Positions 1 through 64,000 of a DNA stretch of 64,000 nt are shown in pieces; positions within the stretch are counted from its first letter, which is position 1, and each line of letters begins with the position of its first letter. The notes below the pieces were generated by a model. It saw only the letters and a list, made by a program, of their open reading frames with translations. It made no database searches and was not told the DNA's origin. The DNA comes from Pseudoalteromonas rubra (GTDB lineage Bacteria; Pseudomonadota; Gammaproteobacteria; Enterobacterales; Alteromonadaceae): the NCBI RefSeq assembly GCF_005886805.2, contig NZ_CP045429.1, forward strand, positions 2,636,501 to 2,700,500, read 5' to 3'. The translations under genes and the position numbers were made by a program.

Positions 1-460
1 TTACACCGTCTTCAGGTGCAACAACTTCAAGAACAACTTTGTCTGTTTCGATGTCTACCAGGTTTTGGTCGCGGCTTACCGCTTCACCTGGTTGTACATG
101 CCAAGTTGCAACTGTAGCGTCTGCTACTGATTCAGGAAGTACAGGTACTTTAATGTCCACTTCTTTACCTTCTGCTGCTGGCGCCGCTGCTGGCGCTGCT
201 GTTTGTTCATTTGATTGCGCTGGAGCGGCATCTGACGCGCCCAGCTGTGCGATAACTTGCTCACCAAGAACCGTTGCGCCCTCTTCTTCAGAGATAGCGA
301 CGATAACACCGTCTTCAGGTGCAACCACTTCTAGCACAACTTTATCTGTTTCAATATCTACCAGGTTTTGGTCACGGCTTACTTTGTCACCAACGCTTAC
401 GTGCCATGTGGCAACTGTTGCATCCGCAACAGATTCAGGAAGAACAGGAACCTTAATTTC
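1..460. repeat. 303-bp-offset direct repeat of the lipoyl-domain coding sequence
   Basis: Bases from about 1-155 and 304-458 align at an offset of 303 (101 codons), with long identical runs such as the one covering positions 4-22 and 307-325. These are the two lipoyl-domain copies in sucB. High nucleotide identity as well as protein identity suggests recent duplication or gene conversion between copies. Confidence 0.85.
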
Positions 461-469
461 GGTCGTCAT
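1..469 (-). CDS. sucB: 2-oxoglutarate dehydrogenase E2 (dihydrolipoyl succinyltransferase), N-terminal part, cut by window edge
   Basis: E2 core of the 2-oxoglutarate dehydrogenase complex, which carries the succinyl group on lipoyl-lysine and passes it to CoA in the TCA cycle. Only about 156 N-terminal residues lie in the window. The protein opens MTTEIKVPVLPES and contains two lipoyl domains, each with the ETDKVVLEV lipoylation motif (Lys43 and Lys144). An Ala/Pro/Gln-rich linker at about residues 77-101 separates them. The two copies are offset by 101 codons and nearly identical in protein and DNA. E. coli SucB has a single lipoyl domain, so this is a two-lipoyl form; a third copy beyond the edge cannot be excluded. 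The start lies 10 nt after the sucA stop, so it is the distal part of sdhCDAB-sucAB. Acetyltransferase E2 (aceF) also has tandem lipoyl domains, but the position after sucA favours sucB. Confidence 0.93.
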   Translation of the reverse strand, partial: MTTEIKVPVLPESVADATVATWHVSVGDKVSRDQNLVDIETDKVVLEVVAPEDGVIVAISEEEGATVLGEQVIAQLGASDAAPAQSNEQTAAPAAAPAAEGKEVDIKVPVLPESVADATVATWHVQPGEAVSRDQNLVDIETDKVVLEVVAPEDGV

Positions 470-479
470 CTCTAATTCC

Positions 480-3293
480 TTATTTCTTAATAGTTAAAGC
501 GTCAGCAATCAACGCATTTTGTTCTTTTGTATGGGTCGACATGTAGCCACATGCAGGCGCTGCTGCAGCTTTACGACCGGCGTAAGTCAACTTCGCACCA
601 CTTGGGATAGCTTCCCAGAAATGGTGTTGTGAACAGTACCAGGCACCTTGGTTTTGAGGCTCTTCCTGACACCATACGAAGTCTTTAACGTGCTGGTAGC
701 GAGCCATGATTTCGTCCATCTCTTTGTGCGGGAACGGATATAGCTGTTCCACACGAACGATAGCGACATTATTCAGCTCTTGCTTGCGACGCTCCTGTAG
801 CAATTCGTAATAAACCTTACCGCTACAGAACACAACGCGCTCGACGTTTTCAGGATTGATGTCATCAATCTCATCGATCATGTTGTGGAAAACACCTTCG
901 GACAACTCATCCAGGCTAGACACAGCCAGAGGGTGACGAAGTAGAGATTTTGGTGTCATAACAATCAGAGGACGACGCAGAGGACGTACTGACTGACGAC
1001 GTAACATGGCATAAACTTGTGCAGGAGTACTTGGTACACACACTTGCATGTTATGGTCCGCACACAGTTGTAGGTAACGTTCGAGACGCGCAGAGCTGTG
1101 CTCAGGGCCCTGACCTTCATAACCATGTGGCAGTAATAAAGTCAGACCACACAGGCGGCCCCACTTTTGCTCACCTGAGCTTAGGAATTGGTCGAATACA
1201 ACCTGCGCACCGTTAGCGAAGTCACCGAATTGTGCTTCCCATAGTACCAATGAAGTTGGCTCTGCCGTCGCGTAACCATATTCGAACGCCAATACAGCTT
1301 CTTCAGACAGAACTGAGTCATATACTTCAAACAGACCCTGATCGTCACGAACGTTTTGTAACGGCAGATAAGTTGAAGCATCAGCCTGGTTGTGCACAAC
1401 CGCATGACGGTGGAAGAAAGTACCACGGCCTGAATCCTGACCAGTCAAACGAATGTCCGTACCCTGGTCAACCAAAGTCGCATAAGCAAGTGTTTCAGCC
1501 ATACCCCAGTCAAGTAGCTTCTCGCCACTGGCCATGGTCTTACGGTCGTCGTAGATTTTCTTAACGCGCGACTGAGCTTTGTGATCCGCCGGGTAAGTCG
1601 AGATTTTCTCACTCAACTCTTTGAGCTTTTCAACAGGAACACTTGCCTCGTAATCGGTATCCCAGTCATGACCAACATATTTTGACCAATCTGAAGAGTG
1701 CTTGGTCTCTGGCTGAATTTCTTCAACCACAATCTGGCCTTTATCCAGACCGTTACGGTAGTCATCTGCCAGCGTTTTTGCTTCATCAGCGCTCAAAACG
1801 CCTTCTGCGACCAATCTGTCAGCATAAATCTGACGCGGTACAGGGTGCTTTTTGATCTTCTGATACATCAGCGGCTGAGTTGCATTTGGCTCATCAGCTT
1901 CGTTGTGGCCATGACGACGGTAACAAACCAGATCAATCACCACATCACGCTTAAACTTGTTGCGGAAATCAAGGGCAACTTGCGTAACGAACGCAACCGC
2001 TTCCGGGTCATCAGCATTAACGTGGAAAATCGGTGCCTGAACCATCTTAGCGATGTCAGTACAGTACTCAGTTGAACGCGTATCTTCCTGGTTTGACGTA
2101 GTGAAACCAACCTGGTTGTTCACCACGATGCGGATTGAACCACCCACACCATAAGCGCGAGTCTGAGACATGTTGAATGTCTCTTGTACTACACCCTGAC
2201 CTGCGATAGCTGAGTCACCATGGATGGTAATTGGCAGTGCTTTAGAGCCGCTCTTACAGTTAAGACGGTCCAAACGTGCACGTACCGACCCCATGACAAC
2301 CGGGTTTACGATCTCAAGGTGTGACGGGTTAAACGCCAGCGCCATGTGAACGTTGCCGCCCTGCGTTGCGAAGTCTGAAGAGTAACCCATGTGATATTTT
2401 ACGTCACCAGAGCCCGCTGATTCGCCGTATTTGCCCGCGAATTCGTCAAACAGTACTTGTGGGTTTTTACCCAATACGTTGACCAGTACGTTCAGGCGAC
2501 CACGGTGTGCCATACCAATGACGACTTCTTCCTGACCACTTTCACCGGCACGATGTACCAGTTCTTTCAGCATAGGAACCAGTGAATCACCACCTTCCAG
2601 TGAGAAACGTTTTGCGCCAGGGAATTTAGCACCCAGATACTTTTCAAGACCATCAGCGGCGGTCAGGCCTTTAAGGATCCTAAGCTTAGTTTCTTTGTTG
2701 TATTTAGGCTGTGCGAAGGAAGATTCGATGCGCTGCTGTAACCAACGTTTTTCTTCTGTTGAAGTAATGTGCATATACTCTGCACCGATAGAACCACAGT
2801 AAGTGGTCTTCAATGCGTTGTATAAGTCTTTTAGTTTCATTGTCTCTTTGCCACTTGCAAAAGAGCCAACGTTATATTCTTTTTCCAGGTCGGCATTGTC
2901 TAAATCATGATAGGCCAGGTCGAGTTCACGAACTCGATCACGCTGCCATAGACCCAATGGATCTAAATTCGCGTTTTGGTGACCTCTGAATCTGAATGCA
3001 TTAATAAGCTGCAAAACACGAACCTGTTTTGCATCTGCCGCACCTTCCGCAGAAACGATTACTTCTCTGTGTTTGTTTTTAGCAAGGTCCGCAAACTGAG
3101 ATTTGATCTCTGAATGCTTAACATCAACGTCAACGCCTTCTACCTTTGGCAGTTGATCAAACACTTCTCGCCATTCTTCTGGCACTGAAGCCGCATCATC
3201 AAGATACGCCTCATATAAATCTTCAACATATGCAACGTTGCCGCCGTATAAGTGCGAAGATTCCAGCCATGCCTTCATCACACCTTCGTGCAT
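480..3293 (-). CDS. sucA: 2-oxoglutarate dehydrogenase E1 component
   Basis: Thiamine-diphosphate-dependent E1 subunit that decarboxylates 2-oxoglutarate and succinylates the lipoyl group of SucB. At 937 aa it has the usual length (E. coli about 933). The N-terminus MHEGVMKAWLESSHLYGGN matches the family start, with KAWL(E/D)SS as in E. coli. It contains the conserved segments GMAHRGRLNVLVNV (around residue 260), YHMGYSSDF, NPSHLEIVNPVV, GDSAIAGQGVVQE, and RHGHNEADEP for ThDP/Mg binding. The C-terminal transketolase-like half has GQDSGRGTFFHRHAV and EGQGPEHSSARLERYLQL. A GGG-containing Shine-Dalgarno lies 5' of the ATG. It follows sdhB by 83 nt, a gap that holds an 11-bp hairpin, and precedes sucB by 10 nt. 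Confidence 0.97.
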   Translation of the reverse strand: MHEGVMKAWLESSHLYGGNVAYVEDLYEAYLDDAASVPEEWREVFDQLPKVEGVDVDVKHSEIKSQFADLAKNKHREVIVSAEGAADAKQVRVLQLINAFRFRGHQNANLDPLGLWQRDRVRELDLAYHDLDNADLEKEYNVGSFASGKETMKLKDLYNALKTTYCGSIGAEYMHITSTEEKRWLQQRIESSFAQPKYNKETKLRILKGLTAADGLEKYLGAKFPGAKRFSLEGGDSLVPMLKELVHRAGESGQEEVVIGMAHRGRLNVLVNVLGKNPQVLFDEFAGKYGESAGSGDVKYHMGYSSDFATQGGNVHMALAFNPSHLEIVNPVVMGSVRARLDRLNCKSGSKALPITIHGDSAIAGQGVVQETFNMSQTRAYGVGGSIRIVVNNQVGFTTSNQEDTRSTEYCTDIAKMVQAPIFHVNADDPEAVAFVTQVALDFRNKFKRDVVIDLVCYRRHGHNEADEPNATQPLMYQKIKKHPVPRQIYADRLVAEGVLSADEAKTLADDYRNGLDKGQIVVEEIQPETKHSSDWSKYVGHDWDTDYEASVPVEKLKELSEKISTYPADHKAQSRVKKIYDDRKTMASGEKLLDWGMAETLAYATLVDQGTDIRLTGQDSGRGTFFHRHAVVHNQADASTYLPLQNVRDDQGLFEVYDSVLSEEAVLAFEYGYATAEPTSLVLWEAQFGDFANGAQVVFDQFLSSGEQKWGRLCGLTLLLPHGYEGQGPEHSSARLERYLQLCADHNMQVCVPSTPAQVYAMLRRQSVRPLRRPLIVMTPKSLLRHPLAVSSLDELSEGVFHNMIDEIDDINPENVERVVFCSGKVYYELLQERRKQELNNVAIVRVEQLYPFPHKEMDEIMARYQHVKDFVWCQEEPQNQGAWYCSQHHFWEAIPSGAKLTYAGRKAAAAPACGYMSTHTKEQNALIADALTIKK

Positions 3294-3321
3294 TTATTAG
3301 CCCTTTTTCTAGCGCAGAAAC

Positions 3322-3359
3322 TTAAACGAAAACAAGATGGCATGCTGAGCATGCCATCT
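3322..3359 (-). terminator. sdhB-sucA intercistronic hairpin (attenuator or partial terminator)
   Basis: AGATGGCATGC at 3335-3345 and GCATGCCATCT at 3349-3359 form a perfect 11-bp stem with a 3-nt loop. On the minus strand it is followed by the T-rich run TTGTTTTCGTTT. It sits between sdhB (stop at 3377) and sucA (start at 3293) and could reduce read-through into sucAB or protect the sdh transcript 3' end. Confidence 0.6.
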
Positions 3360-3376
3360 GTAGATTTAAATATGTA

Positions 3377-4096
3377 TTAAACCGAACGATTTAACAACAT
3401 AGATTTAATGTGTCCGATCGCCTTAGTAGGATTCAAGCCTTTCGGACAAACGCTTACACAGTTCATGATACTGTGACAGCGGAAGACGCTGAACGCGTCA
3501 TCAAGGTCAGCCAGACGCTCTTCTGTCGCAGTATCACGGCTGTCAGCCAGGAAACGATACGCGTGAAGAAGGCCCGCTGGACCGATAAATTTATCTGGGT
3601 TCCACCAGAACGATGGACATGACGTTGAACAACATGCGCACAGAATACACTCGTACAGTCCATCCAGCTTGTCACGCTCTTCAATGCTTTGAAGACGCTC
3701 TTCACCACCGGTTGGCTTGTCGTTGATCAGGTAAGGTTTTACCTTTTCATATTGCGTGTAGAACTGGCTCATGTCGATAACCAGGTCACGGATCACTGGT
3801 AGACCAGGTAAAGGACGAACAATAATCTTGCCTTTGCCATTGTTCTGCAATGCAGATAGTGGCGTGATACAGGCCAGACCATTCTTACCATTCATGTTTA
3901 CACCGTCTGAACCACACACACCTTCACGGCATGAACGGCGGAAAGACAATGTTGGATCTTGTTCTTTCAACATTAACAGTGCATCTAGCACCATCATGTC
4001 GCGACCTTCTTCAACCTCCAGCTTGTAATCTTGCATACGAGGTGCTGAATCTACGTCAGGGTTGTAACGATAAACAGATAATTCTAAAGTTGCCAT
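3377..4096 (-). CDS. sdhB: Succinate dehydrogenase iron-sulfur subunit
   Basis: Iron-sulfur subunit of complex II, carrying electrons from the FAD of SdhA to quinone at SdhC/SdhD. The 239-aa length is standard (E. coli 238). The N-terminal ferredoxin domain shows the [2Fe-2S] motif SCREGVCGSDGVNMNG around residues 55-70. The C-terminal domain has CILCACCSTSCPSFWWNPDKF around residues 150-170 and a further CHSIMNCVSVCPKGLNP motif for the [4Fe-4S] and [3Fe-4S] clusters. It follows sdhA by 10 nt in the sdhCDAB operon. Confidence 0.98.
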   Translation of the reverse strand: MATLELSVYRYNPDVDSAPRMQDYKLEVEEGRDMMVLDALLMLKEQDPTLSFRRSCREGVCGSDGVNMNGKNGLACITPLSALQNNGKGKIIVRPLPGLPVIRDLVIDMSQFYTQYEKVKPYLINDKPTGGEERLQSIEERDKLDGLYECILCACCSTSCPSFWWNPDKFIGPAGLLHAYRFLADSRDTATEERLADLDDAFSVFRCHSIMNCVSVCPKGLNPTKAIGHIKSMLLNRSV

Positions 4097-4106
4097 CGCT
4101 TAGCTC

Positions 4107-5879
4107 CTAGTATGTACGTGCTTTCGGTGGGAATGCTTCACGTGTCTTAGGCGCAAAGTTTACTTCACGCTTAGTCATCGTGTCTGACTCTGGGTGATGC
4201 AGAGAGTGGCACAGCCAGTTCTCATCGTCACGCTCAGGGAAGTCAAAGCGAGAGTGTGCACCACGGCTTTCTGTACGGAAGTTAGCAGCAACGGCTGTTG
4301 AGTAAGCTGTTTCCATCAGGTTATCAAGCTCTAAGCACTCGATACGCTGGGTGTTGAACTCAGTTGACTTGTCGTCAAGACGCGCAAACTTAAGACGCTC
4401 ACGGATCTCTTTAAGTTCTTTAAGGCCGTCAGCCATCGCGTCACCTTCACGGAATACCGAGAAGTTAAGCTGCATACATTCTTGTAGATCTTTCTTGATC
4501 TGAACCGGATCTTCGCCTTTACCTTTCTCAGATGACTCCCAACGGTTAAAGCGCGCAAATGCCTGCTCAACATCGTCAGAAGATGCGTCACCTGTAGACT
4601 CAAAGCCTTGTAGGTAAGTACCCAGGAAGTTACCTGCTGCACGACCAAATACAACCAGGTCAAGCAGTGAGTTACCACCCAGACGGTTTGCACCGTGTAC
4701 AGATACACACGCGATTTCACCAACCGCGAACAGACCTTCGATGATGCGCTCTTCGCCGTTTTCATTCACGTTCAGTACCTGACCATTTACGTTGGTCGGT
4801 ACACCACCCATCATGTAGTGACAGGTTGGGATAACAGGAATTGGCTCTTTAGCTGGGTCAACGTGAGCAAATGTCTTAGACAGGTCACATACGCCTGGTA
4901 GACGCAGGTTAAGCATTTCTTCACCAAGGTGGTCAAGCTTAAGCTTAATGTGTGTACCCCAAGGACCTTCACAACCACGGCCTTCACGGATTTCAGTCAT
5001 CATCGCACGAGCAACAACGTCACGACCCGCAAGGTCTTTCGCGTTAGGCGCATAACGTTCCATGAAACGCTCGCCGTCTTTATTCAGAAGGTAACCACCT
5101 TCACCACGACAACCTTCAGTTACAAGCGTACCCGCACCAGCGATACCGGTTGGGTGGAACTGCCACATTTCCATGTCCTGCATAGAGATGCCAGCACGAA
5201 CTGCCATACCAACACCGTCACCAGTGTTAATGTGCGCGTTAGTGGTTGATGCATAGATACGACCTGCACCACCCGTTGCCAATACAACAGCTTTTGACTT
5301 GAAGTAAACGACTTCGCCGCTTTCAATATCAATTGCAGTTACACCAACAACGTCGCCTTTGTCATTTTTAACCAGATCGAGCGCGTACCACTCAGAGAAA
5401 ACGTTAGTTTTGTTCTTAACGTTCTGTTGGTACAAGCAGTGTAGCAATGCGTGACCTGTACGGTCTGCCGCAGCCGCAGTACGTGCAGCCTGCTCACCAC
5501 CAAAATTCTTAGACTGACCACCGAAAGGACGTTGATAAACACGGCCGTTCTCGAAACGAGAGAAAGGCAGACCCATGTTTTCAAGTTCAGTGATCGCCTC
5601 AGGACCCGTTTTGGTCATGTACTCGATCGCATCCTGATCACCAATGTAATCAGAACCTTTTACCGTGTCGTACATGTGCCATTCCCAGTTGTCTTCATGG
5701 GAGTTACCCAGCGCAACTGTAATACCACCCTGTGCAGATACCGTATGAGAACGTGTAGGGAATACTTTAGAGATCAATGCACAAGTTTTGCCTGACTCAG
5801 AAATCGCAAGCGCTGCGCGCATGCCAGCACCACCGGCGCCAACTACAACAGCGTCAAATTCACGAACATTATATTTCAC
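4107..5879 (-). CDS. sdhA: Succinate dehydrogenase flavoprotein subunit
   Basis: Catalytic subunit of complex II, oxidising succinate to fumarate with covalently bound FAD. The 590-aa length is normal. N-terminal Rossmann motif [13 protein letters not shown] starts at about residue 12, and [16 protein letters not shown] includes the His that normally carries FAD. Active-site segments are [46 protein letters not shown] and [22 protein letters not shown]-terminal [18 protein letters not shown] is typical. The ATG is immediately next to the sdhD stop, indicating translational coupling. Confidence 0.98.
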
Positions 5880-6227
5880 TTAAACACCCCACAATACAAA
5901 CAGGCCAACAGCAACATAAGCCAGTGCCATCAGATTAAGTACAAAGCCCAGCACAGAACGCATCGTTGAACACTTAACGTAGTCCGTCAGAACCTGCCAC
6001 AAGCCAATGCGAGTGTGGACCATGATGCATACCAATGTGATGAAAGTTGCCGCTTTAACGGCCAGGTTTGAAAATAAACCTGTCCAGGCTTCATAGCTGA
6101 TTTCGGGCGTTAGCAGGAAGTAGCCAACGATAAACACCGAATAAGCCAGGATGATTAGTGCTGTCGTGCGCAGAGACACATAGTCTTGCACACCGTCGCG
6201 CTTCAGAGTTGCTTGATTTAAGACCAT
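5880..6227 (-). CDS. sdhD: Succinate dehydrogenase membrane anchor subunit D
   Basis: Small three-helix anchor that helps bind heme b and quinone in complex II. The start is placed at the ATG at 6227 (MVLNQATLKRDGVQDY), giving 115 aa. It is preceded by an AGGAG Shine-Dalgarno at good spacing, and family members start here rather than at a longer in-frame start 12 codons upstream. Three hydrophobic segments are visible (around residues 18-38, 45-70 and 85-110), with the usual conserved HTRIGLWQVLTDYV stretch containing the heme-ligand region. It overlaps the end of sdhC by 10 nt. Confidence 0.93.
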   Translation of the reverse strand: MVLNQATLKRDGVQDYVSLRTTALIILAYSVFIVGYFLLTPEISYEAWTGLFSNLAVKAATFITLVCIMVHTRIGLWQVLTDYVKCSTMRSVLGFVLNLMALAYVAVGLFVLWGV

Positions 6228-6595
6228 ATCCACACTCCTGCCAGGATGGCTACGATTACCCACAGCGCCAATGCGATTTTAGCACTGGTGTTGCCCGATT
6301 CTAATTCTTCCCAGTGACCCATGTCTTGGATCATGTGACGTACACCGCCAATGATGTGGTAAGACAATACGGTGAGGGTGCCCCACGCGATGAATTTTGC
6401 AATAAAGCCAGTCATTAGCTCTTTAACAAATTCAAACCCTTCAGGAGAAGAAAGAGACTCAGACCACGCCCAAATGACAAAGGTCAATGCGAAGAATAAC
6501 GCAACACCGGTGACACGGTGCAAAATCGACGCTTTTGCCGTAGGTGGCATAGAAATAGTCGTAAGATCTAGATTTACAGGTCTTTGCTTTTTCAC
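6218..6595 (-). CDS. sdhC: Succinate dehydrogenase cytochrome b556 subunit C
   Basis: First gene of the sdhCDAB-sucAB unit, the larger membrane anchor of complex II (125 aa). It has the SdhC signature MKKQRPVNLDLTTISMPPTAKASILHR... with RPVNLDL and the SILHRVTGV motif. Three hydrophobic segments follow, and the histidine of YHIIGGVRHMIQDMGHW is the expected heme b ligand region. A divergent intergenic region of 412 bp separates it from gltA. Confidence 0.95.
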   Translation of the reverse strand: MKKQRPVNLDLTTISMPPTAKASILHRVTGVALFFALTFVIWAWSESLSSPEGFEFVKELMTGFIAKFIAWGTLTVLSYHIIGGVRHMIQDMGHWEELESGNTSAKIALALWVIVAILAGVWIWS

Positions 6596-6842
6596 AGTTA
6601 CTTGCCCATCTTGCTCACAAAGGAGCTCATCTACTTGTTTTTATAAAACCACTTGCGCTGCTCGCACAAATGGCACACTCTAGATATACCTGTTTAAACA
6701 CTGAGCGGTTCACAAAGTGAAAAATGCCAATGTAAAAATAGGTTTACCCACAGACGACACGGTATAAAACCGTAGATAGTATATAAGGCCAAGCGGCCTT
6801 TTACAATTCTTGTTTAGATTGAGACGCTTGCGAATTAGCCGA

Positions 6843-6851
6843 TGGTATAAT
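6843..6851 (+). promoter_or_regulatory. Candidate extended -10 promoter for gltA
   Basis: TGGTATAAT at 6843-6851 is a perfect TGnTATAAT extended -10 element. There is no good -35 at standard spacing, which an extended -10 tolerates. It lies 157 nt upstream of the gltA ATG. Confidence 0.45.
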
Positions 6852-6904
6852 ATTTAAACTGCGTAGAATATTTATCATACATTTCTGCATAATTCTCAGA
6901 AAAA

Positions 6905-6935
6905 TTGACTTTCCACCCCCATTTTAAGTTAGAAT
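6905..6935 (+). promoter_or_regulatory. Candidate second gltA promoter
   Basis: TTGACT at 6905-6910 and TAGAAT at 6930-6935 each match consensus at five of six bases, with a long 19-nt spacer. The start point would fall about 65 nt before the gltA ATG. Two tandem promoters upstream of gltA would resemble the E. coli arrangement. Confidence 0.4.
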
Positions 6936-7007
6936 GATCTGAATTTGCTTAACATTAGTATCACAACATAACAATCAGAATATTGTTATTTCATAGGAGA
7001 TAAATAG

Positions 7008-8294
7008 ATGGCAGATAAGAAAGCCACAGTCCATATCGATGGTCATGATCCGATCGAACTCCCGATCTACTCTGGCACTGCTGGCCAGGACGTAGTTGAC
7101 GTCCGCACACTTGGCGCTCACGGCTTCTTCACATACGACCCTGGTTTTATGTCGACTGGCTCTTGCGAATCATCTATTACTTATATCGATGGTGCAAAGG
7201 GTGTACTACTACACCGTGGTTACCCAATCGAGCAATTAGCAGAGCAATCTAACTACATTGAGCTGTGCTACCTGCTTCTAAACGGTGAATTACCAAACGA
7301 CGCGCAACTTGAAGAATTTGCAAAGAACATCACGCACAACACTATGTTGCATGAGAAAATTGCGTCTTTCTTCCAAGGTTTCCGTGTAGATTCTCACCCA
7401 ATGGCAATGCTTTGTGGTGTGGTTGGTGCATTGTCGTCATTCTACCATGACGACCTGGACATCTCAGACGCTGACCAGCGTATGCGTTGTGCAATCAAGC
7501 TGGTTGCTAAGCTGCCAACGATTGCTGCTATGGCATACAAGTACAACACAGGTCAGCCGTTCGTTTACCCACGTAACGACCTGAGCTACGCTGAAAACTT
7601 CCTGCACATGATGTTCTCGGTACCAGCTGAAGAGTACAGAGTGAACCCTGTTCTGGCGAAAGCAATGGATCGTATTTTCATGCTTCATGCCGACCATGAA
7701 CAGAACGCGTCTACTTCAACAGTGCGTCTTGCTGGTTCTTCAGGTGCTAACCCTTACGCTTGTATCGCAGCGGGTATCGCGTCACTTTGGGGCCCTGCGC
7801 ACGGTGGTGCAAACGAAGCATGTCTGAACATGCTGGAAGAAATTGGCACAGTTGACCGTATCGACGAATACGTTGCAAAAGCAAAAGACAAGAACGACCC
7901 GTTCCGTCTGATGGGCTTTGGTCACCGTGTATACAAGAACTTCGACCCACGTGCGACAGTAATGCGTCAAACTTGCCACGAAGTACTTAAAGAGCTGAAC
8001 ATTCAGGATCCATTGCTTGACGTTGCAATGAAGCTTGAGCAGATCGCGCTTGAAGACCCGTACTTTGTTGAGAAGAAACTGTACCCGAATGTTGATTTCT
8101 ACTCAGGTATTATCCTGAAAGCAATCGGTATTCCGACCAGCATGTTCACTGTGATCTTCGCTATGTCTCGTACCGTTGGCTGGATCTCACACTGGAACGA
8201 AATGCTGTCTCAGCCGGGCCACAAAATTGGTCGTCCACGTCAGCTGTACACAGGTTACACTGCACGCGACTACAAAAAAGAAGGCGACAGATAA
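7008..8294 (+). CDS. gltA: Type II citrate synthase
   Basis: Condenses oxaloacetate with acetyl-CoA to give citrate, the entry step of the TCA cycle. At 428 aa it matches the hexameric, NADH-sensitive gammaproteobacterial type. It shows [24 protein letters not shown], the active-site [14 protein letters not shown] region, [15 protein letters not shown] and [15 protein letters not shown] catalytic Asp region ([14 protein letters not shown]) and the C-terminal [14 protein letters not shown] also follow family pattern. TAGGAGATAAAT precedes the ATG as the ribosome-binding site. It is divergent from sdhC and ends at a strong terminator. Confidence 0.98.
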
Positions 8295-8322
8295 GCCTCG
8301 CTTAACTTACGCTTTTAAAATA

Positions 8323-8347
8323 GGGTTGCCAGTGGCAGCCCTTTTTT
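8323..8347 (+). terminator. gltA rho-independent terminator
   Basis: GGGTTGCC at 8323-8330 pairs with GGCAGCCC (one G-U pair) across a 3-nt loop and is followed by TTTTTT at 8342-8347. Confidence 0.9.
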
Positions 8348-8426
8348 ATGCCTCTCGATCAGACAGACTTGCAAGCCACTATAAATCCGGTAAAATCCGC
8401 CTGCTCAGGCGCAGTAGGAGACCCTT

Positions 8427-9650
8427 TTGAACGAAAACCCTTGCACACAACTTCGGCATGATTTCCCCATTTTTGAGGTGTCGGTAGATGACCAGCCATT
8501 GTGTTATTTAGACTCTGCTGCAACTACCCAAAAGCCGCATCAAGTGATCCAGGCTGTAAAGGAATTTTACCAGTTTCAAAACGCCAATGTACACCGGGGT
8601 TTACACACGCTCAGTGAGCAGGCAACGACCGCCTACGAAGCTGTGAGGGGCAAACTTGCACAGTTTCTGAACGTACAAAGCAGAGAAATCGTCTGGACCA
8701 GTGGCGCGACAGCCTCGCTCAATTTAATCGCCTATGGCCTCAGCGAAGGTCTGAAAAAAGACGATGTGATCCTACTTTCACCTTTGGAGCATCATGCGAA
8801 TATCGTACCCTGGCAACTCGCAGCACAGCGCACAGGTGCACGTATTGAGTTGTTGCCAGTGGATGCGCAAGGTATTCTCCAGCTAGAACAAGCAAAAGCG
8901 CTAATTGCAAGCCTAAAACCAAAAGTACTGAGCGTCTGTCACGCCTCCAATGCACTGGGTAATATCAATGATGTGGCAGCATTGATAGGCTGCTGCAAGA
9001 AATTAGATACTATTACGGTGATAGATGGCGCGCAGTCTTTGTTACACCTGCGCCCGGATTTGCAGCAACTTGATTGTGATTTTTATGTCTTTTCAGCCCA
9101 CAAAGCGTTAGGGCCAACAGGCCTCGGTGGCCTGTATGGTCGCTATGAACTGCTGAATGCCCTGCCCGTCTATCAAAGCGGCGGTGAAATGATAGACACA
9201 GTCAGCTTTACTGGCACCACCTTTCGCCCGGCTCCCGAAAAATTTGAGCCCGGTACGCCCAACATTGCCGGTGTGATCGGCTTTGGCGCAGCCCTGGATT
9301 ACCTTGTAACGCTTGAGCATGATTCTTTGTTCCAGCACGAACAGGCACTTTATCGCGCTTTAGTTGAACAACTGAGCGACATTGACGGGATCCGGATTTG
9401 GGGCGATACCACCCACAATGTCGGCACAATCAGCTTTAGTTATAAAAATGAACATCATTATGACCTGGCAACGCTACTGAATACCTATGGTATTGCCGTC
9501 AGAAGCGGCCATCACTGCACGCAGCCACTGATGGCGCATCTGGGCATTGAGGGGACTATCCGAGTCAGCCTGGCGTTTTATAATAATCATCAGGACATCT
9601 GTCGATTTATCGCGGCACTGAAAGACACAATCAGCTTATTAGAAGAGTAA
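8427..9650 (+). CDS. csdA: Cysteine desulfurase CsdA (SufS-type, class V aminotransferase fold)
   Basis: PLP enzyme that takes sulfur from L-cysteine and hands it, as persulfide, to CsdE. At 407 aa it is the usual length. FSAHKALGPTG holds the PLP lysine (Lys226), and RSGHHCTQPL holds the persulfide cysteine (Cys364) in the short SufS/CsdA-type loop. The start is TTG at 8427, supported by AGGAG at 8416-8420 six bases before it. The next gene, csdE, begins 2 nt after the stop. With tcdA just downstream in the opposite orientation, this points to the CsdA-CsdE-TcdA relay rather than the SUF cluster. Confidence 0.9.
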   Translation: MNENPCTQLRHDFPIFEVSVDDQPLCYLDSAATTQKPHQVIQAVKEFYQFQNANVHRGLHTLSEQATTAYEAVRGKLAQFLNVQSREIVWTSGATASLNLIAYGLSEGLKKDDVILLSPLEHHANIVPWQLAAQRTGARIELLPVDAQGILQLEQAKALIASLKPKVLSVCHASNALGNINDVAALIGCCKKLDTITVIDGAQSLLHLRPDLQQLDCDFYVFSAHKALGPTGLGGLYGRYELLNALPVYQSGGEMIDTVSFTGTTFRPAPEKFEPGTPNIAGVIGFGAALDYLVTLEHDSLFQHEQALYRALVEQLSDIDGIRIWGDTTHNVGTISFSYKNEHHYDLATLLNTYGIAVRSGHHCTQPLMAHLGIEGTIRVSLAFYNNHQDICRFIAALKDTISLLEE

Positions 9651-9652
9651 TT

Positions 9653-10057
9653 ATGGACTTATCACACATAGAGCAGACCCTTGCTCAGCACAGCGCCTGG
9701 CAGGGCAAATATCGCGAAATCATGCTATTGGGCAAAGCACTTCCAGCGATGCCTGATGCGCTTAAAACGGAAGCTGCTCTGGTGAAAGGTTGTGAAAGTA
9801 AAGTTTGGTTGCACCTGGATCTGGATGAGCAACAACAGAGGCTGGTCCTCATCGCTGATTCCGACACACGTATAGTGAAAGGCTTACTTGCGATTATTCT
9901 TGCTTGCTATAACAACCAGTTACCAGAAGAAGCAAAGAAAGTTGATGGCTATGAATTATTTAACACTCTTGGCCTTATCAAGCACCTGAGCCCTTCTCGT
10001 GGTAATGGCGTTCGCGCGATTGTGGAACGTATTCATCAACAACTTCAGGTGCTGTAA
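9653..10057 (+). CDS. csdE: Sulfur acceptor protein CsdE (SufE family)
   Basis: Accepts persulfide sulfur from CsdA, stimulates its activity and passes sulfur on, in E. coli towards the TcdA-dependent tRNA modification. The 134-aa protein matches the SufE fold, and VKGCESKVWLHL carries the acceptor cysteine (Cys47). The C-terminal half contains KGLLAIILACYNN and LGLIKHLSPSRGNGVRA, both typical of SufE/CsdE. It lies 2 nt after csdA, and its stop codon lies in the loop of a terminator hairpin. Confidence 0.92.
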   Translation: MDLSHIEQTLAQHSAWQGKYREIMLLGKALPAMPDALKTEAALVKGCESKVWLHLDLDEQQQRLVLIADSDTRIVKGLLAIILACYNNQLPEEAKKVDGYELFNTLGLIKHLSPSRGNGVRAIVERIHQQLQVL

Positions 10058-10068
10058 TAGCACCTGAA
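10044..10068. terminator. Bidirectional terminator hairpin between csdE and tcdA
   Basis: TTCAGGTGCT at 10044-10053 and AGCACCTGAA at 10059-10068 form a perfect 10-bp stem with a 5-nt loop. The csdE stop codon lies within the loop. The genes are convergent and only 25 bp apart, and no long T-run is present on either side. Confidence 0.65.
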
Positions 10069-10082
10069 TAACCCATTGCGAA

Positions 10083-10877
10083 TTAACCTGCTTCCCTCGC
10101 CCGCTTGTCCAGATACTTACGGATCGCTTTTGCCGCAGCAAAAAAGCCAAAACTGCCCGTGACCATAGTTGCAGAGCCGAACCCGGTCGCACAATCCATA
10201 TTCTTACTGCCATCAGCCATTTGTTTGGCCTTACAGACGCTACCATCACCAGTTGGGTAAACCAATTGCTCTGTCGAATACACACAATCAACAGCAAACT
10301 TGCGTTTCGGGTTAGTTGTAAAATTATATTGCTTGCGCAGCAGATATCGGACTTTTGCAAGCAAAGGGTCGTGTGTCGTTTTGGCCACATCCCCATAGCA
10401 AATCTGGCTCGGATCAGTCTGACCACCTGCACCGCCAGTGGTGATCACTGGAATTTTTTGTCGCTTACAGTGAGCGATTAGAGCGGCTTTTTCTTTGACG
10501 GCATCAATACAGTCAATAACATAATCAAAACCCTGGATATGCGTTTTAATGTTATCCAGCGTGATAAAATCATCTATCACATCGACCCGACAATCCGGGT
10601 TGATGGACTGACAACGCGCCTGCATGGCTTCGACTTTAGGCTGGCCTATGGTCTCAGTTTTTGCATGCAGCTGGCGATTGACATTTGTGACACAGATATC
10701 ATCAAGATCAATGAGGGTAATTTTACCTATGCCGGTGCGCGCCAGTGATTCGGCTACCCAACTGCCAACACCGCCAATACCTATCACACAGAAGCTGGCT
10801 TCGCCAAGCCAGGTCAATTCTGTATTACCATACAAGCGGCCAATGCCACCAAACCTTAAAGATGTATCTTGCGTCAT
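10083..10877 (-). CDS. tcdA: tRNA threonylcarbamoyladenosine dehydratase
   Basis: E1-like ATP-dependent enzyme (TcdA/CsdL) that cyclises t6A37 in tRNA to ct6A. The 264-aa protein has the nucleotide motif VIGIGGVGSWVAESLARTGIG (about residues 30-50). The adjacent LIDLDDICVTNVNRQLHA matches ThiF/MoeB/E1 proteins. The YVIDCIDAVKEKAALI segment and GGAGGQTDPSQI are typical of TcdA. The gene is the last in the msbA operon, 1 nt after the rluA-like gene, and is convergent with csdAE, whose products work with TcdA in E. coli. Confidence 0.93.
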   Translation of the reverse strand: MTQDTSLRFGGIGRLYGNTELTWLGEASFCVIGIGGVGSWVAESLARTGIGKITLIDLDDICVTNVNRQLHAKTETIGQPKVEAMQARCQSINPDCRVDVIDDFITLDNIKTHIQGFDYVIDCIDAVKEKAALIAHCKRQKIPVITTGGAGGQTDPSQICYGDVAKTTHDPLLAKVRYLLRKQYNFTTNPKRKFAVDCVYSTEQLVYPTGDGSVCKAKQMADGSKNMDCATGFGSATMVTGSFGFFAAAKAIRKYLDKRAREAG

Positions 10878-10878
10878 A

Positions 10879-11544
10879 TTACCACTCTAACTTTCCGGGC
10901 TGCGCCCAGCTTTGCATTACTTCTGTGTCTGCCAGTTCAGCAAACCGTGCCCCGCCTTGCGGCAAAGCATAAAACGTCATTCTTTCGTTACCCCACTCAA
11001 AACTTAAACAGTAGGCATGCAGATAGACCCTGTCAGCCTCACTCCCCCCATAGCTGACATCGCCCAGAATAGGTGCAGACAAGCTTTTTAACGCCACCCG
11101 CAACTGATGGGTTTTGCCACTGTAAGGCTTGAGTAAACAGGCTCTCAGACCCGGGGCTATGCTGGCACTGTAAAAGCGCGTGATGGCCGGATTGTCATTA
11201 CTCGTTAATAACTTATAAGTCCCACGTCGCGACCTGGCCATATCGCCTTTGACCCAGCCTTGCTTCTTTTTAGGTTTACTGTCAATCAGAGCCAGGTAGA
11301 ACTTATCCACGGCCCGACTGGTAAACAGCTCAGTCAGCCTGGCTGCTGCCTGACTGGAGCGAGCCAGTACCAGTAGACCGGAAGTCACCTTATCGAGTCG
11401 GTGCACCGGGTAAAGCGACTCTCCGAGCTGCTCAGCTAATAAAGCAACAAAACCGCTTTCCTGCTCACTGTGAAAGCTCACCCCGGCGGGCTTAAGCGCC
11501 ACCACAAAGTCCGGGTGGCTGGCAATGACCTCAAAGGGTGCCAT
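10879..11544 (-). CDS. RluA-family pseudouridine synthase
   Basis: Isomerises uridine to pseudouridine in RNA; the target RNA cannot be read from sequence. The 221-aa single-domain protein carries [18 protein letters not shown], where Asp51 of HRLD is the catalytic aspartate. [14 protein letters not shown], a second conserved RluA motif, also appears, and an N-terminal S4 domain is missing. It resembles the short subgroup known as TIGR01621 rather than RluA, RluC or RluD. It overlaps the end of kdsB by 14 nt and is followed 1 nt later by tcdA. Confidence 0.88.
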
Positions 11545-12295
11545 TGAGATACTCTACGACACGCTTTAAATCTTCAGGCGTATCAACCCCGGCATAAACT
11601 GGACGGCAAGCCTTGGCAATTTTGATACGATAACCGTGATACAGCACGCGTAACTGCTCTAGTGACTCTTGACCTTCGAGGGGAGAAACCGGTAAAGCCA
11701 GATAGGTTTTAATGAAACCGGCACGATAGGCATAGATACCCACATGGCGTTGAAAATGAGCCAGTGGAACTTTGCTCTCATCCAGCGTCATCATGCTGTC
11801 GCGCTGAAACGGGATAGAAGCCCGTGAAAAATACAGAGCATTGTGGTGGGCGTCCTGAACCACTTTGACCGCATTCGGATTCAACACTTCTTGTACGTCT
11901 GTCACGTCCACACTGAGTGTGGCCATCGGCGCTTCCAGTGCTTCATGCAGTAAAGTTGCCACCTGAGTGATGTTTTCCGGGGCCAGTAAGGGCTCATCAC
12001 CCTGAACATTAACCACTAAGGTGTCATCATCCAATCCCAGCTGCTCAACCACCTCCGCAAGACGCTCAGTTCCTGACTGATGATCTTCTCGCGTCATCAA
12101 TACGTTTTCAGTAAAGGTTTGAGCGCGTTCAAACACCTGAGTATTGTCAGTCGCGATATAAACAGCTTTTGCACCCGACTTCTGGGCCTGCTCATAAACA
12201 TGTTGGATCATGGGCTTACCACAAATGTCAGCCAATGGTTTGCCCGGCAGACGGGTTGAAGCGTAACGCGCCGGAATAACGACTATGAATTCCAC
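11531..12295 (-). CDS. kdsB: 3-deoxy-manno-octulosonate cytidylyltransferase (CMP-KDO synthetase)
   Basis: Activates KDO with CTP to CMP-KDO for the lipopolysaccharide inner core. The 254-aa protein has the nucleotidyltransferase start [19 protein letters not shown], then VQGDEPLL (metal-binding Asp) and [12 protein letters not shown]. The C-terminal [16 protein letters not shown] and [11 protein letters not shown] complete the family pattern. It overlaps ycaR by 13 nt and the rluA-like gene by 14 nt in the msbA-lpxK-ycaR-kdsB operon. Confidence 0.96.
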
Positions 12296-12480
12296 TTTTC
12301 GACCTCTTCGAGCGATAATTCGCGCGCTTCATTTTCCAGTAACACTGGAATGTCGTTTCTTACCGGGTAAGCCAGTTTAGCAGCTGTGCTAATCAGCTCC
12401 TGATTGTCTTTGTCAAATCTCAGTTTTCCTTTGCAAACCGGACAGGCAATAATCTCGAGTAATTTAGTGTCAAAGGCCAT
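12283..12480 (-). CDS. ycaR: Trm112/YcaR-family small zinc-ribbon protein
   Basis: A 65-aa protein of the UPF0434/Trm112 family. It contains a CPVCKGKL zinc-ribbon motif near residue 13 and the conserved [10 protein letters not shown] segment. Trm112 proteins in eukaryotes activate methyltransferases; the role of the bacterial version is not established. It lies between lpxK and kdsB, as in many gammaproteobacteria, and overlaps both by 11 and 13 nt, so its translation is coupled to them. Confidence 0.9.
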
Positions 12481-13453
12481 GGTTGACTATCCCTTTTTGT
12501 TTTAATAACGAATTAAGTTGTTGTATAAGCTCAGCACTTGGCTTTGCATCTACCTTTAAATAATACCAATTTTCTTTTCCGAATGACTGGCATTTTACTG
12601 CGTCTTTTTCGGTCATATATACAGCCAGGTCCTCGCAGGTCGCAAAGTCAGAATCACTGTAAGCGTGGTGATCGGCAAAATGCAGTGTATCGAGCAGCTC
12701 AACCCCATCTGAGCGCAAGGACTGCTCAAAGCGTTGCGGATTACCAATGGCACTCACAGCAATGCCCCGTTCGGCTATTTTTTCAATTGTCTGATTATCG
12801 CGAACACTGAAATAGCCACTGCGTACCAGCTCATAGCCAATCCCGTCTGACTCTCCATTATAGACGACCAAGTCGGTGTGCTTCAGTCGGCTTGGCGTTT
12901 CACGCAGCGGACCAGCCGGTAGCAATAGAGTGTTGCCAAAGCGGCGCTGCGCATCAACGATGCAAATCTCAATATCCCGGGCCAGCTGATAGTGCTGCAG
13001 GCCATCGTCACTGACGATAATATCCGGTTTATCTTCGCGCATCAGCAGTTCAATACTCGCCTGGCGATCGCCACCTATCATCACCGGACAGCCTAGTCGC
13101 TTGTATATCAATAAAGGTTCGTCGCCTGCTTCTGTGGCGCTGCTGCTATCTGTCACCCGATATGGCAGACTGGGTGGTTGCGCACCATAGCCACGGCTGA
13201 TCACCGCGACTTTCAAACCTAAAGACTCAAGGTACGGTACCAGCCACAACACGAATGGCGTTTTACCATTACCACCAATGCCGATATTACCAACGATGAT
13301 CACCGGTACAGGTGCTTTATAGACACTTTTAAGGCCGAGCTTAAACAACGCCCTGCGCAGTGAACTCAGTAGCCAAAATAAGCCTGACAAAGGTAGCAGT
13401 ATGATATTTAATAGCCCCAAGGGCTTATACCAGCTGCGCTCCAGGCGATTCAT
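12470..13453 (-). CDS. lpxK: Tetraacyldisaccharide 4'-kinase
   Basis: Phosphorylates the 4' position of the lipid A disaccharide at the inner membrane using ATP. The 327-aa protein has an N-terminal hydrophobic anchor (about residues 12-32), the Walker A motif [18 protein letters not shown] (about residues 54-71) and [24 protein letters not shown] holds the catalytic Asp/His region. The start overlaps the end of msbA by 4 nt, and the end overlaps ycaR by 11 nt. Confidence 0.96.
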
Positions 13454-15192
13454 GCCTGCTCACCATACTGCATCTGGCAGAGCGCTGCATAAATGCCCTT
13501 TTGCTCCAGCAGAGCCTGGTGCTTACCCTGCTCGACAATACGTCCCTGATCGAGCACGTAGATGCAATCAGAATGCTCAATGGTAGACAGGCGGTGTGCT
13601 ATCACAATAGAGGTTTTATCTTTCATCAGGTTATCGAGCGCTTGCTGGATTAAGCGTTCCGACTCTGTATCCAGTGCCGAAGTCGCTTCATCCAGAATCA
13701 AGATTGGAGCATTTTTAACAATCGCACGGGCGATGGCAATGCGCTGACGCTGACCGCCGGAGAGCATCACACCGTTTTCACCCACCATAGTATTCAAACC
13801 CTCTGGTAAGTCTTTAACAAATTCCCAGACATGCGCCTGTTTCGCCACCTGCTCCAGCTCCTCCTGAGTATAGGAGCGCTCCAGACCATACATGATGTTA
13901 TTAGCAATGGTATCGTTGAACAGCACCACCTGTTGTGACACCAGCGCAAACTGTTTGCGCAGCGATGACAAAGTGTAGTCTTGAAGTTTCACACCATCTA
14001 GGGTGATCTCTCCCTCATCCCAGTCATAAAAACGTGGTAACAGGTTGGACAACGTTGATTTGCCCGAGCCACTGCGCCCCACCAGCGCGATACTCTGACC
14101 TGCCGGAATTTGCAAAGATAAGGATTTTATAACGGCCTCGTCTTTGCCCGGATAATGGAATGTCACGCCAGAAACTGCCAGCTCGCCTTTCACGCTATCC
14201 GCTTCGAGCTCGCCTGTATTCTTTTCCTGCTCTTTGTCCAGAATTTCAAAAATACTGGTGGCAGCAGCAATCCCCCGCTGCAGATCGCTATTCACATTAG
14301 CCAGCTGCTTGAGCGGTCTGAGCATCATCATCATCGACGTGGTCAAAGACACAAAGGTACCCGACGAAATCGTGTCGATCATTTCTGGCATCGCGATAAT
14401 AGCGAGGATCAACGCCATCGCGCTGGCTGCAATAATTTGGATCACGGAAACGCTCAGCGCCCTGGTTGCATCCATCTTCACCCTTTGCTGACGGTTGCGA
14501 TTGTTGACATCGGCAAAGTGAGTAATCTCTTTATCCTGGCCACCGAAACCATGGATCACTTTATGCCCCGCCAGCATTTGCTCAGAGCTTCGAGTCACCT
14601 CTCCCATGGCATCCTGAATGTTTTTTGAGATCTTGCGAAAACGCTTGGAGACCAGATTAACAATCACGCCGACAATGGGAATGACGACTAAGAATATCAA
14701 AGACAACTGCCAGCTGGCATTGAACATCACCACCAGCAGAAACAGCACAAAGGCTCCTTCACGGATCATAACCTGCAAAGCTCGGGTTACGGCTTGTTGA
14801 ACCTGTTCAGTATCAAACGTAATTTTCGAGATCATTTCGCCATTAGAGTGTTGATCATGAAAACTGACAGGTAAAAATAACATATGCTCAAACAAGGACT
14901 GACGTAGCTTTCTGACCACCTGAGAGCCCACATAGCTCAGACAGTATGATGCCATGTAATTGAAAATACCCCGTCCAATAACCAGTAGCACCACCACAAT
15001 GGGTGCCATTTTTAACACTTCGGCGTTGCGCTCTGTCAGACCATCATCGATAAAAGGCTGCATCAACTGAACAAAGAGTGCGTCCATTGCGGCGTAACCG
15101 AGCATGCCAATAATGGCAAACAAGGCGGGCACTTTAAAATCGAAGGTGTAACTCAGAAGCCGCTTGTAGATCTGCTTGGCGGATTGTTGCAT
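13450..15192 (-). CDS. msbA: Lipid A export ATP-binding/permease protein MsbA
   Basis: Half-transporter that flips lipid A-core across the inner membrane using ATP. It has an N-terminal six-helix ABC exporter domain (about residues 20-310). The ATPase domain has Walker A GRSGSGKSTLSNLLPR, ABC signature LSGGQRQRIAIARA and Walker B ILILDEATSALD, then the H-loop IVIAHRLSTI. The start is placed at the ATG at 15192 (MQQSAKQIYKRLL), giving 580 aa like the family. An in-frame ATG at 15213 is possible but lies almost at the predicted transcription start. It overlaps lpxK by 4 nt. Confidence 0.95.
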   Translation of the reverse strand: MQQSAKQIYKRLLSYTFDFKVPALFAIIGMLGYAAMDALFVQLMQPFIDDGLTERNAEVLKMAPIVVVLLVIGRGIFNYMASYCLSYVGSQVVRKLRQSLFEHMLFLPVSFHDQHSNGEMISKITFDTEQVQQAVTRALQVMIREGAFVLFLLVVMFNASWQLSLIFLVVIPIVGVIVNLVSKRFRKISKNIQDAMGEVTRSSEQMLAGHKVIHGFGGQDKEITHFADVNNRNRQQRVKMDATRALSVSVIQIIAASAMALILAIIAMPEMIDTISSGTFVSLTTSMMMMLRPLKQLANVNSDLQRGIAAATSIFEILDKEQEKNTGELEADSVKGELAVSGVTFHYPGKDEAVIKSLSLQIPAGQSIALVGRSGSGKSTLSNLLPRFYDWDEGEITLDGVKLQDYTLSSLRKQFALVSQQVVLFNDTIANNIMYGLERSYTQEELEQVAKQAHVWEFVKDLPEGLNTMVGENGVMLSGGQRQRIAIARAIVKNAPILILDEATSALDTESERLIQQALDNLMKDKTSIVIAHRLSTIEHSDCIYVLDQGRIVEQGKHQALLEQKGIYAALCQMQYGEQA

Positions 15193-15222
15193 AGTGTCTC
15201 TCTGGTACGTCATAACCCGCGT

Positions 15223-15252
15223 ATTGTAGCGGTACTGATGGCAAAACTGAAT
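15223..15252 (-). promoter_or_regulatory. Candidate msbA promoter
   Basis: On the minus strand TACAAT (plus-strand ATTGTA at 15223-15228) is a five-of-six -10 element. ATTCAG 18 nt further upstream is a weak -35. The start point would be next to 15213, which favours the downstream ATG at 15192 for msbA. Confidence 0.35.
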
Positions 15253-15255
15253 GCA

Positions 15256-17511
15256 TTATCTTAAGAACCAAAAACTTTTCCTATCCCGGGCGGTTTCTAA
15301 TTGGACTTTTGTCCCGGTTATTTTGAATCGTATCTGACCTTTTATGGCCGTATCCAGCATACGACTGTTGATTGACTGATAACGCTTAACAACCTCCTCG
15401 TGCGGCAAGCGCCATGGTGAGTAATATCCGCGTGAGAACACCACCCACCTCGGAGCAACAGCAGAGACAAACGCCATGCTGGACGACGTGTTGCTACCGT
15501 GATGTGGTGCTATCAGTATATCTGCGGGGATTTTTTCACCTTTTAATGCCAACAATTCATGCTCAGCCAGCTGCTCTATATCCCCGGGCAATAACAGGTG
15601 GGTATTACCATCACTAATCCTGATCACACAGGAGTTATTGTTGTCAGTGTTCATCGGTGCTATCGGCCAGAGCGACTCGATAGTTAAATTGTCTATTGTC
15701 ACCGTTTGTAATGTACACAGCGCCTTGCCATCTCCTCCATGAAACTGCTCAAGCGAGCGGCCACCATCATAACGGTATAAATCTGCTAAACCGCCATTAT
15801 GGTCGCTGTCATCATGGCTTATCACTGTATGCAGTAATCCAATACGACGCGCCTCAAGGTAAGGCTTGATCACATTGTCAAACAATGAATAACGAGAAAA
15901 ATAACTGGCACCCAAGTCAATCAAAATACCTTTACCCTGCGTTGATACCAATACCGCAGTGCCATGGCCAACATCAAAGACATCCACCTGCCAGTCGGGA
16001 GGACGCTCAAGCACGCTAAATATCACCCCAGCAGACAATGGGATCCAAGCAAATATCCGAGTTACGGCACACGTGCATAGGAGCAGTGTTAGGTAGCCTA
16101 ACGTCACCAACTCAATGCTCACGGTCCCAGTCGACTGCCAGTGATATGGAAAGGAATTTGCCCAATGATACACAGAATGCAAAACTGCATCCAATGGGCC
16201 CAACAGAGTCATGTCCATGATCAACGCAGCAAGTACGTGCAACAACAAAAGCGGAAATATCACCATAGTCAACACAGGCACAACCAGCAGGTTAACCAAA
16301 ATACTGCTCGCACTAAACCCATGATAGGAATAGAGAGTGAGAGGCAACAACGCAACAAATAGCGCGCATTGCAAATAACACAACAGCTTAACTTTGGGCG
16401 CACGCTCTGATCCCTGCATTACAGTTCGAAACACGAAAAAGATCGTCACAACAGCCAGAAATGAAAAATACAGGCCCAGGTTAAGTACCGCAAAAGGATT
16501 CGCAATCAGGATAACGGCTAATGCATACAACAAGACTCTTGCGGGGCTGAGCTGCCGGGCAAACAAAAAGCAACATGCCCCCAGCAAAGCCATCAACCAG
16601 GCACGCTGCGCGGACACCTGCAATCCACTTAGCCATACATACCCGCCACTGAGTCCTAGCGCAAAAATAAAGTAACCCAGCTGATAGTTGTGCCATTGAG
16701 ATAAACGTGGCCACATAAACAACAAACAGAGCTTACAAAGAGCAAAACTCAATGCAAAAACAATGGCTACATGCAAACCAGAAATAGCCAGCAAGTGACT
16801 CATTCCCAGAGATTTAAAATGGTCTTTGTCCGCTTGCGCAATGGCGCTTTTATCGCCTGTTAGCAACACATAATAGAACCAACCAAAATGTAAGCCATCG
16901 AACGCACCCGCCACCCAATCTCGATATGCCGCTCGCCAGGATTTATCTTCATTAACTATCACCTCAGATACGACGACCCGGCCTTTGTAGAATATCTGGC
17001 TACGAAAAGCATAAAGCTCGGCATCAAATACCGAAAAATTCTTTCGACTACGAAATGGCTTAAGAACGGCGGTTCCGGACAGAACAACCTCATTTAACTC
17101 ACCAGGCAGTTCACCGCTCAACGAGGCATTGACCCGTATATTACGGTACCAGGGTACTTGATATTGACCCAATTGTTTCAGCTCCAGCGTGACATAAGGT
17201 CGCGCACTTGCACCCATCACTTTACTCACGACACCGGCCACTGCGATTTCCTGCTCTAAGACTTTTTCAGCAATTGGTGGCGCATAAACCAACCAATAGT
17301 GACAAATCGTCACAAAAATACCTAAAATAAAACCTGCCAAAACACTCGAAAAAGCCTTAAAATACCCACAGAGAAAAAGGAGCACGCCTGAGCAGACGAA
17401 CCACTGCCACTGACCCAGATAGAATACTGAGATCAGACACCCGCTGATCAGGCCGCAGCAGATCAATATTGATGTAAATGGTTGATTAACATGCCAAAGA
17501 AGACGATCCAA
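15256..17511 (-). CDS. comEC: DNA internalization / competence protein ComEC (Rec2)
   Basis: Inner-membrane channel for uptake of single-stranded DNA in natural transformation. The 751-aa protein has hydrophobic N-terminal helices and a DUF4131-like soluble segment. The Competence domain (about residues 220-490) includes HLLAISGLHVAIVFALSF and SAQRAWLMALLGACCFL. The C-terminal metallo-beta-lactamase-like domain (about residues 510-740) includes DVGHGTAVLVSTQGKGILID and HDDSDHNGG, with APHHGSNTSSS. The only start reaching the conserved N-terminus is TTG at 17511, without a convincing Shine-Dalgarno. This places its first codons across the start of the divergent DUF2062 gene. It sits 43 bp upstream of msbA, an order seen in other gammaproteobacteria. 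Confidence 0.92.
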   Translation of the reverse strand: MDRLLWHVNQPFTSILICCGLISGCLISVFYLGQWQWFVCSGVLLFLCGYFKAFSSVLAGFILGIFVTICHYWLVYAPPIAEKVLEQEIAVAGVVSKVMGASARPYVTLELKQLGQYQVPWYRNIRVNASLSGELPGELNEVVLSGTAVLKPFRSRKNFSVFDAELYAFRSQIFYKGRVVVSEVIVNEDKSWRAAYRDWVAGAFDGLHFGWFYYVLLTGDKSAIAQADKDHFKSLGMSHLLAISGLHVAIVFALSFALCKLCLLFMWPRLSQWHNYQLGYFIFALGLSGGYVWLSGLQVSAQRAWLMALLGACCFLFARQLSPARVLLYALAVILIANPFAVLNLGLYFSFLAVVTIFFVFRTVMQGSERAPKVKLLCYLQCALFVALLPLTLYSYHGFSASSILVNLLVVPVLTMVIFPLLLLHVLAALIMDMTLLGPLDAVLHSVYHWANSFPYHWQSTGTVSIELVTLGYLTLLLCTCAVTRIFAWIPLSAGVIFSVLERPPDWQVDVFDVGHGTAVLVSTQGKGILIDLGASYFSRYSLFDNVIKPYLEARRIGLLHTVISHDDSDHNGGLADLYRYDGGRSLEQFHGGDGKALCTLQTVTIDNLTIESLWPIAPMNTDNNNSCVIRISDGNTHLLLPGDIEQLAEHELLALKGEKIPADILIAPHHGSNTSSSMAFVSAVAPRWVVFSRGYYSPWRLPHEEVVKRYQSINSRMLDTAIKGQIRFKITGTKVQLETARDRKSFWFLR

Positions 17512-18009
17512 AGGTTTCTACCCGATCACAATAAGATCAAACAGCAAAAGTCGCTGAAAATATTCGGCAGCTTGTTACATGACGCAAACCTTTGGCATTT
17601 AAATCGCCGCTCGGCACGAGGGGCTTTCTCCGTCGGCCTGTTCTTCGCTTTCATCCCTGTTCCTTTTCAAATGGTCCTTGCAGCCGCCCTGGCTATTCCT
17701 TTCAGAGTCAATTTGCCACTTTCCATCGCGTTGGTATGGATCACTAATCCCCTTACTATGCCCCCTATTTTCTATGCATCTTATCAGGTAGGTGCGTTCG
17801 CTTTGGGCCAGGAGGAGCAACCGTTTCACTTTGAAGCCAGCTGGAACTGGCTGGTCGAGAGCCTCTCAACTATAGGGCCCGCATTTATGCTCGGCTCGCT
17901 GATCTGCGCCTGTATGGCCGCGATTTTGGGCTTCTTTGTTATCGACTTTCTGTGGCGCCGCTCAGTGAATAAAGCATGGGCTGAGCGTAACCAGCAATCC
18001 AGCCAATAA
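17491..18009 (+). CDS. DUF2062 membrane protein
   Basis: A 172-aa protein (MPKKTIQRFLPD...) with the DUF2062 pattern. A basic N-terminus is followed by RRSARGAFSVGLFFAFIPVPFQM and then NLPLSIALVWITNPLTMPPIFYASYQVG. Two or three further hydrophobic segments run to the C-terminus (AFMLGSLICACMAAILGFFVIDFLW). Its function is unknown. It often neighbours comEC and msbA in gammaproteobacteria. The ATG at 17491 fits the family start, and an upstream in-frame start at 17482 adds three residues. The 5' end overlaps the divergent comEC start by about 21 bp. Confidence 0.9.
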   Translation: MPKKTIQRFLPDHNKIKQQKSLKIFGSLLHDANLWHLNRRSARGAFSVGLFFAFIPVPFQMVLAAALAIPFRVNLPLSIALVWITNPLTMPPIFYASYQVGAFALGQEEQPFHFEASWNWLVESLSTIGPAFMLGSLICACMAAILGFFVIDFLWRRSVNKAWAERNQQSSQ

Positions 18010-18024
18010 CCCTCTTTATGGTTT

Positions 18025-18046
18025 AGCAGCCAACTGGCTGCTTTTC
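18025..18046 (+). terminator. Terminator after the DUF2062 gene
   Basis: AGCAGCCA at 18025-18032 and TGGCTGCT at 18035-18042 form an 8-bp stem that merges into TTTT and CC. Confidence 0.7.
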
Positions 18047-18057
18047 CAGCGAACTAT

Positions 18058-18132
18058 TATACCAATCCCCCATAAATTGCTCTTAAAGAGAAGAAGTCTC
18101 TCAAATTGAGTATGTCTTCATCTGGATTGGCA
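18058..18132. repeat. Short intergenic inverted-repeat element, TACCAATC-type
   Basis: The sequence begins TATACCAATC and ends GGATTGGCATTA, so its ends are inverted copies (ATACCAATCC against ATGCCAATCC). The interior has a further short inverted repeat around CTCTTAAAGAG. The ends resemble the TACCAATT ends of the larger element at 45016-45238. It lies between convergent genes and could act as a terminator for marC. Only two loosely similar copies are visible here, so family assignment is tentative. Confidence 0.4.
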
Positions 18133-18741
18133 TTACTTATCAAAGTAACTCACAAAACCTGCCAGCGCATTGGTCACAGCCACGGACGCCAGTATCAGCC
18201 CCATCACACGGCTTATTACACTGGCACCGGCATTACCTATTACTTTGTGGATACTGCTAGCGACCAACATCAACAGTAAAGTCAGCAAAATAACCGCCAA
18301 CATCATCGCCACGGTTTGTACCTGCTCGAACAAATTAAACCGGGCATTTTCTGTTAGCAGTACACACGCCAGTATGGCACCAGGACTGGCTATGGACGGG
18401 ACTGCAAGCGGAAAGATTGCGGTTTCATGGTGATCCCGGACTAATTTCACTTCTTCGTCTGGTTTACTTTCACCAAAAATCATCGACAATGCGAACAGGA
18501 ACAGCACAATACCACCGGCTATCTGAAACGCCGGCAAAGGTATGCCCATCGCTGTAAGCAGAAGCTCTCCGGCAATCGCAAAAAAGACCAGTAAAACAGC
18601 AGCAACTAAGCTGGCAATCATGGCTATCTTACGCTTTGCCGCAGCATCGTAGCCACGAGTGACGGCAATGAATACAGGCACAGTCCCGATCGGATCGATA
18701 ACGGCAAAAAAGAAAATAAACGTCGCAACAAAGTCAATCAC
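18133..18741 (-). CDS. MarC/YchE family integral membrane protein
   Basis: A 202-aa protein with about six hydrophobic segments. It has the MarC signature FFFAVIDPIGTVPVFIAVTRGYD at the N-terminus and IAGGIVLFLFALSMIFGE in the middle, and the SIASPGAILACVLL segment also fits the family. The biochemical role of MarC proteins is unclear, since the early link to multiple antibiotic resistance was not upheld. The start is GTG at 18741, with AAGGA six bases upstream; the nearby ATG is out of frame. It stands alone between convergent and tandem neighbours. Confidence 0.9.
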   Translation of the reverse strand: MIDFVATFIFFFAVIDPIGTVPVFIAVTRGYDAAAKRKIAMIASLVAAVLLVFFAIAGELLLTAMGIPLPAFQIAGGIVLFLFALSMIFGESKPDEEVKLVRDHHETAIFPLAVPSIASPGAILACVLLTENARFNLFEQVQTVAMMLAVILLTLLLMLVASSIHKVIGNAGASVISRVMGLILASVAVTNALAGFVSYFDK

Positions 18742-18960
18742 ACCATGTCCTTACAACACGCAACAGACAAACCTTGTTATTTACTCTAGCTGCGGCAAAT
18801 AAAAATGACTAAGTTATTTTTGTCACTTCTGAAAGGTCATTTTCACTTCGGGGACACGTTTTAACCATTTAAAGGAATGTATTAGCACCACTTCGCTAAT
18901 TGATCTTCAGGGCCGAAGCTCTTAACAAACAACTAAATAACGCTGTCGCGTTTTAGGGAA

Positions 18961-18988
18961 GAGAGAAAGCAGCTTAGTGCTTTCTCTC
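18961..18988 (-). terminator. Hairpin downstream of the LRR gene
   Basis: GAGAGAAAGCA at 18961-18971 and TGCTTTCTCTC at 18978-18988 form a perfect 11-bp stem with a 6-nt loop, 12 nt after the LRR stop. The T-run on the minus strand is weak (TTCCCTAAAA). Confidence 0.6.
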
Positions 18989-18999
18989 GTTGTAACTCG

Positions 19000-21900
19000 C
19001 TAGTGCAAATGACTGCTATGCGCTGGCATATTAGGCTCCACAAATTCACGCTGCGTTTTTCCGTCACGCAGCATTAGTTCAAAGTGCTGATTCATTTGTT
19101 CGCCAGCCTTTGTCGCCTGAACTGGCTGTTGGCTATTCGTTCCAATCACAGAGCCAAATGGCACCTGCCGATACTGACACACCATACCGGTACAGATAAC
19201 ATCATCATCTATCGTCAGCCAAGTTATATCAGGGTTATTGGTGACATCTAACTCAGTCAGCTCGGTATCACCCGCCAGTAATGTAGTTAGCCTGATGTTC
19301 TGCGACACATCAAGCGAAGTGATTGCGGTTTCTTCCAGATTCAGCTCCTTCAGTGACTTATAACCAGTCAAATCAACATCTGTTATCGGGCTACCAGCGA
19401 GGGTCAACAACGATAGCTGATCTGAACCTAATGGGGCCAAGTGTGTTATGTTAGTTCTTCCCAATTGCAAGCCATGCAATTGAGAATGAAGTCCGGACTT
19501 TAGTTCTGACAAGGGGTTGTTCTGTAAATCCAAATATTGAAGCGACTTCAAATGACTGATATCCAAATCCTTTATCTGATTACTCCATAAATGCACGTCG
19601 CTCAATGACGGTGCACCCGACAAATCAATCTCTGCTATCTGGTTGTCTCTGCCATAAATTTGCCAGAGCTTTGGGTGTGCTGTGAGCTTCAGAGAGGCTA
19701 AATCGGTATTTTCTATACCCAAAGTTTCAAGTTCAGTATTGGCAGATAAGTTAACTTCTCTCAGATTCCCCTCATAAACGCTTAAGCTGATCAGTTTTGT
19801 AAACACAGATGTGTCTAGTAACTCAACCTCAGGCTGATTCAATGTAAGAGAAGTCAAATTTGTAAACCTGTTTAAAACCTGGGCGTCAGTCAACCCACTG
19901 GATACCTCTAAAGACTCCAGCTGGGCTGACTCAGTTGCGTCTATTTCTTCGATCAAGTGAGACGAAATCATCAACGATTTCAACAAAGATAAAGAACTGA
20001 TATCCAGCTGCTCTAACGTATCATCGACCACGCGCAACTCCGTCAGATGCGTGTTGCCCGATAAATTGAGTGTGCTAAGTTGATTGCCTGTCACATTTAA
20101 AAAAGTAAGCTGTTTGAGTCGGGCTACATCGAGCGAATTGAGGCTCAGGTCATCCACGACGAGAAGTTTCAGCAAAACGTTCGCTGACAAGTCGAGCCCG
20201 ACTTGTTCAAAACCTGACAAGATCAGTTCCTCTAACCCATGCATGTGACTAACATTTATCGGACTCAAAGCATTTTGATAAATGATCAGTGATTTCATTA
20301 ACCTATTATTGGATAAGTTCAGCTCAGTAATTCCGGTATATGAAAGGTACAATGATTCCAGCTTGGTATTATTAGACACATCCAATTCCGCTAAGCTACT
20401 GCCGCCCAGGGCAAGTTCTTTGAGTTCACTCAGCATACTAACATCCAGCGACCGTAGCTGTTGCCCCGAAATTTTTAGCGATACCAGCGACTGGTTGCCA
20501 GATAAATCCAGTGTAATTAGATCTGTACTCCTAGCATTTAATTGCGCTAACAGTGGATTATTTGACAGATCTAGCTTGTCTAGAAAGCGCAATCCGTAAA
20601 CACTTAATTCGCTCAGCAATGGATTACCTGAAATATCCAACTTTCTGATATCTGTATGGCTTACTGACAGTTTTTCTAATTTTGCTAATCCTTTCACGTC
20701 AATACTTAACAGAGGATTATGACCTGCGTCCAGTTCCCTCAATATAGGCGTATGAGCAAGATCTATTTGACGCAGATCATTCCCGGCCAGACTTAATACC
20801 GCCAGGTTGGCATTGTTCAACAGCTCAAGATGCCGCAGGTCATTTTCTCTTAAGAGTAGTTCTTCAAGTTTGCTGTTCTTGGATACATCCAGCTCCGTAA
20901 GCTGATTGTATGCCATTTGCAAGTATCGAAGCTCAGTGAGTGCACTGACATCGAGCGTTTTGAGCTGATTGTCACTTAGCTGAAGAGAAGTAAGTTTGGG
21001 GTTGTTTGACACATTAATATCGGTCAGCTGCGCGTCTCCCACGGTAAACCCTTCCAGCTTGCCGAGCATAGAGACGTCAATGCGTGAAATTGGATTGCTC
21101 CAAAAATACAAGTCGGTCAGGTTAAGATTGGTGCTCACATCAATCGTACTGAGGCTGGTGTTATTCACTCTCAACGATTCAAGCTGAGTCAGGCCTGTTA
21201 CATTCAAGGTTTTGAGGGCCTCACCTGCGACCCACACTTGTCTGAGCTCCAGGTGCTTACTCAAATCAAGTTCAGTTACTGTCTCAGCAGTGCTGATAGA
21301 AAGATAGGATAAACCTTTCAGATGAGAAAACGCCACTGTCTCTGTAAAAGGGTTCATACCCAGTGATAAGTCAGTCAGCTCAGTCACCGGTGTGAGATCA
21401 ATCTCGGTTAATAAATTACTGCTGGCGAACAATACGCGCAGCTGTCCGTTACCAGACAAGTCCAGGCTACTTAACTGGTTGTGGGATACCTTAAGTTCCC
21501 GAAGATTGGTCAGAGCAGACACATCAAGCTGTTTCAGCTGATTATATCTAGCGGACAGTGACGTTAAGGCACGCAGTGCTGAGATATCCAGGGTTTCTAT
21601 CTCATTACTTTCGACATTCAGTGAAGTCAAAGAAGTAAATAGCTCAATCCCATCGAGAGACTTTATGCCTTTTTCATTACAGACTAATTCACTGACCTCG
21701 TCCGGGTATGTATATCCCTGCTCAATAAGGCAGCTTTTAAGTCCGTCATCCAGCGTGTCATTATCAGCTATGGTGGTCTCAGCAACAAAACGCACATTCA
21801 ATGTACAAGCGGCGGTTAAAGCCTGCGTCACATACTGACCACCTTGTAAGACGCCATCACAACCTGTGATGCTCTCAAGCTGATAGCGCTGAGCTAGTGT

Positions 21901-22371
21901 TATTGTAAAAGTAGCCTGATGCCCATATGCAACCTCGACTTGTTCGGGGCTGACACTCCCCTCACCTGTTACGTCAACACTCACTTTGTACACTATAGGG
22001 TTAAAACTGGCTTCAATAGTACAGTCCTGCTGTACAGGAGCCAATGTATAGGTGCCATTGTTGAGCGCTCCTTCACAACCCGAAACCTGTCCAACTTCAA
22101 ACCCCTCGGCTGGAGTAAGTTCAAATGAACCGGTTTGGTTTGCTAATAGCTGCAGCGAACTCGGCTCTATACGGCCTTCGCCAGAAACGCTTGTTGTTAC
22201 GCTGTATTTTTGTGTGACGCCAACTTTACCCGCTATCCCTGAGTCAGCATTAGATTTTCCATCATCCGATCCACCGGAGCAACCTGCCAGAACCAAGGGA
22301 ATTGCACATGCTGCCACAGCCTGATAAACATTAAATTGCAAAATCCTACTCCTTATTTGCAAAAGCAACAA
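19000..22371 (-). CDS. Large leucine-rich-repeat lipoprotein
   Basis: A 1123-aa predicted surface or periplasmic lipoprotein. An N-terminal hydrophobic segment ends in the lipobox LAGC (Cys31), followed by a flexible GGSDDGKSN stretch. Two tandem modules of about 75 residues resemble the InlB B-repeat/bacterial-repeat fold (YSVTTSVSGEGRIEPSSLQL... and YKVSVDVTGEGSVSPEQVEV...), each with a Cys pair. From about residue 230 to 1075 there are about 38 LRRs of 21 (rarely 22) residues, pattern LxxLxLxxNxLxxLDLSxNxx. A short C-terminal tail is rich in Gln and His. This suggests adhesion or ligand binding, but no specific role is known. The TTG at 22371 gives an Arg-containing signal n-region. A second TTG at 22341 has a much better AAGGAG Shine-Dalgarno, so the start is uncertain. 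Confidence 0.85.
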   Translation of the reverse strand: MLLLQIRSRILQFNVYQAVAACAIPLVLAGCSGGSDDGKSNADSGIAGKVGVTQKYSVTTSVSGEGRIEPSSLQLLANQTGSFELTPAEGFEVGQVSGCEGALNNGTYTLAPVQQDCTIEASFNPIVYKVSVDVTGEGSVSPEQVEVAYGHQATFTITLAQRYQLESITGCDGVLQGGQYVTQALTAACTLNVRFVAETTIADNDTLDDGLKSCLIEQGYTYPDEVSELVCNEKGIKSLDGIELFTSLTSLNVESNEIETLDISALRALTSLSARYNQLKQLDVSALTNLRELKVSHNQLSSLDLSGNGQLRVLFASSNLLTEIDLTPVTELTDLSLGMNPFTETVAFSHLKGLSYLSISTAETVTELDLSKHLELRQVWVAGEALKTLNVTGLTQLESLRVNNTSLSTIDVSTNLNLTDLYFWSNPISRIDVSMLGKLEGFTVGDAQLTDINVSNNPKLTSLQLSDNQLKTLDVSALTELRYLQMAYNQLTELDVSKNSKLEELLLRENDLRHLELLNNANLAVLSLAGNDLRQIDLAHTPILRELDAGHNPLLSIDVKGLAKLEKLSVSHTDIRKLDISGNPLLSELSVYGLRFLDKLDLSNNPLLAQLNARSTDLITLDLSGNQSLVSLKISGQQLRSLDVSMLSELKELALGGSSLAELDVSNNTKLESLYLSYTGITELNLSNNRLMKSLIIYQNALSPINVSHMHGLEELILSGFEQVGLDLSANVLLKLLVVDDLSLNSLDVARLKQLTFLNVTGNQLSTLNLSGNTHLTELRVVDDTLEQLDISSLSLLKSLMISSHLIEEIDATESAQLESLEVSSGLTDAQVLNRFTNLTSLTLNQPEVELLDTSVFTKLISLSVYEGNLREVNLSANTELETLGIENTDLASLKLTAHPKLWQIYGRDNQIAEIDLSGAPSLSDVHLWSNQIKDLDISHLKSLQYLDLQNNPLSELKSGLHSQLHGLQLGRTNITHLAPLGSDQLSLLTLAGSPITDVDLTGYKSLKELNLEETAITSLDVSQNIRLTTLLAGDTELTELDVTNNPDITWLTIDDDVICTGMVCQYRQVPFGSVIGTNSQQPVQATKAGEQMNQHFELMLRDGKTQREFVEPNMPAHSSHLH
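19170..21690 (-). repeat. About 38 tandem 21-residue leucine-rich repeats
   Basis: 63-bp coding period of the LRR region within the lipoprotein gene. Repeats such as LTSLNVESNEIETLDISALRA or LRELKVSHNQLSSLDLSGNGQ alternate between LDVSxL and LDLSxN forms. At least three repeats are 22 residues long. DNA-level similarity between repeats is moderate, so this is not a fresh tandem amplification. Confidence 0.8.
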
Positions 22372-22705
22372 ATGTTAAGAGCATGAATTATATGATGTTC
22401 CCATTTTAAGTAAATGTTTAATTATTAATAATCTACGGCATTCAACAAATAATGAAGTATTTCATAAAGACTATCGAGGTACAGAGTGGGATGATGGTTA
22501 ACAAGAAGAAGGCAGAACGCCTGAGAAAAAAACTATAGAGAATCCGCATAAATAGCAGAAACTAAAAAGCGGCAGGTATGCGTGGCCTGCCGCTTGATTC
22601 AACACACTTTCTTCTTTCGAAGATAAAGGAACATAAGTATGCGAATTCTTTTGTATTGGTTTTAGGACAAAAATAAAAGCAAACCGATACTTAAGTATTA
22701 AGTTA
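22372..22705. other. Intergenic region upstream of the LRR gene
   Basis: A 334-bp AT-rich stretch between the SDR stop and the LRR start. It holds the terminator at 22562-22594 and presumably the LRR promoter, which could not be pinned down. A 76-codon open frame at 22498-22728 on the minus strand overlaps the SDR end and the terminator and is not considered a gene. Confidence 0.6.
22562..22594 (-). terminator. Terminator of the thiolase-mmsA-SDR operon
   Basis: AGCGGCAGG at 22568-22576 pairs perfectly with CCTGCCGCT at 22586-22594. On the minus strand the stem is followed by TTTTTAG. It lies about 110 nt after the SDR stop. Confidence 0.85.
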
Positions 22706-23467
22706 TCAGAGTCTGATCCCGCCGTCAATTTCTACTACACGACCGGTGAAAAAGTCATTCTCGATAATGTATTTCGCCGTATGGGCGATTTCGCCAGCTT
22801 CACCCAGACGACCAACTGGTTTCATCTTCAGCAGTCGCTCTTTGGCTTCTGGTTTCATGGCGTCCGTCATCTGAGTGCGGATCACACCAGGTGCGATTGC
22901 ACCGACACGAATACCATAGCGACCAAGTTCTTTAGCCCAGGACGTTGTCATCGCAACAACACCCGCTTTGGCGGCTGAGTAGTTGGTCTGGCCCATGTTA
23001 CCTGCCCGTGCGACACTCGACATATTAATGATAACGCCGCCTTCCTGGCCTTCTACCATCTTAGTTGCCGCTTCACGGCCACACAGGAATACCCCGGTTA
23101 AGTTAACATCTAATACAGACTGGAACTGTTGCAGTGACATCTTGTCAGTCACTTCTCCGTCTTTGGCTTTTAATAACAGGCCATCACGCAAAATGCCTGC
23201 GTTGTTAACCAGCACCGAGATCTTACCGAGATCTGCGACTATGTCGTTAAACACTTGCTCAACGTCGCTTTCCAGGCTTACGTTCGCCACATAGGTTTTT
23301 ACTTCAACATCCAGTGCTCTAAGCTCTGTAGCTGCTTCTTGCAGTTGTTCTTCCTGCATATCAATCAGTGCCAGCTTGGCACCCATTTTTGCCAGTTCCG
23401 TTGCCATCGCAAAGCCCAAGCCCTGCGCACCACCGGTGATCACCACCGCTTTATTCTTTATATCCAT
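22706..23467 (-). CDS. Short-chain dehydrogenase/reductase (FabG-like, probably 3-hydroxyacyl-CoA dehydrogenase)
   Basis: A 253-aa classical SDR with the NAD(P) motif TGGAQGLGFAMA near residue 11, then VNNAG at about 88. The catalytic Ser is in INMSSVARAG and the Tyr/Lys in YSAAKAG, and C-terminal GRVVEIDGGIRL fits the family. It is the last gene of the valine catabolic operon, 21 nt after mmsB. In Shewanella the same gene order ends with an SDR of this kind. A 2-methyl-3-hydroxybutyryl-CoA or 3-hydroxyacyl-CoA dehydrogenase role in isoleucine breakdown would fit, since the operon otherwise lacks that step, but this is inferred from context. Confidence 0.85.
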   Translation of the reverse strand: MDIKNKAVVITGGAQGLGFAMATELAKMGAKLALIDMQEEQLQEAATELRALDVEVKTYVANVSLESDVEQVFNDIVADLGKISVLVNNAGILRDGLLLKAKDGEVTDKMSLQQFQSVLDVNLTGVFLCGREAATKMVEGQEGGVIINMSSVARAGNMGQTNYSAAKAGVVAMTTSWAKELGRYGIRVGAIAPGVIRTQMTDAMKPEAKERLLKMKPVGRLGEAGEIAHTAKYIIENDFFTGRVVEIDGGIRL

Positions 23468-23488
23468 GATATTTCAACCCTGCTTCTG

Positions 23489-24379
23489 TTACTGCTTTTG
23501 TGAATAGAGTTTAAAAATAGCACTAAAATCTTCACTGCCACTGCCCTGATTCTGCATCAGGTTGTAGAGATTTTTTGCCAGTGCCCCCATCGGCGTAGCC
23601 GAGTTTGTTTGCTGTGCCGCCTGCATCGCCAGTCCCAGATCTTTGGCCATCAGATCAACCATAAATCCAGGTTTATACCCATTTGACGAAGGCACATTCT
23701 CTAATACGTCCGGACATGGGTTGTATAACTCCAGTGTCCAGTTGCGACCCGAGCTGTTGAGCATAATCTCACTCAATACTTTTGGATCAAGGCCGTGGTC
23801 AACGCCCATTTGCAGTGCCTCACTGGTGCCTGCCATGAGTATTGATAGCAGCATATTATTACAGATCTTAGCGACCTGGCCTGCTCCCACAGCTCCAGCA
23901 TGGAAAATATTCTTCCCCATGTCGTTAAGCACGGTTTGCGCTTTATTGAAGTCTTCGTCATTACCGCCAACGATAAAAGTCAATGTACCCGCGGCAGCAC
24001 CTGCGACACCACCTGAAACAGGTGCATCAACAAATGCAATGCCAGCGTCAGTCAGGGCATTACCAACAAACTGCGCTGATTCTGCATCTATGGTTGAGCA
24101 GTCGATTACCAGCGTCGACTTTTCAAGATAGTTGATTAAGCCATCTTCGCCAGTATAAATCATCCGCACATGCTTGCTGGCAGGTAGCATACTCACGACA
24201 AAATCGGCCCCAGCGCAAACATCAGAGACTTTGTCTGCCGCCACAGCGCCCAAAGATACAAGGTGTGCCACTGCTTCAGCACTGAGATCAAACACAGTGA
24301 CCTGGTGCCCGGCTTTCACCAAATTGGCAGCCATTGGGCCACCCATATTTCCTAAACCAATAAATCCAATCTTTGCCAT
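23489..24379 (-). CDS. mmsB: 3-hydroxyisobutyrate dehydrogenase
   Basis: Oxidises 3-hydroxyisobutyrate to methylmalonate semialdehyde with NAD in valine catabolism. The 296-aa protein has the cofactor motif IGFIGLGNMGGPMAANL at the N-terminus and FVDAPVSGGVAGAAAGTLTFIVGG (substrate-binding). The catalytic-lysine segment is GAVGAGQVAKICNNMLL, and C-terminal VDLMAKDLGLAMQAA is typical. It lies 11 nt after the HIBYL-CoA hydrolase gene, which makes its substrate, and upstream in the operon is mmsA, which uses its product. Confidence 0.95.
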   Translation of the reverse strand: MAKIGFIGLGNMGGPMAANLVKAGHQVTVFDLSAEAVAHLVSLGAVAADKVSDVCAGADFVVSMLPASKHVRMIYTGEDGLINYLEKSTLVIDCSTIDAESAQFVGNALTDAGIAFVDAPVSGGVAGAAAGTLTFIVGGNDEDFNKAQTVLNDMGKNIFHAGAVGAGQVAKICNNMLLSILMAGTSEALQMGVDHGLDPKVLSEIMLNSSGRNWTLELYNPCPDVLENVPSSNGYKPGFMVDLMAKDLGLAMQAAQQTNSATPMGALAKNLYNLMQNQGSGSEDFSAIFKLYSQKQ

Positions 24380-24390
24380 ATGTTTATTCC

Positions 24391-25530
24391 TTACAGATCA
24401 GCCAGGGGATGTGTGCTCTCTTCCCAGCGTGGTGCAAAAAAGCTGTCTATCACTTTGCTGTCTACGTCAGCAATGGTCTTAAACTGCCATTGAGGTTGTC
24501 CGTCTTTGTCGATCAACAGCGCACGCACACCTTCACGGAACTCGCCCACTTCACCGCAACGCACCGACATTGCCAGCTCGCGTTGAAAACAGTCTTTGAG
24601 TGACAACCCTTCGGCACGATTTAGTTGTGCCTGGATTAACACAGCACTAAGTGGAGAACCATGTTTTAGCGCTTTTTGCGCCTTGCTCAGCCATTTATTC
24701 TCCGCGCTGTCGAGGGCCAGAATGTGCTCAACCTGGGCATCCAGCGTGTCTAGCTCAGCCAATTTAGCAAAAGACTCAGCCAGCGGCTTGATTTCGCTGC
24801 GCGGCGGAATGTGTGACGCTTCATCGAGGGAAATAAGTAGCTGAGTCAATTTCTCATGATTGAGTACGTTGGTCTTACCCCAGTTGACTTCACTGAGGTT
24901 GTGCAGCAGCATATCCAGCCGCTCACCGTCCATATAATGATCCGCCAGACCAACAAATTTGGCATCAGTGGCATTGATAGAGGCGCCAGTCAGGCCCAGG
25001 AATAAGCCCACACCGGCCGGCATTTTGTTGAGGAAATAGCTGCCGCCCACATCCGGATATAATCCAATGGTGATCTCCGGCATAGCGATACGTGATGATT
25101 CAGTCACCACACGATGACTGGCTCCGGCCATCAAGCCCAGGCCACCGCCCATGATAATGCCATTACCCCACAGCAAGATCGGTTTATCATAACTATGGAT
25201 GTGATAATCAAGGCGATATTCCTCAGCAAAGAAGACTTCCAGATGATTATTACCATCTTCCGCTGCCATTGCATTGTAGAGGCTAACCACATCACCACCG
25301 GCACAGAACGCTTTCTCTCCCGCGCCTTTAAGCAATACCATAGCTACCTGCTCGTCTTCAGCCCACACTTTGAGCTGTGGTTCGAGTAGGCGGATCATTT
25401 CCAGGTTAAGTGCATTGAGTGCTTTTGGCGCATTAAGGGTGGCCACTGCCACCTTCATGCCGTTATTACAGTGCGCCAACTCAAATACCACAGGGGCATC
25501 TGCCTGGTTCAGTAACTGTAATTCAACCAT
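24391..25530 (-). CDS. 3-hydroxyisobutyryl-CoA hydrolase
   Basis: Crotonase-superfamily thioesterase that releases 3-hydroxyisobutyrate from its CoA ester, between the hydratase and MmsB in valine breakdown. The 379-aa length, about 120 longer than a plain hydratase, is typical of HIBCH. Diagnostic segments are GAGEKAFCAGGDVVSLYNAM, WGNGIIMGGGLGLMAGASHRVV and MPEITIGLYPDVGGSYFLNKMP. The C-terminal HIBCH domain carries CFQRELAMSVRCGEVGEFREGVRALLIDKD. The ATG overlaps the TAA of the enoyl-CoA hydratase gene by one base (TAATG), so the two are translationally coupled. Confidence 0.93.
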   Translation of the reverse strand: MVELQLLNQADAPVVFELAHCNNGMKVAVATLNAPKALNALNLEMIRLLEPQLKVWAEDEQVAMVLLKGAGEKAFCAGGDVVSLYNAMAAEDGNNHLEVFFAEEYRLDYHIHSYDKPILLWGNGIIMGGGLGLMAGASHRVVTESSRIAMPEITIGLYPDVGGSYFLNKMPAGVGLFLGLTGASINATDAKFVGLADHYMDGERLDMLLHNLSEVNWGKTNVLNHEKLTQLLISLDEASHIPPRSEIKPLAESFAKLAELDTLDAQVEHILALDSAENKWLSKAQKALKHGSPLSAVLIQAQLNRAEGLSLKDCFQRELAMSVRCGEVGEFREGVRALLIDKDGQPQWQFKTIADVDSKVIDSFFAPRWEESTHPLADL

Positions 25531-26306
25531 TAGCCATTCACCCAGTTTGCTTTACGTTTTTCCAGGAAGGCATTCACGCCCTCTTTCTGATCTTGTGTGT
25601 CGAACAGAGTCACAAACAGTTCTCGCTCAAGCGGCAAAGCACTGTTGATGGTGCCTGTACGACCTTTTTGGATCAGAGCTTTACAGGCGGTAACGGCCAC
25701 TGGGCTTTGGTCTTCAACTTTCTTAGCCAGCTCAAGCGCAGCTTCGAGCGCTTTGCCCTGCTCAACCACTTCTTCAACCAGTCCAATCTCCCGCGCTTTA
25801 TCCGCTTTGAGGCGTTCACCACACAGAATCATGCGCTTAGCCCAGCCTTCACCTACCAGCCAAGATAGGTTTTGTGTGCCACCGGCACAAGGCAATAAGC
25901 CCACTTTAGCTTCTGGCAGTGCCATTTGAGCCTGCGTCTCTGCAATACGGATGTCACAGGCCAGCGCAACTTCCAGGCCGCCACCCATTGCAAAACCGTT
26001 AATGGCGGCGATAGACACACCACGGAAGTCACTCAGCGTTTCAAATGCTTCGCCAAATACGCGGGACATATCGGCCGCAACCCCTTTGTCGCCATCGGCG
26101 AACACATTCAGATCGGCACCGGCTGAGAAGAACTTTTCACCTTCCCCGGTGATCACCAACGAATAAATGTTTTTATCGGCATTAAGCTCGATCACCAACT
26201 CTTTGAGGCCTACCAGAGTGTCGCGAGTCCAGGTGTTAGCCGGTGGGTTTGACATAGTAACTATCGCGATGTGACCTTGTTTTTCGAGTTTCAATTGTGC
26301 TGACAT
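25530..26306 (-). CDS. Enoyl-CoA hydratase (valine pathway)
   Basis: Crotonase-family hydratase of 258 aa, expected here to hydrate methacrylyl-CoA to 3-hydroxyisobutyryl-CoA. It has the oxyanion-hole segments GEGEKFFSAGADLNVF and AINGFAMGGGLEVALACDIRIAE. The acidic catalytic region MALPEAKVGLLPCAGGTQNLSWLVG carries the Glu of PEAKVGLLP. It lies 12 nt after the acyl-CoA dehydrogenase gene and overlaps the HIBYL-CoA hydrolase start by one base. Substrate is inferred from the operon. Confidence 0.9.
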   Translation of the reverse strand: MSAQLKLEKQGHIAIVTMSNPPANTWTRDTLVGLKELVIELNADKNIYSLVITGEGEKFFSAGADLNVFADGDKGVAADMSRVFGEAFETLSDFRGVSIAAINGFAMGGGLEVALACDIRIAETQAQMALPEAKVGLLPCAGGTQNLSWLVGEGWAKRMILCGERLKADKAREIGLVEEVVEQGKALEAALELAKKVEDQSPVAVTACKALIQKGRTGTINSALPLERELFVTLFDTQDQKEGVNAFLEKRKANWVNG

Positions 26307-26318
26307 AATGATGCTCCT

Positions 26319-27476
26319 TTACAATACGCTTGCTGCGCCTTCGGCTAAAATTCGGCGTGCAATGATCACCCGCATGATCTCATTGGTGCCTTCCAGGATT
26401 TGATGAACGCGTACATCACGCAGGTGGCGCTCTAGTGGGTATTCTTTGATGTAGCCATAACCACCATGAATTTGTAATGCATCATCACAAACTTTAGTAC
26501 CGACATCGGTGGCAAAGCGCTTTGCCATGGCACAATAAGTGGTTTTTTCACTGTCGTTGCTGTCTAATTTAAAGGCTGCCAGGCGCACCATCTGACGCGC
26601 TGCAACCAGTTCTGTGTTCATGTCGGCAATCTTAAATTGAAGTGCCTGGAAAGCCGCCAGAGGCTTACCAAATTGCTGACGCTCCTGCATATATTCTTTG
26701 GCTGTATTCAACGCCTGTTGTGCAGTGCCGATAGAACAAGTGGCAATGTTGATACGCCCACCGTCCAAGCCTTGCATGGCAAACTTAAACCCTTCGCCTT
26801 CTTTGCCCATCAGGTTGGCTGCAGGAATGCGTACATCTTCAAATGTAACCAGACGAGTTGGCTGAGCGTTCCAGCCCATTTTTTCTTCTGCTTTACCATA
26901 GATGACACCCTCGGCATCTGCTGGAACAACAAAGGCCGAAATGCCTTTCGGACCGTCTTCACCTGTTCGGGCCATCACAACCAGCACATCGGTCTCACCC
27001 GCACCAGAGATAAACATTTTCGAGCCGTTCAGAACATACTCATCGCCTTCCAGCACGGCTTTCGTTTTCAAAGACGCCGCATCAGAGCCCGAGCCAGGTT
27101 CAGTCAGGCAGTAAGAAGCCAGTAGCTCCCCCATCACCAACTGGTCCATGTATTGATCTTTGACCGCATCGGTTGCGAAGCTGGCGATCATCCAGGTCGC
27201 CATGTTGTGTATAGTCAGCATCGCCGTTGTTGCCGTACAGCCCATCGACAATTGCTCAAAAATAATGCTTGAATCTAGACGTGACAGACCCAGGCCACCC
27301 GCTTCTTCCGGTGTGTATAAGCCACAAAAACCCAGCTCACCGGCTTTTTTGATAACATCTTTAGGGAAAATGTGTTTCTGATCCCATTCAGCTGCATGGG
27401 GTGCCAGTTCACTCATAGCAAACTGATATGCGGTTTCGGCGAATGCCTGTTGATCTTCGTTGAGATTAAAGTCCAT
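26319..27476 (-). CDS. Acyl-CoA dehydrogenase, probably isobutyryl-CoA dehydrogenase
   Basis: FAD enzyme oxidising a short branched acyl-CoA, likely isobutyryl-CoA to methacrylyl-CoA. The start is placed at the ATG at 27476 (MDFNLNEDQQAFAETA), with GAGG six bases upstream; the longer in-frame GTG start overlaps that site. The 385-aa protein shows YCLTEPGSGSDAASLKTKA and the flavin/substrate segment GGRINIATCSIGTAQQAL. QIHGGYGYIKEYPLERHLRD and QILEGTNEIMRVIIARRIL follow, and the LEGT glutamate is the usual catalytic base of short-chain and isobutyryl types. This differs from liuA in the same window, whose base lies elsewhere. Confidence 0.9.
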   Translation of the reverse strand: MDFNLNEDQQAFAETAYQFAMSELAPHAAEWDQKHIFPKDVIKKAGELGFCGLYTPEEAGGLGLSRLDSSIIFEQLSMGCTATTAMLTIHNMATWMIASFATDAVKDQYMDQLVMGELLASYCLTEPGSGSDAASLKTKAVLEGDEYVLNGSKMFISGAGETDVLVVMARTGEDGPKGISAFVVPADAEGVIYGKAEEKMGWNAQPTRLVTFEDVRIPAANLMGKEGEGFKFAMQGLDGGRINIATCSIGTAQQALNTAKEYMQERQQFGKPLAAFQALQFKIADMNTELVAARQMVRLAAFKLDSNDSEKTTYCAMAKRFATDVGTKVCDDALQIHGGYGYIKEYPLERHLRDVRVHQILEGTNEIMRVIIARRILAEGAASVL

Positions 27477-27538
27477 AAAAGACCTCACTTGTTGTCATGT
27501 CGGGCGAAGTGACGATTCTGCCCGGCGTTATTCTTATG

Positions 27539-27588
27539 TACCTGAGTCTCAGGTATTACTACGAAAGGCCCGGGCTAAAGCCGGGCCT
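27539..27588. repeat. Two hairpins in the mmsA to acyl-CoA dehydrogenase gap
   Basis: TACCTGA-GTC-TCAGGTA at 27539-27555 is a 7-bp inverted repeat. AGGCCCGG at 27566-27573 pairs with CCGGGCCT at 27581-27588 as an 8-bp GC stem. On the minus strand the GC stem comes first after the mmsA stop and is followed by TTTCGT, so it may be a weak terminator or a 3' end-protecting structure within the operon. Confidence 0.6.
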
Positions 27589-27608
27589 GAAAGGGTAACT
27601 GATTGGTG

Positions 27609-29105
27609 TTATCGCAGGTTAATGCTCATGTTAGGGCCGGTTACGGCCTCATCAGCAAACCAACGCGATGTGATGGTCTTGGTTTCGGTGTAGAAACGCA
27701 CACCTTGCTTACCATAGGTATGCTGATCACCATAGAAAGAGTTTTTCCAGCCGGTGAATGAGAAGAACGGCAATGGCACAGGAATTGGAATATTGATCCC
27801 CACCTGACCGACTTCGATTTCATGCTGGAACTTACGTGCCGCAGCACCACTCGCAGTGAACAAGGACGTACCGTTACCATATGGGCTGTTATTAACCAGC
27901 GTAATGGCTTCTTCCAGCGTATCAACACAGACGCAGTTTAGTACCGGGCCAAAAATCTCTTGCTTGTAGATATCCATCTCTGGAGTCACATCAGTGAACA
28001 GCGTTGGGCCAACCCAGTTGCCATTTTCATAGCCTTCAACCGTAAAGTCTGAGCCATCTAGCAAACACGTTGCACCTTGTTGTTTACCACTTTCGATCAG
28101 TGATAAAATACGTGCCTTGGCCTGAGCCGAGGTTTGCGGGCCATAAGCCGCTTCTGGGTCGTTCCACACACCCGGGCGTACTTTTTCAAGGCCGGCCTTT
28201 AAGTCGTCGATCCACTCTTTGGACTTACCAACGAAGACCGCTACGGAGATACCCATGCAACGCTGACCCGCTGCACCCACAGATGCACCCACCAGGTTGT
28301 TAATGGTTTGCTCGCGACTGGCATCTGGCATGATCACCATATGGTTTTTCGCGCCTACACAGGCCTGAACACGTTTCAGGTTCTCAGTGCCTTTACTGTA
28401 GATATAAGACCCTACACCGCATGAGCCAACAAAAGAAATTGCGCGTACTTCAGGCGCTGTCAGGATTTGGTCAACCTGCTCTTTTGCACCGTGTACAACT
28501 TGCAGAACCCCTTTTGGTGCGCCTGCTTCTTCGAACAGCTCTACCAGACGCATTGGCGTCAGAGGGTCTTGCTCAGATGGCTTTAATACGAATGTGTTAC
28601 CACACACAATCGCCATTGGGAACATCCACAGTGGGATCATCGCCGGGAAGTTGAACGGCGTAATACCCGCACACACACCCAGCGGTTGAATATAAGAATA
28701 TGTGTCGATGTTACGGGCAACGTTCTCAACCGTTTCGCCCATCATCAGCGCCGGTGCATTTGCAGCCTGCTCCACAACTTCAATACCACGCCATACATCG
28801 CCCTTGGCATCTTCAAAGGTCTTACCAAGTTCATGACAGATAATGGTCGCAATTTCTTCCTGGTGCTCTTTGAGCAATGCAGCATAACGCATCATAATGC
28901 GCGCACGCTCAGTTACTGGCACATTACGCCAAGTCTTGAATGCCTCTTGCGCTGACGTGATAGCAGCCTGTACTTCATCGTGCGTCGCACACGGCACCTG
29001 CGCCAAAACTTCCTGATTCGCCGGATTGACGACATCTAACCACTTGTCAGACTGAGACTGGGTAAATTCACCGTTGATGTATAATGGTACCTGGTGCATG
29101 TGCAC
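27609..29105 (-). CDS. mmsA: CoA-acylating methylmalonate-semialdehyde dehydrogenase
   Basis: Converts methylmalonate semialdehyde to propionyl-CoA, CO2 and NADH, the final committed step of valine catabolism. The 498-aa ALDH-superfamily protein contains [22 protein letters not shown] and [14 protein letters not shown]. The catalytic cysteine is in [15 protein letters not shown] (Cys283), and IFGPVLNCV also fits. The MmsA-type pattern lacks the general-base Glu of typical aldehyde dehydrogenases, having [13 protein letters not shown] instead. An AGGAG-type site precedes the ATG. A terminator-like hairpin lies in the 62-nt gap from the thiolase gene. Confidence 0.96.
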
Positions 29106-29119
29106 TCCTCCCCAAATAA

Positions 29120-29158
29120 AACGAAAAAGCGCCGCTTAATTATTGTCGTTGCGGCGCT
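29120..29158 (-). terminator. Internal terminator/attenuator between the thiolase gene and mmsA
   Basis: AGCGCCGC at 29128-29135 and GCGGCGCT at 29151-29158 form a perfect 8-bp GC stem with a 15-nt loop. On the minus strand this is followed by TTTTTCGTTTT. It has the form of a rho-independent terminator 10 nt after the thiolase stop, so mmsA and following genes may be partly uncoupled from the thiolase promoter. Confidence 0.7.
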
Positions 29159-29167
29159 ATACTTAAC

Positions 29168-30346
29168 TTAAACTTCGACGGCTAATGCCACCGCTTCGCC
29201 ACCACCAATACACAGTGAGGCAATCCCTTTTGATAAACCGCGATTGCGTAGTGCATGAATAAGCGTTACCAGGATACGTGCACCACTGGCACCAATTGGG
29301 TGACCCAGTGCACAGGCACCACCGTTCACGTTTACTTTACTTTGATCAAGGCCTAACTCGCTGATTGCCAGCATAGTCACCATGGCAAATGCTTCGTTGA
29401 TTTCCCACAGATCCACGTCATCTTTAGACCAGCCAGTTTGTTCAAGCAGTTTATTCATTGCACCTACTGGTGCGACTGTAAACTCAGCAGGTGCTTGAGA
29501 ATGCGTTGTATGACCGGCAATTTTACACAGCGGTGTTAAACCGTGACGCTTAGCTTCTGATTCACTCATCAGCACGAGTGCTGCCGCACCGTCTGAAATA
29601 GAAGAAGAGTTTGCTGCGGTAATAGTGCCGTCTTTTTTGAACGCCGGGCGCAGTGACGGGATCTTGTCCGGACGCGCATTACCTGGCTGCTCATCAATCG
29701 CCACTTCAACATCACCTTTGCGAGTCGAAATCACATGTGCTGCAACTTCATTGTCGAAACTGCCATTTTCGATGGCTGCATTGGCTTTACTCAAAGAGCT
29801 AAGCGCAAACTCATCCATATTGTCACGCGTAATGCCATACTCATCAGCCGTATCTTGTGCGAAGCAACCCATAGCTTTATTGTCGTAGGCGTCTTCAAGG
29901 CCATCCGCCATCATGTGATCTTTGATTTCACCATGACCCATACGCATACCACCACGCGCTTTAGGGATAAAGTAAGGCGCATTAGTCATGCTCTCCATAC
30001 CACCTGCGATGGCATTATTGATGCTGCCAGCTTTAATTAAGTCATGCGCGAACATCGCAGCTTTCAGGCCTGAACCACACACTTTATTGATGGTGGTTGC
30101 GCCTGTTGAGCGAGCTAATCCCGCATGCAACATAGCCTGACGTGCAGGTGCCTGGCCTAATCCAGCCGGCAATACACAGCCCATAATAACTTCATCAATG
30201 CTGGCATCTGACAAACCAGTCTCAGCCATAACCGCTTTAATTGCGGTTGCACCTAAATCAGTAGCGCTGGCACCTGAAAGGCTGCCCATAAATCCACCCA
30301 TAGGGGTACGTTTTGCGGCGACAATGACAACAGCTTCGTTACTCAT
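29168..30346 (-). CDS. atoB: Acetyl-CoA C-acetyltransferase (thiolase)
   Basis: Thiolase cleaving acetoacetyl-CoA, or 2-methylacetoacetyl-CoA, to acetyl-CoA (plus propionyl-CoA). The 392-aa length is typical. NKVCGSGLKAAMFAH contains the acyl-accepting Cys90, GGACALGHPIGASGARI the His, and the C-terminal CIGGGEAVALAVEV the second Cys. It begins the minus-strand arm of the divergon, directly behind the LiuR-like operator. Its substrate acetoacetyl-CoA is what scoAB on the other arm produces, linking the two arms. Specificity between AtoB-like and FadA-like roles is not provable from sequence. Confidence 0.92.
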   Translation of the reverse strand: MSNEAVVIVAAKRTPMGGFMGSLSGASATDLGATAIKAVMAETGLSDASIDEVIMGCVLPAGLGQAPARQAMLHAGLARSTGATTINKVCGSGLKAAMFAHDLIKAGSINNAIAGGMESMTNAPYFIPKARGGMRMGHGEIKDHMMADGLEDAYDNKAMGCFAQDTADEYGITRDNMDEFALSSLSKANAAIENGSFDNEVAAHVISTRKGDVEVAIDEQPGNARPDKIPSLRPAFKKDGTITAANSSSISDGAAALVLMSESEAKRHGLTPLCKIAGHTTHSQAPAEFTVAPVGAMNKLLEQTGWSKDDVDLWEINEAFAMVTMLAISELGLDQSKVNVNGGACALGHPIGASGARILVTLIHALRNRGLSKGIASLCIGGGEAVALAVEV

Positions 30347-30401
30347 TAAAAAAACTCCTGTTTACAAGCAAGTTGCTTGCTTTTAGTAATCTCTTACGTC
30401 G

Positions 30402-30430
30402 AGCATACCTAATATTTACGTTTACGCCAA
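30402..30430 (-). promoter_or_regulatory. Promoter for the thiolase-mmsA operon
   Basis: On the minus strand TTGGCG (plus-strand 30425-30430) and TATGCT (plus-strand 30402-30407) are separated by exactly 17 nt. The -35 lies within the LiuR-like operator. The predicted start is near 30395, giving a leader of about 50 nt to the ATG at 30346. Confidence 0.65.
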
Positions 30431-30436
30431 CGTAAA
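30421..30436. promoter_or_regulatory. LiuR-like operator 1
   Basis: TTTACGCCAACGTAAA is a perfect 6-4-6 inverted repeat. A further overlapping TTTACG half-site lies immediately upstream, so the wider stretch 30414-30437 is itself palindromic (ATTTACGTT, 6 nt, AACGTAAAT). The motif agrees with what I recall of the LiuR consensus in Alteromonadales and Shewanella. It overlaps the -35 of the thiolase promoter. Confidence 0.75.
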
Positions 30437-30679
30437 TCTAAAATCAAGCAAATTGCGATCTCTGAAAGTGTAAAGTTAAGTTGCACATCGAGGTTGCCAC
30501 TGGTGTGGGATCGATGTGTCGTCCTCCTCGCCAGTCAGTCCTGAACCAAGCGACTATACTGCATTGTGACGTACGATCTGGAGTGCCTCAGCGGGTCTTC
30601 TGCAAGCTAAACGAATACCTAAAGTAGACCAGTATGAGCAGCTTCGATATGCGACTATCGGATGAAACAAACACCATAC

Positions 30680-30695
30680 TTTACCTTTACGTAAA
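30680..30695. promoter_or_regulatory. LiuR-like operator 2
   Basis: TTTACCTTTACGTAAA matches operator 1 at the TTTAC and ACGTAAA positions. Its left end coincides with the -35 box of the liuR promoter. Confidence 0.75.
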
Positions 30696-30708
30696 CTTCA
30701 CTTATATT
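30680..30708 (+). promoter_or_regulatory. Promoter for the liuR-liuABCDE-scoAB operon
   Basis: TTTACC at 30680-30685 and TATATT at 30703-30708 are separated by 17 nt, with a start point near 30715. Operator 2 covers the -35 and the first half of the spacer. This geometry suits repression more than the long-spacer activation seen with MerR itself. Confidence 0.6.
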
Positions 30709-30741
30709 GGATAAATCAGTTTTGATGTAAGTGCGTAAACG

Positions 30742-31134
30742 ATGCAAGACAACCAAGAACCAACTTATTCAATCAGCGAACTCGCCAAGGAGTTTGATAT
30801 TACCACCCGAAGTATTCGGTTTTATGAAGATCAGGGATTACTTTCACCTGATCGTCACGGCCAGACCCGCATCTATTCAAAGCGTGACAAAGTCCGCCTC
30901 AAACTGATCCTGCGCGGCAAGCGTTTAGGCTTTACTCTGGCAGAAACCGGTCGCTTGTTTGAGCTCTACGACGCTGACAAATCAAGCGCCAAACAGCTTC
31001 ATACTATGCTGCAATTGATCGAAGAAAAAAAGGCCGATCTGAGTCAGCAAATGGACGACATTAAAGTTGTCCTGATGGAGCTGGTGACAGCAGAACGCCG
31101 CTGCCTGGATACTTTAAAGAATTTAGACGAATAG
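30742..31134 (+). CDS. liuR: MerR-family regulator LiuR
   Basis: Predicted regulator of branched-chain amino acid degradation. The 130-aa protein has an N-terminal MerR winged-helix domain (YSISELAKEFDITTRSIRFYEDQGLL, about residues 8-33). DRHGQTRIYSKRDKVRLKLILRGKRLGFTLAE follows, then a dimerisation coiled coil (about residues 85-125, LIEEKKADLSQQMDDIKVVLMEL). No cysteine-rich effector domain is present, unlike metal sensors. It is first in the liu operon, 78 nt before liuA, and its own promoter carries operator 2, so autoregulation is likely. The effector is unknown; a pathway CoA intermediate is plausible. Confidence 0.92.
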   Translation: MQDNQEPTYSISELAKEFDITTRSIRFYEDQGLLSPDRHGQTRIYSKRDKVRLKLILRGKRLGFTLAETGRLFELYDADKSSAKQLHTMLQLIEEKKADLSQQMDDIKVVLMELVTAERRCLDTLKNLDE

Positions 31135-31212
31135 TGATTGAGCAATGTAGCACTTAATGCGAGTCGCGGCGAGTGCTTAATCAAGAATAACTCTCACACA
31201 GGATAACTACAG

Positions 31213-32388
31213 ATGAGCACAGTATCACTTTATAAAGAACTTAACTTTGGCCTGGGCGAAACGGCGGACATGATCCGTGACCACGTGAACAGCTTTGCCA
31301 GCAGTGAAATTGCCCCACTGGCAGAAAAAACCGACGAAGAAAACGCGTTCCCCAATGAAATGTGGCCAAAGTTTGGTGACATGGGCCTGTTGGGTATCAC
31401 AGTACCGGAAGAATTTGGTGGTGCAAACATGGGCTATCTGGAACACGTTATCGCGATGGAAGAGATCAGCCGTGCCAGCGCCTCAATCGGATTAAGCTAT
31501 GGCGCCCATTCAAACTTGTGCGTAAACCAAATCAATCGCAATGGTAATCAGGCACAAAAAGAAAAATACCTGCCTAAACTCATCTCAGGTGAACACATAG
31601 GTGCACTGGCGATGAGTGAACCCAACTCAGGCTCAGATGTGGTTTCCATGAAACTCAAAGCGGAGAAAAAAGGCGATAAGTTCATCCTGAACGGTAATAA
31701 GATGTGGATCACCAATGGTCCCGACGCCGATGTATTCGTCATCTATGCAAAAACAGACTTAGACGCAGGTCCACGCGGTATTACGGCGTTTATCGTTGAG
31801 CGTGACTTCCCGGGGTTCTCTACCGCACAGAAACTCGACAAACTGGGCATGCGTGGTTCAAACACCTGTGAACTGGTATTCGAAGACTGCGAAGTACCAG
31901 AAGAAAACATTCTCGGTAACTATAATGAAGGTGTTAAGGTCCTGATGAGCGGCCTGGATTATGAACGCGTTGTACTGGCCGGTGGCCCACTGGGAATAAT
32001 GCAGGCCTGTATGGATGTGGTTGTGCCTTATATCCACGAGCGGAAGCAGTTCAATCAGTCTATCGGTGAGTTCCAGCTTGTACAGGGCAAAATCGCTGAC
32101 ATGTACACACAAATGAATGCGGCTCGCTCATACGTATATACCGTTGCCAAAGCCTGCGACCGCGGCGAAACAACCCGTAAAGATGCAGCTGGCGTTATCC
32201 TTTATGCCGCAGAGCTGGCAACCAAGATGGCACTTGATGCAATCCAGTTACTAGGCGGCAACGGCTACATCAACGAATATCCGACCGGACGTTTATTGCG
32301 TGATGCCAAACTGTATGAAATTGGTGCCGGTACTTCTGAGATCCGCCGTATGCTGATCGGTCGCGAGCTGTTCACCGAGAGCCGCTAA
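31213..32388 (+). CDS. liuA: Isovaleryl-CoA dehydrogenase
   Basis: FAD enzyme that oxidises isovaleryl-CoA to 3-methylcrotonyl-CoA in leucine catabolism. The 391-aa protein has [18 protein letters not shown] and [38 protein letters not shown] carries the glutamate that serves as catalytic base in isovaleryl-CoA dehydrogenases. Correspondingly [18 protein letters not shown] has Ala where other acyl-CoA dehydrogenases have the catalytic Glu. This supports the specific name over generic acyl-CoA dehydrogenase. The gene follows liuR and is 9 nt before liuB. Confidence 0.96.
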
Positions 32389-32397
32389 GGAGGCAGC

Positions 32398-34005
32398 ATG
32401 ACAGTACTAAACTCAAATGTTAATAGTCATGACCCGCAGTTTAAGGCAAACCAGGACGCCATGGCGTCTCTGGTTGCCGATCTTAATGATAAGGTCGCAA
32501 CATTATCAATGGGCGGCGGCGAGGCCCTGATCGCCCGTCATCAGAGTCGCGGCAAACTCTTTGTTCGCGACAGAATCGAGCATTTGCTCGATGAAGGCTC
32601 TCCCTTTTTAGAAATTTCTCAATTCGCAGCCTACGGCGTATATGAACAAGACATCCCTTGTGCTGGCGTGGTTGCTGGCATTGGCCGGGTGAAAGGCATT
32701 GAGTGCATGATTGTCGCAAACGATGCGACAGTCAAAGGCGGCACCTATTTCCCACTCACAGTGAAAAAGCACCTTCGCGCACAAGAAATCGCGGAACGTT
32801 GTCACCTACCCTGCATCTATTTAGTAGACTCAGGCGGTGCGAACCTGCCAGAGCAGGATGAAGTGTTCCCGGACAAGCTGCATTTTGGCCGTATTTTCTA
32901 TAACCAGGCACGTATGTCTGCTAAGGGCATTCCACAAATTGCCGTCGTTATGGGCTTGTGTACCGCCGGTGGTGCTTATGTGCCCGCCATGGCCGATGAA
33001 AGTATCATAGTCAAGGAACAAGGGACGATTTTCCTCGCAGGTCCCCCGCTCGTAAAAGCGGCAACCGGTGAAGAAGTGAGTGCTGAGGACCTGGGTGGTG
33101 CCGATGTACACTGTAAAGTGTCTGGTGTTGCTGACCATTACGCAGAAAACGACGAACATGCGCTGTCTATTGCTCGCCAGTGTGTTTCTCGTCTCAACCA
33201 CCAACGTCCTGTCCGCCCCGTGTTAAAAGATTTTAAAGCACCAAGATACGATATTGGTGAAATCTACGGCATCGTGGGCACTGACTTAAAGAAACCGTTT
33301 GACGTACGAGAAGTCATTGCCCGTATTGTTGACGACTCACAATTTGATGAATTCAAACGTTACTTTGGTGAAACCCTGGTGACCGGCTTTGCAGAGATTT
33401 ATGGTCACCCGGTTGGTATCGTCGCCAACAACGGCATTTTATTCTCTGAGTCTGCACAAAAAGGCGCACATTTTATACAGCTTTGTGCTCAGCGCAATAT
33501 CCCGCTGCTATTCTTGCAAAACATCACCGGCTTTATGGTCGGTCAGAAGTATGAAGCTGAAGGCATCGCCAAACACGGTGCCAAGATGGTTACGGCCGTG
33601 TCTTGTGCTGACGTACCGAAATTTACTGTTCTGATCGGCGGCTCTTATGGCGCGGGTAACTACGGCATGTGCGGCCGCGCTTATGAACCCACTATGATGT
33701 GGATGTGGCCAAACGCCCGTATCTCAGTCATGGGTGGTGAGCAGGCTGCGGGCGTACTGACTCAGGTTCGTCAGGATGGTCTGGCACGTAAAGGCCAGTC
33801 AATGAACGACGAAGAAGTCGCCGAGTTCAAAAAACCCATTGTTGAGCAATATGAAAAACAAGGTCACCCCTACTACGCCAGCGCGCGCTTGTGGGATGAT
33901 GGCATCATAGATCCTGCTGATACACGCACTGTACTTGGTCTGGCACTTGAAGCGGCCGCCAACGCACCTGAGCAGGATTCAAAATTCGGCATTTTCCGGA
34001 TGTAA
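32398..34005 (+). CDS. liuB: Methylcrotonyl-CoA carboxylase, carboxyltransferase (beta) subunit
   Basis: Transfers CO2 from carboxybiotin on LiuD to 3-methylcrotonyl-CoA, forming 3-methylglutaconyl-CoA. The 535-aa protein has the two crotonase-like halves of the acyl-CoA carboxyltransferase family. The N-terminal half includes [22 protein letters not shown] and [19 protein letters not shown]. The C-terminal half includes [27 protein letters not shown] and [49 protein letters not shown] precedes the ATG. It forms a complex with LiuD, encoded two genes later. Confidence 0.97.
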
Positions 34006-34014
34006 GGAGGCCCT

Positions 34015-34797
34015 ATGACAGTAACCTTAAATATCACTAAAAGTAAGGTGGCCGTGCTGGAACTCAGCCGCCCGGAAAAACACAATGCCTTCAATGCCGA
34101 AGTCATTGCTGAATTAATCAAAAGCATTGAGTATGCCAACGAGTTGGATATTCGTGCACTTATACTTAAAACCAACGGAAAACACTTCTCTGCTGGTGCC
34201 GATCTGGCCTGGATGAAGTCTATGGCTGGCAATAACTACGACGAGAATGTTGCAGACTCCATGGAGCTGGCCAAACTGATGAAGGTGCTGGCACACAGTC
34301 CACACCCCACAGTTTGCCTGGTTCAGGGCGCCGCATTCGGTGGTGCGCTGGGTTTAATCGCATGCTGTGACATCGCCGTTGCAACGCCAGATGCTAAATT
34401 CTGCCTGAGCGAAGTGAAACTTGGCCTTATCCCGGCTGTTATTAGCCCTTATGTGATCCGAGCCATTGGTGAGCGTCAGGCGCGCCGTTATTTCCTCAGT
34501 GCGGAAATCTTTACTGCAGACAAAGCGCTGAGCATGGGCCTCATCCATGAAGTTGCCGAAGATTTAGCCGGTGCTGAATCTCACTTCATTGAAACCCTGT
34601 TGAACAATGGACCCGTGGCAGTGAAAAGCGCCAAGGCATTGATCGATGAAGTCGCAGGCCACACCATCGACGACACGCTGATAGCCCACACCGCAAAGCG
34701 GATCGCAGAAATCCGGGTAAGCGAAGAAGGACAGGAAGGTCTGAGTGCCTTTTTTGAAAAACGTGCCCCCGGCTGGCAAAACGCGGCCAGCAAGTAA
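34015..34797 (+). CDS. liuC: Methylglutaconyl-CoA hydratase
   Basis: Crotonase-family protein of 260 aa placed between the carboxylase subunits, predicted to hydrate 3-methylglutaconyl-CoA to HMG-CoA. It has ELSRPEKHNAFNAEVIAELI, KTNGKHFSAGADLAWMKSMA and VQGAAFGGALGLIACCDIAVA as the oxyanion-hole segments. FCLSEVKLGLIPAVISPYV contains the catalytic Glu region. AAGGAGG lies just before the ATG, and liuB and liuD are within 10 nt on each side. Substrate assignment rests on operon context. Confidence 0.94.
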   Translation: MTVTLNITKSKVAVLELSRPEKHNAFNAEVIAELIKSIEYANELDIRALILKTNGKHFSAGADLAWMKSMAGNNYDENVADSMELAKLMKVLAHSPHPTVCLVQGAAFGGALGLIACCDIAVATPDAKFCLSEVKLGLIPAVISPYVIRAIGERQARRYFLSAEIFTADKALSMGLIHEVAEDLAGAESHFIETLLNNGPVAVKSAKALIDEVAGHTIDDTLIAHTAKRIAEIRVSEEGQEGLSAFFEKRAPGWQNAASK

Positions 34798-34807
34798 GGA
34801 GTACACT

Positions 34808-36751
34808 ATGTTAAAGAAAATTCTGATAGCCAACCGAGGCGAAATCGCCTGCCGCGTCATGCGCAGCGCCAAACGCCTGGGTCTGAGCACCGTTGCCGTA
34901 TACTCCGATGCCGATGCCAATGCGATGCACGTCCAACAGGCTGACGAGGCCTATCACATCGGTCCGGCGCCAAGTAAAGACTCTTACCTGGTGGCCGAAC
35001 GCATTCTGGACGTTGCCAAGCGCGCCGGCGCGGACTGTATTCATCCGGGTTACGGATTCTTATCTGAAAACGAAGCCTTTGCCAACGCCTGTGAACAGGC
35101 CAATATTGCCTTTGTTGGCCCTCTGGCCTCTTCAATAGAAGCCATGGGATCAAAAACCCGCGCCAAAGAGATTATGGCCGAGGCCAATGTGCCGCTGGTG
35201 CCAGGCTATTATGGCAAGCAGCAAGATACTGATTTTCTCGCTCAGGAAGCCGAGAAAGTCGGCTACCCAGTGCTGATTAAAGCCGCTTACGGTGGAGGCG
35301 GTAAAGGTATGCGCGTGGTGCGTGAGGCAGGCGAGTTTATTAGCTCTCTTGAAGGCGCAAAACGTGAAGCCGCAGCCAGCTTTGGTAACGATCTGGTGCT
35401 GTTAGAGCGATTTGTTGATAAACCGCGTCATGTTGAAGTCCAAGTTTTCGCAGACAGCCACGGTAACTGCGTGTACCTGGGCGACCGCGACTGCTCATTG
35501 CAGCGCCGCCATCAAAAAGTCATAGAAGAAGCTCCTGCGCCGGATCTAAGTGCAGAGCTGCGCCGTGAAATGGGTGAAGCCGCAGTTCGCTGTGCTCAGG
35601 CAATTAACTACCGAGGTGCCGGAACTGTCGAATTTTTGTTATGTGGTGATGAGTTCTTCTTTATGGAGATGAACACACGACTTCAGGTGGAACACCCGGT
35701 GACCGAAATGGTGACTGGTCAGGATTTGGTTGAATGGCAAATTCGTGTCGCCAACAATGAAGTACTGCCACTCACTCAGGATGAAATTCGCCTCAGTGGG
35801 CACAGCTTCGAAGCGCGTATCTATGCCGAAGACCCGCAGGAGAACTTTATGCCTTGCTCAGGCGTATTGTCACACCTGAGTTTCCCCGTAGCGAAAGATG
35901 GCGTGCGTATTGACACCGGCGTACAGCAAGGTGACGAGATCAGCCCGTTTTATGACCCAATGATCGCAAAACTGATTGTCCACGGCCGGGACCGTCGCAC
36001 TGCGTTGTTAAAATTGCGCAGCGCACTGGCTGAAGTGCATCTGGCTGGTCTGAAGAGCAATATTGCCTTCCTACACCACCTCGCAGGTCATCCAGCATTC
36101 AGCACTACCGCACCAGATACCCACTTTATTGATACTCAAACCGATACGCTAACGGCATCTCAGGCGCCTAATGATTTATTGGTTTGCCTGGCCAGTGCAG
36201 CCTACTTGGCACATCAACAAGCGGAAAAAGTGACCTCACCGTGGCAACTGTCAGGTTTTAAGCTCAATCAGCCGCGCCGTCAGGTCTTGCCATTTGCTGA
36301 CCACCTGGTCATCGCTGAAGCCAAGGGCGAGCAGTGGCAGGTCTTTTATCAGGACCTGGATCACACCATGGATGTGCGCCTTGATGGCCACAGCCTGGTT
36401 GCCAACCTAGATGGTAAGCGTCTGCTTGCTGATGTGGTGATCACCGAAGATCTCATCACTGTCATGTTTGGTCCTTATCAGTTTGATGTAGCACTTAAAT
36501 CTAAGCACTACGTCAGTGAGCATGAACACCAGGAAGCGCCTCTGGCTGCACCACTCAATGGTACAGTTGTGAAGCACCTGCAAAGCGTTGGTGCTCATGT
36601 GAACAAGGGCGATCCAGTTGTCGTTATCGAGGCGATGAAAATGGAATACACCCTGAATGCGCCATTTGATGGCACACTGACAAGCTACTGCTTTGACGAG
36701 GGTGAGCTGGTCAGCCACGGCGCAATGCTCGCCATTGTTGAGGAGGCCTGA
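34808..36751 (+). CDS. liuD: Methylcrotonyl-CoA carboxylase, biotin-containing (alpha) subunit
   Basis: Carboxylates its own biotin with ATP and bicarbonate and supplies LiuB. The start is the ATG at 34808 (MLKKILIANRGEIACRV), preceded by AAGGAG; an upstream in-frame start inside liuC is rejected. The 647-aa protein has the biotin carboxylase N-domain, the ATP-grasp segment (AAYGGGGKGMRVV), and LQRRHQKVIEEAPAP. FFFMEMNTRLQVEHPVTEMVTGQDLVEWQ is also present. The C-terminal biotinyl domain carries VIEAMKMEYTL, with the biotin Lys. It overlaps no gene but is followed after 1 nt by liuE. Confidence 0.97.
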   Translation: MLKKILIANRGEIACRVMRSAKRLGLSTVAVYSDADANAMHVQQADEAYHIGPAPSKDSYLVAERILDVAKRAGADCIHPGYGFLSENEAFANACEQANIAFVGPLASSIEAMGSKTRAKEIMAEANVPLVPGYYGKQQDTDFLAQEAEKVGYPVLIKAAYGGGGKGMRVVREAGEFISSLEGAKREAAASFGNDLVLLERFVDKPRHVEVQVFADSHGNCVYLGDRDCSLQRRHQKVIEEAPAPDLSAELRREMGEAAVRCAQAINYRGAGTVEFLLCGDEFFFMEMNTRLQVEHPVTEMVTGQDLVEWQIRVANNEVLPLTQDEIRLSGHSFEARIYAEDPQENFMPCSGVLSHLSFPVAKDGVRIDTGVQQGDEISPFYDPMIAKLIVHGRDRRTALLKLRSALAEVHLAGLKSNIAFLHHLAGHPAFSTTAPDTHFIDTQTDTLTASQAPNDLLVCLASAAYLAHQQAEKVTSPWQLSGFKLNQPRRQVLPFADHLVIAEAKGEQWQVFYQDLDHTMDVRLDGHSLVANLDGKRLLADVVITEDLITVMFGPYQFDVALKSKHYVSEHEHQEAPLAAPLNGTVVKHLQSVGAHVNKGDPVVVIEAMKMEYTLNAPFDGTLTSYCFDEGELVSHGAMLAIVEEA

Positions 36752-36752
36752 A

Positions 36753-37661
36753 ATGGCGAATTACCCTGCTCAGGTTAAAATTGTCGAGGTCGGTGCACGT
36801 GATGGTCTGCAAAATGAGTCCAGTGTATCGACCGAAGCCAAAATCACACTGGTCAATGCATTAGCAGAGGCCGGTTTGAAACACATCGAGGCTGGTGCAT
36901 TTGTGTCACCCAAATGGGTGCCACAAATGGCAGATTCCAGTGACGTGATCCAGGGGTTTGTGCGCCGAGAAGGGGTGGAGATCAGCGCTCTCACACCCAA
37001 CCTGAAAGGAGCGGAACTGGCACTTACCAATCAGGTCGACGAATTCGCGATTTTCACTGCGGCCAGTGAGGCCTTTACACAAAAAAACATCAACTGTTCG
37101 ATTGAAGAAAGTATCGAGCGCTTCCGCCCGGTCGTTGAACTTGCACAAAAAAACAACATCAAAGTCAGAGGCTATGTAAGCTGCGTGGTTGGCTGCCCGT
37201 ATCAGGGAGAGGTCGAACCAGAACAGGTGCTCGAGGTGTGTAAACAATTATTGGCATTGGGCTGCTATGAGATTAGCCTGGGCGACACCATTGGCGTGGG
37301 AACTGCCAACCAGGTCAGGCAACTGCTCACTCTGTTGCTGTCACACATCCCGGCTGAGCGTCTTGCCGTGCACTTTCATGATACCTATGGCCAGGCATTA
37401 GCCAACATCCATACGGCACTAGAAATGGGCATTGCCACCATAGATTCGGCCGTCGCCGGCTTGGGTGGTTGTCCCTATGCTAAGGGCGCGTCAGGAAATG
37501 TTGCCACTGAGGATGTTGTTTACTTGCTGCAAGGACTTGGCATTGATAGTGGAATTGATTTAGAAAGACTGGCAAAAGCAGGCTGGCAGATTTGTGAGGC
37601 GCTTGATAAAGCACCAGTAAGCAAGGTGTCACTGGCGTTGAAAAACAACTGTCAGTCATAA
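36753..37661 (+). CDS. liuE: Hydroxymethylglutaryl-CoA lyase
   Basis: Cleaves HMG-CoA to acetoacetate and acetyl-CoA, the last step of the leucine branch. The 302-aa TIM-barrel protein has [14 protein letters not shown], where the RD pair is in the active site, and [44 protein letters not shown] (metal-binding His pair) and [26 protein letters not shown] (catalytic Cys loop) complete the family pattern. The ATG at 36753 ([12 protein letters not shown]) is preceded by GAGGAGG; a start 20 codons upstream lies inside liuD. Confidence 0.97.
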
Positions 37662-37695
37662 CAACCGAGAACAACGAACAACTAGGAGTGGGCTA

Positions 37696-38394
37696 ATGGC
37701 CGGTTTCGATAAAGTAGTTTCAAGCTATGAAGCAGCAATGGAGGGCCTCAAAGACGGCGATACCATTATTGCCGGTGGCTTTGGATTATGTGGTATTCCT
37801 GAGGGCTTGATTGCTGAAATTAAACGCAAACAAACTAAAGAACTGACTGTCGTATCTAATAACTGCGGCGTAGACGACTTTGGTCTGGGCATTTTGCTAC
37901 ACGACCGTCAGATCAAAAAAATCATCGCCTCTTATGTGGGCGAAAATGCCCTGTTTGAGCAACAGCTATTAGACGGTATTATCGACGTTGAGTTGACGCC
38001 TCAGGGCACGCTGGCAGAGAAGATGCGTGCCGGTGGTGCAGGTATCCCAGGTTTTTACACCGCAACGGGTTACGGTACACCGATTGCCGAGGGCAAAGAA
38101 GTTAAAGAATTTGATGGCCGCCCTTACATCCTGGAAGAGTCCATTACCGGTGAATTTGCTATCGTGAAAGCGTGGAAAGCAGATCGCTACGGTAACCTGG
38201 TATTCCGCCACACTGCCATGAACTTTAACCCTATGGCCGCAACAGCAGGTAAAATTACCGTTGCCGAGGTGGAAGAAATCGTAGAGCCGGGCGAGCTGGC
38301 GCCGAGTGAGATCCACACACCGGGGATCTATGTTAATCGCGTGATTCAGGGTAGCTTTGAAAAACGCATCGAACGTGTCACAACCCGTAAGTAA
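37696..38394 (+). CDS. scoA: 3-oxoacid CoA-transferase subunit A
   Basis: Alpha subunit of succinyl-CoA:3-ketoacid CoA-transferase, which activates the acetoacetate released by LiuE to acetoacetyl-CoA. The 232-aa protein opens [36 protein letters not shown], with the family [10 protein letters not shown] motif. [14 protein letters not shown] and [18 protein letters not shown] are also typical. It follows liuE by 34 nt with a CTAGGAG-type ribosome site, and scoB starts 10 nt downstream. Confidence 0.96.
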
Positions 38395-38404
38395 GGAGAT
38401 CACC

Positions 38405-39067
38405 ATGGCTTTAACTCGTGAACAAATTGCAATGCGCGTGGCGCAGGAGCTTCAGGACGGATACTACGTGAATCTGGGCATTGGCATCCCTACCCTGGTT
38501 GCTAACTACGTACCTCAAGGTATCGAAGTGATGCTGCAATCAGAAAACGGTCTTTTGGGTATGGGTCCTTACCCAACAGAGGACCAGGTTGACGCAGATA
38601 TGATCAATGCGGGTAAAGAAACCGTGACAGCAGCCACAGGTGCGGCTATTTTTAATAGCGCCGAAAGCTTTGCCATGATCCGCGGTGGTCATGTAGACTT
38701 GACGGTACTGGGTGCATTTGAAGTGGATCAGAACGGCAATATTGCCTCGTGGATGATCCCGAAGAAATTAATCAAAGGCATGGGTGGGGCAATGGACTTA
38801 GTTGCAGGTGCACAGAACATCGTTGTTACCATGACTCATGCCAGCAAGCACGGCGATTCAAAGTTACTGGAGTCTTGCACTCTGCCGCTTACGGGCGTTA
38901 ACTGTGTGAAGAAGATCGTCACGGATTTAGCCGTGCTTGAAGTGAAAGACGGTGCGTTCCATTTGCTAGAGCGCGCACCGGGTGTTAGTGTAGACGAAAT
39001 TATCAGCAAAACGGCGGGTAAGCTTATTGTGAATGGCGACATTCCTGAAATGCAGTTTGCCAGCTAA
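38405..39067 (+). CDS. scoB: 3-oxoacid CoA-transferase subunit B
   Basis: Beta subunit of the CoA-transferase. The start is the ATG at 38405 (MALTREQIAMRVAQELQDG), preceded by AAGGAG; an upstream frame inside scoA is rejected. The 220-aa protein has VNLGIGIPTLVANYVP and the catalytic glutamate in QSENGLLGMGPYP. GGHVDLTVLGAFEVDQNGNIASW and KGMGGAMDLVAGAQNIVVTM also match the family. It ends the liu operon at a strong terminator, completing leucine to acetoacetyl-CoA. Confidence 0.96.
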   Translation: MALTREQIAMRVAQELQDGYYVNLGIGIPTLVANYVPQGIEVMLQSENGLLGMGPYPTEDQVDADMINAGKETVTAATGAAIFNSAESFAMIRGGHVDLTVLGAFEVDQNGNIASWMIPKKLIKGMGGAMDLVAGAQNIVVTMTHASKHGDSKLLESCTLPLTGVNCVKKIVTDLAVLEVKDGAFHLLERAPGVSVDEIISKTAGKLIVNGDIPEMQFAS

Positions 39068-39141
39068 ACACACGCGGTCTGACACGAAAACACCAAACAT
39101 GTACCGACCTCATTCCCAGTGCCAAAGGCGCTGAGTTACCC

Positions 39142-39169
39142 AAAATCCCTCGCAAGAGGGATTTTTTTT
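39142..39169 (+). terminator. Terminator of the liu-sco operon
   Basis: AAAATCCCTC at 39142-39151 and GAGGGATTTT at 39156-39165 pair perfectly around a GCAA tetraloop, followed by a T-run to 39169. Confidence 0.95.
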
Positions 39170-39467
39170 ATCTTTTTCATTCGCATTGGTGTGAATTTAT
39201 TCAGTTAAGCGCACATTCGTTTACTTTTATATTCTAACGCTTACACTAATAGACGAAGATCTTTCTGGGCAAGGTGGCCAGAGGACCTCGTTTTGGTTGG
39301 TTTATCTTAATTACATCGAAACGGCTTTTTTGATACTAAAAAGACGATCGTAATGGCAAGCACCAGGCAACCATTACCGCTGTAACTAACATAAGCCCAT
39401 CGCATGCTGTTTGCATCAAAGCCGGGTATTCCTGCCTTGCCATTCACTTCTCAACCATGAGGTAACA
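39170..39467 (+). other. Upstream region of the BCCT transporter
   Basis: About 300 bp between the liu terminator and the transporter ATG, within a 400-bp gene-free gap. It is AT-rich at 39190-39250. No ORF, known riboswitch or clear promoter pair was recognised, though the long leader could be regulatory. Confidence 0.5.
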
Positions 39468-41045
39468 ATGGCAGACAATCACGACAAGTACAGTATTGAT
39501 AATACTGACTACACAGTGGGCCAGGACAACGTACAAAAATGGGGGTTTGATGTTCATAACCCGGTTTTTGGCGTCTGTGCCGGCCTGATTTTACTTTTTC
39601 TCATTGCAATTTTAGTGAGCGATGCCGAATCAGCGAAGGCAACGCTGGACGGACTAAAGTGGAAAATTATCGGTGCGTTTGATGCTGTTTTCATGTGGTC
39701 TGGCAACTTTTTTGTCTTATTTTGTCTCGCACTGGTGCTGTCTCCTTACGGTAAAATCCGTCTTGGTGGAGATGCCGCTAAACCACAATATACCACCCTC
39801 TCCTGGCTGGCTATGCTGTTTGCCGCCGGTATGGGGATAGGATTAATGTTCTGGGGTGTGGCCGAGCCAGTAGCTTATTATACAGGCTGGTACAAAACCC
39901 CGCTCAATGTGGCCGCAAACACACCCGAAGCGGCAGAGCTTGCCATGGGCGCAACTATGTACCATTGGGGCTTACACCCCTGGGCTATCTATGCCGTTGT
40001 GGCGCTCTCATTAGCCTTCTTCGCCTATAACAAAGGTCTTCCGCTGTCTATTCGCTCTATATTCTATCCGCTGCTAGGCGACAGAGCCTGGGGCTGGCCG
40101 GGTCATGTGATAGACATTCTGGCGGTGCTGGCGACTTTGTTTGGTCTGGCAACATCGCTCGGTTTGGGCGCGCAGCAGGCAAGCGCCGGGATCCAGCACG
40201 TATTCGGGATAGAGGCCGGCCTGGGCTTGCAAATCACTGTCATCGCCGGCGTCACTTTGCTGGCTATCATTTCGGTCGTGCGGGGCATTGAAGGAGGTGT
40301 CAAAGTACTCAGTAATACCAATATGCTGCTTGCCTTTGCCTTATTGCTGTTTGTGATGCTCGCCGGGTTTGCTGTTGCACTGGGTAACATCCCGACCACT
40401 ATAGTGGCTTATGCAGAGAATATCATTCCGCTAAGTAATCCGCACGGACGTGAAGATGAAGCCTGGTATCAGGGCTGGACGGTATTTTACTGGGCCTGGT
40501 GGATCTCCTGGTCTCCGTTTGTAGGTATGTTTATTGCCCGCGTTTCTGAAGGCCGGACTATTCGTGAATTTATCATCGCCGTATTGCTAATCCCAACACT
40601 GGTGACGACATTATGGATGTCGGTATACGGTGGCATCGCTATTGACCAAGTGATGTCTGGCGTTGGCTCACTGGGTGAAAATGGCCTGACCCAGGTACCA
40701 CTGGCAATGTTTGAAATGTTTGAACAACTGCCACTGGGTGATGTCTTGTCGTTTGTCGCCATCGTACTGGTACTGGTGTTCTTTATCACCTCTTCAGATT
40801 CGGGCTCTCTGGTGATAGACAGTATTACGGCTGGCGGTAAGATTGACGCCCCAATTCCGCAACGCGTGTTCTGGGCAACAGTTGAAGGTGCCATTGCTGC
40901 TACGCTATTGTGGATCGGCGGTACAGAGGCTATAGAAGCCCTGCAGGCTGGTGCAATCTCGACCGGCTTACCTTTCACTCTGGTGTTATTGTTGATGTGC
41001 CTGAGCCTGATCCTGGGCCTTCGCACGGAGCAAACTCAGTCCTGA
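39468..41045 (+). CDS. BCCT-family betaine/choline/carnitine-type transporter
   Basis: Sodium- or proton-coupled uptake carrier for a quaternary amine or similar compatible solute. The start is placed at 39468 (MADNHDKYSIDNTD), with GAGG five bases before, rather than an upstream frame. The 525-aa protein has about 12 hydrophobic segments. The family signatures are FAAGMGIGLMFWGVAEPVAYY, MYHWGLHPWAIYAV and WTVFYWAWWISWSPFVGMFIARVSEGRTIREF, and FFITSSDSGSLVIDSITAGG follows. The C-terminal tail is short and lacks the long charged osmosensing tail of BetP. Substrate is not determinable. In several marine bacteria a transporter neighbours the DUF294/exonuclease pair, as here. Confidence 0.93.
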   Translation: MADNHDKYSIDNTDYTVGQDNVQKWGFDVHNPVFGVCAGLILLFLIAILVSDAESAKATLDGLKWKIIGAFDAVFMWSGNFFVLFCLALVLSPYGKIRLGGDAAKPQYTTLSWLAMLFAAGMGIGLMFWGVAEPVAYYTGWYKTPLNVAANTPEAAELAMGATMYHWGLHPWAIYAVVALSLAFFAYNKGLPLSIRSIFYPLLGDRAWGWPGHVIDILAVLATLFGLATSLGLGAQQASAGIQHVFGIEAGLGLQITVIAGVTLLAIISVVRGIEGGVKVLSNTNMLLAFALLLFVMLAGFAVALGNIPTTIVAYAENIIPLSNPHGREDEAWYQGWTVFYWAWWISWSPFVGMFIARVSEGRTIREFIIAVLLIPTLVTTLWMSVYGGIAIDQVMSGVGSLGENGLTQVPLAMFEMFEQLPLGDVLSFVAIVLVLVFFITSSDSGSLVIDSITAGGKIDAPIPQRVFWATVEGAIAATLLWIGGTEAIEALQAGAISTGLPFTLVLLLMCLSLILGLRTEQTQS

Positions 41046-41072
41046 TCCTATATGACACCAGCGCAACACTTC

Positions 41073-41103
41073 AAAATGGCATGTTCAGTTACATGCCATT
41101 TTT
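41073..41103. terminator. Bidirectional terminator between the BCCT and exonuclease genes
   Basis: AAAATGGCATGT at 41073-41084 and ACATGCCATTTT at 41091-41102 form a perfect 12-bp stem with a 6-nt loop. It has T's on one side and A's on the other, so it serves both convergent genes. Confidence 0.9.
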
Positions 41104-41155
41104 GTTTCTGCCGTAAGGTATGCTGACGAAGTGCCAGCAGCACTAAACTAAGCCA

Positions 41156-41863
41156 CTACATCCATAGCGTTTTGATCTCTGTCTGTAATGTATAGTGATG
41201 CTGCAATTGCGCCTGCAATAGCTCAGCGGTTGCCAGTGCATCGCTGAGCGCATGATGCGCAATATAGTAAGGTAACCCATAACGTTTACGGCTATCAGCG
41301 AGGCGGATTGAGGGGATAGACTGGCGCTTAATTTGCTGCCACCAGGTTAACCGGTTGGTTTCAATACGATGCTCCAGTGCCATAGTATCAATCAAGGGAA
41401 ATTCGATACCTTCACCCAGGCGCTGCATTAATGCCTGATTAAAGAACGGACGTTCAATGTGTCGATAATGAACCACAATCACTCTGCCTGCCAGGCTCGC
41501 CAGCAATTCTTTAAGAATAGTATCCAGATCCGGCGCTTCGCGAACCTGAGAATGGGTAATTTGATGCACCACTACAGACTCTTCATGTAGCGGCGTAGCA
41601 GGCTTTAAGATCCAATGTTTAGCGTCACGACAATAGGCCCTGCGCGCATCAAAAGGCACCAAGCCGACGCTGACTATGTCATCAGTTTCATGGTTTAACC
41701 CGGTCGTCTCGAAGTCGAGCGCGACAAAACGCGCTTCAGACACTGGTGTGTCTGGTAACTGAACACCTGCGTTATAAAACGCACGCAACCTTTCATCATT
41801 ACTTTGCCGAGCCAAATGCGCAAAACGGTTTGGCCAGGATAAAATATCGCCTTGTATCGCCAT
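41156..41863 (-). CDS. DnaQ-like 3'-5' exonuclease (DEDDh)
   Basis: A 235-aa protein with the DEDDh exonuclease pattern. VALDFETTGLNHETDDIVSVGLVPF (Exo I, Asp-x-Glu) lies near residues 47-70. VVVHYRHIERPFFNQAL (Exo II) is near 135-150, and HHALSDALATAELLQAQL (Exo III, His and Asp) near 205-222. It is related to the polymerase III epsilon subunit but is a stand-alone enzyme of unknown substrate. Its ATG overlaps the TAA of the upstream CBS/DUF294 gene by one base, indicating translational coupling and a shared role. Confidence 0.92.
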   Translation of the reverse strand: MAIQGDILSWPNRFAHLARQSNDERLRAFYNAGVQLPDTPVSEARFVALDFETTGLNHETDDIVSVGLVPFDARRAYCRDAKHWILKPATPLHEESVVVHQITHSQVREAPDLDTILKELLASLAGRVIVVHYRHIERPFFNQALMQRLGEGIEFPLIDTMALEHRIETNRLTWWQQIKRQSIPSIRLADSRKRYGLPYYIAHHALSDALATAELLQAQLQHHYTLQTEIKTLWM

Positions 41864-43758
41864 TACTTGAGTATCGCCTTGTTCTGATAACGTATTTTAA
41901 GATAGCTTTGGGCTTTATCCAGTACAGCAAAGGCTTCTTTGAGATTGCGCTGTTCAAACTCAGATAATCGTTTAGGCAAAATGTTATTGTCTGGTTGTTT
42001 TCCCTGTTCTATTTTTCTCGCCTGGTGACGAATGCGGATCGTGGCGATATACTCCAGCGCCGCCTCTAAATCTTCCACCTTACCAGGTGGTAATAGCTGA
42101 GCTTCTTTAATGTCTTCCAGTCGTTCAAACGAGTTCTGTTTGCGCGAACCGATAGCCAGAGCATGTACACGTACCAGATCAGATAGAGGTGCGGTACCAC
42201 GTCGTTTGATGTTCAGCGAGTGCTTATGTTCACCATCTTGTTCCAGCACAAAGTCTTTAAAAAAACCAAGCGGTGGCGTTCTGCGCAGCGCATTGTTTGC
42301 CATCGCGGCAAGAAAGCGAGGGGCGATTTTCGCTTTTTTAGCCACCAGCTCACTGAGTCGGCTGGCCAATTGAGTACATCCATAGACCCCATCGAGATCA
42401 AAAAATATCGAGCTGTGTAATAACGCCTCGGGCTTCGGGTTATCCACCCAGTCTTCAAACTGTGCTTGCCATTCACTAGCCCTTAACCGCCACTGCGGGT
42501 TGGTGGCCATAATGCCCCCATCGCAAAGCTTATAGCCACATTGCGCAAGGCCATCACAAACAAACTTAGCGAGCGCGGCAAAATAACCATCATGCTTATC
42601 CGGCTCAAAAGTATCATCGAGGATCAGGGCATTGTCCTGATCCGTGACAATCAACTGCTCATCACGTGCCATCGATCCGAGCGCGATAAAACAATAAGGT
42701 ACAGGCGGTGTGCCCAGCTCGTCCTCTGCCAGTTCCAGTAACCGTTGCTTTATAGTACGGCCAATCACGGACATTGCCGTTCCAACCATGTGTGAATTGG
42801 CGTCTTCATTTACCAGGCGCACAAAGACACTGGCCAGCGACTGTGCATAATGTGCCAGATCCTCAACACTTTGCTGTTCCATAATTCCTTTGACAAACAG
42901 TAAGCTACTTTGTGATTCATAACGCAATATATCCGATAGTGCTATCACGCCAATGGGACGGCGTTTATGAACCACAGGTAAATGATGCAGATTATCTCTA
43001 AGCATCATCATCATGGCCTCAAACACATAGGCATTGGAATCTACTATTGTGAGTTCACGGGTCATAATAGCGGCAACAGACTGGTTGGTATCTAAGCCCT
43101 CAGCCACCACTTTAATGCGTAAGTCTTTGTCACTCAGGATCCCCACAATTTGTCCGTCATCATCTTCCGGATCGTCACTAACAGGCTTACTGGGGTCGAA
43201 GATCAGCAGTGCTGATACTTGCTCCTCAGTCATCAGCCTCGCCGCATCACGAATTGAGCGTGATAACTCAACCGACACTAACTCTCTGAGTAATAATGTT
43301 TTTACTTTGGCGGTAGTCAGATCATTATTGTCGGCCTGCTCGGAGACAGCCTGGATCAATCCACCGCTATCGTCCGCTTCAAAAAAGTCGGCAAAGGCCT
43401 CATGCTCATCACAAAATGCCTCAAATAACCCCACAGGGATGCAATAAACCAGGGTATCTTCTAACGCCATTACCGGAAAACGAACTTTGCGGTTTGTTAA
43501 CAAGCCTCGCTGACCAAACAAACCGCCTTCAGAAATTCGGTTATATAACTCGCCATTGCGGCGGTATACCTCAACTGACCCAGCCCGCACCACATACAGG
43601 TTGGAGATGGATTCCCCGTAATGCAGAATTTCGCTGCCTGCACGGTAGTACCCTACCTCGACCTCGCTGGCAAGCTGTTGCAATGCGCGCTTGGTGAGCG
43701 CATTAAATGGCGGATGTGCAGACAAAAACTGCATGATCTCAAAGTGCTCGATTTGCAT
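41863..43758 (-). CDS. cNMP-binding, CBS-pair and DUF294 nucleotidyltransferase-like signalling protein
   Basis: A 631-aa multidomain cytoplasmic protein. A cyclic-nucleotide-binding domain (about residues 12-125) includes GSEILHYGESISNLYVVRAGSVEVYR. A CBS domain pair (about 160-285) includes SALLIFDP... and HHLPVVHKRRPIGVIALSDIL. A DUF294 nucleotidyltransferase-like domain (about 325-470) shows ALGSMARDEQLIVTDQDNALIL, a GS-x-DxD type site. A C-terminal DUF294_C domain (about 480-620) completes it. It is resembled by GlnD-type and other nucleotidyltransferases, but its reaction is unproven. It is cotranscribed with the exonuclease. Sensing of cNMP and adenine nucleotides is inferred from the domains. 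Confidence 0.92.
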   Translation of the reverse strand: MQIEHFEIMQFLSAHPPFNALTKRALQQLASEVEVGYYRAGSEILHYGESISNLYVVRAGSVEVYRRNGELYNRISEGGLFGQRGLLTNRKVRFPVMALEDTLVYCIPVGLFEAFCDEHEAFADFFEADDSGGLIQAVSEQADNNDLTTAKVKTLLLRELVSVELSRSIRDAARLMTEEQVSALLIFDPSKPVSDDPEDDDGQIVGILSDKDLRIKVVAEGLDTNQSVAAIMTRELTIVDSNAYVFEAMMMMLRDNLHHLPVVHKRRPIGVIALSDILRYESQSSLLFVKGIMEQQSVEDLAHYAQSLASVFVRLVNEDANSHMVGTAMSVIGRTIKQRLLELAEDELGTPPVPYCFIALGSMARDEQLIVTDQDNALILDDTFEPDKHDGYFAALAKFVCDGLAQCGYKLCDGGIMATNPQWRLRASEWQAQFEDWVDNPKPEALLHSSIFFDLDGVYGCTQLASRLSELVAKKAKIAPRFLAAMANNALRRTPPLGFFKDFVLEQDGEHKHSLNIKRRGTAPLSDLVRVHALAIGSRKQNSFERLEDIKEAQLLPPGKVEDLEAALEYIATIRIRHQARKIEQGKQPDNNILPKRLSEFEQRNLKEAFAVLDKAQSYLKIRYQNKAILK

Positions 43759-44085
43759 AATGACTTTTTTGTGACGCTAATAATCATTATTGTGGGTAAT
43801 TGCCTGATTGAACGCAAGGCAGTTCATTGCGCATCACGTAAATTCTGTCACACGAATTTTTTAAAGTGTGACTTGTAATACTGGGGGTATGCCATCATAT
43901 ACACAAGGTGCTTTGGAAGCTGACCATACTGCAACTAAATCTATGATAAACCGTCTTGTTGAAGGAAATGGATCCCACAGGGCGCTGTAGGTAAAAGTAA
44001 GCAAGTATAAACAGTCCACCTGTCAAAACTAATCCCGGTTTAAGTGGGCTGCACATAATGAGTTGAGTATAAGCTTGAGGTTAAG
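43759..44085. other. Divergent intergenic region upstream of htpX
   Basis: A 327-bp gap between the DUF294 gene and htpX. A candidate htpX promoter is TTGTAA at 43873-43878 with CATATA at 43896-43901, 17 nt apart. A clear sigma-32 site was looked for and not found. The remaining sequence shows no ORF or RNA. Confidence 0.4.
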
Positions 44086-44946
44086 ATGAAACGAATCGTG
44101 CTATTTTTGATCACCAACCTGGCAGTCATGCTAGTGCTGGGGATTGTCCTGTCTATCGTCATGTCTGCGTTAGGTCTGTCTAACCGCAGTTACGGCGGTA
44201 TGTTACTTATTGCCGGTGTATTCGGTTTTGGTGGAGCCTTCATTTCGCTGTTTATGTCGAAATGGATTGCCAAAAAATCAACGGGTGCCTACGTCATTGA
44301 GCAACCGCGCAATGAAAGTGAGCACTGGCTGGTGCAAACCGTTGCCAATCAGGCAAAGCAAGCAGGTATCGCAATGCCTGAAGTTGCCATTTACGACAGC
44401 CCTGAAATCAATGCGTTCGCAACAGGTCCTAGTAAAAACAACAGTCTGGTAGCGGTTAGTACTGGACTACTTCACAACATGACTCAGGATGAAGCTGAAG
44501 CAGTGCTGGCTCATGAAGTATGCCACGTTGCTAACGGTGATATGGTCACGCTGACCCTAATCCAGGGTGTCGTGAATACCTTTGTGATTTTCATCGCCAA
44601 AGTGCTGGCGAACTTAGTGGATGGCTTTCTCAATGGCGACGAGGAAAACAATGGCGTAAGCTGGACTTACATCATTTTTGATATGATTTTCCAGATCCTG
44701 TTCGGTATTTTAGCATCAGTGATCGTTGCCTACTTCAGCCGTCAGCGAGAGTTTGCTGCTGACAAAGGCGCGGCAGAACTGGTCGGCGCACACAAAATGC
44801 GTGCGGCACTGGAACGTTTGCGCAACAACCATGAGTCACAACTTGAAGGTTCTATGATGGCCTTTGGTATCGCCTCAGGTAAGAGTTTGTCGGAGATGTT
44901 TGCTTCTCACCCACCACTGGAGCAACGTATTCAGGCGCTGCGCTAA
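44086..44946 (+). CDS. htpX: Heat-shock zinc metalloprotease HtpX
   Basis: Inner-membrane M48 protease for quality control of membrane proteins. The 286-aa protein has two N-terminal membrane segments (about residues 5-25 and 33-57) and the zinc-binding [15 protein letters not shown] motif (HExxH, about residues 143-150). Two further hydrophobic segments (about 158-185, 195-215) surround it. The downstream glutamate motif is [29 protein letters not shown] at the C-terminus is typical of the family. It stands alone and ends at a strong bidirectional terminator. Confidence 0.97.
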
Positions 44947-44964
44947 ACAGCATGGCTGAGAAAG

Positions 44965-44994
44965 AAAAAGGCTTCGCAGTGCGAAGCCTTTTTT
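44965..44994. terminator. Terminator after htpX
   Basis: GGCTTCGC at 44970-44977 and GCGAAGCC at 44981-44988 form an 8-bp stem with a 3-nt loop, flanked by AAAAA on the left and TTTTTT on the right. Confidence 0.95.
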
Positions 44995-45015
44995 GTATAA
45001 GTGCCATTTCGACTA

Positions 45016-45238
45016 ATACCAATTTGCTTAATTAAGTGTTCTATTTTGAGGCGAGAAAATATTGTCGATAACATCACTCTCGCGTCCTGCTATCACTGAG
45101 GCACCTACGTCCATGTAGGCGAGGCAAAAATTTGTGGACCTATGTCTAAGGTATAAGGTTCTAAATGAGAAATTTTTAACGCCGTTAGCGTCATATTTGC
45201 TCCTTCAAATAGACCAGGTATTAAGTGAAATTGGTATA
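45016..45238. repeat. MITE-like intergenic element with TACCAATTT inverted ends
   Basis: A 223-bp non-coding stretch whose ends are imperfect inverted repeats. The left end reads TACCAATTTGCTTAATTA and the right end, reverse-complemented, TACCAATTTCACTTAATA. The interior holds shorter hairpins (CCTAC/GTAGG near 45108-45123 and ACGC/GCGT near 45180-45193) and no ORF. It sits in the gap between the htpX terminator and the convergent DUF2987 gene. I recall very similar AATTTTTAACG...TATTAAGTGAAATTGGTA intergenic repeats in Pseudoalteromonas genomes. Mobility is inferred from end structure only, and target-site duplication was not clear. Confidence 0.65.
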
Positions 45239-45248
45239 AACCGACAAG

Positions 45249-45905
45249 CTACTTTTCAATCCAGGGAGTCACCGTCACGACTTCACTTAGCGTGTTAAAG
45301 CGCGCAGTATCATTTTCCCAGTCATCGGTTACCTTGAACTGACAAACCTGCTTTTCACAGGTCACGCCGGGTGCCGACAAGTTTGGCTCACTGGCAAATG
45401 TTACCTTCACGCCCTGTTGCTCAGGTAACAAAAAGCCCATTAGCTTGCTGACAAAAAAGCCTGACAAGTCAGACAGTAGCTCGTCAAACTCATGATGCAG
45501 CTGATATAAGCGCTGCTTGGTCAGATGCGTATTCGTGAAGTACGCGGACTCAATCTGAAATTTAATCTGACAGTCATGTTGTGGATCCAATGGTTCAACA
45601 ACAATAACCGCTTTATCTTTATCGAGTTTTTCACTAAATGGCAGCAACAATTGTGCTTCTTGCGTATAGTTGAGCGGCTGTTCACTGGTTTCAGTGACAA
45701 TTTTTCCTGCCTTGATCCCGCACGGGGCCAAAGTCGCAATGTCTACCAGATAAAAATTTACCCGGGCAAATTCAAACTCACCCTTTTCAATCACCTTGAG
45801 GCGGTCATAAAACCCGTCATACGAAACCACAAACTCTTCTTGTGCCTGTACGTCAGTGGCAACACTTGCCAGTCCCAGCAGCAGTGCCAGTAAATTACTC
45901 TTCAT
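45249..45905 (-). CDS. DUF2987 family exported protein
   Basis: A 218-aa predicted periplasmic or outer-membrane-associated protein. The N-terminus MKSNLLALLLGLASVATDVQAQEEF is a signal peptide with likely cleavage after VQA. The mature part has the pattern I associate with DUF2987 (FVVSYDGFYDRLKVIEKGEFEFARVNFYLVD). Four Cys (C-x-IKAG, DCQIKF, TCEKQVC) could form two disulfides. The ATG at 45905 is preferred to a TTG one codon earlier. It overlaps the end of the Bax-like gene by 11 nt, so the two are coexpressed. Function is unknown. Confidence 0.8.
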   Translation of the reverse strand: MKSNLLALLLGLASVATDVQAQEEFVVSYDGFYDRLKVIEKGEFEFARVNFYLVDIATLAPCGIKAGKIVTETSEQPLNYTQEAQLLLPFSEKLDKDKAVIVVEPLDPQHDCQIKFQIESAYFTNTHLTKQRLYQLHHEFDELLSDLSGFFVSKLMGFLLPEQQGVKVTFASEPNLSAPGVTCEKQVCQFKVTDDWENDTARFNTLSEVVTVTPWIEK

Positions 45906-46716
45906 CAAAATAAGCCTTGTTGTGTCTTATCATATCGTTAAGTTCTTCAATATAATGCACGCCCCGCTCTGAATATGACAAGAGTCCTGCGGTCAATGCC
46001 GTTGCTTCTATCGGCTTTTTTTGCTCGCGTAGCTGAGCACGAGTGGCCCTCAGTTCCTTATACGCATCGTGCGTATTGATATTTCTGAAATAAGATTTGA
46101 CCGATGCCCGAACCGACTGGAACGCAGCCACTTCGTGTACGGCTTCGTCACTACGGCGTTTTGGGATCATGCCGCACCCTTTTCGATAACACCACTGACC
46201 AAAAAAGTTTAGCCCAATACGTGCAAATCGTGACGTGCCCCAGGCAGACTCATTAGCCGCCTGCATTAGCGCCAGCTCTTTAGGGATAATATCCACCCGC
46301 GTTAACGCCCGTTTGAGGTTCTCTATGGAAATGGTGTCATCTTCTATTCTGTAGAGTTCAAACACCTGATCAATCCTTTGCTGCTGAATATCACTGAGCG
46401 GCTCTTCAAACTGCAGCATCATCAACGCAATTTCTATGCTTGCACGTTGTTGCAAGATCAATTCATTCTCTGCTTCAACATGTGGCTTAATAAAATCGAA
46501 GAACTGTTTCTTCTTGGTGGCGATATCACGGATTTCCCCAAACTCTGGTAGCTTCACCGAATGTAATGGCTGTTCCACTTCCTTAACCTGCGGCTCAGTC
46601 ACAACGACTTCGGGCTCGGGCTCTGGCGGTGGGGGGGCTGGGGGTTTGACAATAAATGGATACAAAATCGCGAATATTGAAATCGCGGCAATAATAAACT
46701 TCACTAGTAAACGCAT
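45895..46716 (-). CDS. bax: Bax-like protein with glucosaminidase domain
   Basis: Predicted membrane-anchored peptidoglycan hydrolase-like protein (GH73 family). The start is the ATG at 46716 (MRLLVKFIIAAISIFA), with GAGGAG four bases upstream, giving 273 aa; longer starts add an unlikely hydrophilic leader. An N-terminal transmembrane segment is followed by a Pro/Glu-rich linker (KPPAPPPPEPEPEVV). The C-terminal glucosaminidase region is marked by QAANESAWGTSRFARIGLNFFGQWCYRKGCG and YFRNINTHDAYKELR. The Glu of NESAWG is the likely catalytic acid. It is coupled to the downstream DUF2987 gene. Confidence 0.88.
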   Translation of the reverse strand: MRLLVKFIIAAISIFAILYPFIVKPPAPPPPEPEPEVVVTEPQVKEVEQPLHSVKLPEFGEIRDIATKKKQFFDFIKPHVEAENELILQQRASIEIALMMLQFEEPLSDIQQQRIDQVFELYRIEDDTISIENLKRALTRVDIIPKELALMQAANESAWGTSRFARIGLNFFGQWCYRKGCGMIPKRRSDEAVHEVAAFQSVRASVKSYFRNINTHDAYKELRATRAQLREQKKPIEATALTAGLLSYSERGVHYIEELNDMIRHNKAYFDEE

Positions 46717-47021
46717 GATTCTCCTCACACTAGTACCAACTACCAACTCAAAGTGTCGAAAAAACACAGTGATATAGGCATGACTACGCAGGTTTTCTGA
46801 AAATCCCTAACAGAATGTCCCTGCTGTACTTTGCTCTTTCATTTTCAAATTAGCGGACAATGATACCAAAATTTACCACTAAACGCGAATTTCTGCATTT
46901 TATCGTGGCCACCACTACCTGATGGACACGAACTCACCTAGTGCTTTGATTACTTTTTCTTTTATACCGGCATATTCCGTGGATATACTGAACACAGTAG
47001 CGTTTTGAATAAAGGACACCT
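46717..47021. other. Divergent intergenic region upstream of the dGTPase gene
   Basis: 305 bp between bax and the dGTPase gene. A weak dGTPase promoter may be TTTATA at 46961-46966 with TATACT at 46984-46989, 17 nt apart. GGACACCT lies just before the ATG as a ribosome site. Nothing else recognised. Confidence 0.4.
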
Positions 47022-48350
47022 ATGAGTCAGTCACCCTGGCAACAAAGACAGCTGGATCAAAAAAAATATCGCCCTAATGACAACCGCTCAGCCTGGCAGA
47101 TTGATCGCTCCCGGATCATCCACGCGGCAGCATTCAGGCGCTTACAATCAAAAACACAGATTATGAGTATCGGCGTCAATGACTTTTACCGCACCCGCCT
47201 GACTCACTCACTGGAGGTTTCTCAGATAGGTACAGGGTTACTTCGCCATCTCAGAAATCAGCACCCCGAGTTTGCCTGGCTTCCCTCCTCCAGCCTGATG
47301 GAAACCATCTGCCTTGCACACGATATTGGCCACCCACCTTTTGGTCACGGCGGAGAAATCGCGCTGAATTATCTATTGCGCGATCATGGCGGCTTTGAAG
47401 GCAATGCACAAACTCTACGGATTGTGACTAAACTAGAGCCCTACTCCAAAGGGTATGGTATGAATCTGACCCGCCGAACTTTACTCGGGTTTATAAAATA
47501 TCCGGCTGTGATCGATGAGCTATGTCTTAGCATGCCACAGCCCGATCCCAGTCAACGCTTTATCTATACCCAACAATGGCTACCAGCCAAAGGCATTTAT
47601 CAGTGTGACAAAGACGTACTGGATTGGATCCTCTTACCCTTCAATGAAGACGATCGAACTTTGCTGCAAAGCCATGTACCAGTCAATGAATTTAAAGCCA
47701 AGACTCGCTTCAAATCGCTCGATAGCGCCATCATGGAATACGCCGATGATTTCGCCTATGCGGTGCATGATCTGGAAGATGCAATTGCCACCGAGACCCT
47801 GAGCGAGCGAGAGTGGCAACGATACGCCCTGCCTGAGTTGCAAAAAATCAATTCCCCATGGCTGGATGAGCATCTCGACAGTATCAGTGAACGACTGTTC
47901 TCGCACGATGAATCGCTGCGCAAAGATGTGATTGGCGAGCTGGTGAATTTGTTTATCGTCAACTGCGAACTGACTATTCAGGATACTGAATTCAGCGATC
48001 CGCTGCTGCGTCATACCGTGAAGCTCTCAGACGAATTTGAAGCTATTCTGGGAGTACTCAAACACTTTGTGTTTTCTCGCCTTATACGCGACCCCAAAAT
48101 GCAACAAATTGAATTCAGCGGCCAAAACATGTTGATTGATTTATTTGGTGCATTCCAGAGCGATCCGTTGCGATTACTGCCCTATACAACCCAGGCGCAT
48201 TTCACTCAAGCCTCCGATGAAAGAGCGCAAATGCGTGTACTGGCCGACTATCTTTCCGGCATGACAGATGAGTATGCAAGACGTTGTTATCAGCGTTTGT
48301 TCGGTAACACTGGTATGCAATCCCCAATAAAAAGCGGCCCATCTATGTGA
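47022..48350 (+). CDS. Deoxyguanosinetriphosphate triphosphohydrolase-like protein (HD domain)
   Basis: HD-domain enzyme expected to hydrolyse dNTPs to nucleoside and triphosphate. The 442-aa protein has the dGTPase N-terminus SAWQIDRSRIIHAAAFRRLQSKTQI and RTRLTHSLEVSQIGTGLLRHL (metal His). CLAHDIGHPPFGHGGEIALNYL provides the HD motif, then FEGNAQTLRIVTKLE. MEYADDFAYAVHDLEDAI holds the late metal Asp. Length and motifs fit the dGTPase-like subfamily more than E. coli Dgt (about 505 aa). Its last codons form part of the terminator hairpin of the convergent kinase gene. Confidence 0.92.
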   Translation: MSQSPWQQRQLDQKKYRPNDNRSAWQIDRSRIIHAAAFRRLQSKTQIMSIGVNDFYRTRLTHSLEVSQIGTGLLRHLRNQHPEFAWLPSSSLMETICLAHDIGHPPFGHGGEIALNYLLRDHGGFEGNAQTLRIVTKLEPYSKGYGMNLTRRTLLGFIKYPAVIDELCLSMPQPDPSQRFIYTQQWLPAKGIYQCDKDVLDWILLPFNEDDRTLLQSHVPVNEFKAKTRFKSLDSAIMEYADDFAYAVHDLEDAIATETLSEREWQRYALPELQKINSPWLDEHLDSISERLFSHDESLRKDVIGELVNLFIVNCELTIQDTEFSDPLLRHTVKLSDEFEAILGVLKHFVFSRLIRDPKMQQIEFSGQNMLIDLFGAFQSDPLRLLPYTTQAHFTQASDERAQMRVLADYLSGMTDEYARRCYQRLFGNTGMQSPIKSGPSM

Positions 48351-48357
48351 GCCGCTT
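48327..48357 (-). terminator. Terminator of the kinase cluster, embedded in the dGTPase 3' end
   Basis: AAGCGGC at 48332-48338 and GCCGCTT at 48351-48357 form a 7-bp stem with a 12-nt loop. On the minus strand it is followed by TTTTTATT, which is the correct polarity for the kinase gene ending at 48396. The dGTPase stop codon falls in the loop. Confidence 0.75.
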
Positions 48358-48395
48358 CGCAAAGAAAAAACCAAACTGTTGAAAAATTCAAACGT

Positions 48396-51300
48396 CTACT
48401 CTGGATAAAATATCCGCTGATATAGCGCGGGATCTTTTATACCCAAACCAGAAATATATTCATTTATCTCAATAGTCCGCTTATTACTCAGTTTCTGTAC
48501 CGCACAGCGTTTCATCATTAACTGATGTAGCTCCATTTGCGCTTTCGCAAAATGGTTTTCTGCACTGGCCAGCGCATCAAGAGACGCTTTTTCCGCTCCT
48601 TTGATCCGTGCAATCCCGGCACGTAAACAGTATCCATATCCTCTTGCTGATTGTGCTATCTCTTTCAGCAGGCCCTTTGCATCCTGTTCTGCAACTTTAA
48701 GCATTTTGGATGCCATCGACGGGTCGTGTTGTGCGCGAGCAAGTGCCACCCTGCCATGCAAAAACAAGTAGTCCGTCCTAACAGAAATCGAGCCAAATAA
48801 GCCGGCACGCTTTGCCTGACGAAGATCTTCACGCAATTTCACCCAAGTATCTTCGATGTTCCCCGTCATCAGACCAATTTGAATTAAGGCTTTCGATGCA
48901 ACCCAATGCTGATAGGTAAACTCGGCAAGCGGCCATGACGCTATCGCGTCATTGATAATGCCCCTGCCTTGCTCCATCTCACCATTAGCGGCATGATAAA
49001 CACCCATAAACATATTCAGCTCAACCAAAGAGAAATGGTCTCCCCGAGATTTTGCATCCAGGATCCATTGTGGCACCAACTCACCGATCTTGTGTACACG
49101 ACCCATTAACCAAAAAATATGTGTCGCCGTTGTTCGTGCTATCACAGCGTTGTTCTGCGCATCGAAAATTTTGGTAGAAAACTGCTCCTCGGCATGCATT
49201 ATCATTTCGATACTTGCCTGGTATTCACTCTGGATTGAAAGAGACACTCCCTCTAGGAGAGTTCGGTGCATTTTATACTCGGGTTCTGTGAGGCTCTCTC
49301 CCAACTGACTGGCCTGCTCGAAGATCCGCGAGCTAATCTTCTTATGTCTTACCGTACCGCAATAAGACAGGGCAAATGCGTAGATATTTAACCCTTGAAC
49401 CGTCCGTTTCAAATCCTTTTTATTAATGGCCAAACGCAAGCTCAGTAATGAAAAGTACAATCCCCTGATAGGATCCCAGTTGCTTAAAGAGTTCGCCACA
49501 GAAAAGACCAGCTCTATTTTCGGATCTGAGACTTCAGCGCTTAATTTCTCCTTTTTAAGCCACCTGCGCCTAACTTCAAGTACCACGATACTCCAGATTA
49601 TCCGAAGCATCGCTGTTTTTGTCGAACCCGGATAAGGTAATCGCCATTTTTTTAATAGCGGTTTGAAGAGATCTTCACCCTTTTCAATGTGACCACCATA
49701 CATAAACTGACTGGCGGCCATGCCATTTAATCGGGCCCGTTCTGAGTCGCAGAGACCGTCTGTTTTTGCCAGTTCAGCAAAAAGTTCTGCAGCCTGAACC
49801 CCATAGCCGCCCCTGGATAAAGCGATGGCTCTTCGCTCAGTTAACCCATACGCTTCTGCCTGCCTGCTATCTGGCAACCAGGAAATCACCTGATGACAGA
49901 TGTCTGCCTCCCGACCAAAAGCCAACGCCAGTTCAGCTTCGTCGGCAGCATGTATCATGCAATCAATAGCGCGTTGTGTTTGGCCAGACTGGTAAAACAG
50001 TTGTCCCAAAAACGCATTATCCGATTTACAATCTTCAGCTAATGCCGCAGCCAATTTACCTGCTCTGACCCTCAAAAGCGCACTACACTCGATCGACAAT
50101 ATTGATTCTCGAATTTGATCGTGGAAGCACTGTACATGGCCTCCAGCTTGCACGACTAAAAGTCGCTGAGCGCGCAAACAGGTAAAGGTAAAATCATCAA
50201 TATGGATATCACCTACAATGGAGAGGATCGTATCTGCCTTTACAGGTTGGCCCGCAATGGCAACGAAACTTAGGATTTCTCTCGACTCGGGAGACAACTC
50301 ATTGAGTCGCAGCTGTATGATCGCATGGCCATCTATCTCATCCATGTCAGATTGCAGGCCAAAATGAAGTAACTGCTCCATTAAAAAAGGGACACCTCTA
50401 CTGATTCGCACAATATCATGCGCACTGTCAGACTTAGCAGCCTGACTATCCTCAAGTAAAGCCTCCAGCATTTCAGTACTTTGGATTGGTGTTAGTGGAT
50501 TTACCGTGATGCACTCGAATGTGACAGGGCAGTCTGGTGCGTGCTGAAACCGTTCGAGCACAGCAGCAAATCGATTCTCTTCTGAAACTTCGGTACGCTT
50601 ACTCAGAATAATAAACGGACACTTTTCAGGTAAATACTCTAAAAAGCTGACCAGCAATTGTGCACTATCTTCATCACCCCATTGAATATCATCCAGGAAC
50701 AAAATGACTTGCTGCTTATTCACCAACAAGGACAAGCTATTTGCCAGTGCTTTCATTGCCAGCGCACGACAATGCATCGCATCCATATTGGGATCGCACT
50801 TTCCATGCGAAACAAATCCACGCAGCACAGGAAATAAAATCGCCAAATACTGAAAACCATCGACAATATATCTGCACCGTATCTGAGGAGGGACTGCACT
50901 CAGGTATTGCGCAAAATCATCAATCAACATGTCCAACGCTTTGAATGGCACTGTTTCTCGCTCATGACATCGCCCTCGCAATACCACAACGTTGTCTAAT
51001 GAATTTAGAAACTGCTCTACCAGGCTCGTTTTTCCTATACCTGGAGATCCCTCCACGCATATTAGCTGGTGCTGCCCTCCGGTGTGTGTACAAAACGCCT
51101 CATTCAGCATCTCCAGGTCTTTTTCACGGCCTACAAAAACTCTGGTCTCATCGGATACATCCGTCGTTGCTAAAAAGGCATCATTGGCATCAAACGCCGC
51201 CAGTACCTCTTTTCCTGTCGGTCGGTCGTGCGGATCGGGTGATAAAGCTCTGGCGAGGATAGCAATCAACGCCTTATGCAGGTGTTGATGCAGGATCGTA

Positions 51301-52085
51301 GAAACCTGCTTCTCAAACATTCCTTTGTCATCTGGTAATATAACCAGCTCTTTGGCGCTCCGCCCTGTCACCAGTTCAAGTATCACCACCGCAAAGCTAT
51401 ACCAGTCACTTGCCGCTGTCTGTACTTGCTCAGATAAACACTCAGGTGCCATGTACTTTGGCGTCCCCAACTGTTGCAGCGGTGTGTGGCCCCGTTGCGC
51501 GGTTTTCAACTGGGAAACACCGAAATCAAGCAGTTTCAGCTCACCACCTGAGGTGAGAATAATGTTGTTTGGCTTAATATCTAAGTGCAGTACACCCCCA
51601 CCATGCAAGGCACATATGGCTCTGGCAAGTTGATGGGCAAGACTCAACACATCGAGCCTGAGTGGCGCAATATAGTCCTGTCTCGCAGGTGAACTGGGTA
51701 TTGGTGAGTCAGTCGCAGACAAAGTACGCGTGGCCACTATGGTGTCGAGCATAGTATCGCTGTGACTTTGCGCGACAAAATGGCTGAGCAAGGAGCCTCT
51801 GATAAGCTCCATAACGATATAACACGCCCCTTCTATAAAGGTGAGGCCAAACAGACTCACTAAGTTTGGATGTGCTATCTGCGCGACTTGTCGATACTCC
51901 AGCTTGAACCGATAAAGCGACACAGGCTCAGTGCCCTGGATGGTTTTCAAGGCAACGAATCGATTGTTTGCCTCATCCCAGGCTTCATATACCACCCCCA
52001 TCCCGCCGCGGCCTAATATGCCTCGAATGACGTAATCGCCAATACGGGATGGGTAGTTTACTGTTTGTTTGGAAAACACTGACAA
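48396..52085 (-). CDS. Ser/Thr protein kinase fused to AAA ATPase and long helical repeat region
   Basis: A 1229-aa cytoplasmic signalling protein. The N-terminal Hanks-type kinase (about residues 15-295) has the Gly loop GRGGMG (25-30), Lys47, catalytic HLDIKPNN (Asp169), DFG (187-189) and APE (213-215). About 40 extra residues (105-145) are inserted after the hinge, and HLD replaces HRD, so it is a non-RD kinase. An AAA_16-type ATPase (about 317-560) has Walker A GSPGIGKTS (346-354) and Walker B ILFLDDIQWGD. The remaining about 650 residues look like TPR-type alpha-helical repeats without a C-terminal DNA-binding domain. This resembles PknK/MalT-like STAND kinases, but no substrate is known. 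The start is TTG at 52085, 2 nt after the amine-oxidase stop; a GTG two codons on is possible. It ends the cluster. Confidence 0.9.
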   Translation of the reverse strand: MSVFSKQTVNYPSRIGDYVIRGILGRGGMGVVYEAWDEANNRFVALKTIQGTEPVSLYRFKLEYRQVAQIAHPNLVSLFGLTFIEGACYIVMELIRGSLLSHFVAQSHSDTMLDTIVATRTLSATDSPIPSSPARQDYIAPLRLDVLSLAHQLARAICALHGGGVLHLDIKPNNIILTSGGELKLLDFGVSQLKTAQRGHTPLQQLGTPKYMAPECLSEQVQTAASDWYSFAVVILELVTGRSAKELVILPDDKGMFEKQVSTILHQHLHKALIAILARALSPDPHDRPTGKEVLAAFDANDAFLATTDVSDETRVFVGREKDLEMLNEAFCTHTGGQHQLICVEGSPGIGKTSLVEQFLNSLDNVVVLRGRCHERETVPFKALDMLIDDFAQYLSAVPPQIRCRYIVDGFQYLAILFPVLRGFVSHGKCDPNMDAMHCRALAMKALANSLSLLVNKQQVILFLDDIQWGDEDSAQLLVSFLEYLPEKCPFIILSKRTEVSEENRFAAVLERFQHAPDCPVTFECITVNPLTPIQSTEMLEALLEDSQAAKSDSAHDIVRISRGVPFLMEQLLHFGLQSDMDEIDGHAIIQLRLNELSPESREILSFVAIAGQPVKADTILSIVGDIHIDDFTFTCLRAQRLLVVQAGGHVQCFHDQIRESILSIECSALLRVRAGKLAAALAEDCKSDNAFLGQLFYQSGQTQRAIDCMIHAADEAELALAFGREADICHQVISWLPDSRQAEAYGLTERRAIALSRGGYGVQAAELFAELAKTDGLCDSERARLNGMAASQFMYGGHIEKGEDLFKPLLKKWRLPYPGSTKTAMLRIIWSIVVLEVRRRWLKKEKLSAEVSDPKIELVFSVANSLSNWDPIRGLYFSLLSLRLAINKKDLKRTVQGLNIYAFALSYCGTVRHKKISSRIFEQASQLGESLTEPEYKMHRTLLEGVSLSIQSEYQASIEMIMHAEEQFSTKIFDAQNNAVIARTTATHIFWLMGRVHKIGELVPQWILDAKSRGDHFSLVELNMFMGVYHAANGEMEQGRGIINDAIASWPLAEFTYQHWVASKALIQIGLMTGNIEDTWVKLREDLRQAKRAGLFGSISVRTDYLFLHGRVALARAQHDPSMASKMLKVAEQDAKGLLKEIAQSARGYGYCLRAGIARIKGAEKASLDALASAENHFAKAQMELHQLMMKRCAVQKLSNKRTIEINEYISGLGIKDPALYQRIFYPE

Positions 52086-52087
52086 GG

Positions 52088-54304
52088 TTACGACTCGCGG
52101 TTTTGTCCAAATAAACGCTTCAGGAAATCAACCTGGCGCGGATCGTCGCTGGTGAATCCATCCAGAATAGCCTGATACGTCTGCGGCGATACGCGAGCCA
52201 CTTCAGCCAGCACATCAACAGCTATCTCATCATTGCTGTTAAACAACTGTGCTGCCCGTAACTTCAGCTGGGTGCCAATGCCGCCCTTGAGCTCACATTG
52301 CCTGGTTTCATCACCGAGTATGGCTGATATCAAACTGTCAATCTGGCTGTCGGAAATGACATGCAAAGCAGTCCCCAACTCTAAGAACGCCTCAATACCT
52401 CGGATAAATACGTAAGCGAGTGTTTTCACTTCATTCCAGCTTTTGCTGTAAGAAGACATAGGATCAGGCTGTGGTACTTCAAACCCGGCGCCCTGGATCC
52501 GCTGCTGTGCCGCATATTGGCCTGCATACAAGCCACCATTCATATAACCCAGGTCGAGTCGATTATCTGAGTACTGTGAAATGGGTACTATCCCAGCTTT
52601 TTCAGGCTGGCTGGACGCAAAAGCGAGAGTCGTATTCGGACTCTGATTATCTGCCTTTTCAGACTTCCCTTGCGAGTCTTTATCAACGTCTTTAGGGTTT
52701 ATAAACGCCATAGCATTCGGCGTTTCAGGGTGCAGGTTACGTGCCACCTCAGAGGAGGTAAAATAGATAAGGTCTCGCCATGGCGTATTTGCAAAAGCCA
52801 TCGCCGACTTGCCATCTTGCACAGGCTCAGTCAGGACGCCAGGCGCGAATACCGTATTTGGTCCGCCTCCTATAAATGCGCCTTTTTCAAAACCACTTTT
52901 GTCTGTTTGTTTGGCCCACAGATTAGCCGTGATGGCAATGGGGTCCATTGCGGGTTCATAATCATATTCACCGGTGAACAGATAACTAATGTGTTTAGTC
53001 AAAAAGTGCTTTAACGCCTCATCCGGGTCACTGCCAGATTTAGCGATTGACGCTTCCAGCTCAGTAATTTGATCGCCAATGGTAAAGGTCATTAGACAAG
53101 GTCTTGGCTGACCATTCGCATCACAGGCTGTATTGTCCATGGTCCACAAAACCGGATATGACGCACCACCTGAGTAGCCCTGCCACCCGGTACCATCTAT
53201 GTCATTCCACCAACTGGTCTCATAGAATACTTGTGCCTTCAAAGTTCTGCCCATCTTTTGATTCATGAGTACTTTGTAGGACTCGTCTAAATCTGCTGGC
53301 CACTGAATTTTGTTTGCTGTATGAGGTGATACAGCCACAATAAGCTTTTTCGCGCGATGGACGACTCCATCAGACAGGGTCAAACAAACCGGAAATTCAG
53401 CCTGCTCATCCACCGAAACAGATTCAATCACCTGCTCATAGTGAATGCTATCCTTGAAATCTTTGCTCATAAATTCCAGGACTTTTCCGAATCCACATCG
53501 CAACCAGTATTGCTGGGGGCCGTTTTTCGCATCGTTAACTTCATTGAAAAATCCGCCGTTACACGCACAATACCAGAAGAAATATAACGCTGATATTTCG
53601 CTTGGATTAACTGATAACAGGGCCTGAGCCGCGATGGTTATGGAATCAAGCGCCGTTGGTGTCATATAACCACGGCGTGGTTTTTCATTCAGCCATTGCT
53701 CGAGTGTAATGGAGTCTAATTGTTTAGCAGTATATAACCCATTGAAGTCTGACGCCCAGGGCTGGTCCACGTTGATACATGATTCAATATACAGGATATC
53801 AAGTGACACCAGGCCTATCGCAGCAACACTGCGTTTGCCGATACCGCTGGGTAACCCGGTAATACAATATGGCGTCTGGAACTTATTGAACGGAAACCGC
53901 TTTGGCTCGTTGTTCTCATCTCTGAGAATTAACACTTGCTCTGGAAAATCAAGTCTCTGTGCAAAGTTGTCTACAATATAGGGAGGTAACGTATCCTCAT
54001 TGTACTCTGTGTCCGGTGTATCCGGATGTACATAATCAGGGTAGTGTGTTTTCAGCCAGGTATAAAACGGTTCCCCTTTAACCACAGACCATAAAGGCTC
54101 CTGCGACTCACCGATATATTGAGAGCCGTGTTCATATTCCACGCCGGGAGTATCAAGGTGCTGCGTGATTTTGAAACTGAAGTTTCGACCGCCGAGCCGA
54201 TTACTTGCCTCGAGAATCGCAAAATCTTGCTGGTTTTTCTGTAGCTCGGCTGCCGCCGCTAAGCCGGTAAATCCTGCACCGATAATAATGGTATCTTTGT
54301 TCAT
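52088..54304 (-). CDS. FAD-dependent amine-oxidase-like protein with insertion and C-terminal extension
   Basis: A 738-aa flavoprotein of the monoamine/L-amino acid oxidase superfamily. FAD motif IIIGAGFTGLAAAAEL lies at residues 6-21, then LEASNRLGGRNFSF (31-44). The C-terminal flavin motif is split. LIYFTSSEVAR (512-522) occupies the place of the usual FAGE segment, and GYMNGGLYAGQYAAQQ (586-601) the place of the closing GxxxGxxxxG segment. About 60 polar residues (525-583) lie between them. A further 135-residue C-terminal region, absent from simple oxidases, has HxS and acidic helices. The expected acidic residue of FAGE is displaced. No signal peptide was seen. GGGAG precedes the ATG. 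The kinase gene follows after 2 nt. Substrate is unknown; H2O2 release is possible but unproven. Confidence 0.82.
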   Translation of the reverse strand: MNKDTIIIGAGFTGLAAAAELQKNQQDFAILEASNRLGGRNFSFKITQHLDTPGVEYEHGSQYIGESQEPLWSVVKGEPFYTWLKTHYPDYVHPDTPDTEYNEDTLPPYIVDNFAQRLDFPEQVLILRDENNEPKRFPFNKFQTPYCITGLPSGIGKRSVAAIGLVSLDILYIESCINVDQPWASDFNGLYTAKQLDSITLEQWLNEKPRRGYMTPTALDSITIAAQALLSVNPSEISALYFFWYCACNGGFFNEVNDAKNGPQQYWLRCGFGKVLEFMSKDFKDSIHYEQVIESVSVDEQAEFPVCLTLSDGVVHRAKKLIVAVSPHTANKIQWPADLDESYKVLMNQKMGRTLKAQVFYETSWWNDIDGTGWQGYSGGASYPVLWTMDNTACDANGQPRPCLMTFTIGDQITELEASIAKSGSDPDEALKHFLTKHISYLFTGEYDYEPAMDPIAITANLWAKQTDKSGFEKGAFIGGGPNTVFAPGVLTEPVQDGKSAMAFANTPWRDLIYFTSSEVARNLHPETPNAMAFINPKDVDKDSQGKSEKADNQSPNTTLAFASSQPEKAGIVPISQYSDNRLDLGYMNGGLYAGQYAAQQRIQGAGFEVPQPDPMSSYSKSWNEVKTLAYVFIRGIEAFLELGTALHVISDSQIDSLISAILGDETRQCELKGGIGTQLKLRAAQLFNSNDEIAVDVLAEVARVSPQTYQAILDGFTSDDPRQVDFLKRLFGQNRES

Positions 54305-54641
54305 GTACGTCTCCCTCTCTTGAAATTGACTGCCAGTGAAACAGACAGCGACTAGTGAGATTTAGGTTAATATTCGCCTTATAAGCGATAGTATAACAAC
54401 CTTAACAGTGAACAAAATATCTTATAAAGCAAAGGCTTGAGCAACACCAAATGTATTGAATGATTTTCATCATTATTCTGGTTTAGTCTATATATTAGTA
54501 GAAACGCAATAATTGGATGAGTTTGAACATTAAAAATATTCAAGTTTATTTAGCGGTGTGTTGAAGGATCATTAAATAGAAACTAACTTCAGGAAGGAGT
54601 ACGGGCCCAGGACAGGCCTCGTACTGTACGACATATGGCAG
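54305..54641. other. 337-bp gap inside the oxidase-kinase cluster
   Basis: AT-rich non-coding gap between the uncharacterised 356-aa gene and the oxidase gene. A hairpin at 54598-54625 (AGTACG.GGCC with one bulge) sits about 17 nt after the upstream stop but has no T-run. TTGAACATT-AAA-AATATTCAA at 54523-54543 is an imperfect 21-bp palindrome (8 of 9 half-site bases match). A separate promoter for the oxidase-kinase pair may lie here. Confidence 0.5.
54523..54543. promoter_or_regulatory. 21-bp palindrome upstream of the amine-oxidase gene
   Basis: TTGAACATT and AATATTCAA flank AAA; eight of nine half-site positions match. It lies about 220 bp before the oxidase start, in AT-rich DNA. It could be an operator, and no protein is identified for it. 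Confidence 0.35.
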
Positions 54642-55712
54642 TTAATCTGACAGACCAGACACAGGCGTGTTGCCCACCACCATCTCTGTCACGGGCATGC
54701 TCTGGCGCAGTGCCACAGTATTCGCCGCGGTATTACCCAAGAACACGGTTTGCGCCCCTTTCGTAAAACTATCGTTGTGGATGCACTGAGGACGAATAGC
54801 GAGCGCACTCCCATCGTTTGGTACCTCAAACACAGTGAAGTGGTATTGCTCATTGGTGACGGTGCGATAATAGCCATCTTCGTGGCTGCAATTGAGCCTG
54901 CGACCGAGCAATATTCTGGAAACTGTCGGTTCTTTAAAGGCCGGGTCGATGCCTGTCGCCGGAAGCCAGATATGGGGGAAAGGGTGATGCTCGACAAACA
55001 AGCCTCCACCTTTAGTTGGGCTAAACTCATACTCAGTCACATACTCAGGTAGCTTCTGATCGTACTGAATGCCCCACAAATCCTGCGTGAAGCCTAAGTC
55101 AAACTGCTCGCCCGGCTGAAGTAACGTTCCACCATAGTAAGCGAGCGTCTCAAGGTAATTGCATTGCTCTTGTTCAGTTGAGCCAAATCGCAACAATGGA
55201 AATGTAAGCGATACCGGCTCGCCGGCACATTCAGGGTTGAGTATAAGCTGGCCTGTACTACCAAACACGTTAGAGGCGCCGTCCAGGCCAGCGATCCCCG
55301 CACCGTCCGTCGCAGCAGTCCAAAAACCACTTACCGCCAACGCATTGTCGGCCCCTGGCGGCTTACCAGTGCGCACACCGTGAAGCTGGTTAAGACGCGT
55401 GATGAGATCCCCCTCTGGGTTAAGTGGTGCCCTGTCGCTTTGAATCACTTGGTTCGCTGCATTTGGATCAAGGTGAACAATTGTGCCTGTCCGAATTGGG
55501 CCAAACAATCCGGTGGTAGTTTGCAATAGGTGTGTGCCTACTTTACGGTCAAGCACTGCCCCGTTTAAAAACTCAAAGTTATTATCCAAATCAGCATCGG
55601 ACACACCTTGAGTAACATATTGCCAGCGCGGCTCTTTCATCTGCTGAGCCCGATACTCAGCCAGCGTTTCCCCTCCAAACCCCATGACCCTTTTAATTGT
55701 AACATGCGACAT
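54642..55712 (-). CDS. Uncharacterised cytoplasmic protein, first gene of the oxidase-kinase cluster
   Basis: A 356-aa protein I do not recognise. The start is the ATG at 55712 (MSHVTIKRVMGFGG), with AAGGAG seven bases upstream; an in-frame start 21 codons earlier lacks this site. There is no signal peptide or transmembrane segment. Notable features are the His cluster EHHPFPHIWLP (His242, His243, His247), a later YHFTVFEVP (His291) and CIHNDSF (His312). Several Gly-rich turns and Cys172/Cys184/Cys275/Cys310 are also visible. The His/Glu arrangement could bind metal, and beta-rich character would suit a cupin-like or jelly-roll fold, but that is a guess. It is upstream of and same-strand as the amine-oxidase and kinase genes, separated by 337 bp. 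Confidence 0.7.
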   Translation of the reverse strand: MSHVTIKRVMGFGGETLAEYRAQQMKEPRWQYVTQGVSDADLDNNFEFLNGAVLDRKVGTHLLQTTTGLFGPIRTGTIVHLDPNAANQVIQSDRAPLNPEGDLITRLNQLHGVRTGKPPGADNALAVSGFWTAATDGAGIAGLDGASNVFGSTGQLILNPECAGEPVSLTFPLLRFGSTEQEQCNYLETLAYYGGTLLQPGEQFDLGFTQDLWGIQYDQKLPEYVTEYEFSPTKGGGLFVEHHPFPHIWLPATGIDPAFKEPTVSRILLGRRLNCSHEDGYYRTVTNEQYHFTVFEVPNDGSALAIRPQCIHNDSFTKGAQTVFLGNTAANTVALRQSMPVTEMVVGNTPVSGLSD

Positions 55713-55888
55713 GTTTGTGCTCCTTAACGCGTAACTTGCTTTGCTCTGTGGTTGTAGGTGCCAAATAGCACCCAATCAGAGTAGAGTCGAAAATTGACTT
55801 TTTTGCCATTACGACCCATTACGTGGAAGTGCTTTATGGCCGGGAGATTCTTTGCTAATGTACCTATTTTAATCAGGTTGCTTAGACA
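55713..55888. other. Divergent region between the 356-aa gene and the small membrane protein
   Basis: A 176-bp spacer. GGTGC at 55757-55761 and GCACC at 55768-55772 form a 5-bp stem with a 6-nt loop in the presumed leader of the minus-strand gene. No confident -10/-35 pair was assigned. Confidence 0.45.
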
Positions 55889-56134
55889 ATGAGAAATACG
55901 GTACCGGAAGCTTGGTATTTGGTGATATTAATCGTGGCGGTAGTTGTACTGCCATTTATTGTTGGTTTGCTCACTATGAAGATATACAGGCACTTCAGGC
56001 CTTTTGAGCGGAATGGGCAAGACAGTATCGGCTTGGCTGATCTGACCGAGAACAGAGACGGCTTTTTCAAACTCTTTTTTGTCGGACTGCTTATCTGCCT
56101 GCCCGTCTTTTTATTCTTCTATCAAGCCGGCTAA
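55889..56134 (+). CDS. Small two-TM membrane protein
   Basis: An 81-aa hydrophobic protein starting MRNTVPEAWYLVILIVAVVVLPF. One transmembrane helix spans about residues 9-30 and the second about 59-78 (LFFVGLLICLPVFLFFYQAG). A basic, charged middle loop (KIYRHFRPFERNGQDSIGLADLTENRDG) lies between. No family was recognised. No strong ribosome site precedes the ATG. It is convergent with the ABC permease gene, and its last codons form part of a long terminator stem, which argues for a real expressed gene. Confidence 0.6.
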   Translation: MRNTVPEAWYLVILIVAVVVLPFIVGLLTMKIYRHFRPFERNGQDSIGLADLTENRDGFFKLFFVGLLICLPVFLFFYQAG

Positions 56135-56156
56135 GGTCTGCCGGCTTGATAGAAGA
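56115..56156. terminator. 17-bp perfect stem between convergent genes
   Basis: TCTTCTATCAAGCCGGC at 56115-56131 and GCCGGCTTGATAGAAGA at 56140-56156 pair perfectly with an 8-nt loop that contains the stop codon of the small membrane protein. It is probably a bidirectional terminator without a T-run. Confidence 0.7.
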
Positions 56157-56172
56157 TAAAGTGTTGCTGTAT

Positions 56173-57309
56173 TTATAAACCGAACACCACTTTTTCACTT
56201 TTCAGCATTCTGCTACTCAGGTAAGTGAACAGCCCAAACAATGCCAAAGTAGACGCCGACGCCACTGCCAGCGGTGCCAATGGTAAGGCGTTACCTTTGA
56301 TCAGTTCAATCATCGCGTACTGCTGTGCAGCAATCGGCAACCATTGAATTGTCTCCGTGGCGATATCGTAGCTGGTCATCATACTCAGGCCCACTGGTAC
56401 CATCAGTACCATAGTGACGTAGGACTGTGCCTCTTTAAACGACTTTGCCATAAAAGAGACGAAGATAAGCATACTGGCAGACATGAGTGCGATTGGAATA
56501 CCGATGATCAGGCTAACCACCATGAAGCGCTGATCCAGGGTAATACTAAATCCCAGCTGCTCCCAGGCCACCATGGCATAAGCAAACTTTGATACGATCA
56601 GCACCAGGGCCAGACCCAGAACCGAAAAAGTCGCAATCGCGGCAACTTTGGCCAGCACAATCTGCATACTACTGAGCGGATGACTGAGCAATAGTGCCAG
56701 TGAATTACGTTCACGCTCGCCTGCACTGGTATCTATGCCTAAGTTCATCGCAGAATAAAAAACCGCAATGATAATAGACAAAGTGACAATTCCCAGAAAC
56801 AAACCGCCTTTGGCATCTGGCGTGGCCTGATCCTGCGTTTGTACATCCAGGGCACGCATCAACCCCGGATCAATCCCCCTAGCCACCAAACGTAATCCCG
56901 CTACTTCGCTGTTATACCTTAGCAATGCCGTTTCCAGTCGCCGGACCGACTTTATCAGCTTGCTATCAGACTTATCAGCAACAATCACCACTGTTGCACT
57001 GCGACCTGTCGCCATATCCTGTTGATATGCGTCATCAATCTCCAGGTGGATAGGTTTTGTATCAGCTTCATCACTGTGGCTTATGTCGACACTGTCAAGA
57101 TACTGCACGAGATTAGGTGCACGTTCAGCACCAGAAATGGTGATCTTAAGTGCTTCAGGTGAAGCCATTTGTTGTAACAGTATTGAAAACAGCAAACACA
57201 TCACGATCGGCGCGCCAAACGCATAATAAAGCCCGGCCATGACCGAACGTTTATCGCGATACGCATCCAGTAGCTCTTTCTTGAACAGGATATTGACTTG
57301 CTTCATCAT
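56173..57309 (-). CDS. ABC-2-type transporter permease (NatB-like)
   Basis: A 378-aa permease. A short cytoplasmic N-terminus is followed by one TM helix (about residues 22-45, AGLYYAFGAPIVMCLLFSILL) and a large extracytoplasmic domain of about 120 residues. Five further TM helices lie in the C-terminal half (starting GLFLGIVTLSIIIAVFYSAMNLG). The AGERERNSLALLLSHPLS segment is characteristic of NatB-type exporters. Its start overlaps the ATPase stop by 4 nt. Such pairs export sodium or other small molecules in different bacteria, and the substrate here is unknown. Confidence 0.88.
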   Translation of the reverse strand: MMKQVNILFKKELLDAYRDKRSVMAGLYYAFGAPIVMCLLFSILLQQMASPEALKITISGAERAPNLVQYLDSVDISHSDEADTKPIHLEIDDAYQQDMATGRSATVVIVADKSDSKLIKSVRRLETALLRYNSEVAGLRLVARGIDPGLMRALDVQTQDQATPDAKGGLFLGIVTLSIIIAVFYSAMNLGIDTSAGERERNSLALLLSHPLSSMQIVLAKVAAIATFSVLGLALVLIVSKFAYAMVAWEQLGFSITLDQRFMVVSLIIGIPIALMSASMLIFVSFMAKSFKEAQSYVTMVLMVPVGLSMMTSYDIATETIQWLPIAAQQYAMIELIKGNALPLAPLAVASASTLALFGLFTYLSSRMLKSEKVVFGL

Positions 57310-58040
57310 GCCGCTATCCCCTCGTCACTGCCGATCAGAGCAATAAAAGCCTCTTCCAGGCTCGATTTGGCCGTTTGTTCACACAACTGCGTAGGTGTGC
57401 CTTGCGCAACCACTTTGCCTTTTGCCATGACCACCACATGATCACACAGGGCTGCCACCTCCTGCATCACATGGCTGGAAAACAACACGCAATGTCCCTG
57501 AGCCTTGAGCATCAATAATAACTCTCTGAGTACACGGGTACTCATAACATCCAGACCGCGTGTTGGTTCATCAAGAATGATGTTGCGTGGCTGATGAACG
57601 ATTGCCTGCGCAAGTGCCGTTTTCATTCGCTGGCCCTGGGAAAAGCCCTGACAGCGCCTGTCAGCAATGTCCATCATTTGCAACTGCTCAATCACGCGTT
57701 GCGTAGCCGATATGGCCTGTGATTTGGCCATCCCGCTCAGCTCGGCATAAAACTGAATATACTCTCTGGGTGTCAAGCGTTCATACAAACCACACGGGTC
57801 CGGAAACAAACCAAGCTGCTGCTTGGCTGCCATGGGATCCTCATGAACTTTAATCCCGTCTATTTCTGCGTATCCCTGATCTGCCTGTAATAATCCAAAC
57901 ACTGTCCTCAGACAGGTTGTTTTGCCTGCACCATTGGGGCCAAGCAACCCAGTGATCTGGCCATTCTCTGCACTGAAACTCAGTCCGTCCAGCGCATTCA
58001 CCGACGCGATTTGTTTTTGTAGATTATGCACAGTGATCAT
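57306..58040 (-). CDS. ABC transporter ATP-binding protein (NatA-like)
   Basis: A 244-aa ATPase with Walker A LLGPNGAGKTTCLRTVFGLL (about residues 31-50). The signature GFSQGQRMKTALAQAIVHQP departs from canonical LSGGQ as in NatA-type proteins. Walker B is NIILDEPTRGLDV and the H-loop is VLFSSHVMQEV. It powers the permease encoded by the overlapping downstream gene. The exported alpha/beta hydrolase gene ends 1 nt before its start, so the three form one operon. Confidence 0.93.
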   Translation of the reverse strand: MITVHNLQKQIASVNALDGLSFSAENGQITGLLGPNGAGKTTCLRTVFGLLQADQGYAEIDGIKVHEDPMAAKQQLGLFPDPCGLYERLTPREYIQFYAELSGMAKSQAISATQRVIEQLQMMDIADRRCQGFSQGQRMKTALAQAIVHQPRNIILDEPTRGLDVMSTRVLRELLLMLKAQGHCVLFSSHVMQEVAALCDHVVVMAKGKVVAQGTPTQLCEQTAKSSLEEAFIALIGSDEGIAA

Positions 58041-58041
58041 A

Positions 58042-59535
58042 TTACGGCTCCTCTTTAACTAATACTGGACCATTGGGATTCATAAAATACCGTTTCACTG
58101 CTGTTTTACTCAAACAACTGGCATCCAGTCTCTTTAGTTCACCATGATCAATAAATTCAGCGACCAGTTTGTCAGCACAGCTTTGTGCAGCCACACCATG
58201 TGTTGCTTCTTCGGCAATCAGATGACGCGCATTAGCCATATTTTCCATCGCCAGCTCTGCCCACTCAGGTGGTGTTGCGGGATCTAACCCGCCAGATAAC
58301 AATAACGTTGGTATACTAGTCGTTAATGGTTGATAGAAGGTTTTGTCTACGGCATCAACCTGCCAAACAGGACAGCTTGCATCGAGCGACTCTATCATCA
58401 TGCGACCGAAGTAGGTCGCTGAAAACCGCGCTCGTTCTTGAGGTGTCAGCACAGGCCAGTCCTCACCGCACACAATGGCACTGTGCATACCCATAGCCAG
58501 CGAACCAAACGCCGAATCACTGCCCATCAGGCCCACCAATGGCAAATAGTTTTCTCTGCTAGCTTCGCTAATAGCCAACGGTACCAGAGCGCGCGTAGTA
58601 TGACTGTAAAGCGCCATGCGAACGGCCGAGCGTACTTTACTCTGTGTCAAAACCAGCGGGATGGGTCGATGTGTTCTGGGATGTGGGATCTGAACGATTG
58701 CCGGTTGCGCTTCTAACTGAGTTATTAGAGTTTGATACTGTTGGTCCAGCTTGGGATACTGCTGACGGCAATCTGCTTTTTCAGCACAATCGATAAAAAT
58801 TGCCTGCAATGACTTATCAATGGCTTCACCTATGGCAACCAGACTTTGCTGCATAGGCACTACCCCGTCCAACGTCGCACTTGCCACTGCTTGCGGATAG
58901 CGGCGCATATATTCCTGCGCAATTCGTGTTCCATAAGAAGCGCCAAACAGGTGCAGCTTTTGATATCCCAGTGCCAGTCTCACCGCTTCAAAATCACTGG
59001 CTGCGGCAACCGTCGTAAAATGGCTCAGATCCGTATTGAGTTTCGTTTTACACTTTTGGGTTTCGTCACGGCTATATTCAAAAATAGGCAAAGCATCATC
59101 ATTGAAGGCAAACTGCGCCTCAAGTGGGTCCATGTCACATTGCAACAAGGTGGACTTACCCGTGCCCCGTTGATCCACCAGGATGATATCGCGATCTTCG
59201 CGAGCATATCGTAAGATCCGAGCAAATACGGCTGCAACCTCAATGGCCGACTGGCCCGGGCCTCCTGCAAATGCCAGGATGGCTTCCGATGGATGCACCT
59301 GCTTGATGGCCGGGATCACCGCAAAATGAATCCTGATTTTTTCATCGTTATCCTGTTCTGAAAGAGGTTGTTTAACGCTGCCACACATTAACCTGTCTGC
59401 CAGACCCTTAGTATAACAAGGTGTCAGATTGGCTGTGTCCAACGTAGTCGCGTGACTACCAGGAGCACCAAGCAGACCTAAAGCAATAAGACTGTGCCTG
59501 AACAGTGTGCGGATTCGTCCGCGATAATTGGTCAT
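58042..59535 (-). CDS. Exported alpha/beta hydrolase with TAP-like C-terminal domain
   Basis: A 497-aa secreted hydrolase, probably a prolyl-type aminopeptidase. The start is the ATG at 59535 (MTNYRGRIRTLFRHSLIALG), with AAGGA eight bases before; a longer start would add 21 residues ahead of the signal peptide. The signal region (about residues 9-29) ends GSHA. The oxyanion motif is FAGGPGQS (about 89-96), the nucleophile motif GASYG (Ser200) and the acid LLSGGLDPATPPEWA. THGVAAQSC holds the His. Several Cys suggest periplasmic disulfides. It is first in an operon with a NatAB-like exporter, a recurring order in Alteromonadales, so it may act on or protect against an exported compound. Confidence 0.88.
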   Translation of the reverse strand: MTNYRGRIRTLFRHSLIALGLLGAPGSHATTLDTANLTPCYTKGLADRLMCGSVKQPLSEQDNDEKIRIHFAVIPAIKQVHPSEAILAFAGGPGQSAIEVAAVFARILRYAREDRDIILVDQRGTGKSTLLQCDMDPLEAQFAFNDDALPIFEYSRDETQKCKTKLNTDLSHFTTVAAASDFEAVRLALGYQKLHLFGASYGTRIAQEYMRRYPQAVASATLDGVVPMQQSLVAIGEAIDKSLQAIFIDCAEKADCRQQYPKLDQQYQTLITQLEAQPAIVQIPHPRTHRPIPLVLTQSKVRSAVRMALYSHTTRALVPLAISEASRENYLPLVGLMGSDSAFGSLAMGMHSAIVCGEDWPVLTPQERARFSATYFGRMMIESLDASCPVWQVDAVDKTFYQPLTTSIPTLLLSGGLDPATPPEWAELAMENMANARHLIAEEATHGVAAQSCADKLVAEFIDHGELKRLDASCLSKTAVKRYFMNPNGPVLVKEEP

Positions 59536-59755
59536 TATTCCGTCCTTAATCGCCCTCAAAAAAGGCCATAGATACGTCAAGTCGTTGAAGTATATCACTG
59601 TTAGAACAGCAGTTCCCTAATCATAAACACTCGATTTGTTGCAAAATCACATTCACTTATCTTCAGGAGTGATTTATTTCGTTGTTCTTTTTTTGTCTTT
59701 TGATTTAAAAACTCACTGTGACGAAACGTGACACTAAACACAAAAGGAAACATCA

Positions 59756-60004
59756 ATGAAACTATTTTCAGCGCTGGCGAGCTTCGTTTTAGCCGCAACT
59801 TTAACTTCAATCTCCGCTGTAGCTGATGATGTGCAACAACAAAGCGCACCAGCCAGCCTGATAGCCGAACTGACACAAATGTGTGTTGAATGGGCTCAGG
59901 ATGACGAAGTGGCAACCGATGCGCTACGCCAGTACGTTTTGCAGTGTGTTAACGAAGAGCTAACTGCCAGTGACTATCTGACCGTGACTGAAGTTGACAT
60001 CTGA
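59756..60004 (+). CDS. Small secreted protein
   Basis: An 82-aa protein with a signal peptide (MKLFSALASFVLAATLTSISAVA, cleavage likely after AVA). The mature part of about 59 residues is acidic, DDVQQQSAPASLIAELTQM... with two Cys (CVEWAQDD and QCVNEEL) that could form a disulfide. AAAGGAAA precedes the ATG as a ribosome site. No family was recognised, though size and helical character suit small periplasmic proteins common in this order. It ends 12 bp before a strong terminator, supporting expression. Confidence 0.7.
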   Translation: MKLFSALASFVLAATLTSISAVADDVQQQSAPASLIAELTQMCVEWAQDDEVATDALRQYVLQCVNEELTASDYLTVTEVDI

Positions 60005-60016
60005 TCCTCAAACAGT

Positions 60017-60044
60017 AAAAAGGCCAGCAAAGCTGGCCTTTTTT
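60017..60044. terminator. Bidirectional terminator between the small secreted protein and topA
   Basis: AAAAAGGCCAGC at 60017-60028 and GCTGGCCTTTTT at 60032-60043 form a perfect 12-bp stem with a 3-nt loop and A- and T-runs on either side. It serves both convergent genes. Confidence 0.95.
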
Positions 60045-60076
60045 GTTATCTCTTGCTTGTCACCCAAGCAGACTCA

Positions 60077-62719
60077 TTAAGATTTGGCGCTCTTGCGCTT
60101 TTTCTCTTCTTCGACCCACTTGCCGTTCGCATAAGTCGCTTTCCAGCCTGTGGCTTTGCCTTCCACTTCAGTCATCACGTACTGTGTTTTAGTTTTACGT
60201 GAATATCTGACAACGGCCAGGTTACCATCATTGTCCTGCTCCGGCGCATCCGCCAGATAATAGAACTTAGGCGAGATCCGATCTCTGAAACGCTTTAGCT
60301 CGGCCACTTTTGGTGCACGGGTTTCCCTGGATTTAGGGAATGTATGTGCCGCCAGGAAGATACCAGATGCACCGTCACGCAGCACAAAATAAGCTTCAGA
60401 TTTCTCACAGGGTAGCTCTGGTAAGTGTACCGGATCTTCTTTTGGTGGCGCAGGCTCACCGCTTTTAAGTAGTTTACGTGTGTTCTTACAGTCATCACTG
60501 GTACAATCAAAGTACTTGCCGAAACGACCAGACTTAAGCTGCATATCCGAGCCACACTTATCACATTCAATCACCGGGCCATCATAGCCTTTGATTTTAA
60601 AGCTGCCTTCTTCAATGACGTAACCACTACAACCCGGGTTGTTACCACACACATGCAACTTGCGCTTTTCATCTATCAGATAGGAATCCATCGCGGTTTC
60701 ACAGATAGGACAACGTTTCATCTGTCTCAGGCTTTCAGTTTCTGCGTCTTCAACATCAGCATCAACCGCTTCATCTCCGGGGATCAGGTTCATCGTGGTG
60801 GTACAGCGCTCTTTTGGTGGCAAGTTGTAGCCTGTACAGCCCAGGAATACCCCAGTGGACGCTGTGCGGATCCCCATCTTACGACCACAGGTTGGACAGT
60901 CAATGTCAGTCTCAACCATCACATTCTGGCGCATACCACCTTCCGCTTCTTCTTTACCGGCCAGATCGAGCTGGTTAGAGAAATCAGCGTAAAACTTATC
61001 AAGTACCTGAGTCCAGACTCGATCGCCTTCTGCGATTTCATCCAGGCGGTTTTCCATTTTGGCCGTAAAGTCAAAGTCCATCAGCTCATCGAAGTTTTCG
61101 ATCAAGCGGTCAGTAACTATTTCGCCCATTTTCTCTGCATAAAAGCGGCGGTTTTCTACCCGCACATAGCCACGGTCCTGAATGGTCGAAATAATCGACG
61201 CATACGTTGAAGGACGACCAATGCCACGCTTTTCGAGCTCTTTAACCAGACTTGCTTCGCTGAAACGCGCCGGTGGCTTGGTAAAGTGCTGCTTCGGATC
61301 AAGTGCCTGCAACTGAACGATGTCACCCACTGCCACAGCGGGTAACGCCTGCTCTTCTTCATTTTTCTTACGGACTGCTGGCTGAACGCGTGTCCAACCG
61401 TCAAAACGTAACACACGGCCACGTGCCTTAAGTGTGTAATCGCCTGCACCTACGGTGATATTGGTCAGGTCATACTCTGCTGGGGTCATTTGACATGCCA
61501 CAAACTGACGCCAGATAAGCTCATAGAGCTTCTTAGCGTCGGCATCTACGCCCTCAACATGGCCAGAAAGGATGTTCACATCTGAAGGACGAATTGCTTC
61601 GTGCGCTTCCTGTGCATTGTCTTTCGCACTGTATTTAATGGGGGCACCCGGCAAGTACTTATCGCCAAAGTTATCCTGAATATAGCCACGTGCCATTTCA
61701 ACCGCATCATTCGATAAGTTGGTTGAGTCAGTACGCATATAGGTAATGTAACCCGCTTCGTACAAACGCTGTGCCAGCATCATGGTCTTTTTAACACCAT
61801 AACCCAAGCGGGTGCTGGCGGCCTGTTGCATGGTTGACGTAATAAAAGGTGCACTCGGGCGGCTCTTACTGGGTTTCTCTTCAACCTTAACAACCTGATA
61901 CTGCGCTTTTTGCAGTTCAGTAACGGCTTTATTGGCTTGCGTTTCGTTCAGCGGCTTAAACGCTTCACCCTGATATTTAGTCACAGCAAAACGAACATCC
62001 TGCTCTGCCAGTGCGGTATCTGCGTGAATATCCCAGAATTCTTCCGGAATAAAGGCTTTGATTTCACGTTCACGTTCAACCAGCAAGCGTACCGCCACAG
62101 ACTGAACACGACCCGCTGACAATCCACGCGCGACTTTTTGCCATAGCAAAGGTGACACCATAAAGCCAACCACGCGGTCCAAAAAGCGTCGTGCCTGCTG
62201 CGCATACACCATGTCCGTGTTTAGCTGACCCGGTGCCTCAAACGCCTGTGTGATGGCATTTTTGGTGATTTCGTTAAATACAACACGTTTGTATTTACTT
62301 GCATCGGCACCAATCACTTCTTCCAGGTGCCATGCGATGGCCTCTCCCTCTCTATCCAAATCGGTTGCGAGATAGATGGTGTCGGCATTTTCTGCGAGCT
62401 TGGCCAGCTCCTGAACCACTTTTTCTTTGCCAGGTAACACTTCATAGTGCGGCTCCCAGCCCTTTTCCGGGTCTATCCCCATCCGGGCAACCAAGTTCGC
62501 GTAATCTTTCTTTTTTCTGTACTCAGCTTTTTCCTCTGGCGACATTTTTCTCACTTCAGCAGGAGATTTAGTTGCCAGACCTTTGGTTTTGCCTGCGCCT
62601 GAGGTAGGAAGATCACGGATATGACCGACACTGGATTTCACAATGTAGTCTTTACCCAGGTACTTATTGATAGTTTTTGCCTTTGCGGGAGACTCTACGA
62701 TTACTAGCGATTTGCCCAT
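60077..62719 (-). CDS. topA: DNA topoisomerase I
   Basis: Type IA topoisomerase that relaxes negative supercoils. The 880-aa protein has the Toprim domain (about residues 1-145: [16 protein letters not shown] and [15 protein letters not shown] with the acidic metal site). [13 protein letters not shown] holds the catalytic Tyr327. The C-terminus has three zinc-finger domains (CPTCGRKMG..., CPICETAMD..., [10 protein letters not shown]...). RFGKYFDC and further ribbon-like sequence follow. E. coli TopA is 865 aa. It is a single gene between two terminators. Confidence 0.97.
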
Positions 62720-62937
62720 AGCTGCCTATTTGACTTCTGTCTGGTTGTTGCCCTTCATTGGGCGCGATTAAATATAGGTATATCCACAAATACCTATTGT
62801 TACAAGCTTTTCATTCGATCTTTTCGCCAAGCAGTGATTTTATGAACAATTGTTGCTGTTAATTTACCCAGGCGTATAGATTGCTTGATGGAAAGGGCGA
62901 ATATAGCGGATATAAAAGGAATTTCAAGGGGTAAAGG

Positions 62938-62965
62938 AAAAGGGCCAATGATTTGGCCCTTTTTT
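62938..62965. terminator. Terminator downstream of the large extracellular protein gene
   Basis: AAAAGGGCCAA at 62938-62948 and TTGGCCCTTTT at 62953-62963 form a perfect 11-bp stem with a 4-nt loop, with runs of T on the plus strand and TTTTCC on the minus strand. It is positioned to end the minus-strand gene at 62973. Confidence 0.9.
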
Positions 62966-62972
62966 AAGTCTA

Positions 62973-64000
62973 TTAACCCGCGTCTATAATTTGCATACTT
63001 TTTGAGACAATCGTCGGATCTTGTCCTTCAAACGGCGATGGAATGGTAAACGTAATCGTCAGATTACCCGTTGTCTTACTGTTTGCGGCCGTTTCCCGGG
63101 AGACTTTCACCACGGCTTTTTTGATCCCGTAGATATCATTGGCACTGACAATAGTATTGACTTCACTAATCGAAATTTCCCCATTATCTGCTGTGATACT
63201 GACAGTGGTTCCCGTAGGAAATGCATTACCGAACAGATCTGAATAATAGATCTCGACATCAGCTGACTCAACAATGGTTAAATCAACGACATTCAAATCA
63301 CAGTAATCCTCGTCTTCCGTCTGCTCCAGGCCACTGAAACCATTGATTGTGCCCGTACAGGCGGCACCGCCAATCAAGTTGCTGGCGATGACGAAGCGCG
63401 CGTACGGTACATCGCCTGCGATGATCAACTCCAGATCTCGGCGTACATCAACCAAATCACGCGTACAATGGCCACCTGTCAAAGCTTGTTCACCACATAG
63501 CAGGCCATTATATTTATTGTCTTCACTGGTGTAAGACAGATCGTTGTTGCCATCCAGGTAGGTCTCATTGTGACCGCCATCACTGAACCTGAACGTACAT
63601 TTATGTGCTTCAGCCGCATCATTACAATCTATGGCATCAAATGTGCCATTTTTGTTGTGATCTACAAAGGCTTCCGGTAAGTCAAACGCGCTGAAGAACT
63701 CACCTTCATCAAATATCCCGTTCGTTCTGCTAATATCTGCGCTGCTTTGCTTGTCTATAAAGCTCTCCTGACCTTTAGCAGTGGCCAATACAGTGATCCG
63801 TCCACCTCTGACCACAGGCAACTCAGCAGGTAACGTAACACCATCTACCACCTCGGTCATATCGTTACCATCTTGATCTTGCAAGAAATTACCGTCAGCA
63901 TCGGTATAACGATAGACAGATGGGAAACCATTGATACAGGGAACAGGTTGACCACCATATGTATCACAGACATCGCCAATGGTGTTACGCCAGGTATCTG
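62973..64000 (-). CDS. Large extracellular Ig-like/Ca-binding protein, C-terminal part, cut by window edge
   Basis: The frame stays open to the window edge: upstream residues read DTWRNTIGDVCDTYGGQPVPC, and no start is needed inside the window. About 341 residues are visible. DHNKNGTFDAIDCNDAAEAHKC and DGNNDLSYTSEDNKYNG are acidic Asp/Asn-rich segments like dockerin or thrombospondin-type calcium loops. FGNAFPTGTTVSITADNGEISIS followed by GNLTITFTIPSPFEGQDPTIVSKSMQIIDAG is typical of a Big (bacterial Ig-like) beta-sandwich domain. Multiple Cys are present. It is probably a secreted adhesin-like protein, and a signal peptide would lie off-window. Function unknown. Confidence 0.8.
   Translation of the reverse strand, partial: DTWRNTIGDVCDTYGGQPVPCINGFPSVYRYTDADGNFLQDQDGNDMTEVVDGVTLPAELPVVRGGRITVLATAKGQESFIDKQSSADISRTNGIFDEGEFFSAFDLPEAFVDHNKNGTFDAIDCNDAAEAHKCTFRFSDGGHNETYLDGNNDLSYTSEDNKYNGLLCGEQALTGGHCTRDLVDVRRDLELIIAGDVPYARFVIASNLIGGAACTGTINGFSGLEQTEDEDYCDLNVVDLTIVESADVEIYYSDLFGNAFPTGTTVSITADNGEISISEVNTIVSANDIYGIKKAVVKVSRETAANSKTTGNLTITFTIPSPFEGQDPTIVSKSMQIIDAG

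Follow-up and report, generated by a model that had tools for sequence, protein, structure and literature searches.

A gene pair for a PknK-type STAND kinase and a monoamine oxidase-like flavoprotein in Pseudoalteromonas rubra, with an orphan-family gene as bystander

STAND kinases of the PknK/MalT type begin with a Hanks kinase at the N-terminus, continue with an AAA_16-type NTPase and end in a long C-terminal region. PknK of Mycobacterium tuberculosis is described as a STAND kinase, and STAND proteins as undergoing ADP-to-ATP conversion and multimeric assembly (PMC4381067); the PknK targets named in PMC9045387 are Rho, PrrA and MtrA. A kinase is also joined to an AAA-like region in the TOMM kinase/cyclase fusion (TIGR03903). 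Among enzymes, the flavin monoamine oxidases of Pfam family PF01593 (MAO A and B and the putrescine and cyclohexylamine oxidases) share an FAD Rossmann motif and a common fold, and LodA and LodB of marine bacteria are H2O2-producing oxidases. A signalling gene stands beside an enzyme gene in the Clover system, CloA-CloB, as described in PMC12265719, where the enzymes are a dGTPase and a nucleotidyltransferase. We found no pair of a kinase and an amine oxidase in the open-access literature as far as its text was available, and the terms "oxidase" and "flavin" occur 0 times in the main texts of two surveys of conflict systems (PMC7159879 and PMC8195603).

Here we describe such a pair in P. rubra, in a window of 64,000 nucleotides (contig NZ_CP045429.1, positions 2,636,501 to 2,700,500; all coordinates below are those of the window). 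The host genome comprises 5.94 Mb in two contigs. Three open reading frames follow one another on the minus strand, as an earlier note made from the sequence alone had reported and as ORF calls confirmed: P356 (54642-55712; 356 amino acids from an ATG), OX (52088-54304; 738 amino acids, ATG start), and KIN (48396-52085; 1,229 amino acids, TTG start). P356 and OX are separated by 337 nt (54305-54641), and the OX stop and the KIN start by 2 nt (52086-52087). The frame of P356 is open upstream of its ATG at 55712 as far as a TTG at 55775, from which it would encode 377 amino acids (54642-55775), and a relative of KIN (P0184) is annotated from a GTG that lies two codons later.

Judged by its motifs, KIN is a PknK/MalT-style STAND kinase that keeps its catalytic motifs. 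Pfam placed a protein kinase domain at residues 19-296 (PF00069; 132.2 bits, cut-off 31.7; E 2.9e-38) and an AAA_16/STAND NTPase at residues 317-493 (PF13191; 75.3 bits, cut-off 32.6; E 1e-20), which bears out the kinase-AAA portion of the kinase-AAA-helical-repeat fusion claimed in the earlier note; the helical-repeat portion was not confirmed. The approximately 700 residues after AAA_16 have no Pfam domain and no PDB sequence match, and the 20 Pfam families that 10 aligned proteins matched (at 0.01) did not include a repeat family. The kinase part retains the glycine loop, K47, HLD at 167-169 (with D169), N174, DFG at 187-189, and P214-E215, while the NTPase part has the Walker A motif GSPGIGKTS (G346 to K352) and the Walker B motif FLDD (D465-D466). 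We aligned KIN with nine relatives chosen from 17 matches; in one of the nine, the glycine loop falls in a gap. The stretch FHDQIRE of KIN is common to its relatives in similar form. The NCBI name of the 99% identical cluster (P0183) is PknK. KIN differs from the PknK/MalT-type kinases in having Leu in place of the arginine of HRD, no recognised C-terminal repeat, and a partner oxidase gene. It also matches the TOMM kinase/cyclase fusion (NCBIfam, 3.4e-29), but its score of 101.4 bits lies under the equivalog cut-off of 705.75, and no TOMM genes were recognised beside it.

The second gene had been described as encoding an amine-oxidase-like flavoprotein, and it does match Pfam Amino_oxidase (PF01593; 77.6 bits, cut-off 19.8; E 1.6e-21). 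OX carries the FAD motif GAGFTG..EA..RLGGR, and its predicted model (mean pLDDT 75.5) has the monoamine oxidase fold, matching human MAO A with an E value of 7.8e-26 and a TMt of 0.86. In an alignment of OX with 18 relatives chosen from 62 matches, of which the 16 other than P0122 and P0123 share 28-36% identity with it, K356, P482, N483, and Y587 were present in 19 of 19 members. Lys356 sits at what we take to be the position of the MAO catalytic lysine, and Tyr587 lies within a C-terminal GYMxG motif, as it does in the flavin monoamine oxidases. The segment for covalent flavin attachment reads GGGPN in OX, where GGPN presumably replaces the MAO segment with the flavin-linked Cys and one Tyr of the aromatic cage. 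On this assumed correspondence, OX lacks the Cys for covalent FAD and the two-Tyr cage that mark MAO A and B. Because K356 and Y587 are invariant while GGPN occupies the Cys/cage-Tyr segment, OX is probably an oxidase that binds its FAD non-covalently and has an altered cage, and since one cage Tyr is absent, amine oxidation by OX is unproven. OX further differs from the flavin monoamine oxidases in a helical extension at its C-terminus and in a Ser/Thr-bearing insert, residues 526-582, which is modelled with low confidence (pLDDT < 50). Around 30 residues of this loop are missing in another P. rubra protein (P0122), and hence the loop is probably not a fixed phospho-switch. Like LodA and LodB, OX is an oxidase of a marine bacterium that may produce H2O2, but it has no LodA_N or LodA_C domain in Pfam, and there was no LodB model among the best 25 of 41 NCBIfam families; the same Pfam library detected LodA domains at another locus (L025). 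A match of OX to the PADLOC family C3a186 was set aside as not meaningful, as it covers residues 5-45, the Rossmann motif.

Across 108 genomes of the genus, OX was present in two and KIN in three, the third being a 25% relative in genome G123. Close KIN and OX occurred in the same two genomes, adjacent and in identical order, and the oxidase-kinase pairing proposed in the earlier note was upheld in this respect. The second of these genomes (G113) belongs to another species; there, KIN, OX, and P356 are intact and 90, 95, and 97% identical to their counterparts (98% for P356 when read from its ATG), the gene order is that of the window, the OX-KIN gap is again 2 nt, and the P356-OX gap is 336 nt. 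Comparison of the window with G113 gave dN/dS values of 0.10 for KIN and 0.14 for OX (five neighbours had lower values, 0.014-0.033). With dN/dS well under 1, the pair is under purifying selection between the two species. Taking co-presence, order, spacing, and selection together, OX and KIN very probably form a two-gene unit. Within KIN, nucleotide identity to G113 was 90-97% in the kinase part and 77-90% in the remainder, and dS rose from 0.24 to 0.58-0.73 from the one to the other; as a comparison of two alleles, this divergence of the STAND and C-terminal parts fits allelic exchange.

Beyond these genomes, 99% identical proteins named P. rubra were retrieved with both OX (P0121) and KIN (P0183), and the nearest relatives outside are similarly distant for the two, at 56% identity for OX (P0123) and 51% for KIN (P0185). 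More distant OX relatives (28-35% identity) came from Sandaracinaceae (P0133), Polyangiaceae (P0136), and Myxococcales (P0167), all of which we take to be Myxococcota. A class sample of 369 genomes (E 1e-40), a phylum sample of 398, and an order sample of 394 (both E 1e-60) yielded no full-length OX relative outside its own genome, and in a class sample of 303 genomes KIN was found in its own genome only; these negatives are soft, since the runs scored at most two or three candidates per genome. One partial OX match, in a 467-amino-acid frame, was seen in these samples, in genome G271.

The pair is present or absent as a block. In four loci of close relatives (L007, from Pseudoalteromonas sp. 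XMcav2-N; L008 and L019, both labelled P. rubra; and L059, from genome G139), P356 adjoins a dGTPase gene without the pair, whereas in the window approximately 6.3 kb with OX and KIN lie between the two. At L007, L008, and L019, the genes for the ATPase and permease of an ABC transporter are followed by P356 and then by the dGTPase gene, with no gene between these last two, and a small opposite-strand ORF lies between the permease and P356 in L007, L008, and the window alike. L059 has the same arrangement and likewise lacks KIN and OX; its dGTPase match is a single piece over just 275 of 442 residues. By BLAST, the extra segment of the window runs from the P356 stop at 54642 to 48356-48358 (segment 48357-54641, with no strand assigned); similarity to the empty-site loci ends 31 to 38 bases before the P356 stop, and at L007, L008, and L019, 43-45 bp separate that stop from the point at which similarity resumes. 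OX shares 86% identity with P0122 of P. rubra, and the P356 proteins of the empty-site strains are 84-85% identical to that of the window. Given this similar distance, the pair may be older and have been lost in some strains, or it may have been exchanged between strains. P356 itself has shrunk to a 135-amino-acid ORF at L019.

Our best explanation, which we advance tentatively, is that OX and KIN are a co-transcribed unit in which the STAND kinase regulates the oxidase. A promoter preceding OX would drive transcription of the two genes together. KIN would be cytosolic, with its C-terminal half sensing a signal, upon which the AAA_16 NTPase would exchange ADP for ATP and multimerise, and the multimerised NTPase part would activate the N-terminal kinase. 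The likeliest target for phosphorylation would be OX, encoded just upstream, whose flexible Ser/Thr-bearing loop 526-582 precedes the conserved active-site Tyr587 in the sequence. Phosphorylation might then turn the oxidation of an amine or amino acid up or down and so alter the output of H2O2, aldehyde, and ammonia. The kinase-gated oxidase activity that the earlier note had suggested is plausible. If KIN does control OX, the locus would be a simple, readily tested example in which a STAND kinase of the PknK type has its dedicated enzyme target in the adjacent gene, and it would connect STAND signalling with amine oxidation. As it stands, this is a rare pair built from known parts and is modestly interesting as such.

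It is also possible, although rather unlikely, that OX is a flavin oxidase of ordinary catabolism or biosynthesis and that KIN merely shares its operon while acting on other proteins, such as regulators, in the manner of M. tuberculosis PknK with its three reported targets (PMC9045387). This reading gains from G123, where the KIN relative has no OX beside it, so that this type of kinase does not need OX. OX would, moreover, have kept the lysine that we take to be catalytic in MAO. Two genes that lie only 2 nt apart and are present or absent together look instead like a dedicated pair.

The surroundings of the pair raise the question of defence. The dGTPase gene (47022-48350) lies on the plus strand, convergent with KIN and 45 nt from its stop; its product is assigned to an NCBIfam anti-phage deoxyguanosine triphosphatase family (593 and 556 bits against cut-offs of 383 and 400), and PADLOC lists it as a dGTPase. 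A dGTPase of Shewanella putrefaciens has been described as phage inhibiting (PMC12265719). The other neighbours checked encode HtpX, a Bax-like protein (below the cut-off), an ABC transporter, a TAP-like hydrolase, and topoisomerase I. The best 25 of 35 PADLOC families that matched KIN did so within residues 11-313, that is, in the kinase domain, and the NCBIfam model MAD6 reached 138.1 bits on the kinase domain alone (cut-off 460). The identification of KIN as a known anti-phage kinase (MAD6 or PD-T4-6) was therefore rejected, with scores below the cut-off and, in the matches listed, nothing matched beyond the kinase domain. No relatives of OX or P356 were found in viral contigs, where KIN matched two loci through kinase-domain residues only. 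Among plasmids, OX had 4 records, with 21-25% identity over about half of the protein, and KIN had 604 records, of which 0 covered 80% of the query.

A defence or antagonism module, in which phage, predation, or contact leads KIN to switch on OX and the resulting H2O2 or loss of polyamines harms the cell or a rival, is on this evidence distinctly unlikely. Its patchiness, with the pair in 2 of 108 genus genomes, would suit such a module, as would the presence-or-absence segment 45 nt from a gene with an anti-phage name, the greater divergence of the STAND part of KIN than of its kinase part, and the phage inhibition described for a presumably related Shewanella dGTPase (PMC12265719). Yet the dGTPase gene also occurs where the pair is missing, and its product may be a housekeeping enzyme; the gene is kept at 91% identity in the pair-less L007 and is in this sense independent of the pair. 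The defence kinase models match KIN far under their cut-off, no close OX occurs in viral contigs or plasmids, and no integrase was recognised, by eye or with NCBIfam, among the neighbours examined. For the phage response suggested in the earlier note, the adjoining anti-phage-type dGTPase is the one pointer, and it makes the site of interest for a defence reading; beyond it, we found no link to phage. The pair differs from Clover in its enzyme, and a defence role for it is hypothetical. More doubtful again is a self-contained switch beside the dGTPase, in which the STAND kinase, once assembled by NTP, would phosphorylate the flexible OX loop next to the active site and turn on H2O2-producing amine oxidation as a fast reaction to a phage, predator, or competitor.

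That the pair is neutral cargo from homologous exchange, with two functions that are unlinked, we consider improbable. Gain or loss at one site and the great rarity of the OX family in all three of the wider samples would fit such cargo, but both genes evolve under purifying selection between the window and G113, which speaks against it.

The earlier note had treated the three genes as one system and named a lack of co-occurrence of the three families as its refutation; for P356, such a lack was found. P356 was present in 18 of 108 genus genomes (in one as a remnant covering residues 218-356), and 16 of these 18 had neither OX nor a close KIN; one of the 16 is G123, whose 25% KIN relative lies elsewhere on the contig, approximately 968 kb from its P356. 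We also searched 31 other P356 loci from one scan of genome contigs, 23 of which extend some 10 kb to either side while 8 are truncated by contig ends, and tblastn (E 0.01, no bit filter) found P356 alone, with KIN or OX nearby in none. The neighbours of P356 differed between loci. In none of the 13 genomes that supplied the Pseudoalteromonas P356 loci was OX detected (in a separate run, this query did recover its own genome), and KIN was detected in 0 of the 3 of those genomes tested, the sources of L007, L008, and L019 (G113 and G123 matched in the same run). Thus, the oxidase and the kinase are a pair, and P356 is a bystander beside them by position only. The case carries a caution: conservation of a gene next to the pair in two species need not make it part of the system.

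The gap between P356 and OX suggests, at the level of sequence, that OX is transcribed separately from P356. A GC hairpin directly after P356 has a stem that is unchanged in G113 and a loop that differs, and by eye we read an extended -10 box upstream of OX as TGTTATACT in the window and TGTTATAAT in G113. The folding energy of the hairpin stretch is -19.3 kcal/mol in the window (z -1.5) and -19.1 in G113 (z -2.9), so that by energy alone, against shuffled sequences, the hairpin is only modestly unusual. A consensus promoter scan of 54305-54641, which demands a -35 hexamer, returned no promoter. The extra segment adjoins a hairpin on its dGTPase side. The hairpin found after P356 in L007 sits beyond KIN in the window, which makes read-through from P356 conceivable. 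Despite this, the intactness of all three genes in two species, and a P356 relative that lies 69 nt behind a pair of LodA and LodB-like oxidase genes in one Tenacibaculum, a single system in which P356 is a metal-dependent partner of the oxidase is highly improbable and largely refuted by co-occurrence across the genus genomes and the 31 loci, with the hairpin and -10 box inside the P356-OX gap also against it.

P356 had been noted as a protein without a recognised family, and it gave no match at E 0.1 in Pfam, NCBIfam, or PADLOC; for 21 members chosen from its 125 matches in a protein search, the best Pfam match had an E value of only 0.068. The relatives include proteins of Pseudoalteromonas, Tenacibaculum, Pedobacter, and Kordiimonas, and the family occurs in Bacteroidota. 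The model of P356 had no Foldseek match at E<=0.001, and its comparison with cupins by VIA-align gave a middling Z. The predicted fold appears cupin-like, and by that fold the closest known systems would be the ureidoglycolate lyase AllA and other cupins. The His cluster for which the earlier note had named the protein was borne out by the alignment, in which E241, H242, H243, H247, and H312 are invariant in 21 of 21 members, and these five conserved residues may form a metal site.

Divergence between the window and G113, a genome of another species that carries the oxidase-kinase pair and P356 (the 356-aa orphan-family protein) intact, is uneven along the 1,229-aa kinase-STAND protein. The kinase part has a dS of 0.24, far below that of the STAND and C-terminal part (48396-51170; dS, 0.58 to 0.73), and the flanking genes tested mostly have values of 0.19 to 0.30, with one at 0.52. 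Because dS in the STAND and C-terminal part is well above that of the kinase part and of most flanking genes, this sequence comparison suggests that the sensor half of the protein has been exchanged. In another genome of the genus, G123 (L043:7584-12875), a relative of the kinase-STAND protein with 25% identity adjoins a gene for a 167-aa protein that has a sub-threshold match to the NHLP-type RiPP family NF038399 (21.9 bits against a cut-off of 40).

Convergent with the kinase gene lies a dGTPase gene (47022-48350), whose product belongs to an anti-phage family by NCBIfam name (556 bits; cut-off, 400) and is entered as a dGTPase by PADLOC. Its counterpart is found both at loci with the pair and at loci without it. 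In G139, the single-piece dGTPase match spans only 275 of 442 residues (L059:6666-7490).

In Tenacibaculum (L025:6697-11074), genes for LodA and a LodB-like protein (249 bits; cut-off, 400) are followed 69 nt downstream by a P356 relative, the only one of 31 loci with such genes upstream. In P. rubra S2471, P356 has shrunk to a 135-aa ORF (L019:10022-10429) consisting of its initial residues and then roughly its final two fifths.

Elsewhere, the window encodes a 1,123-aa leucine-rich-repeat protein (19000-22371; NCBIfam internalin-like, far below cut-off) and a protein with cNMP-binding, CBS, and DUF294 nucleotidyltransferase domains (41863-43758). A mostly plus-strand gene block (31213-41045), which includes a carboxyltransferase gene (32398-34005), coincides with the window's sole stretch of positive GC skew (32001-42000, in 2-kb steps).
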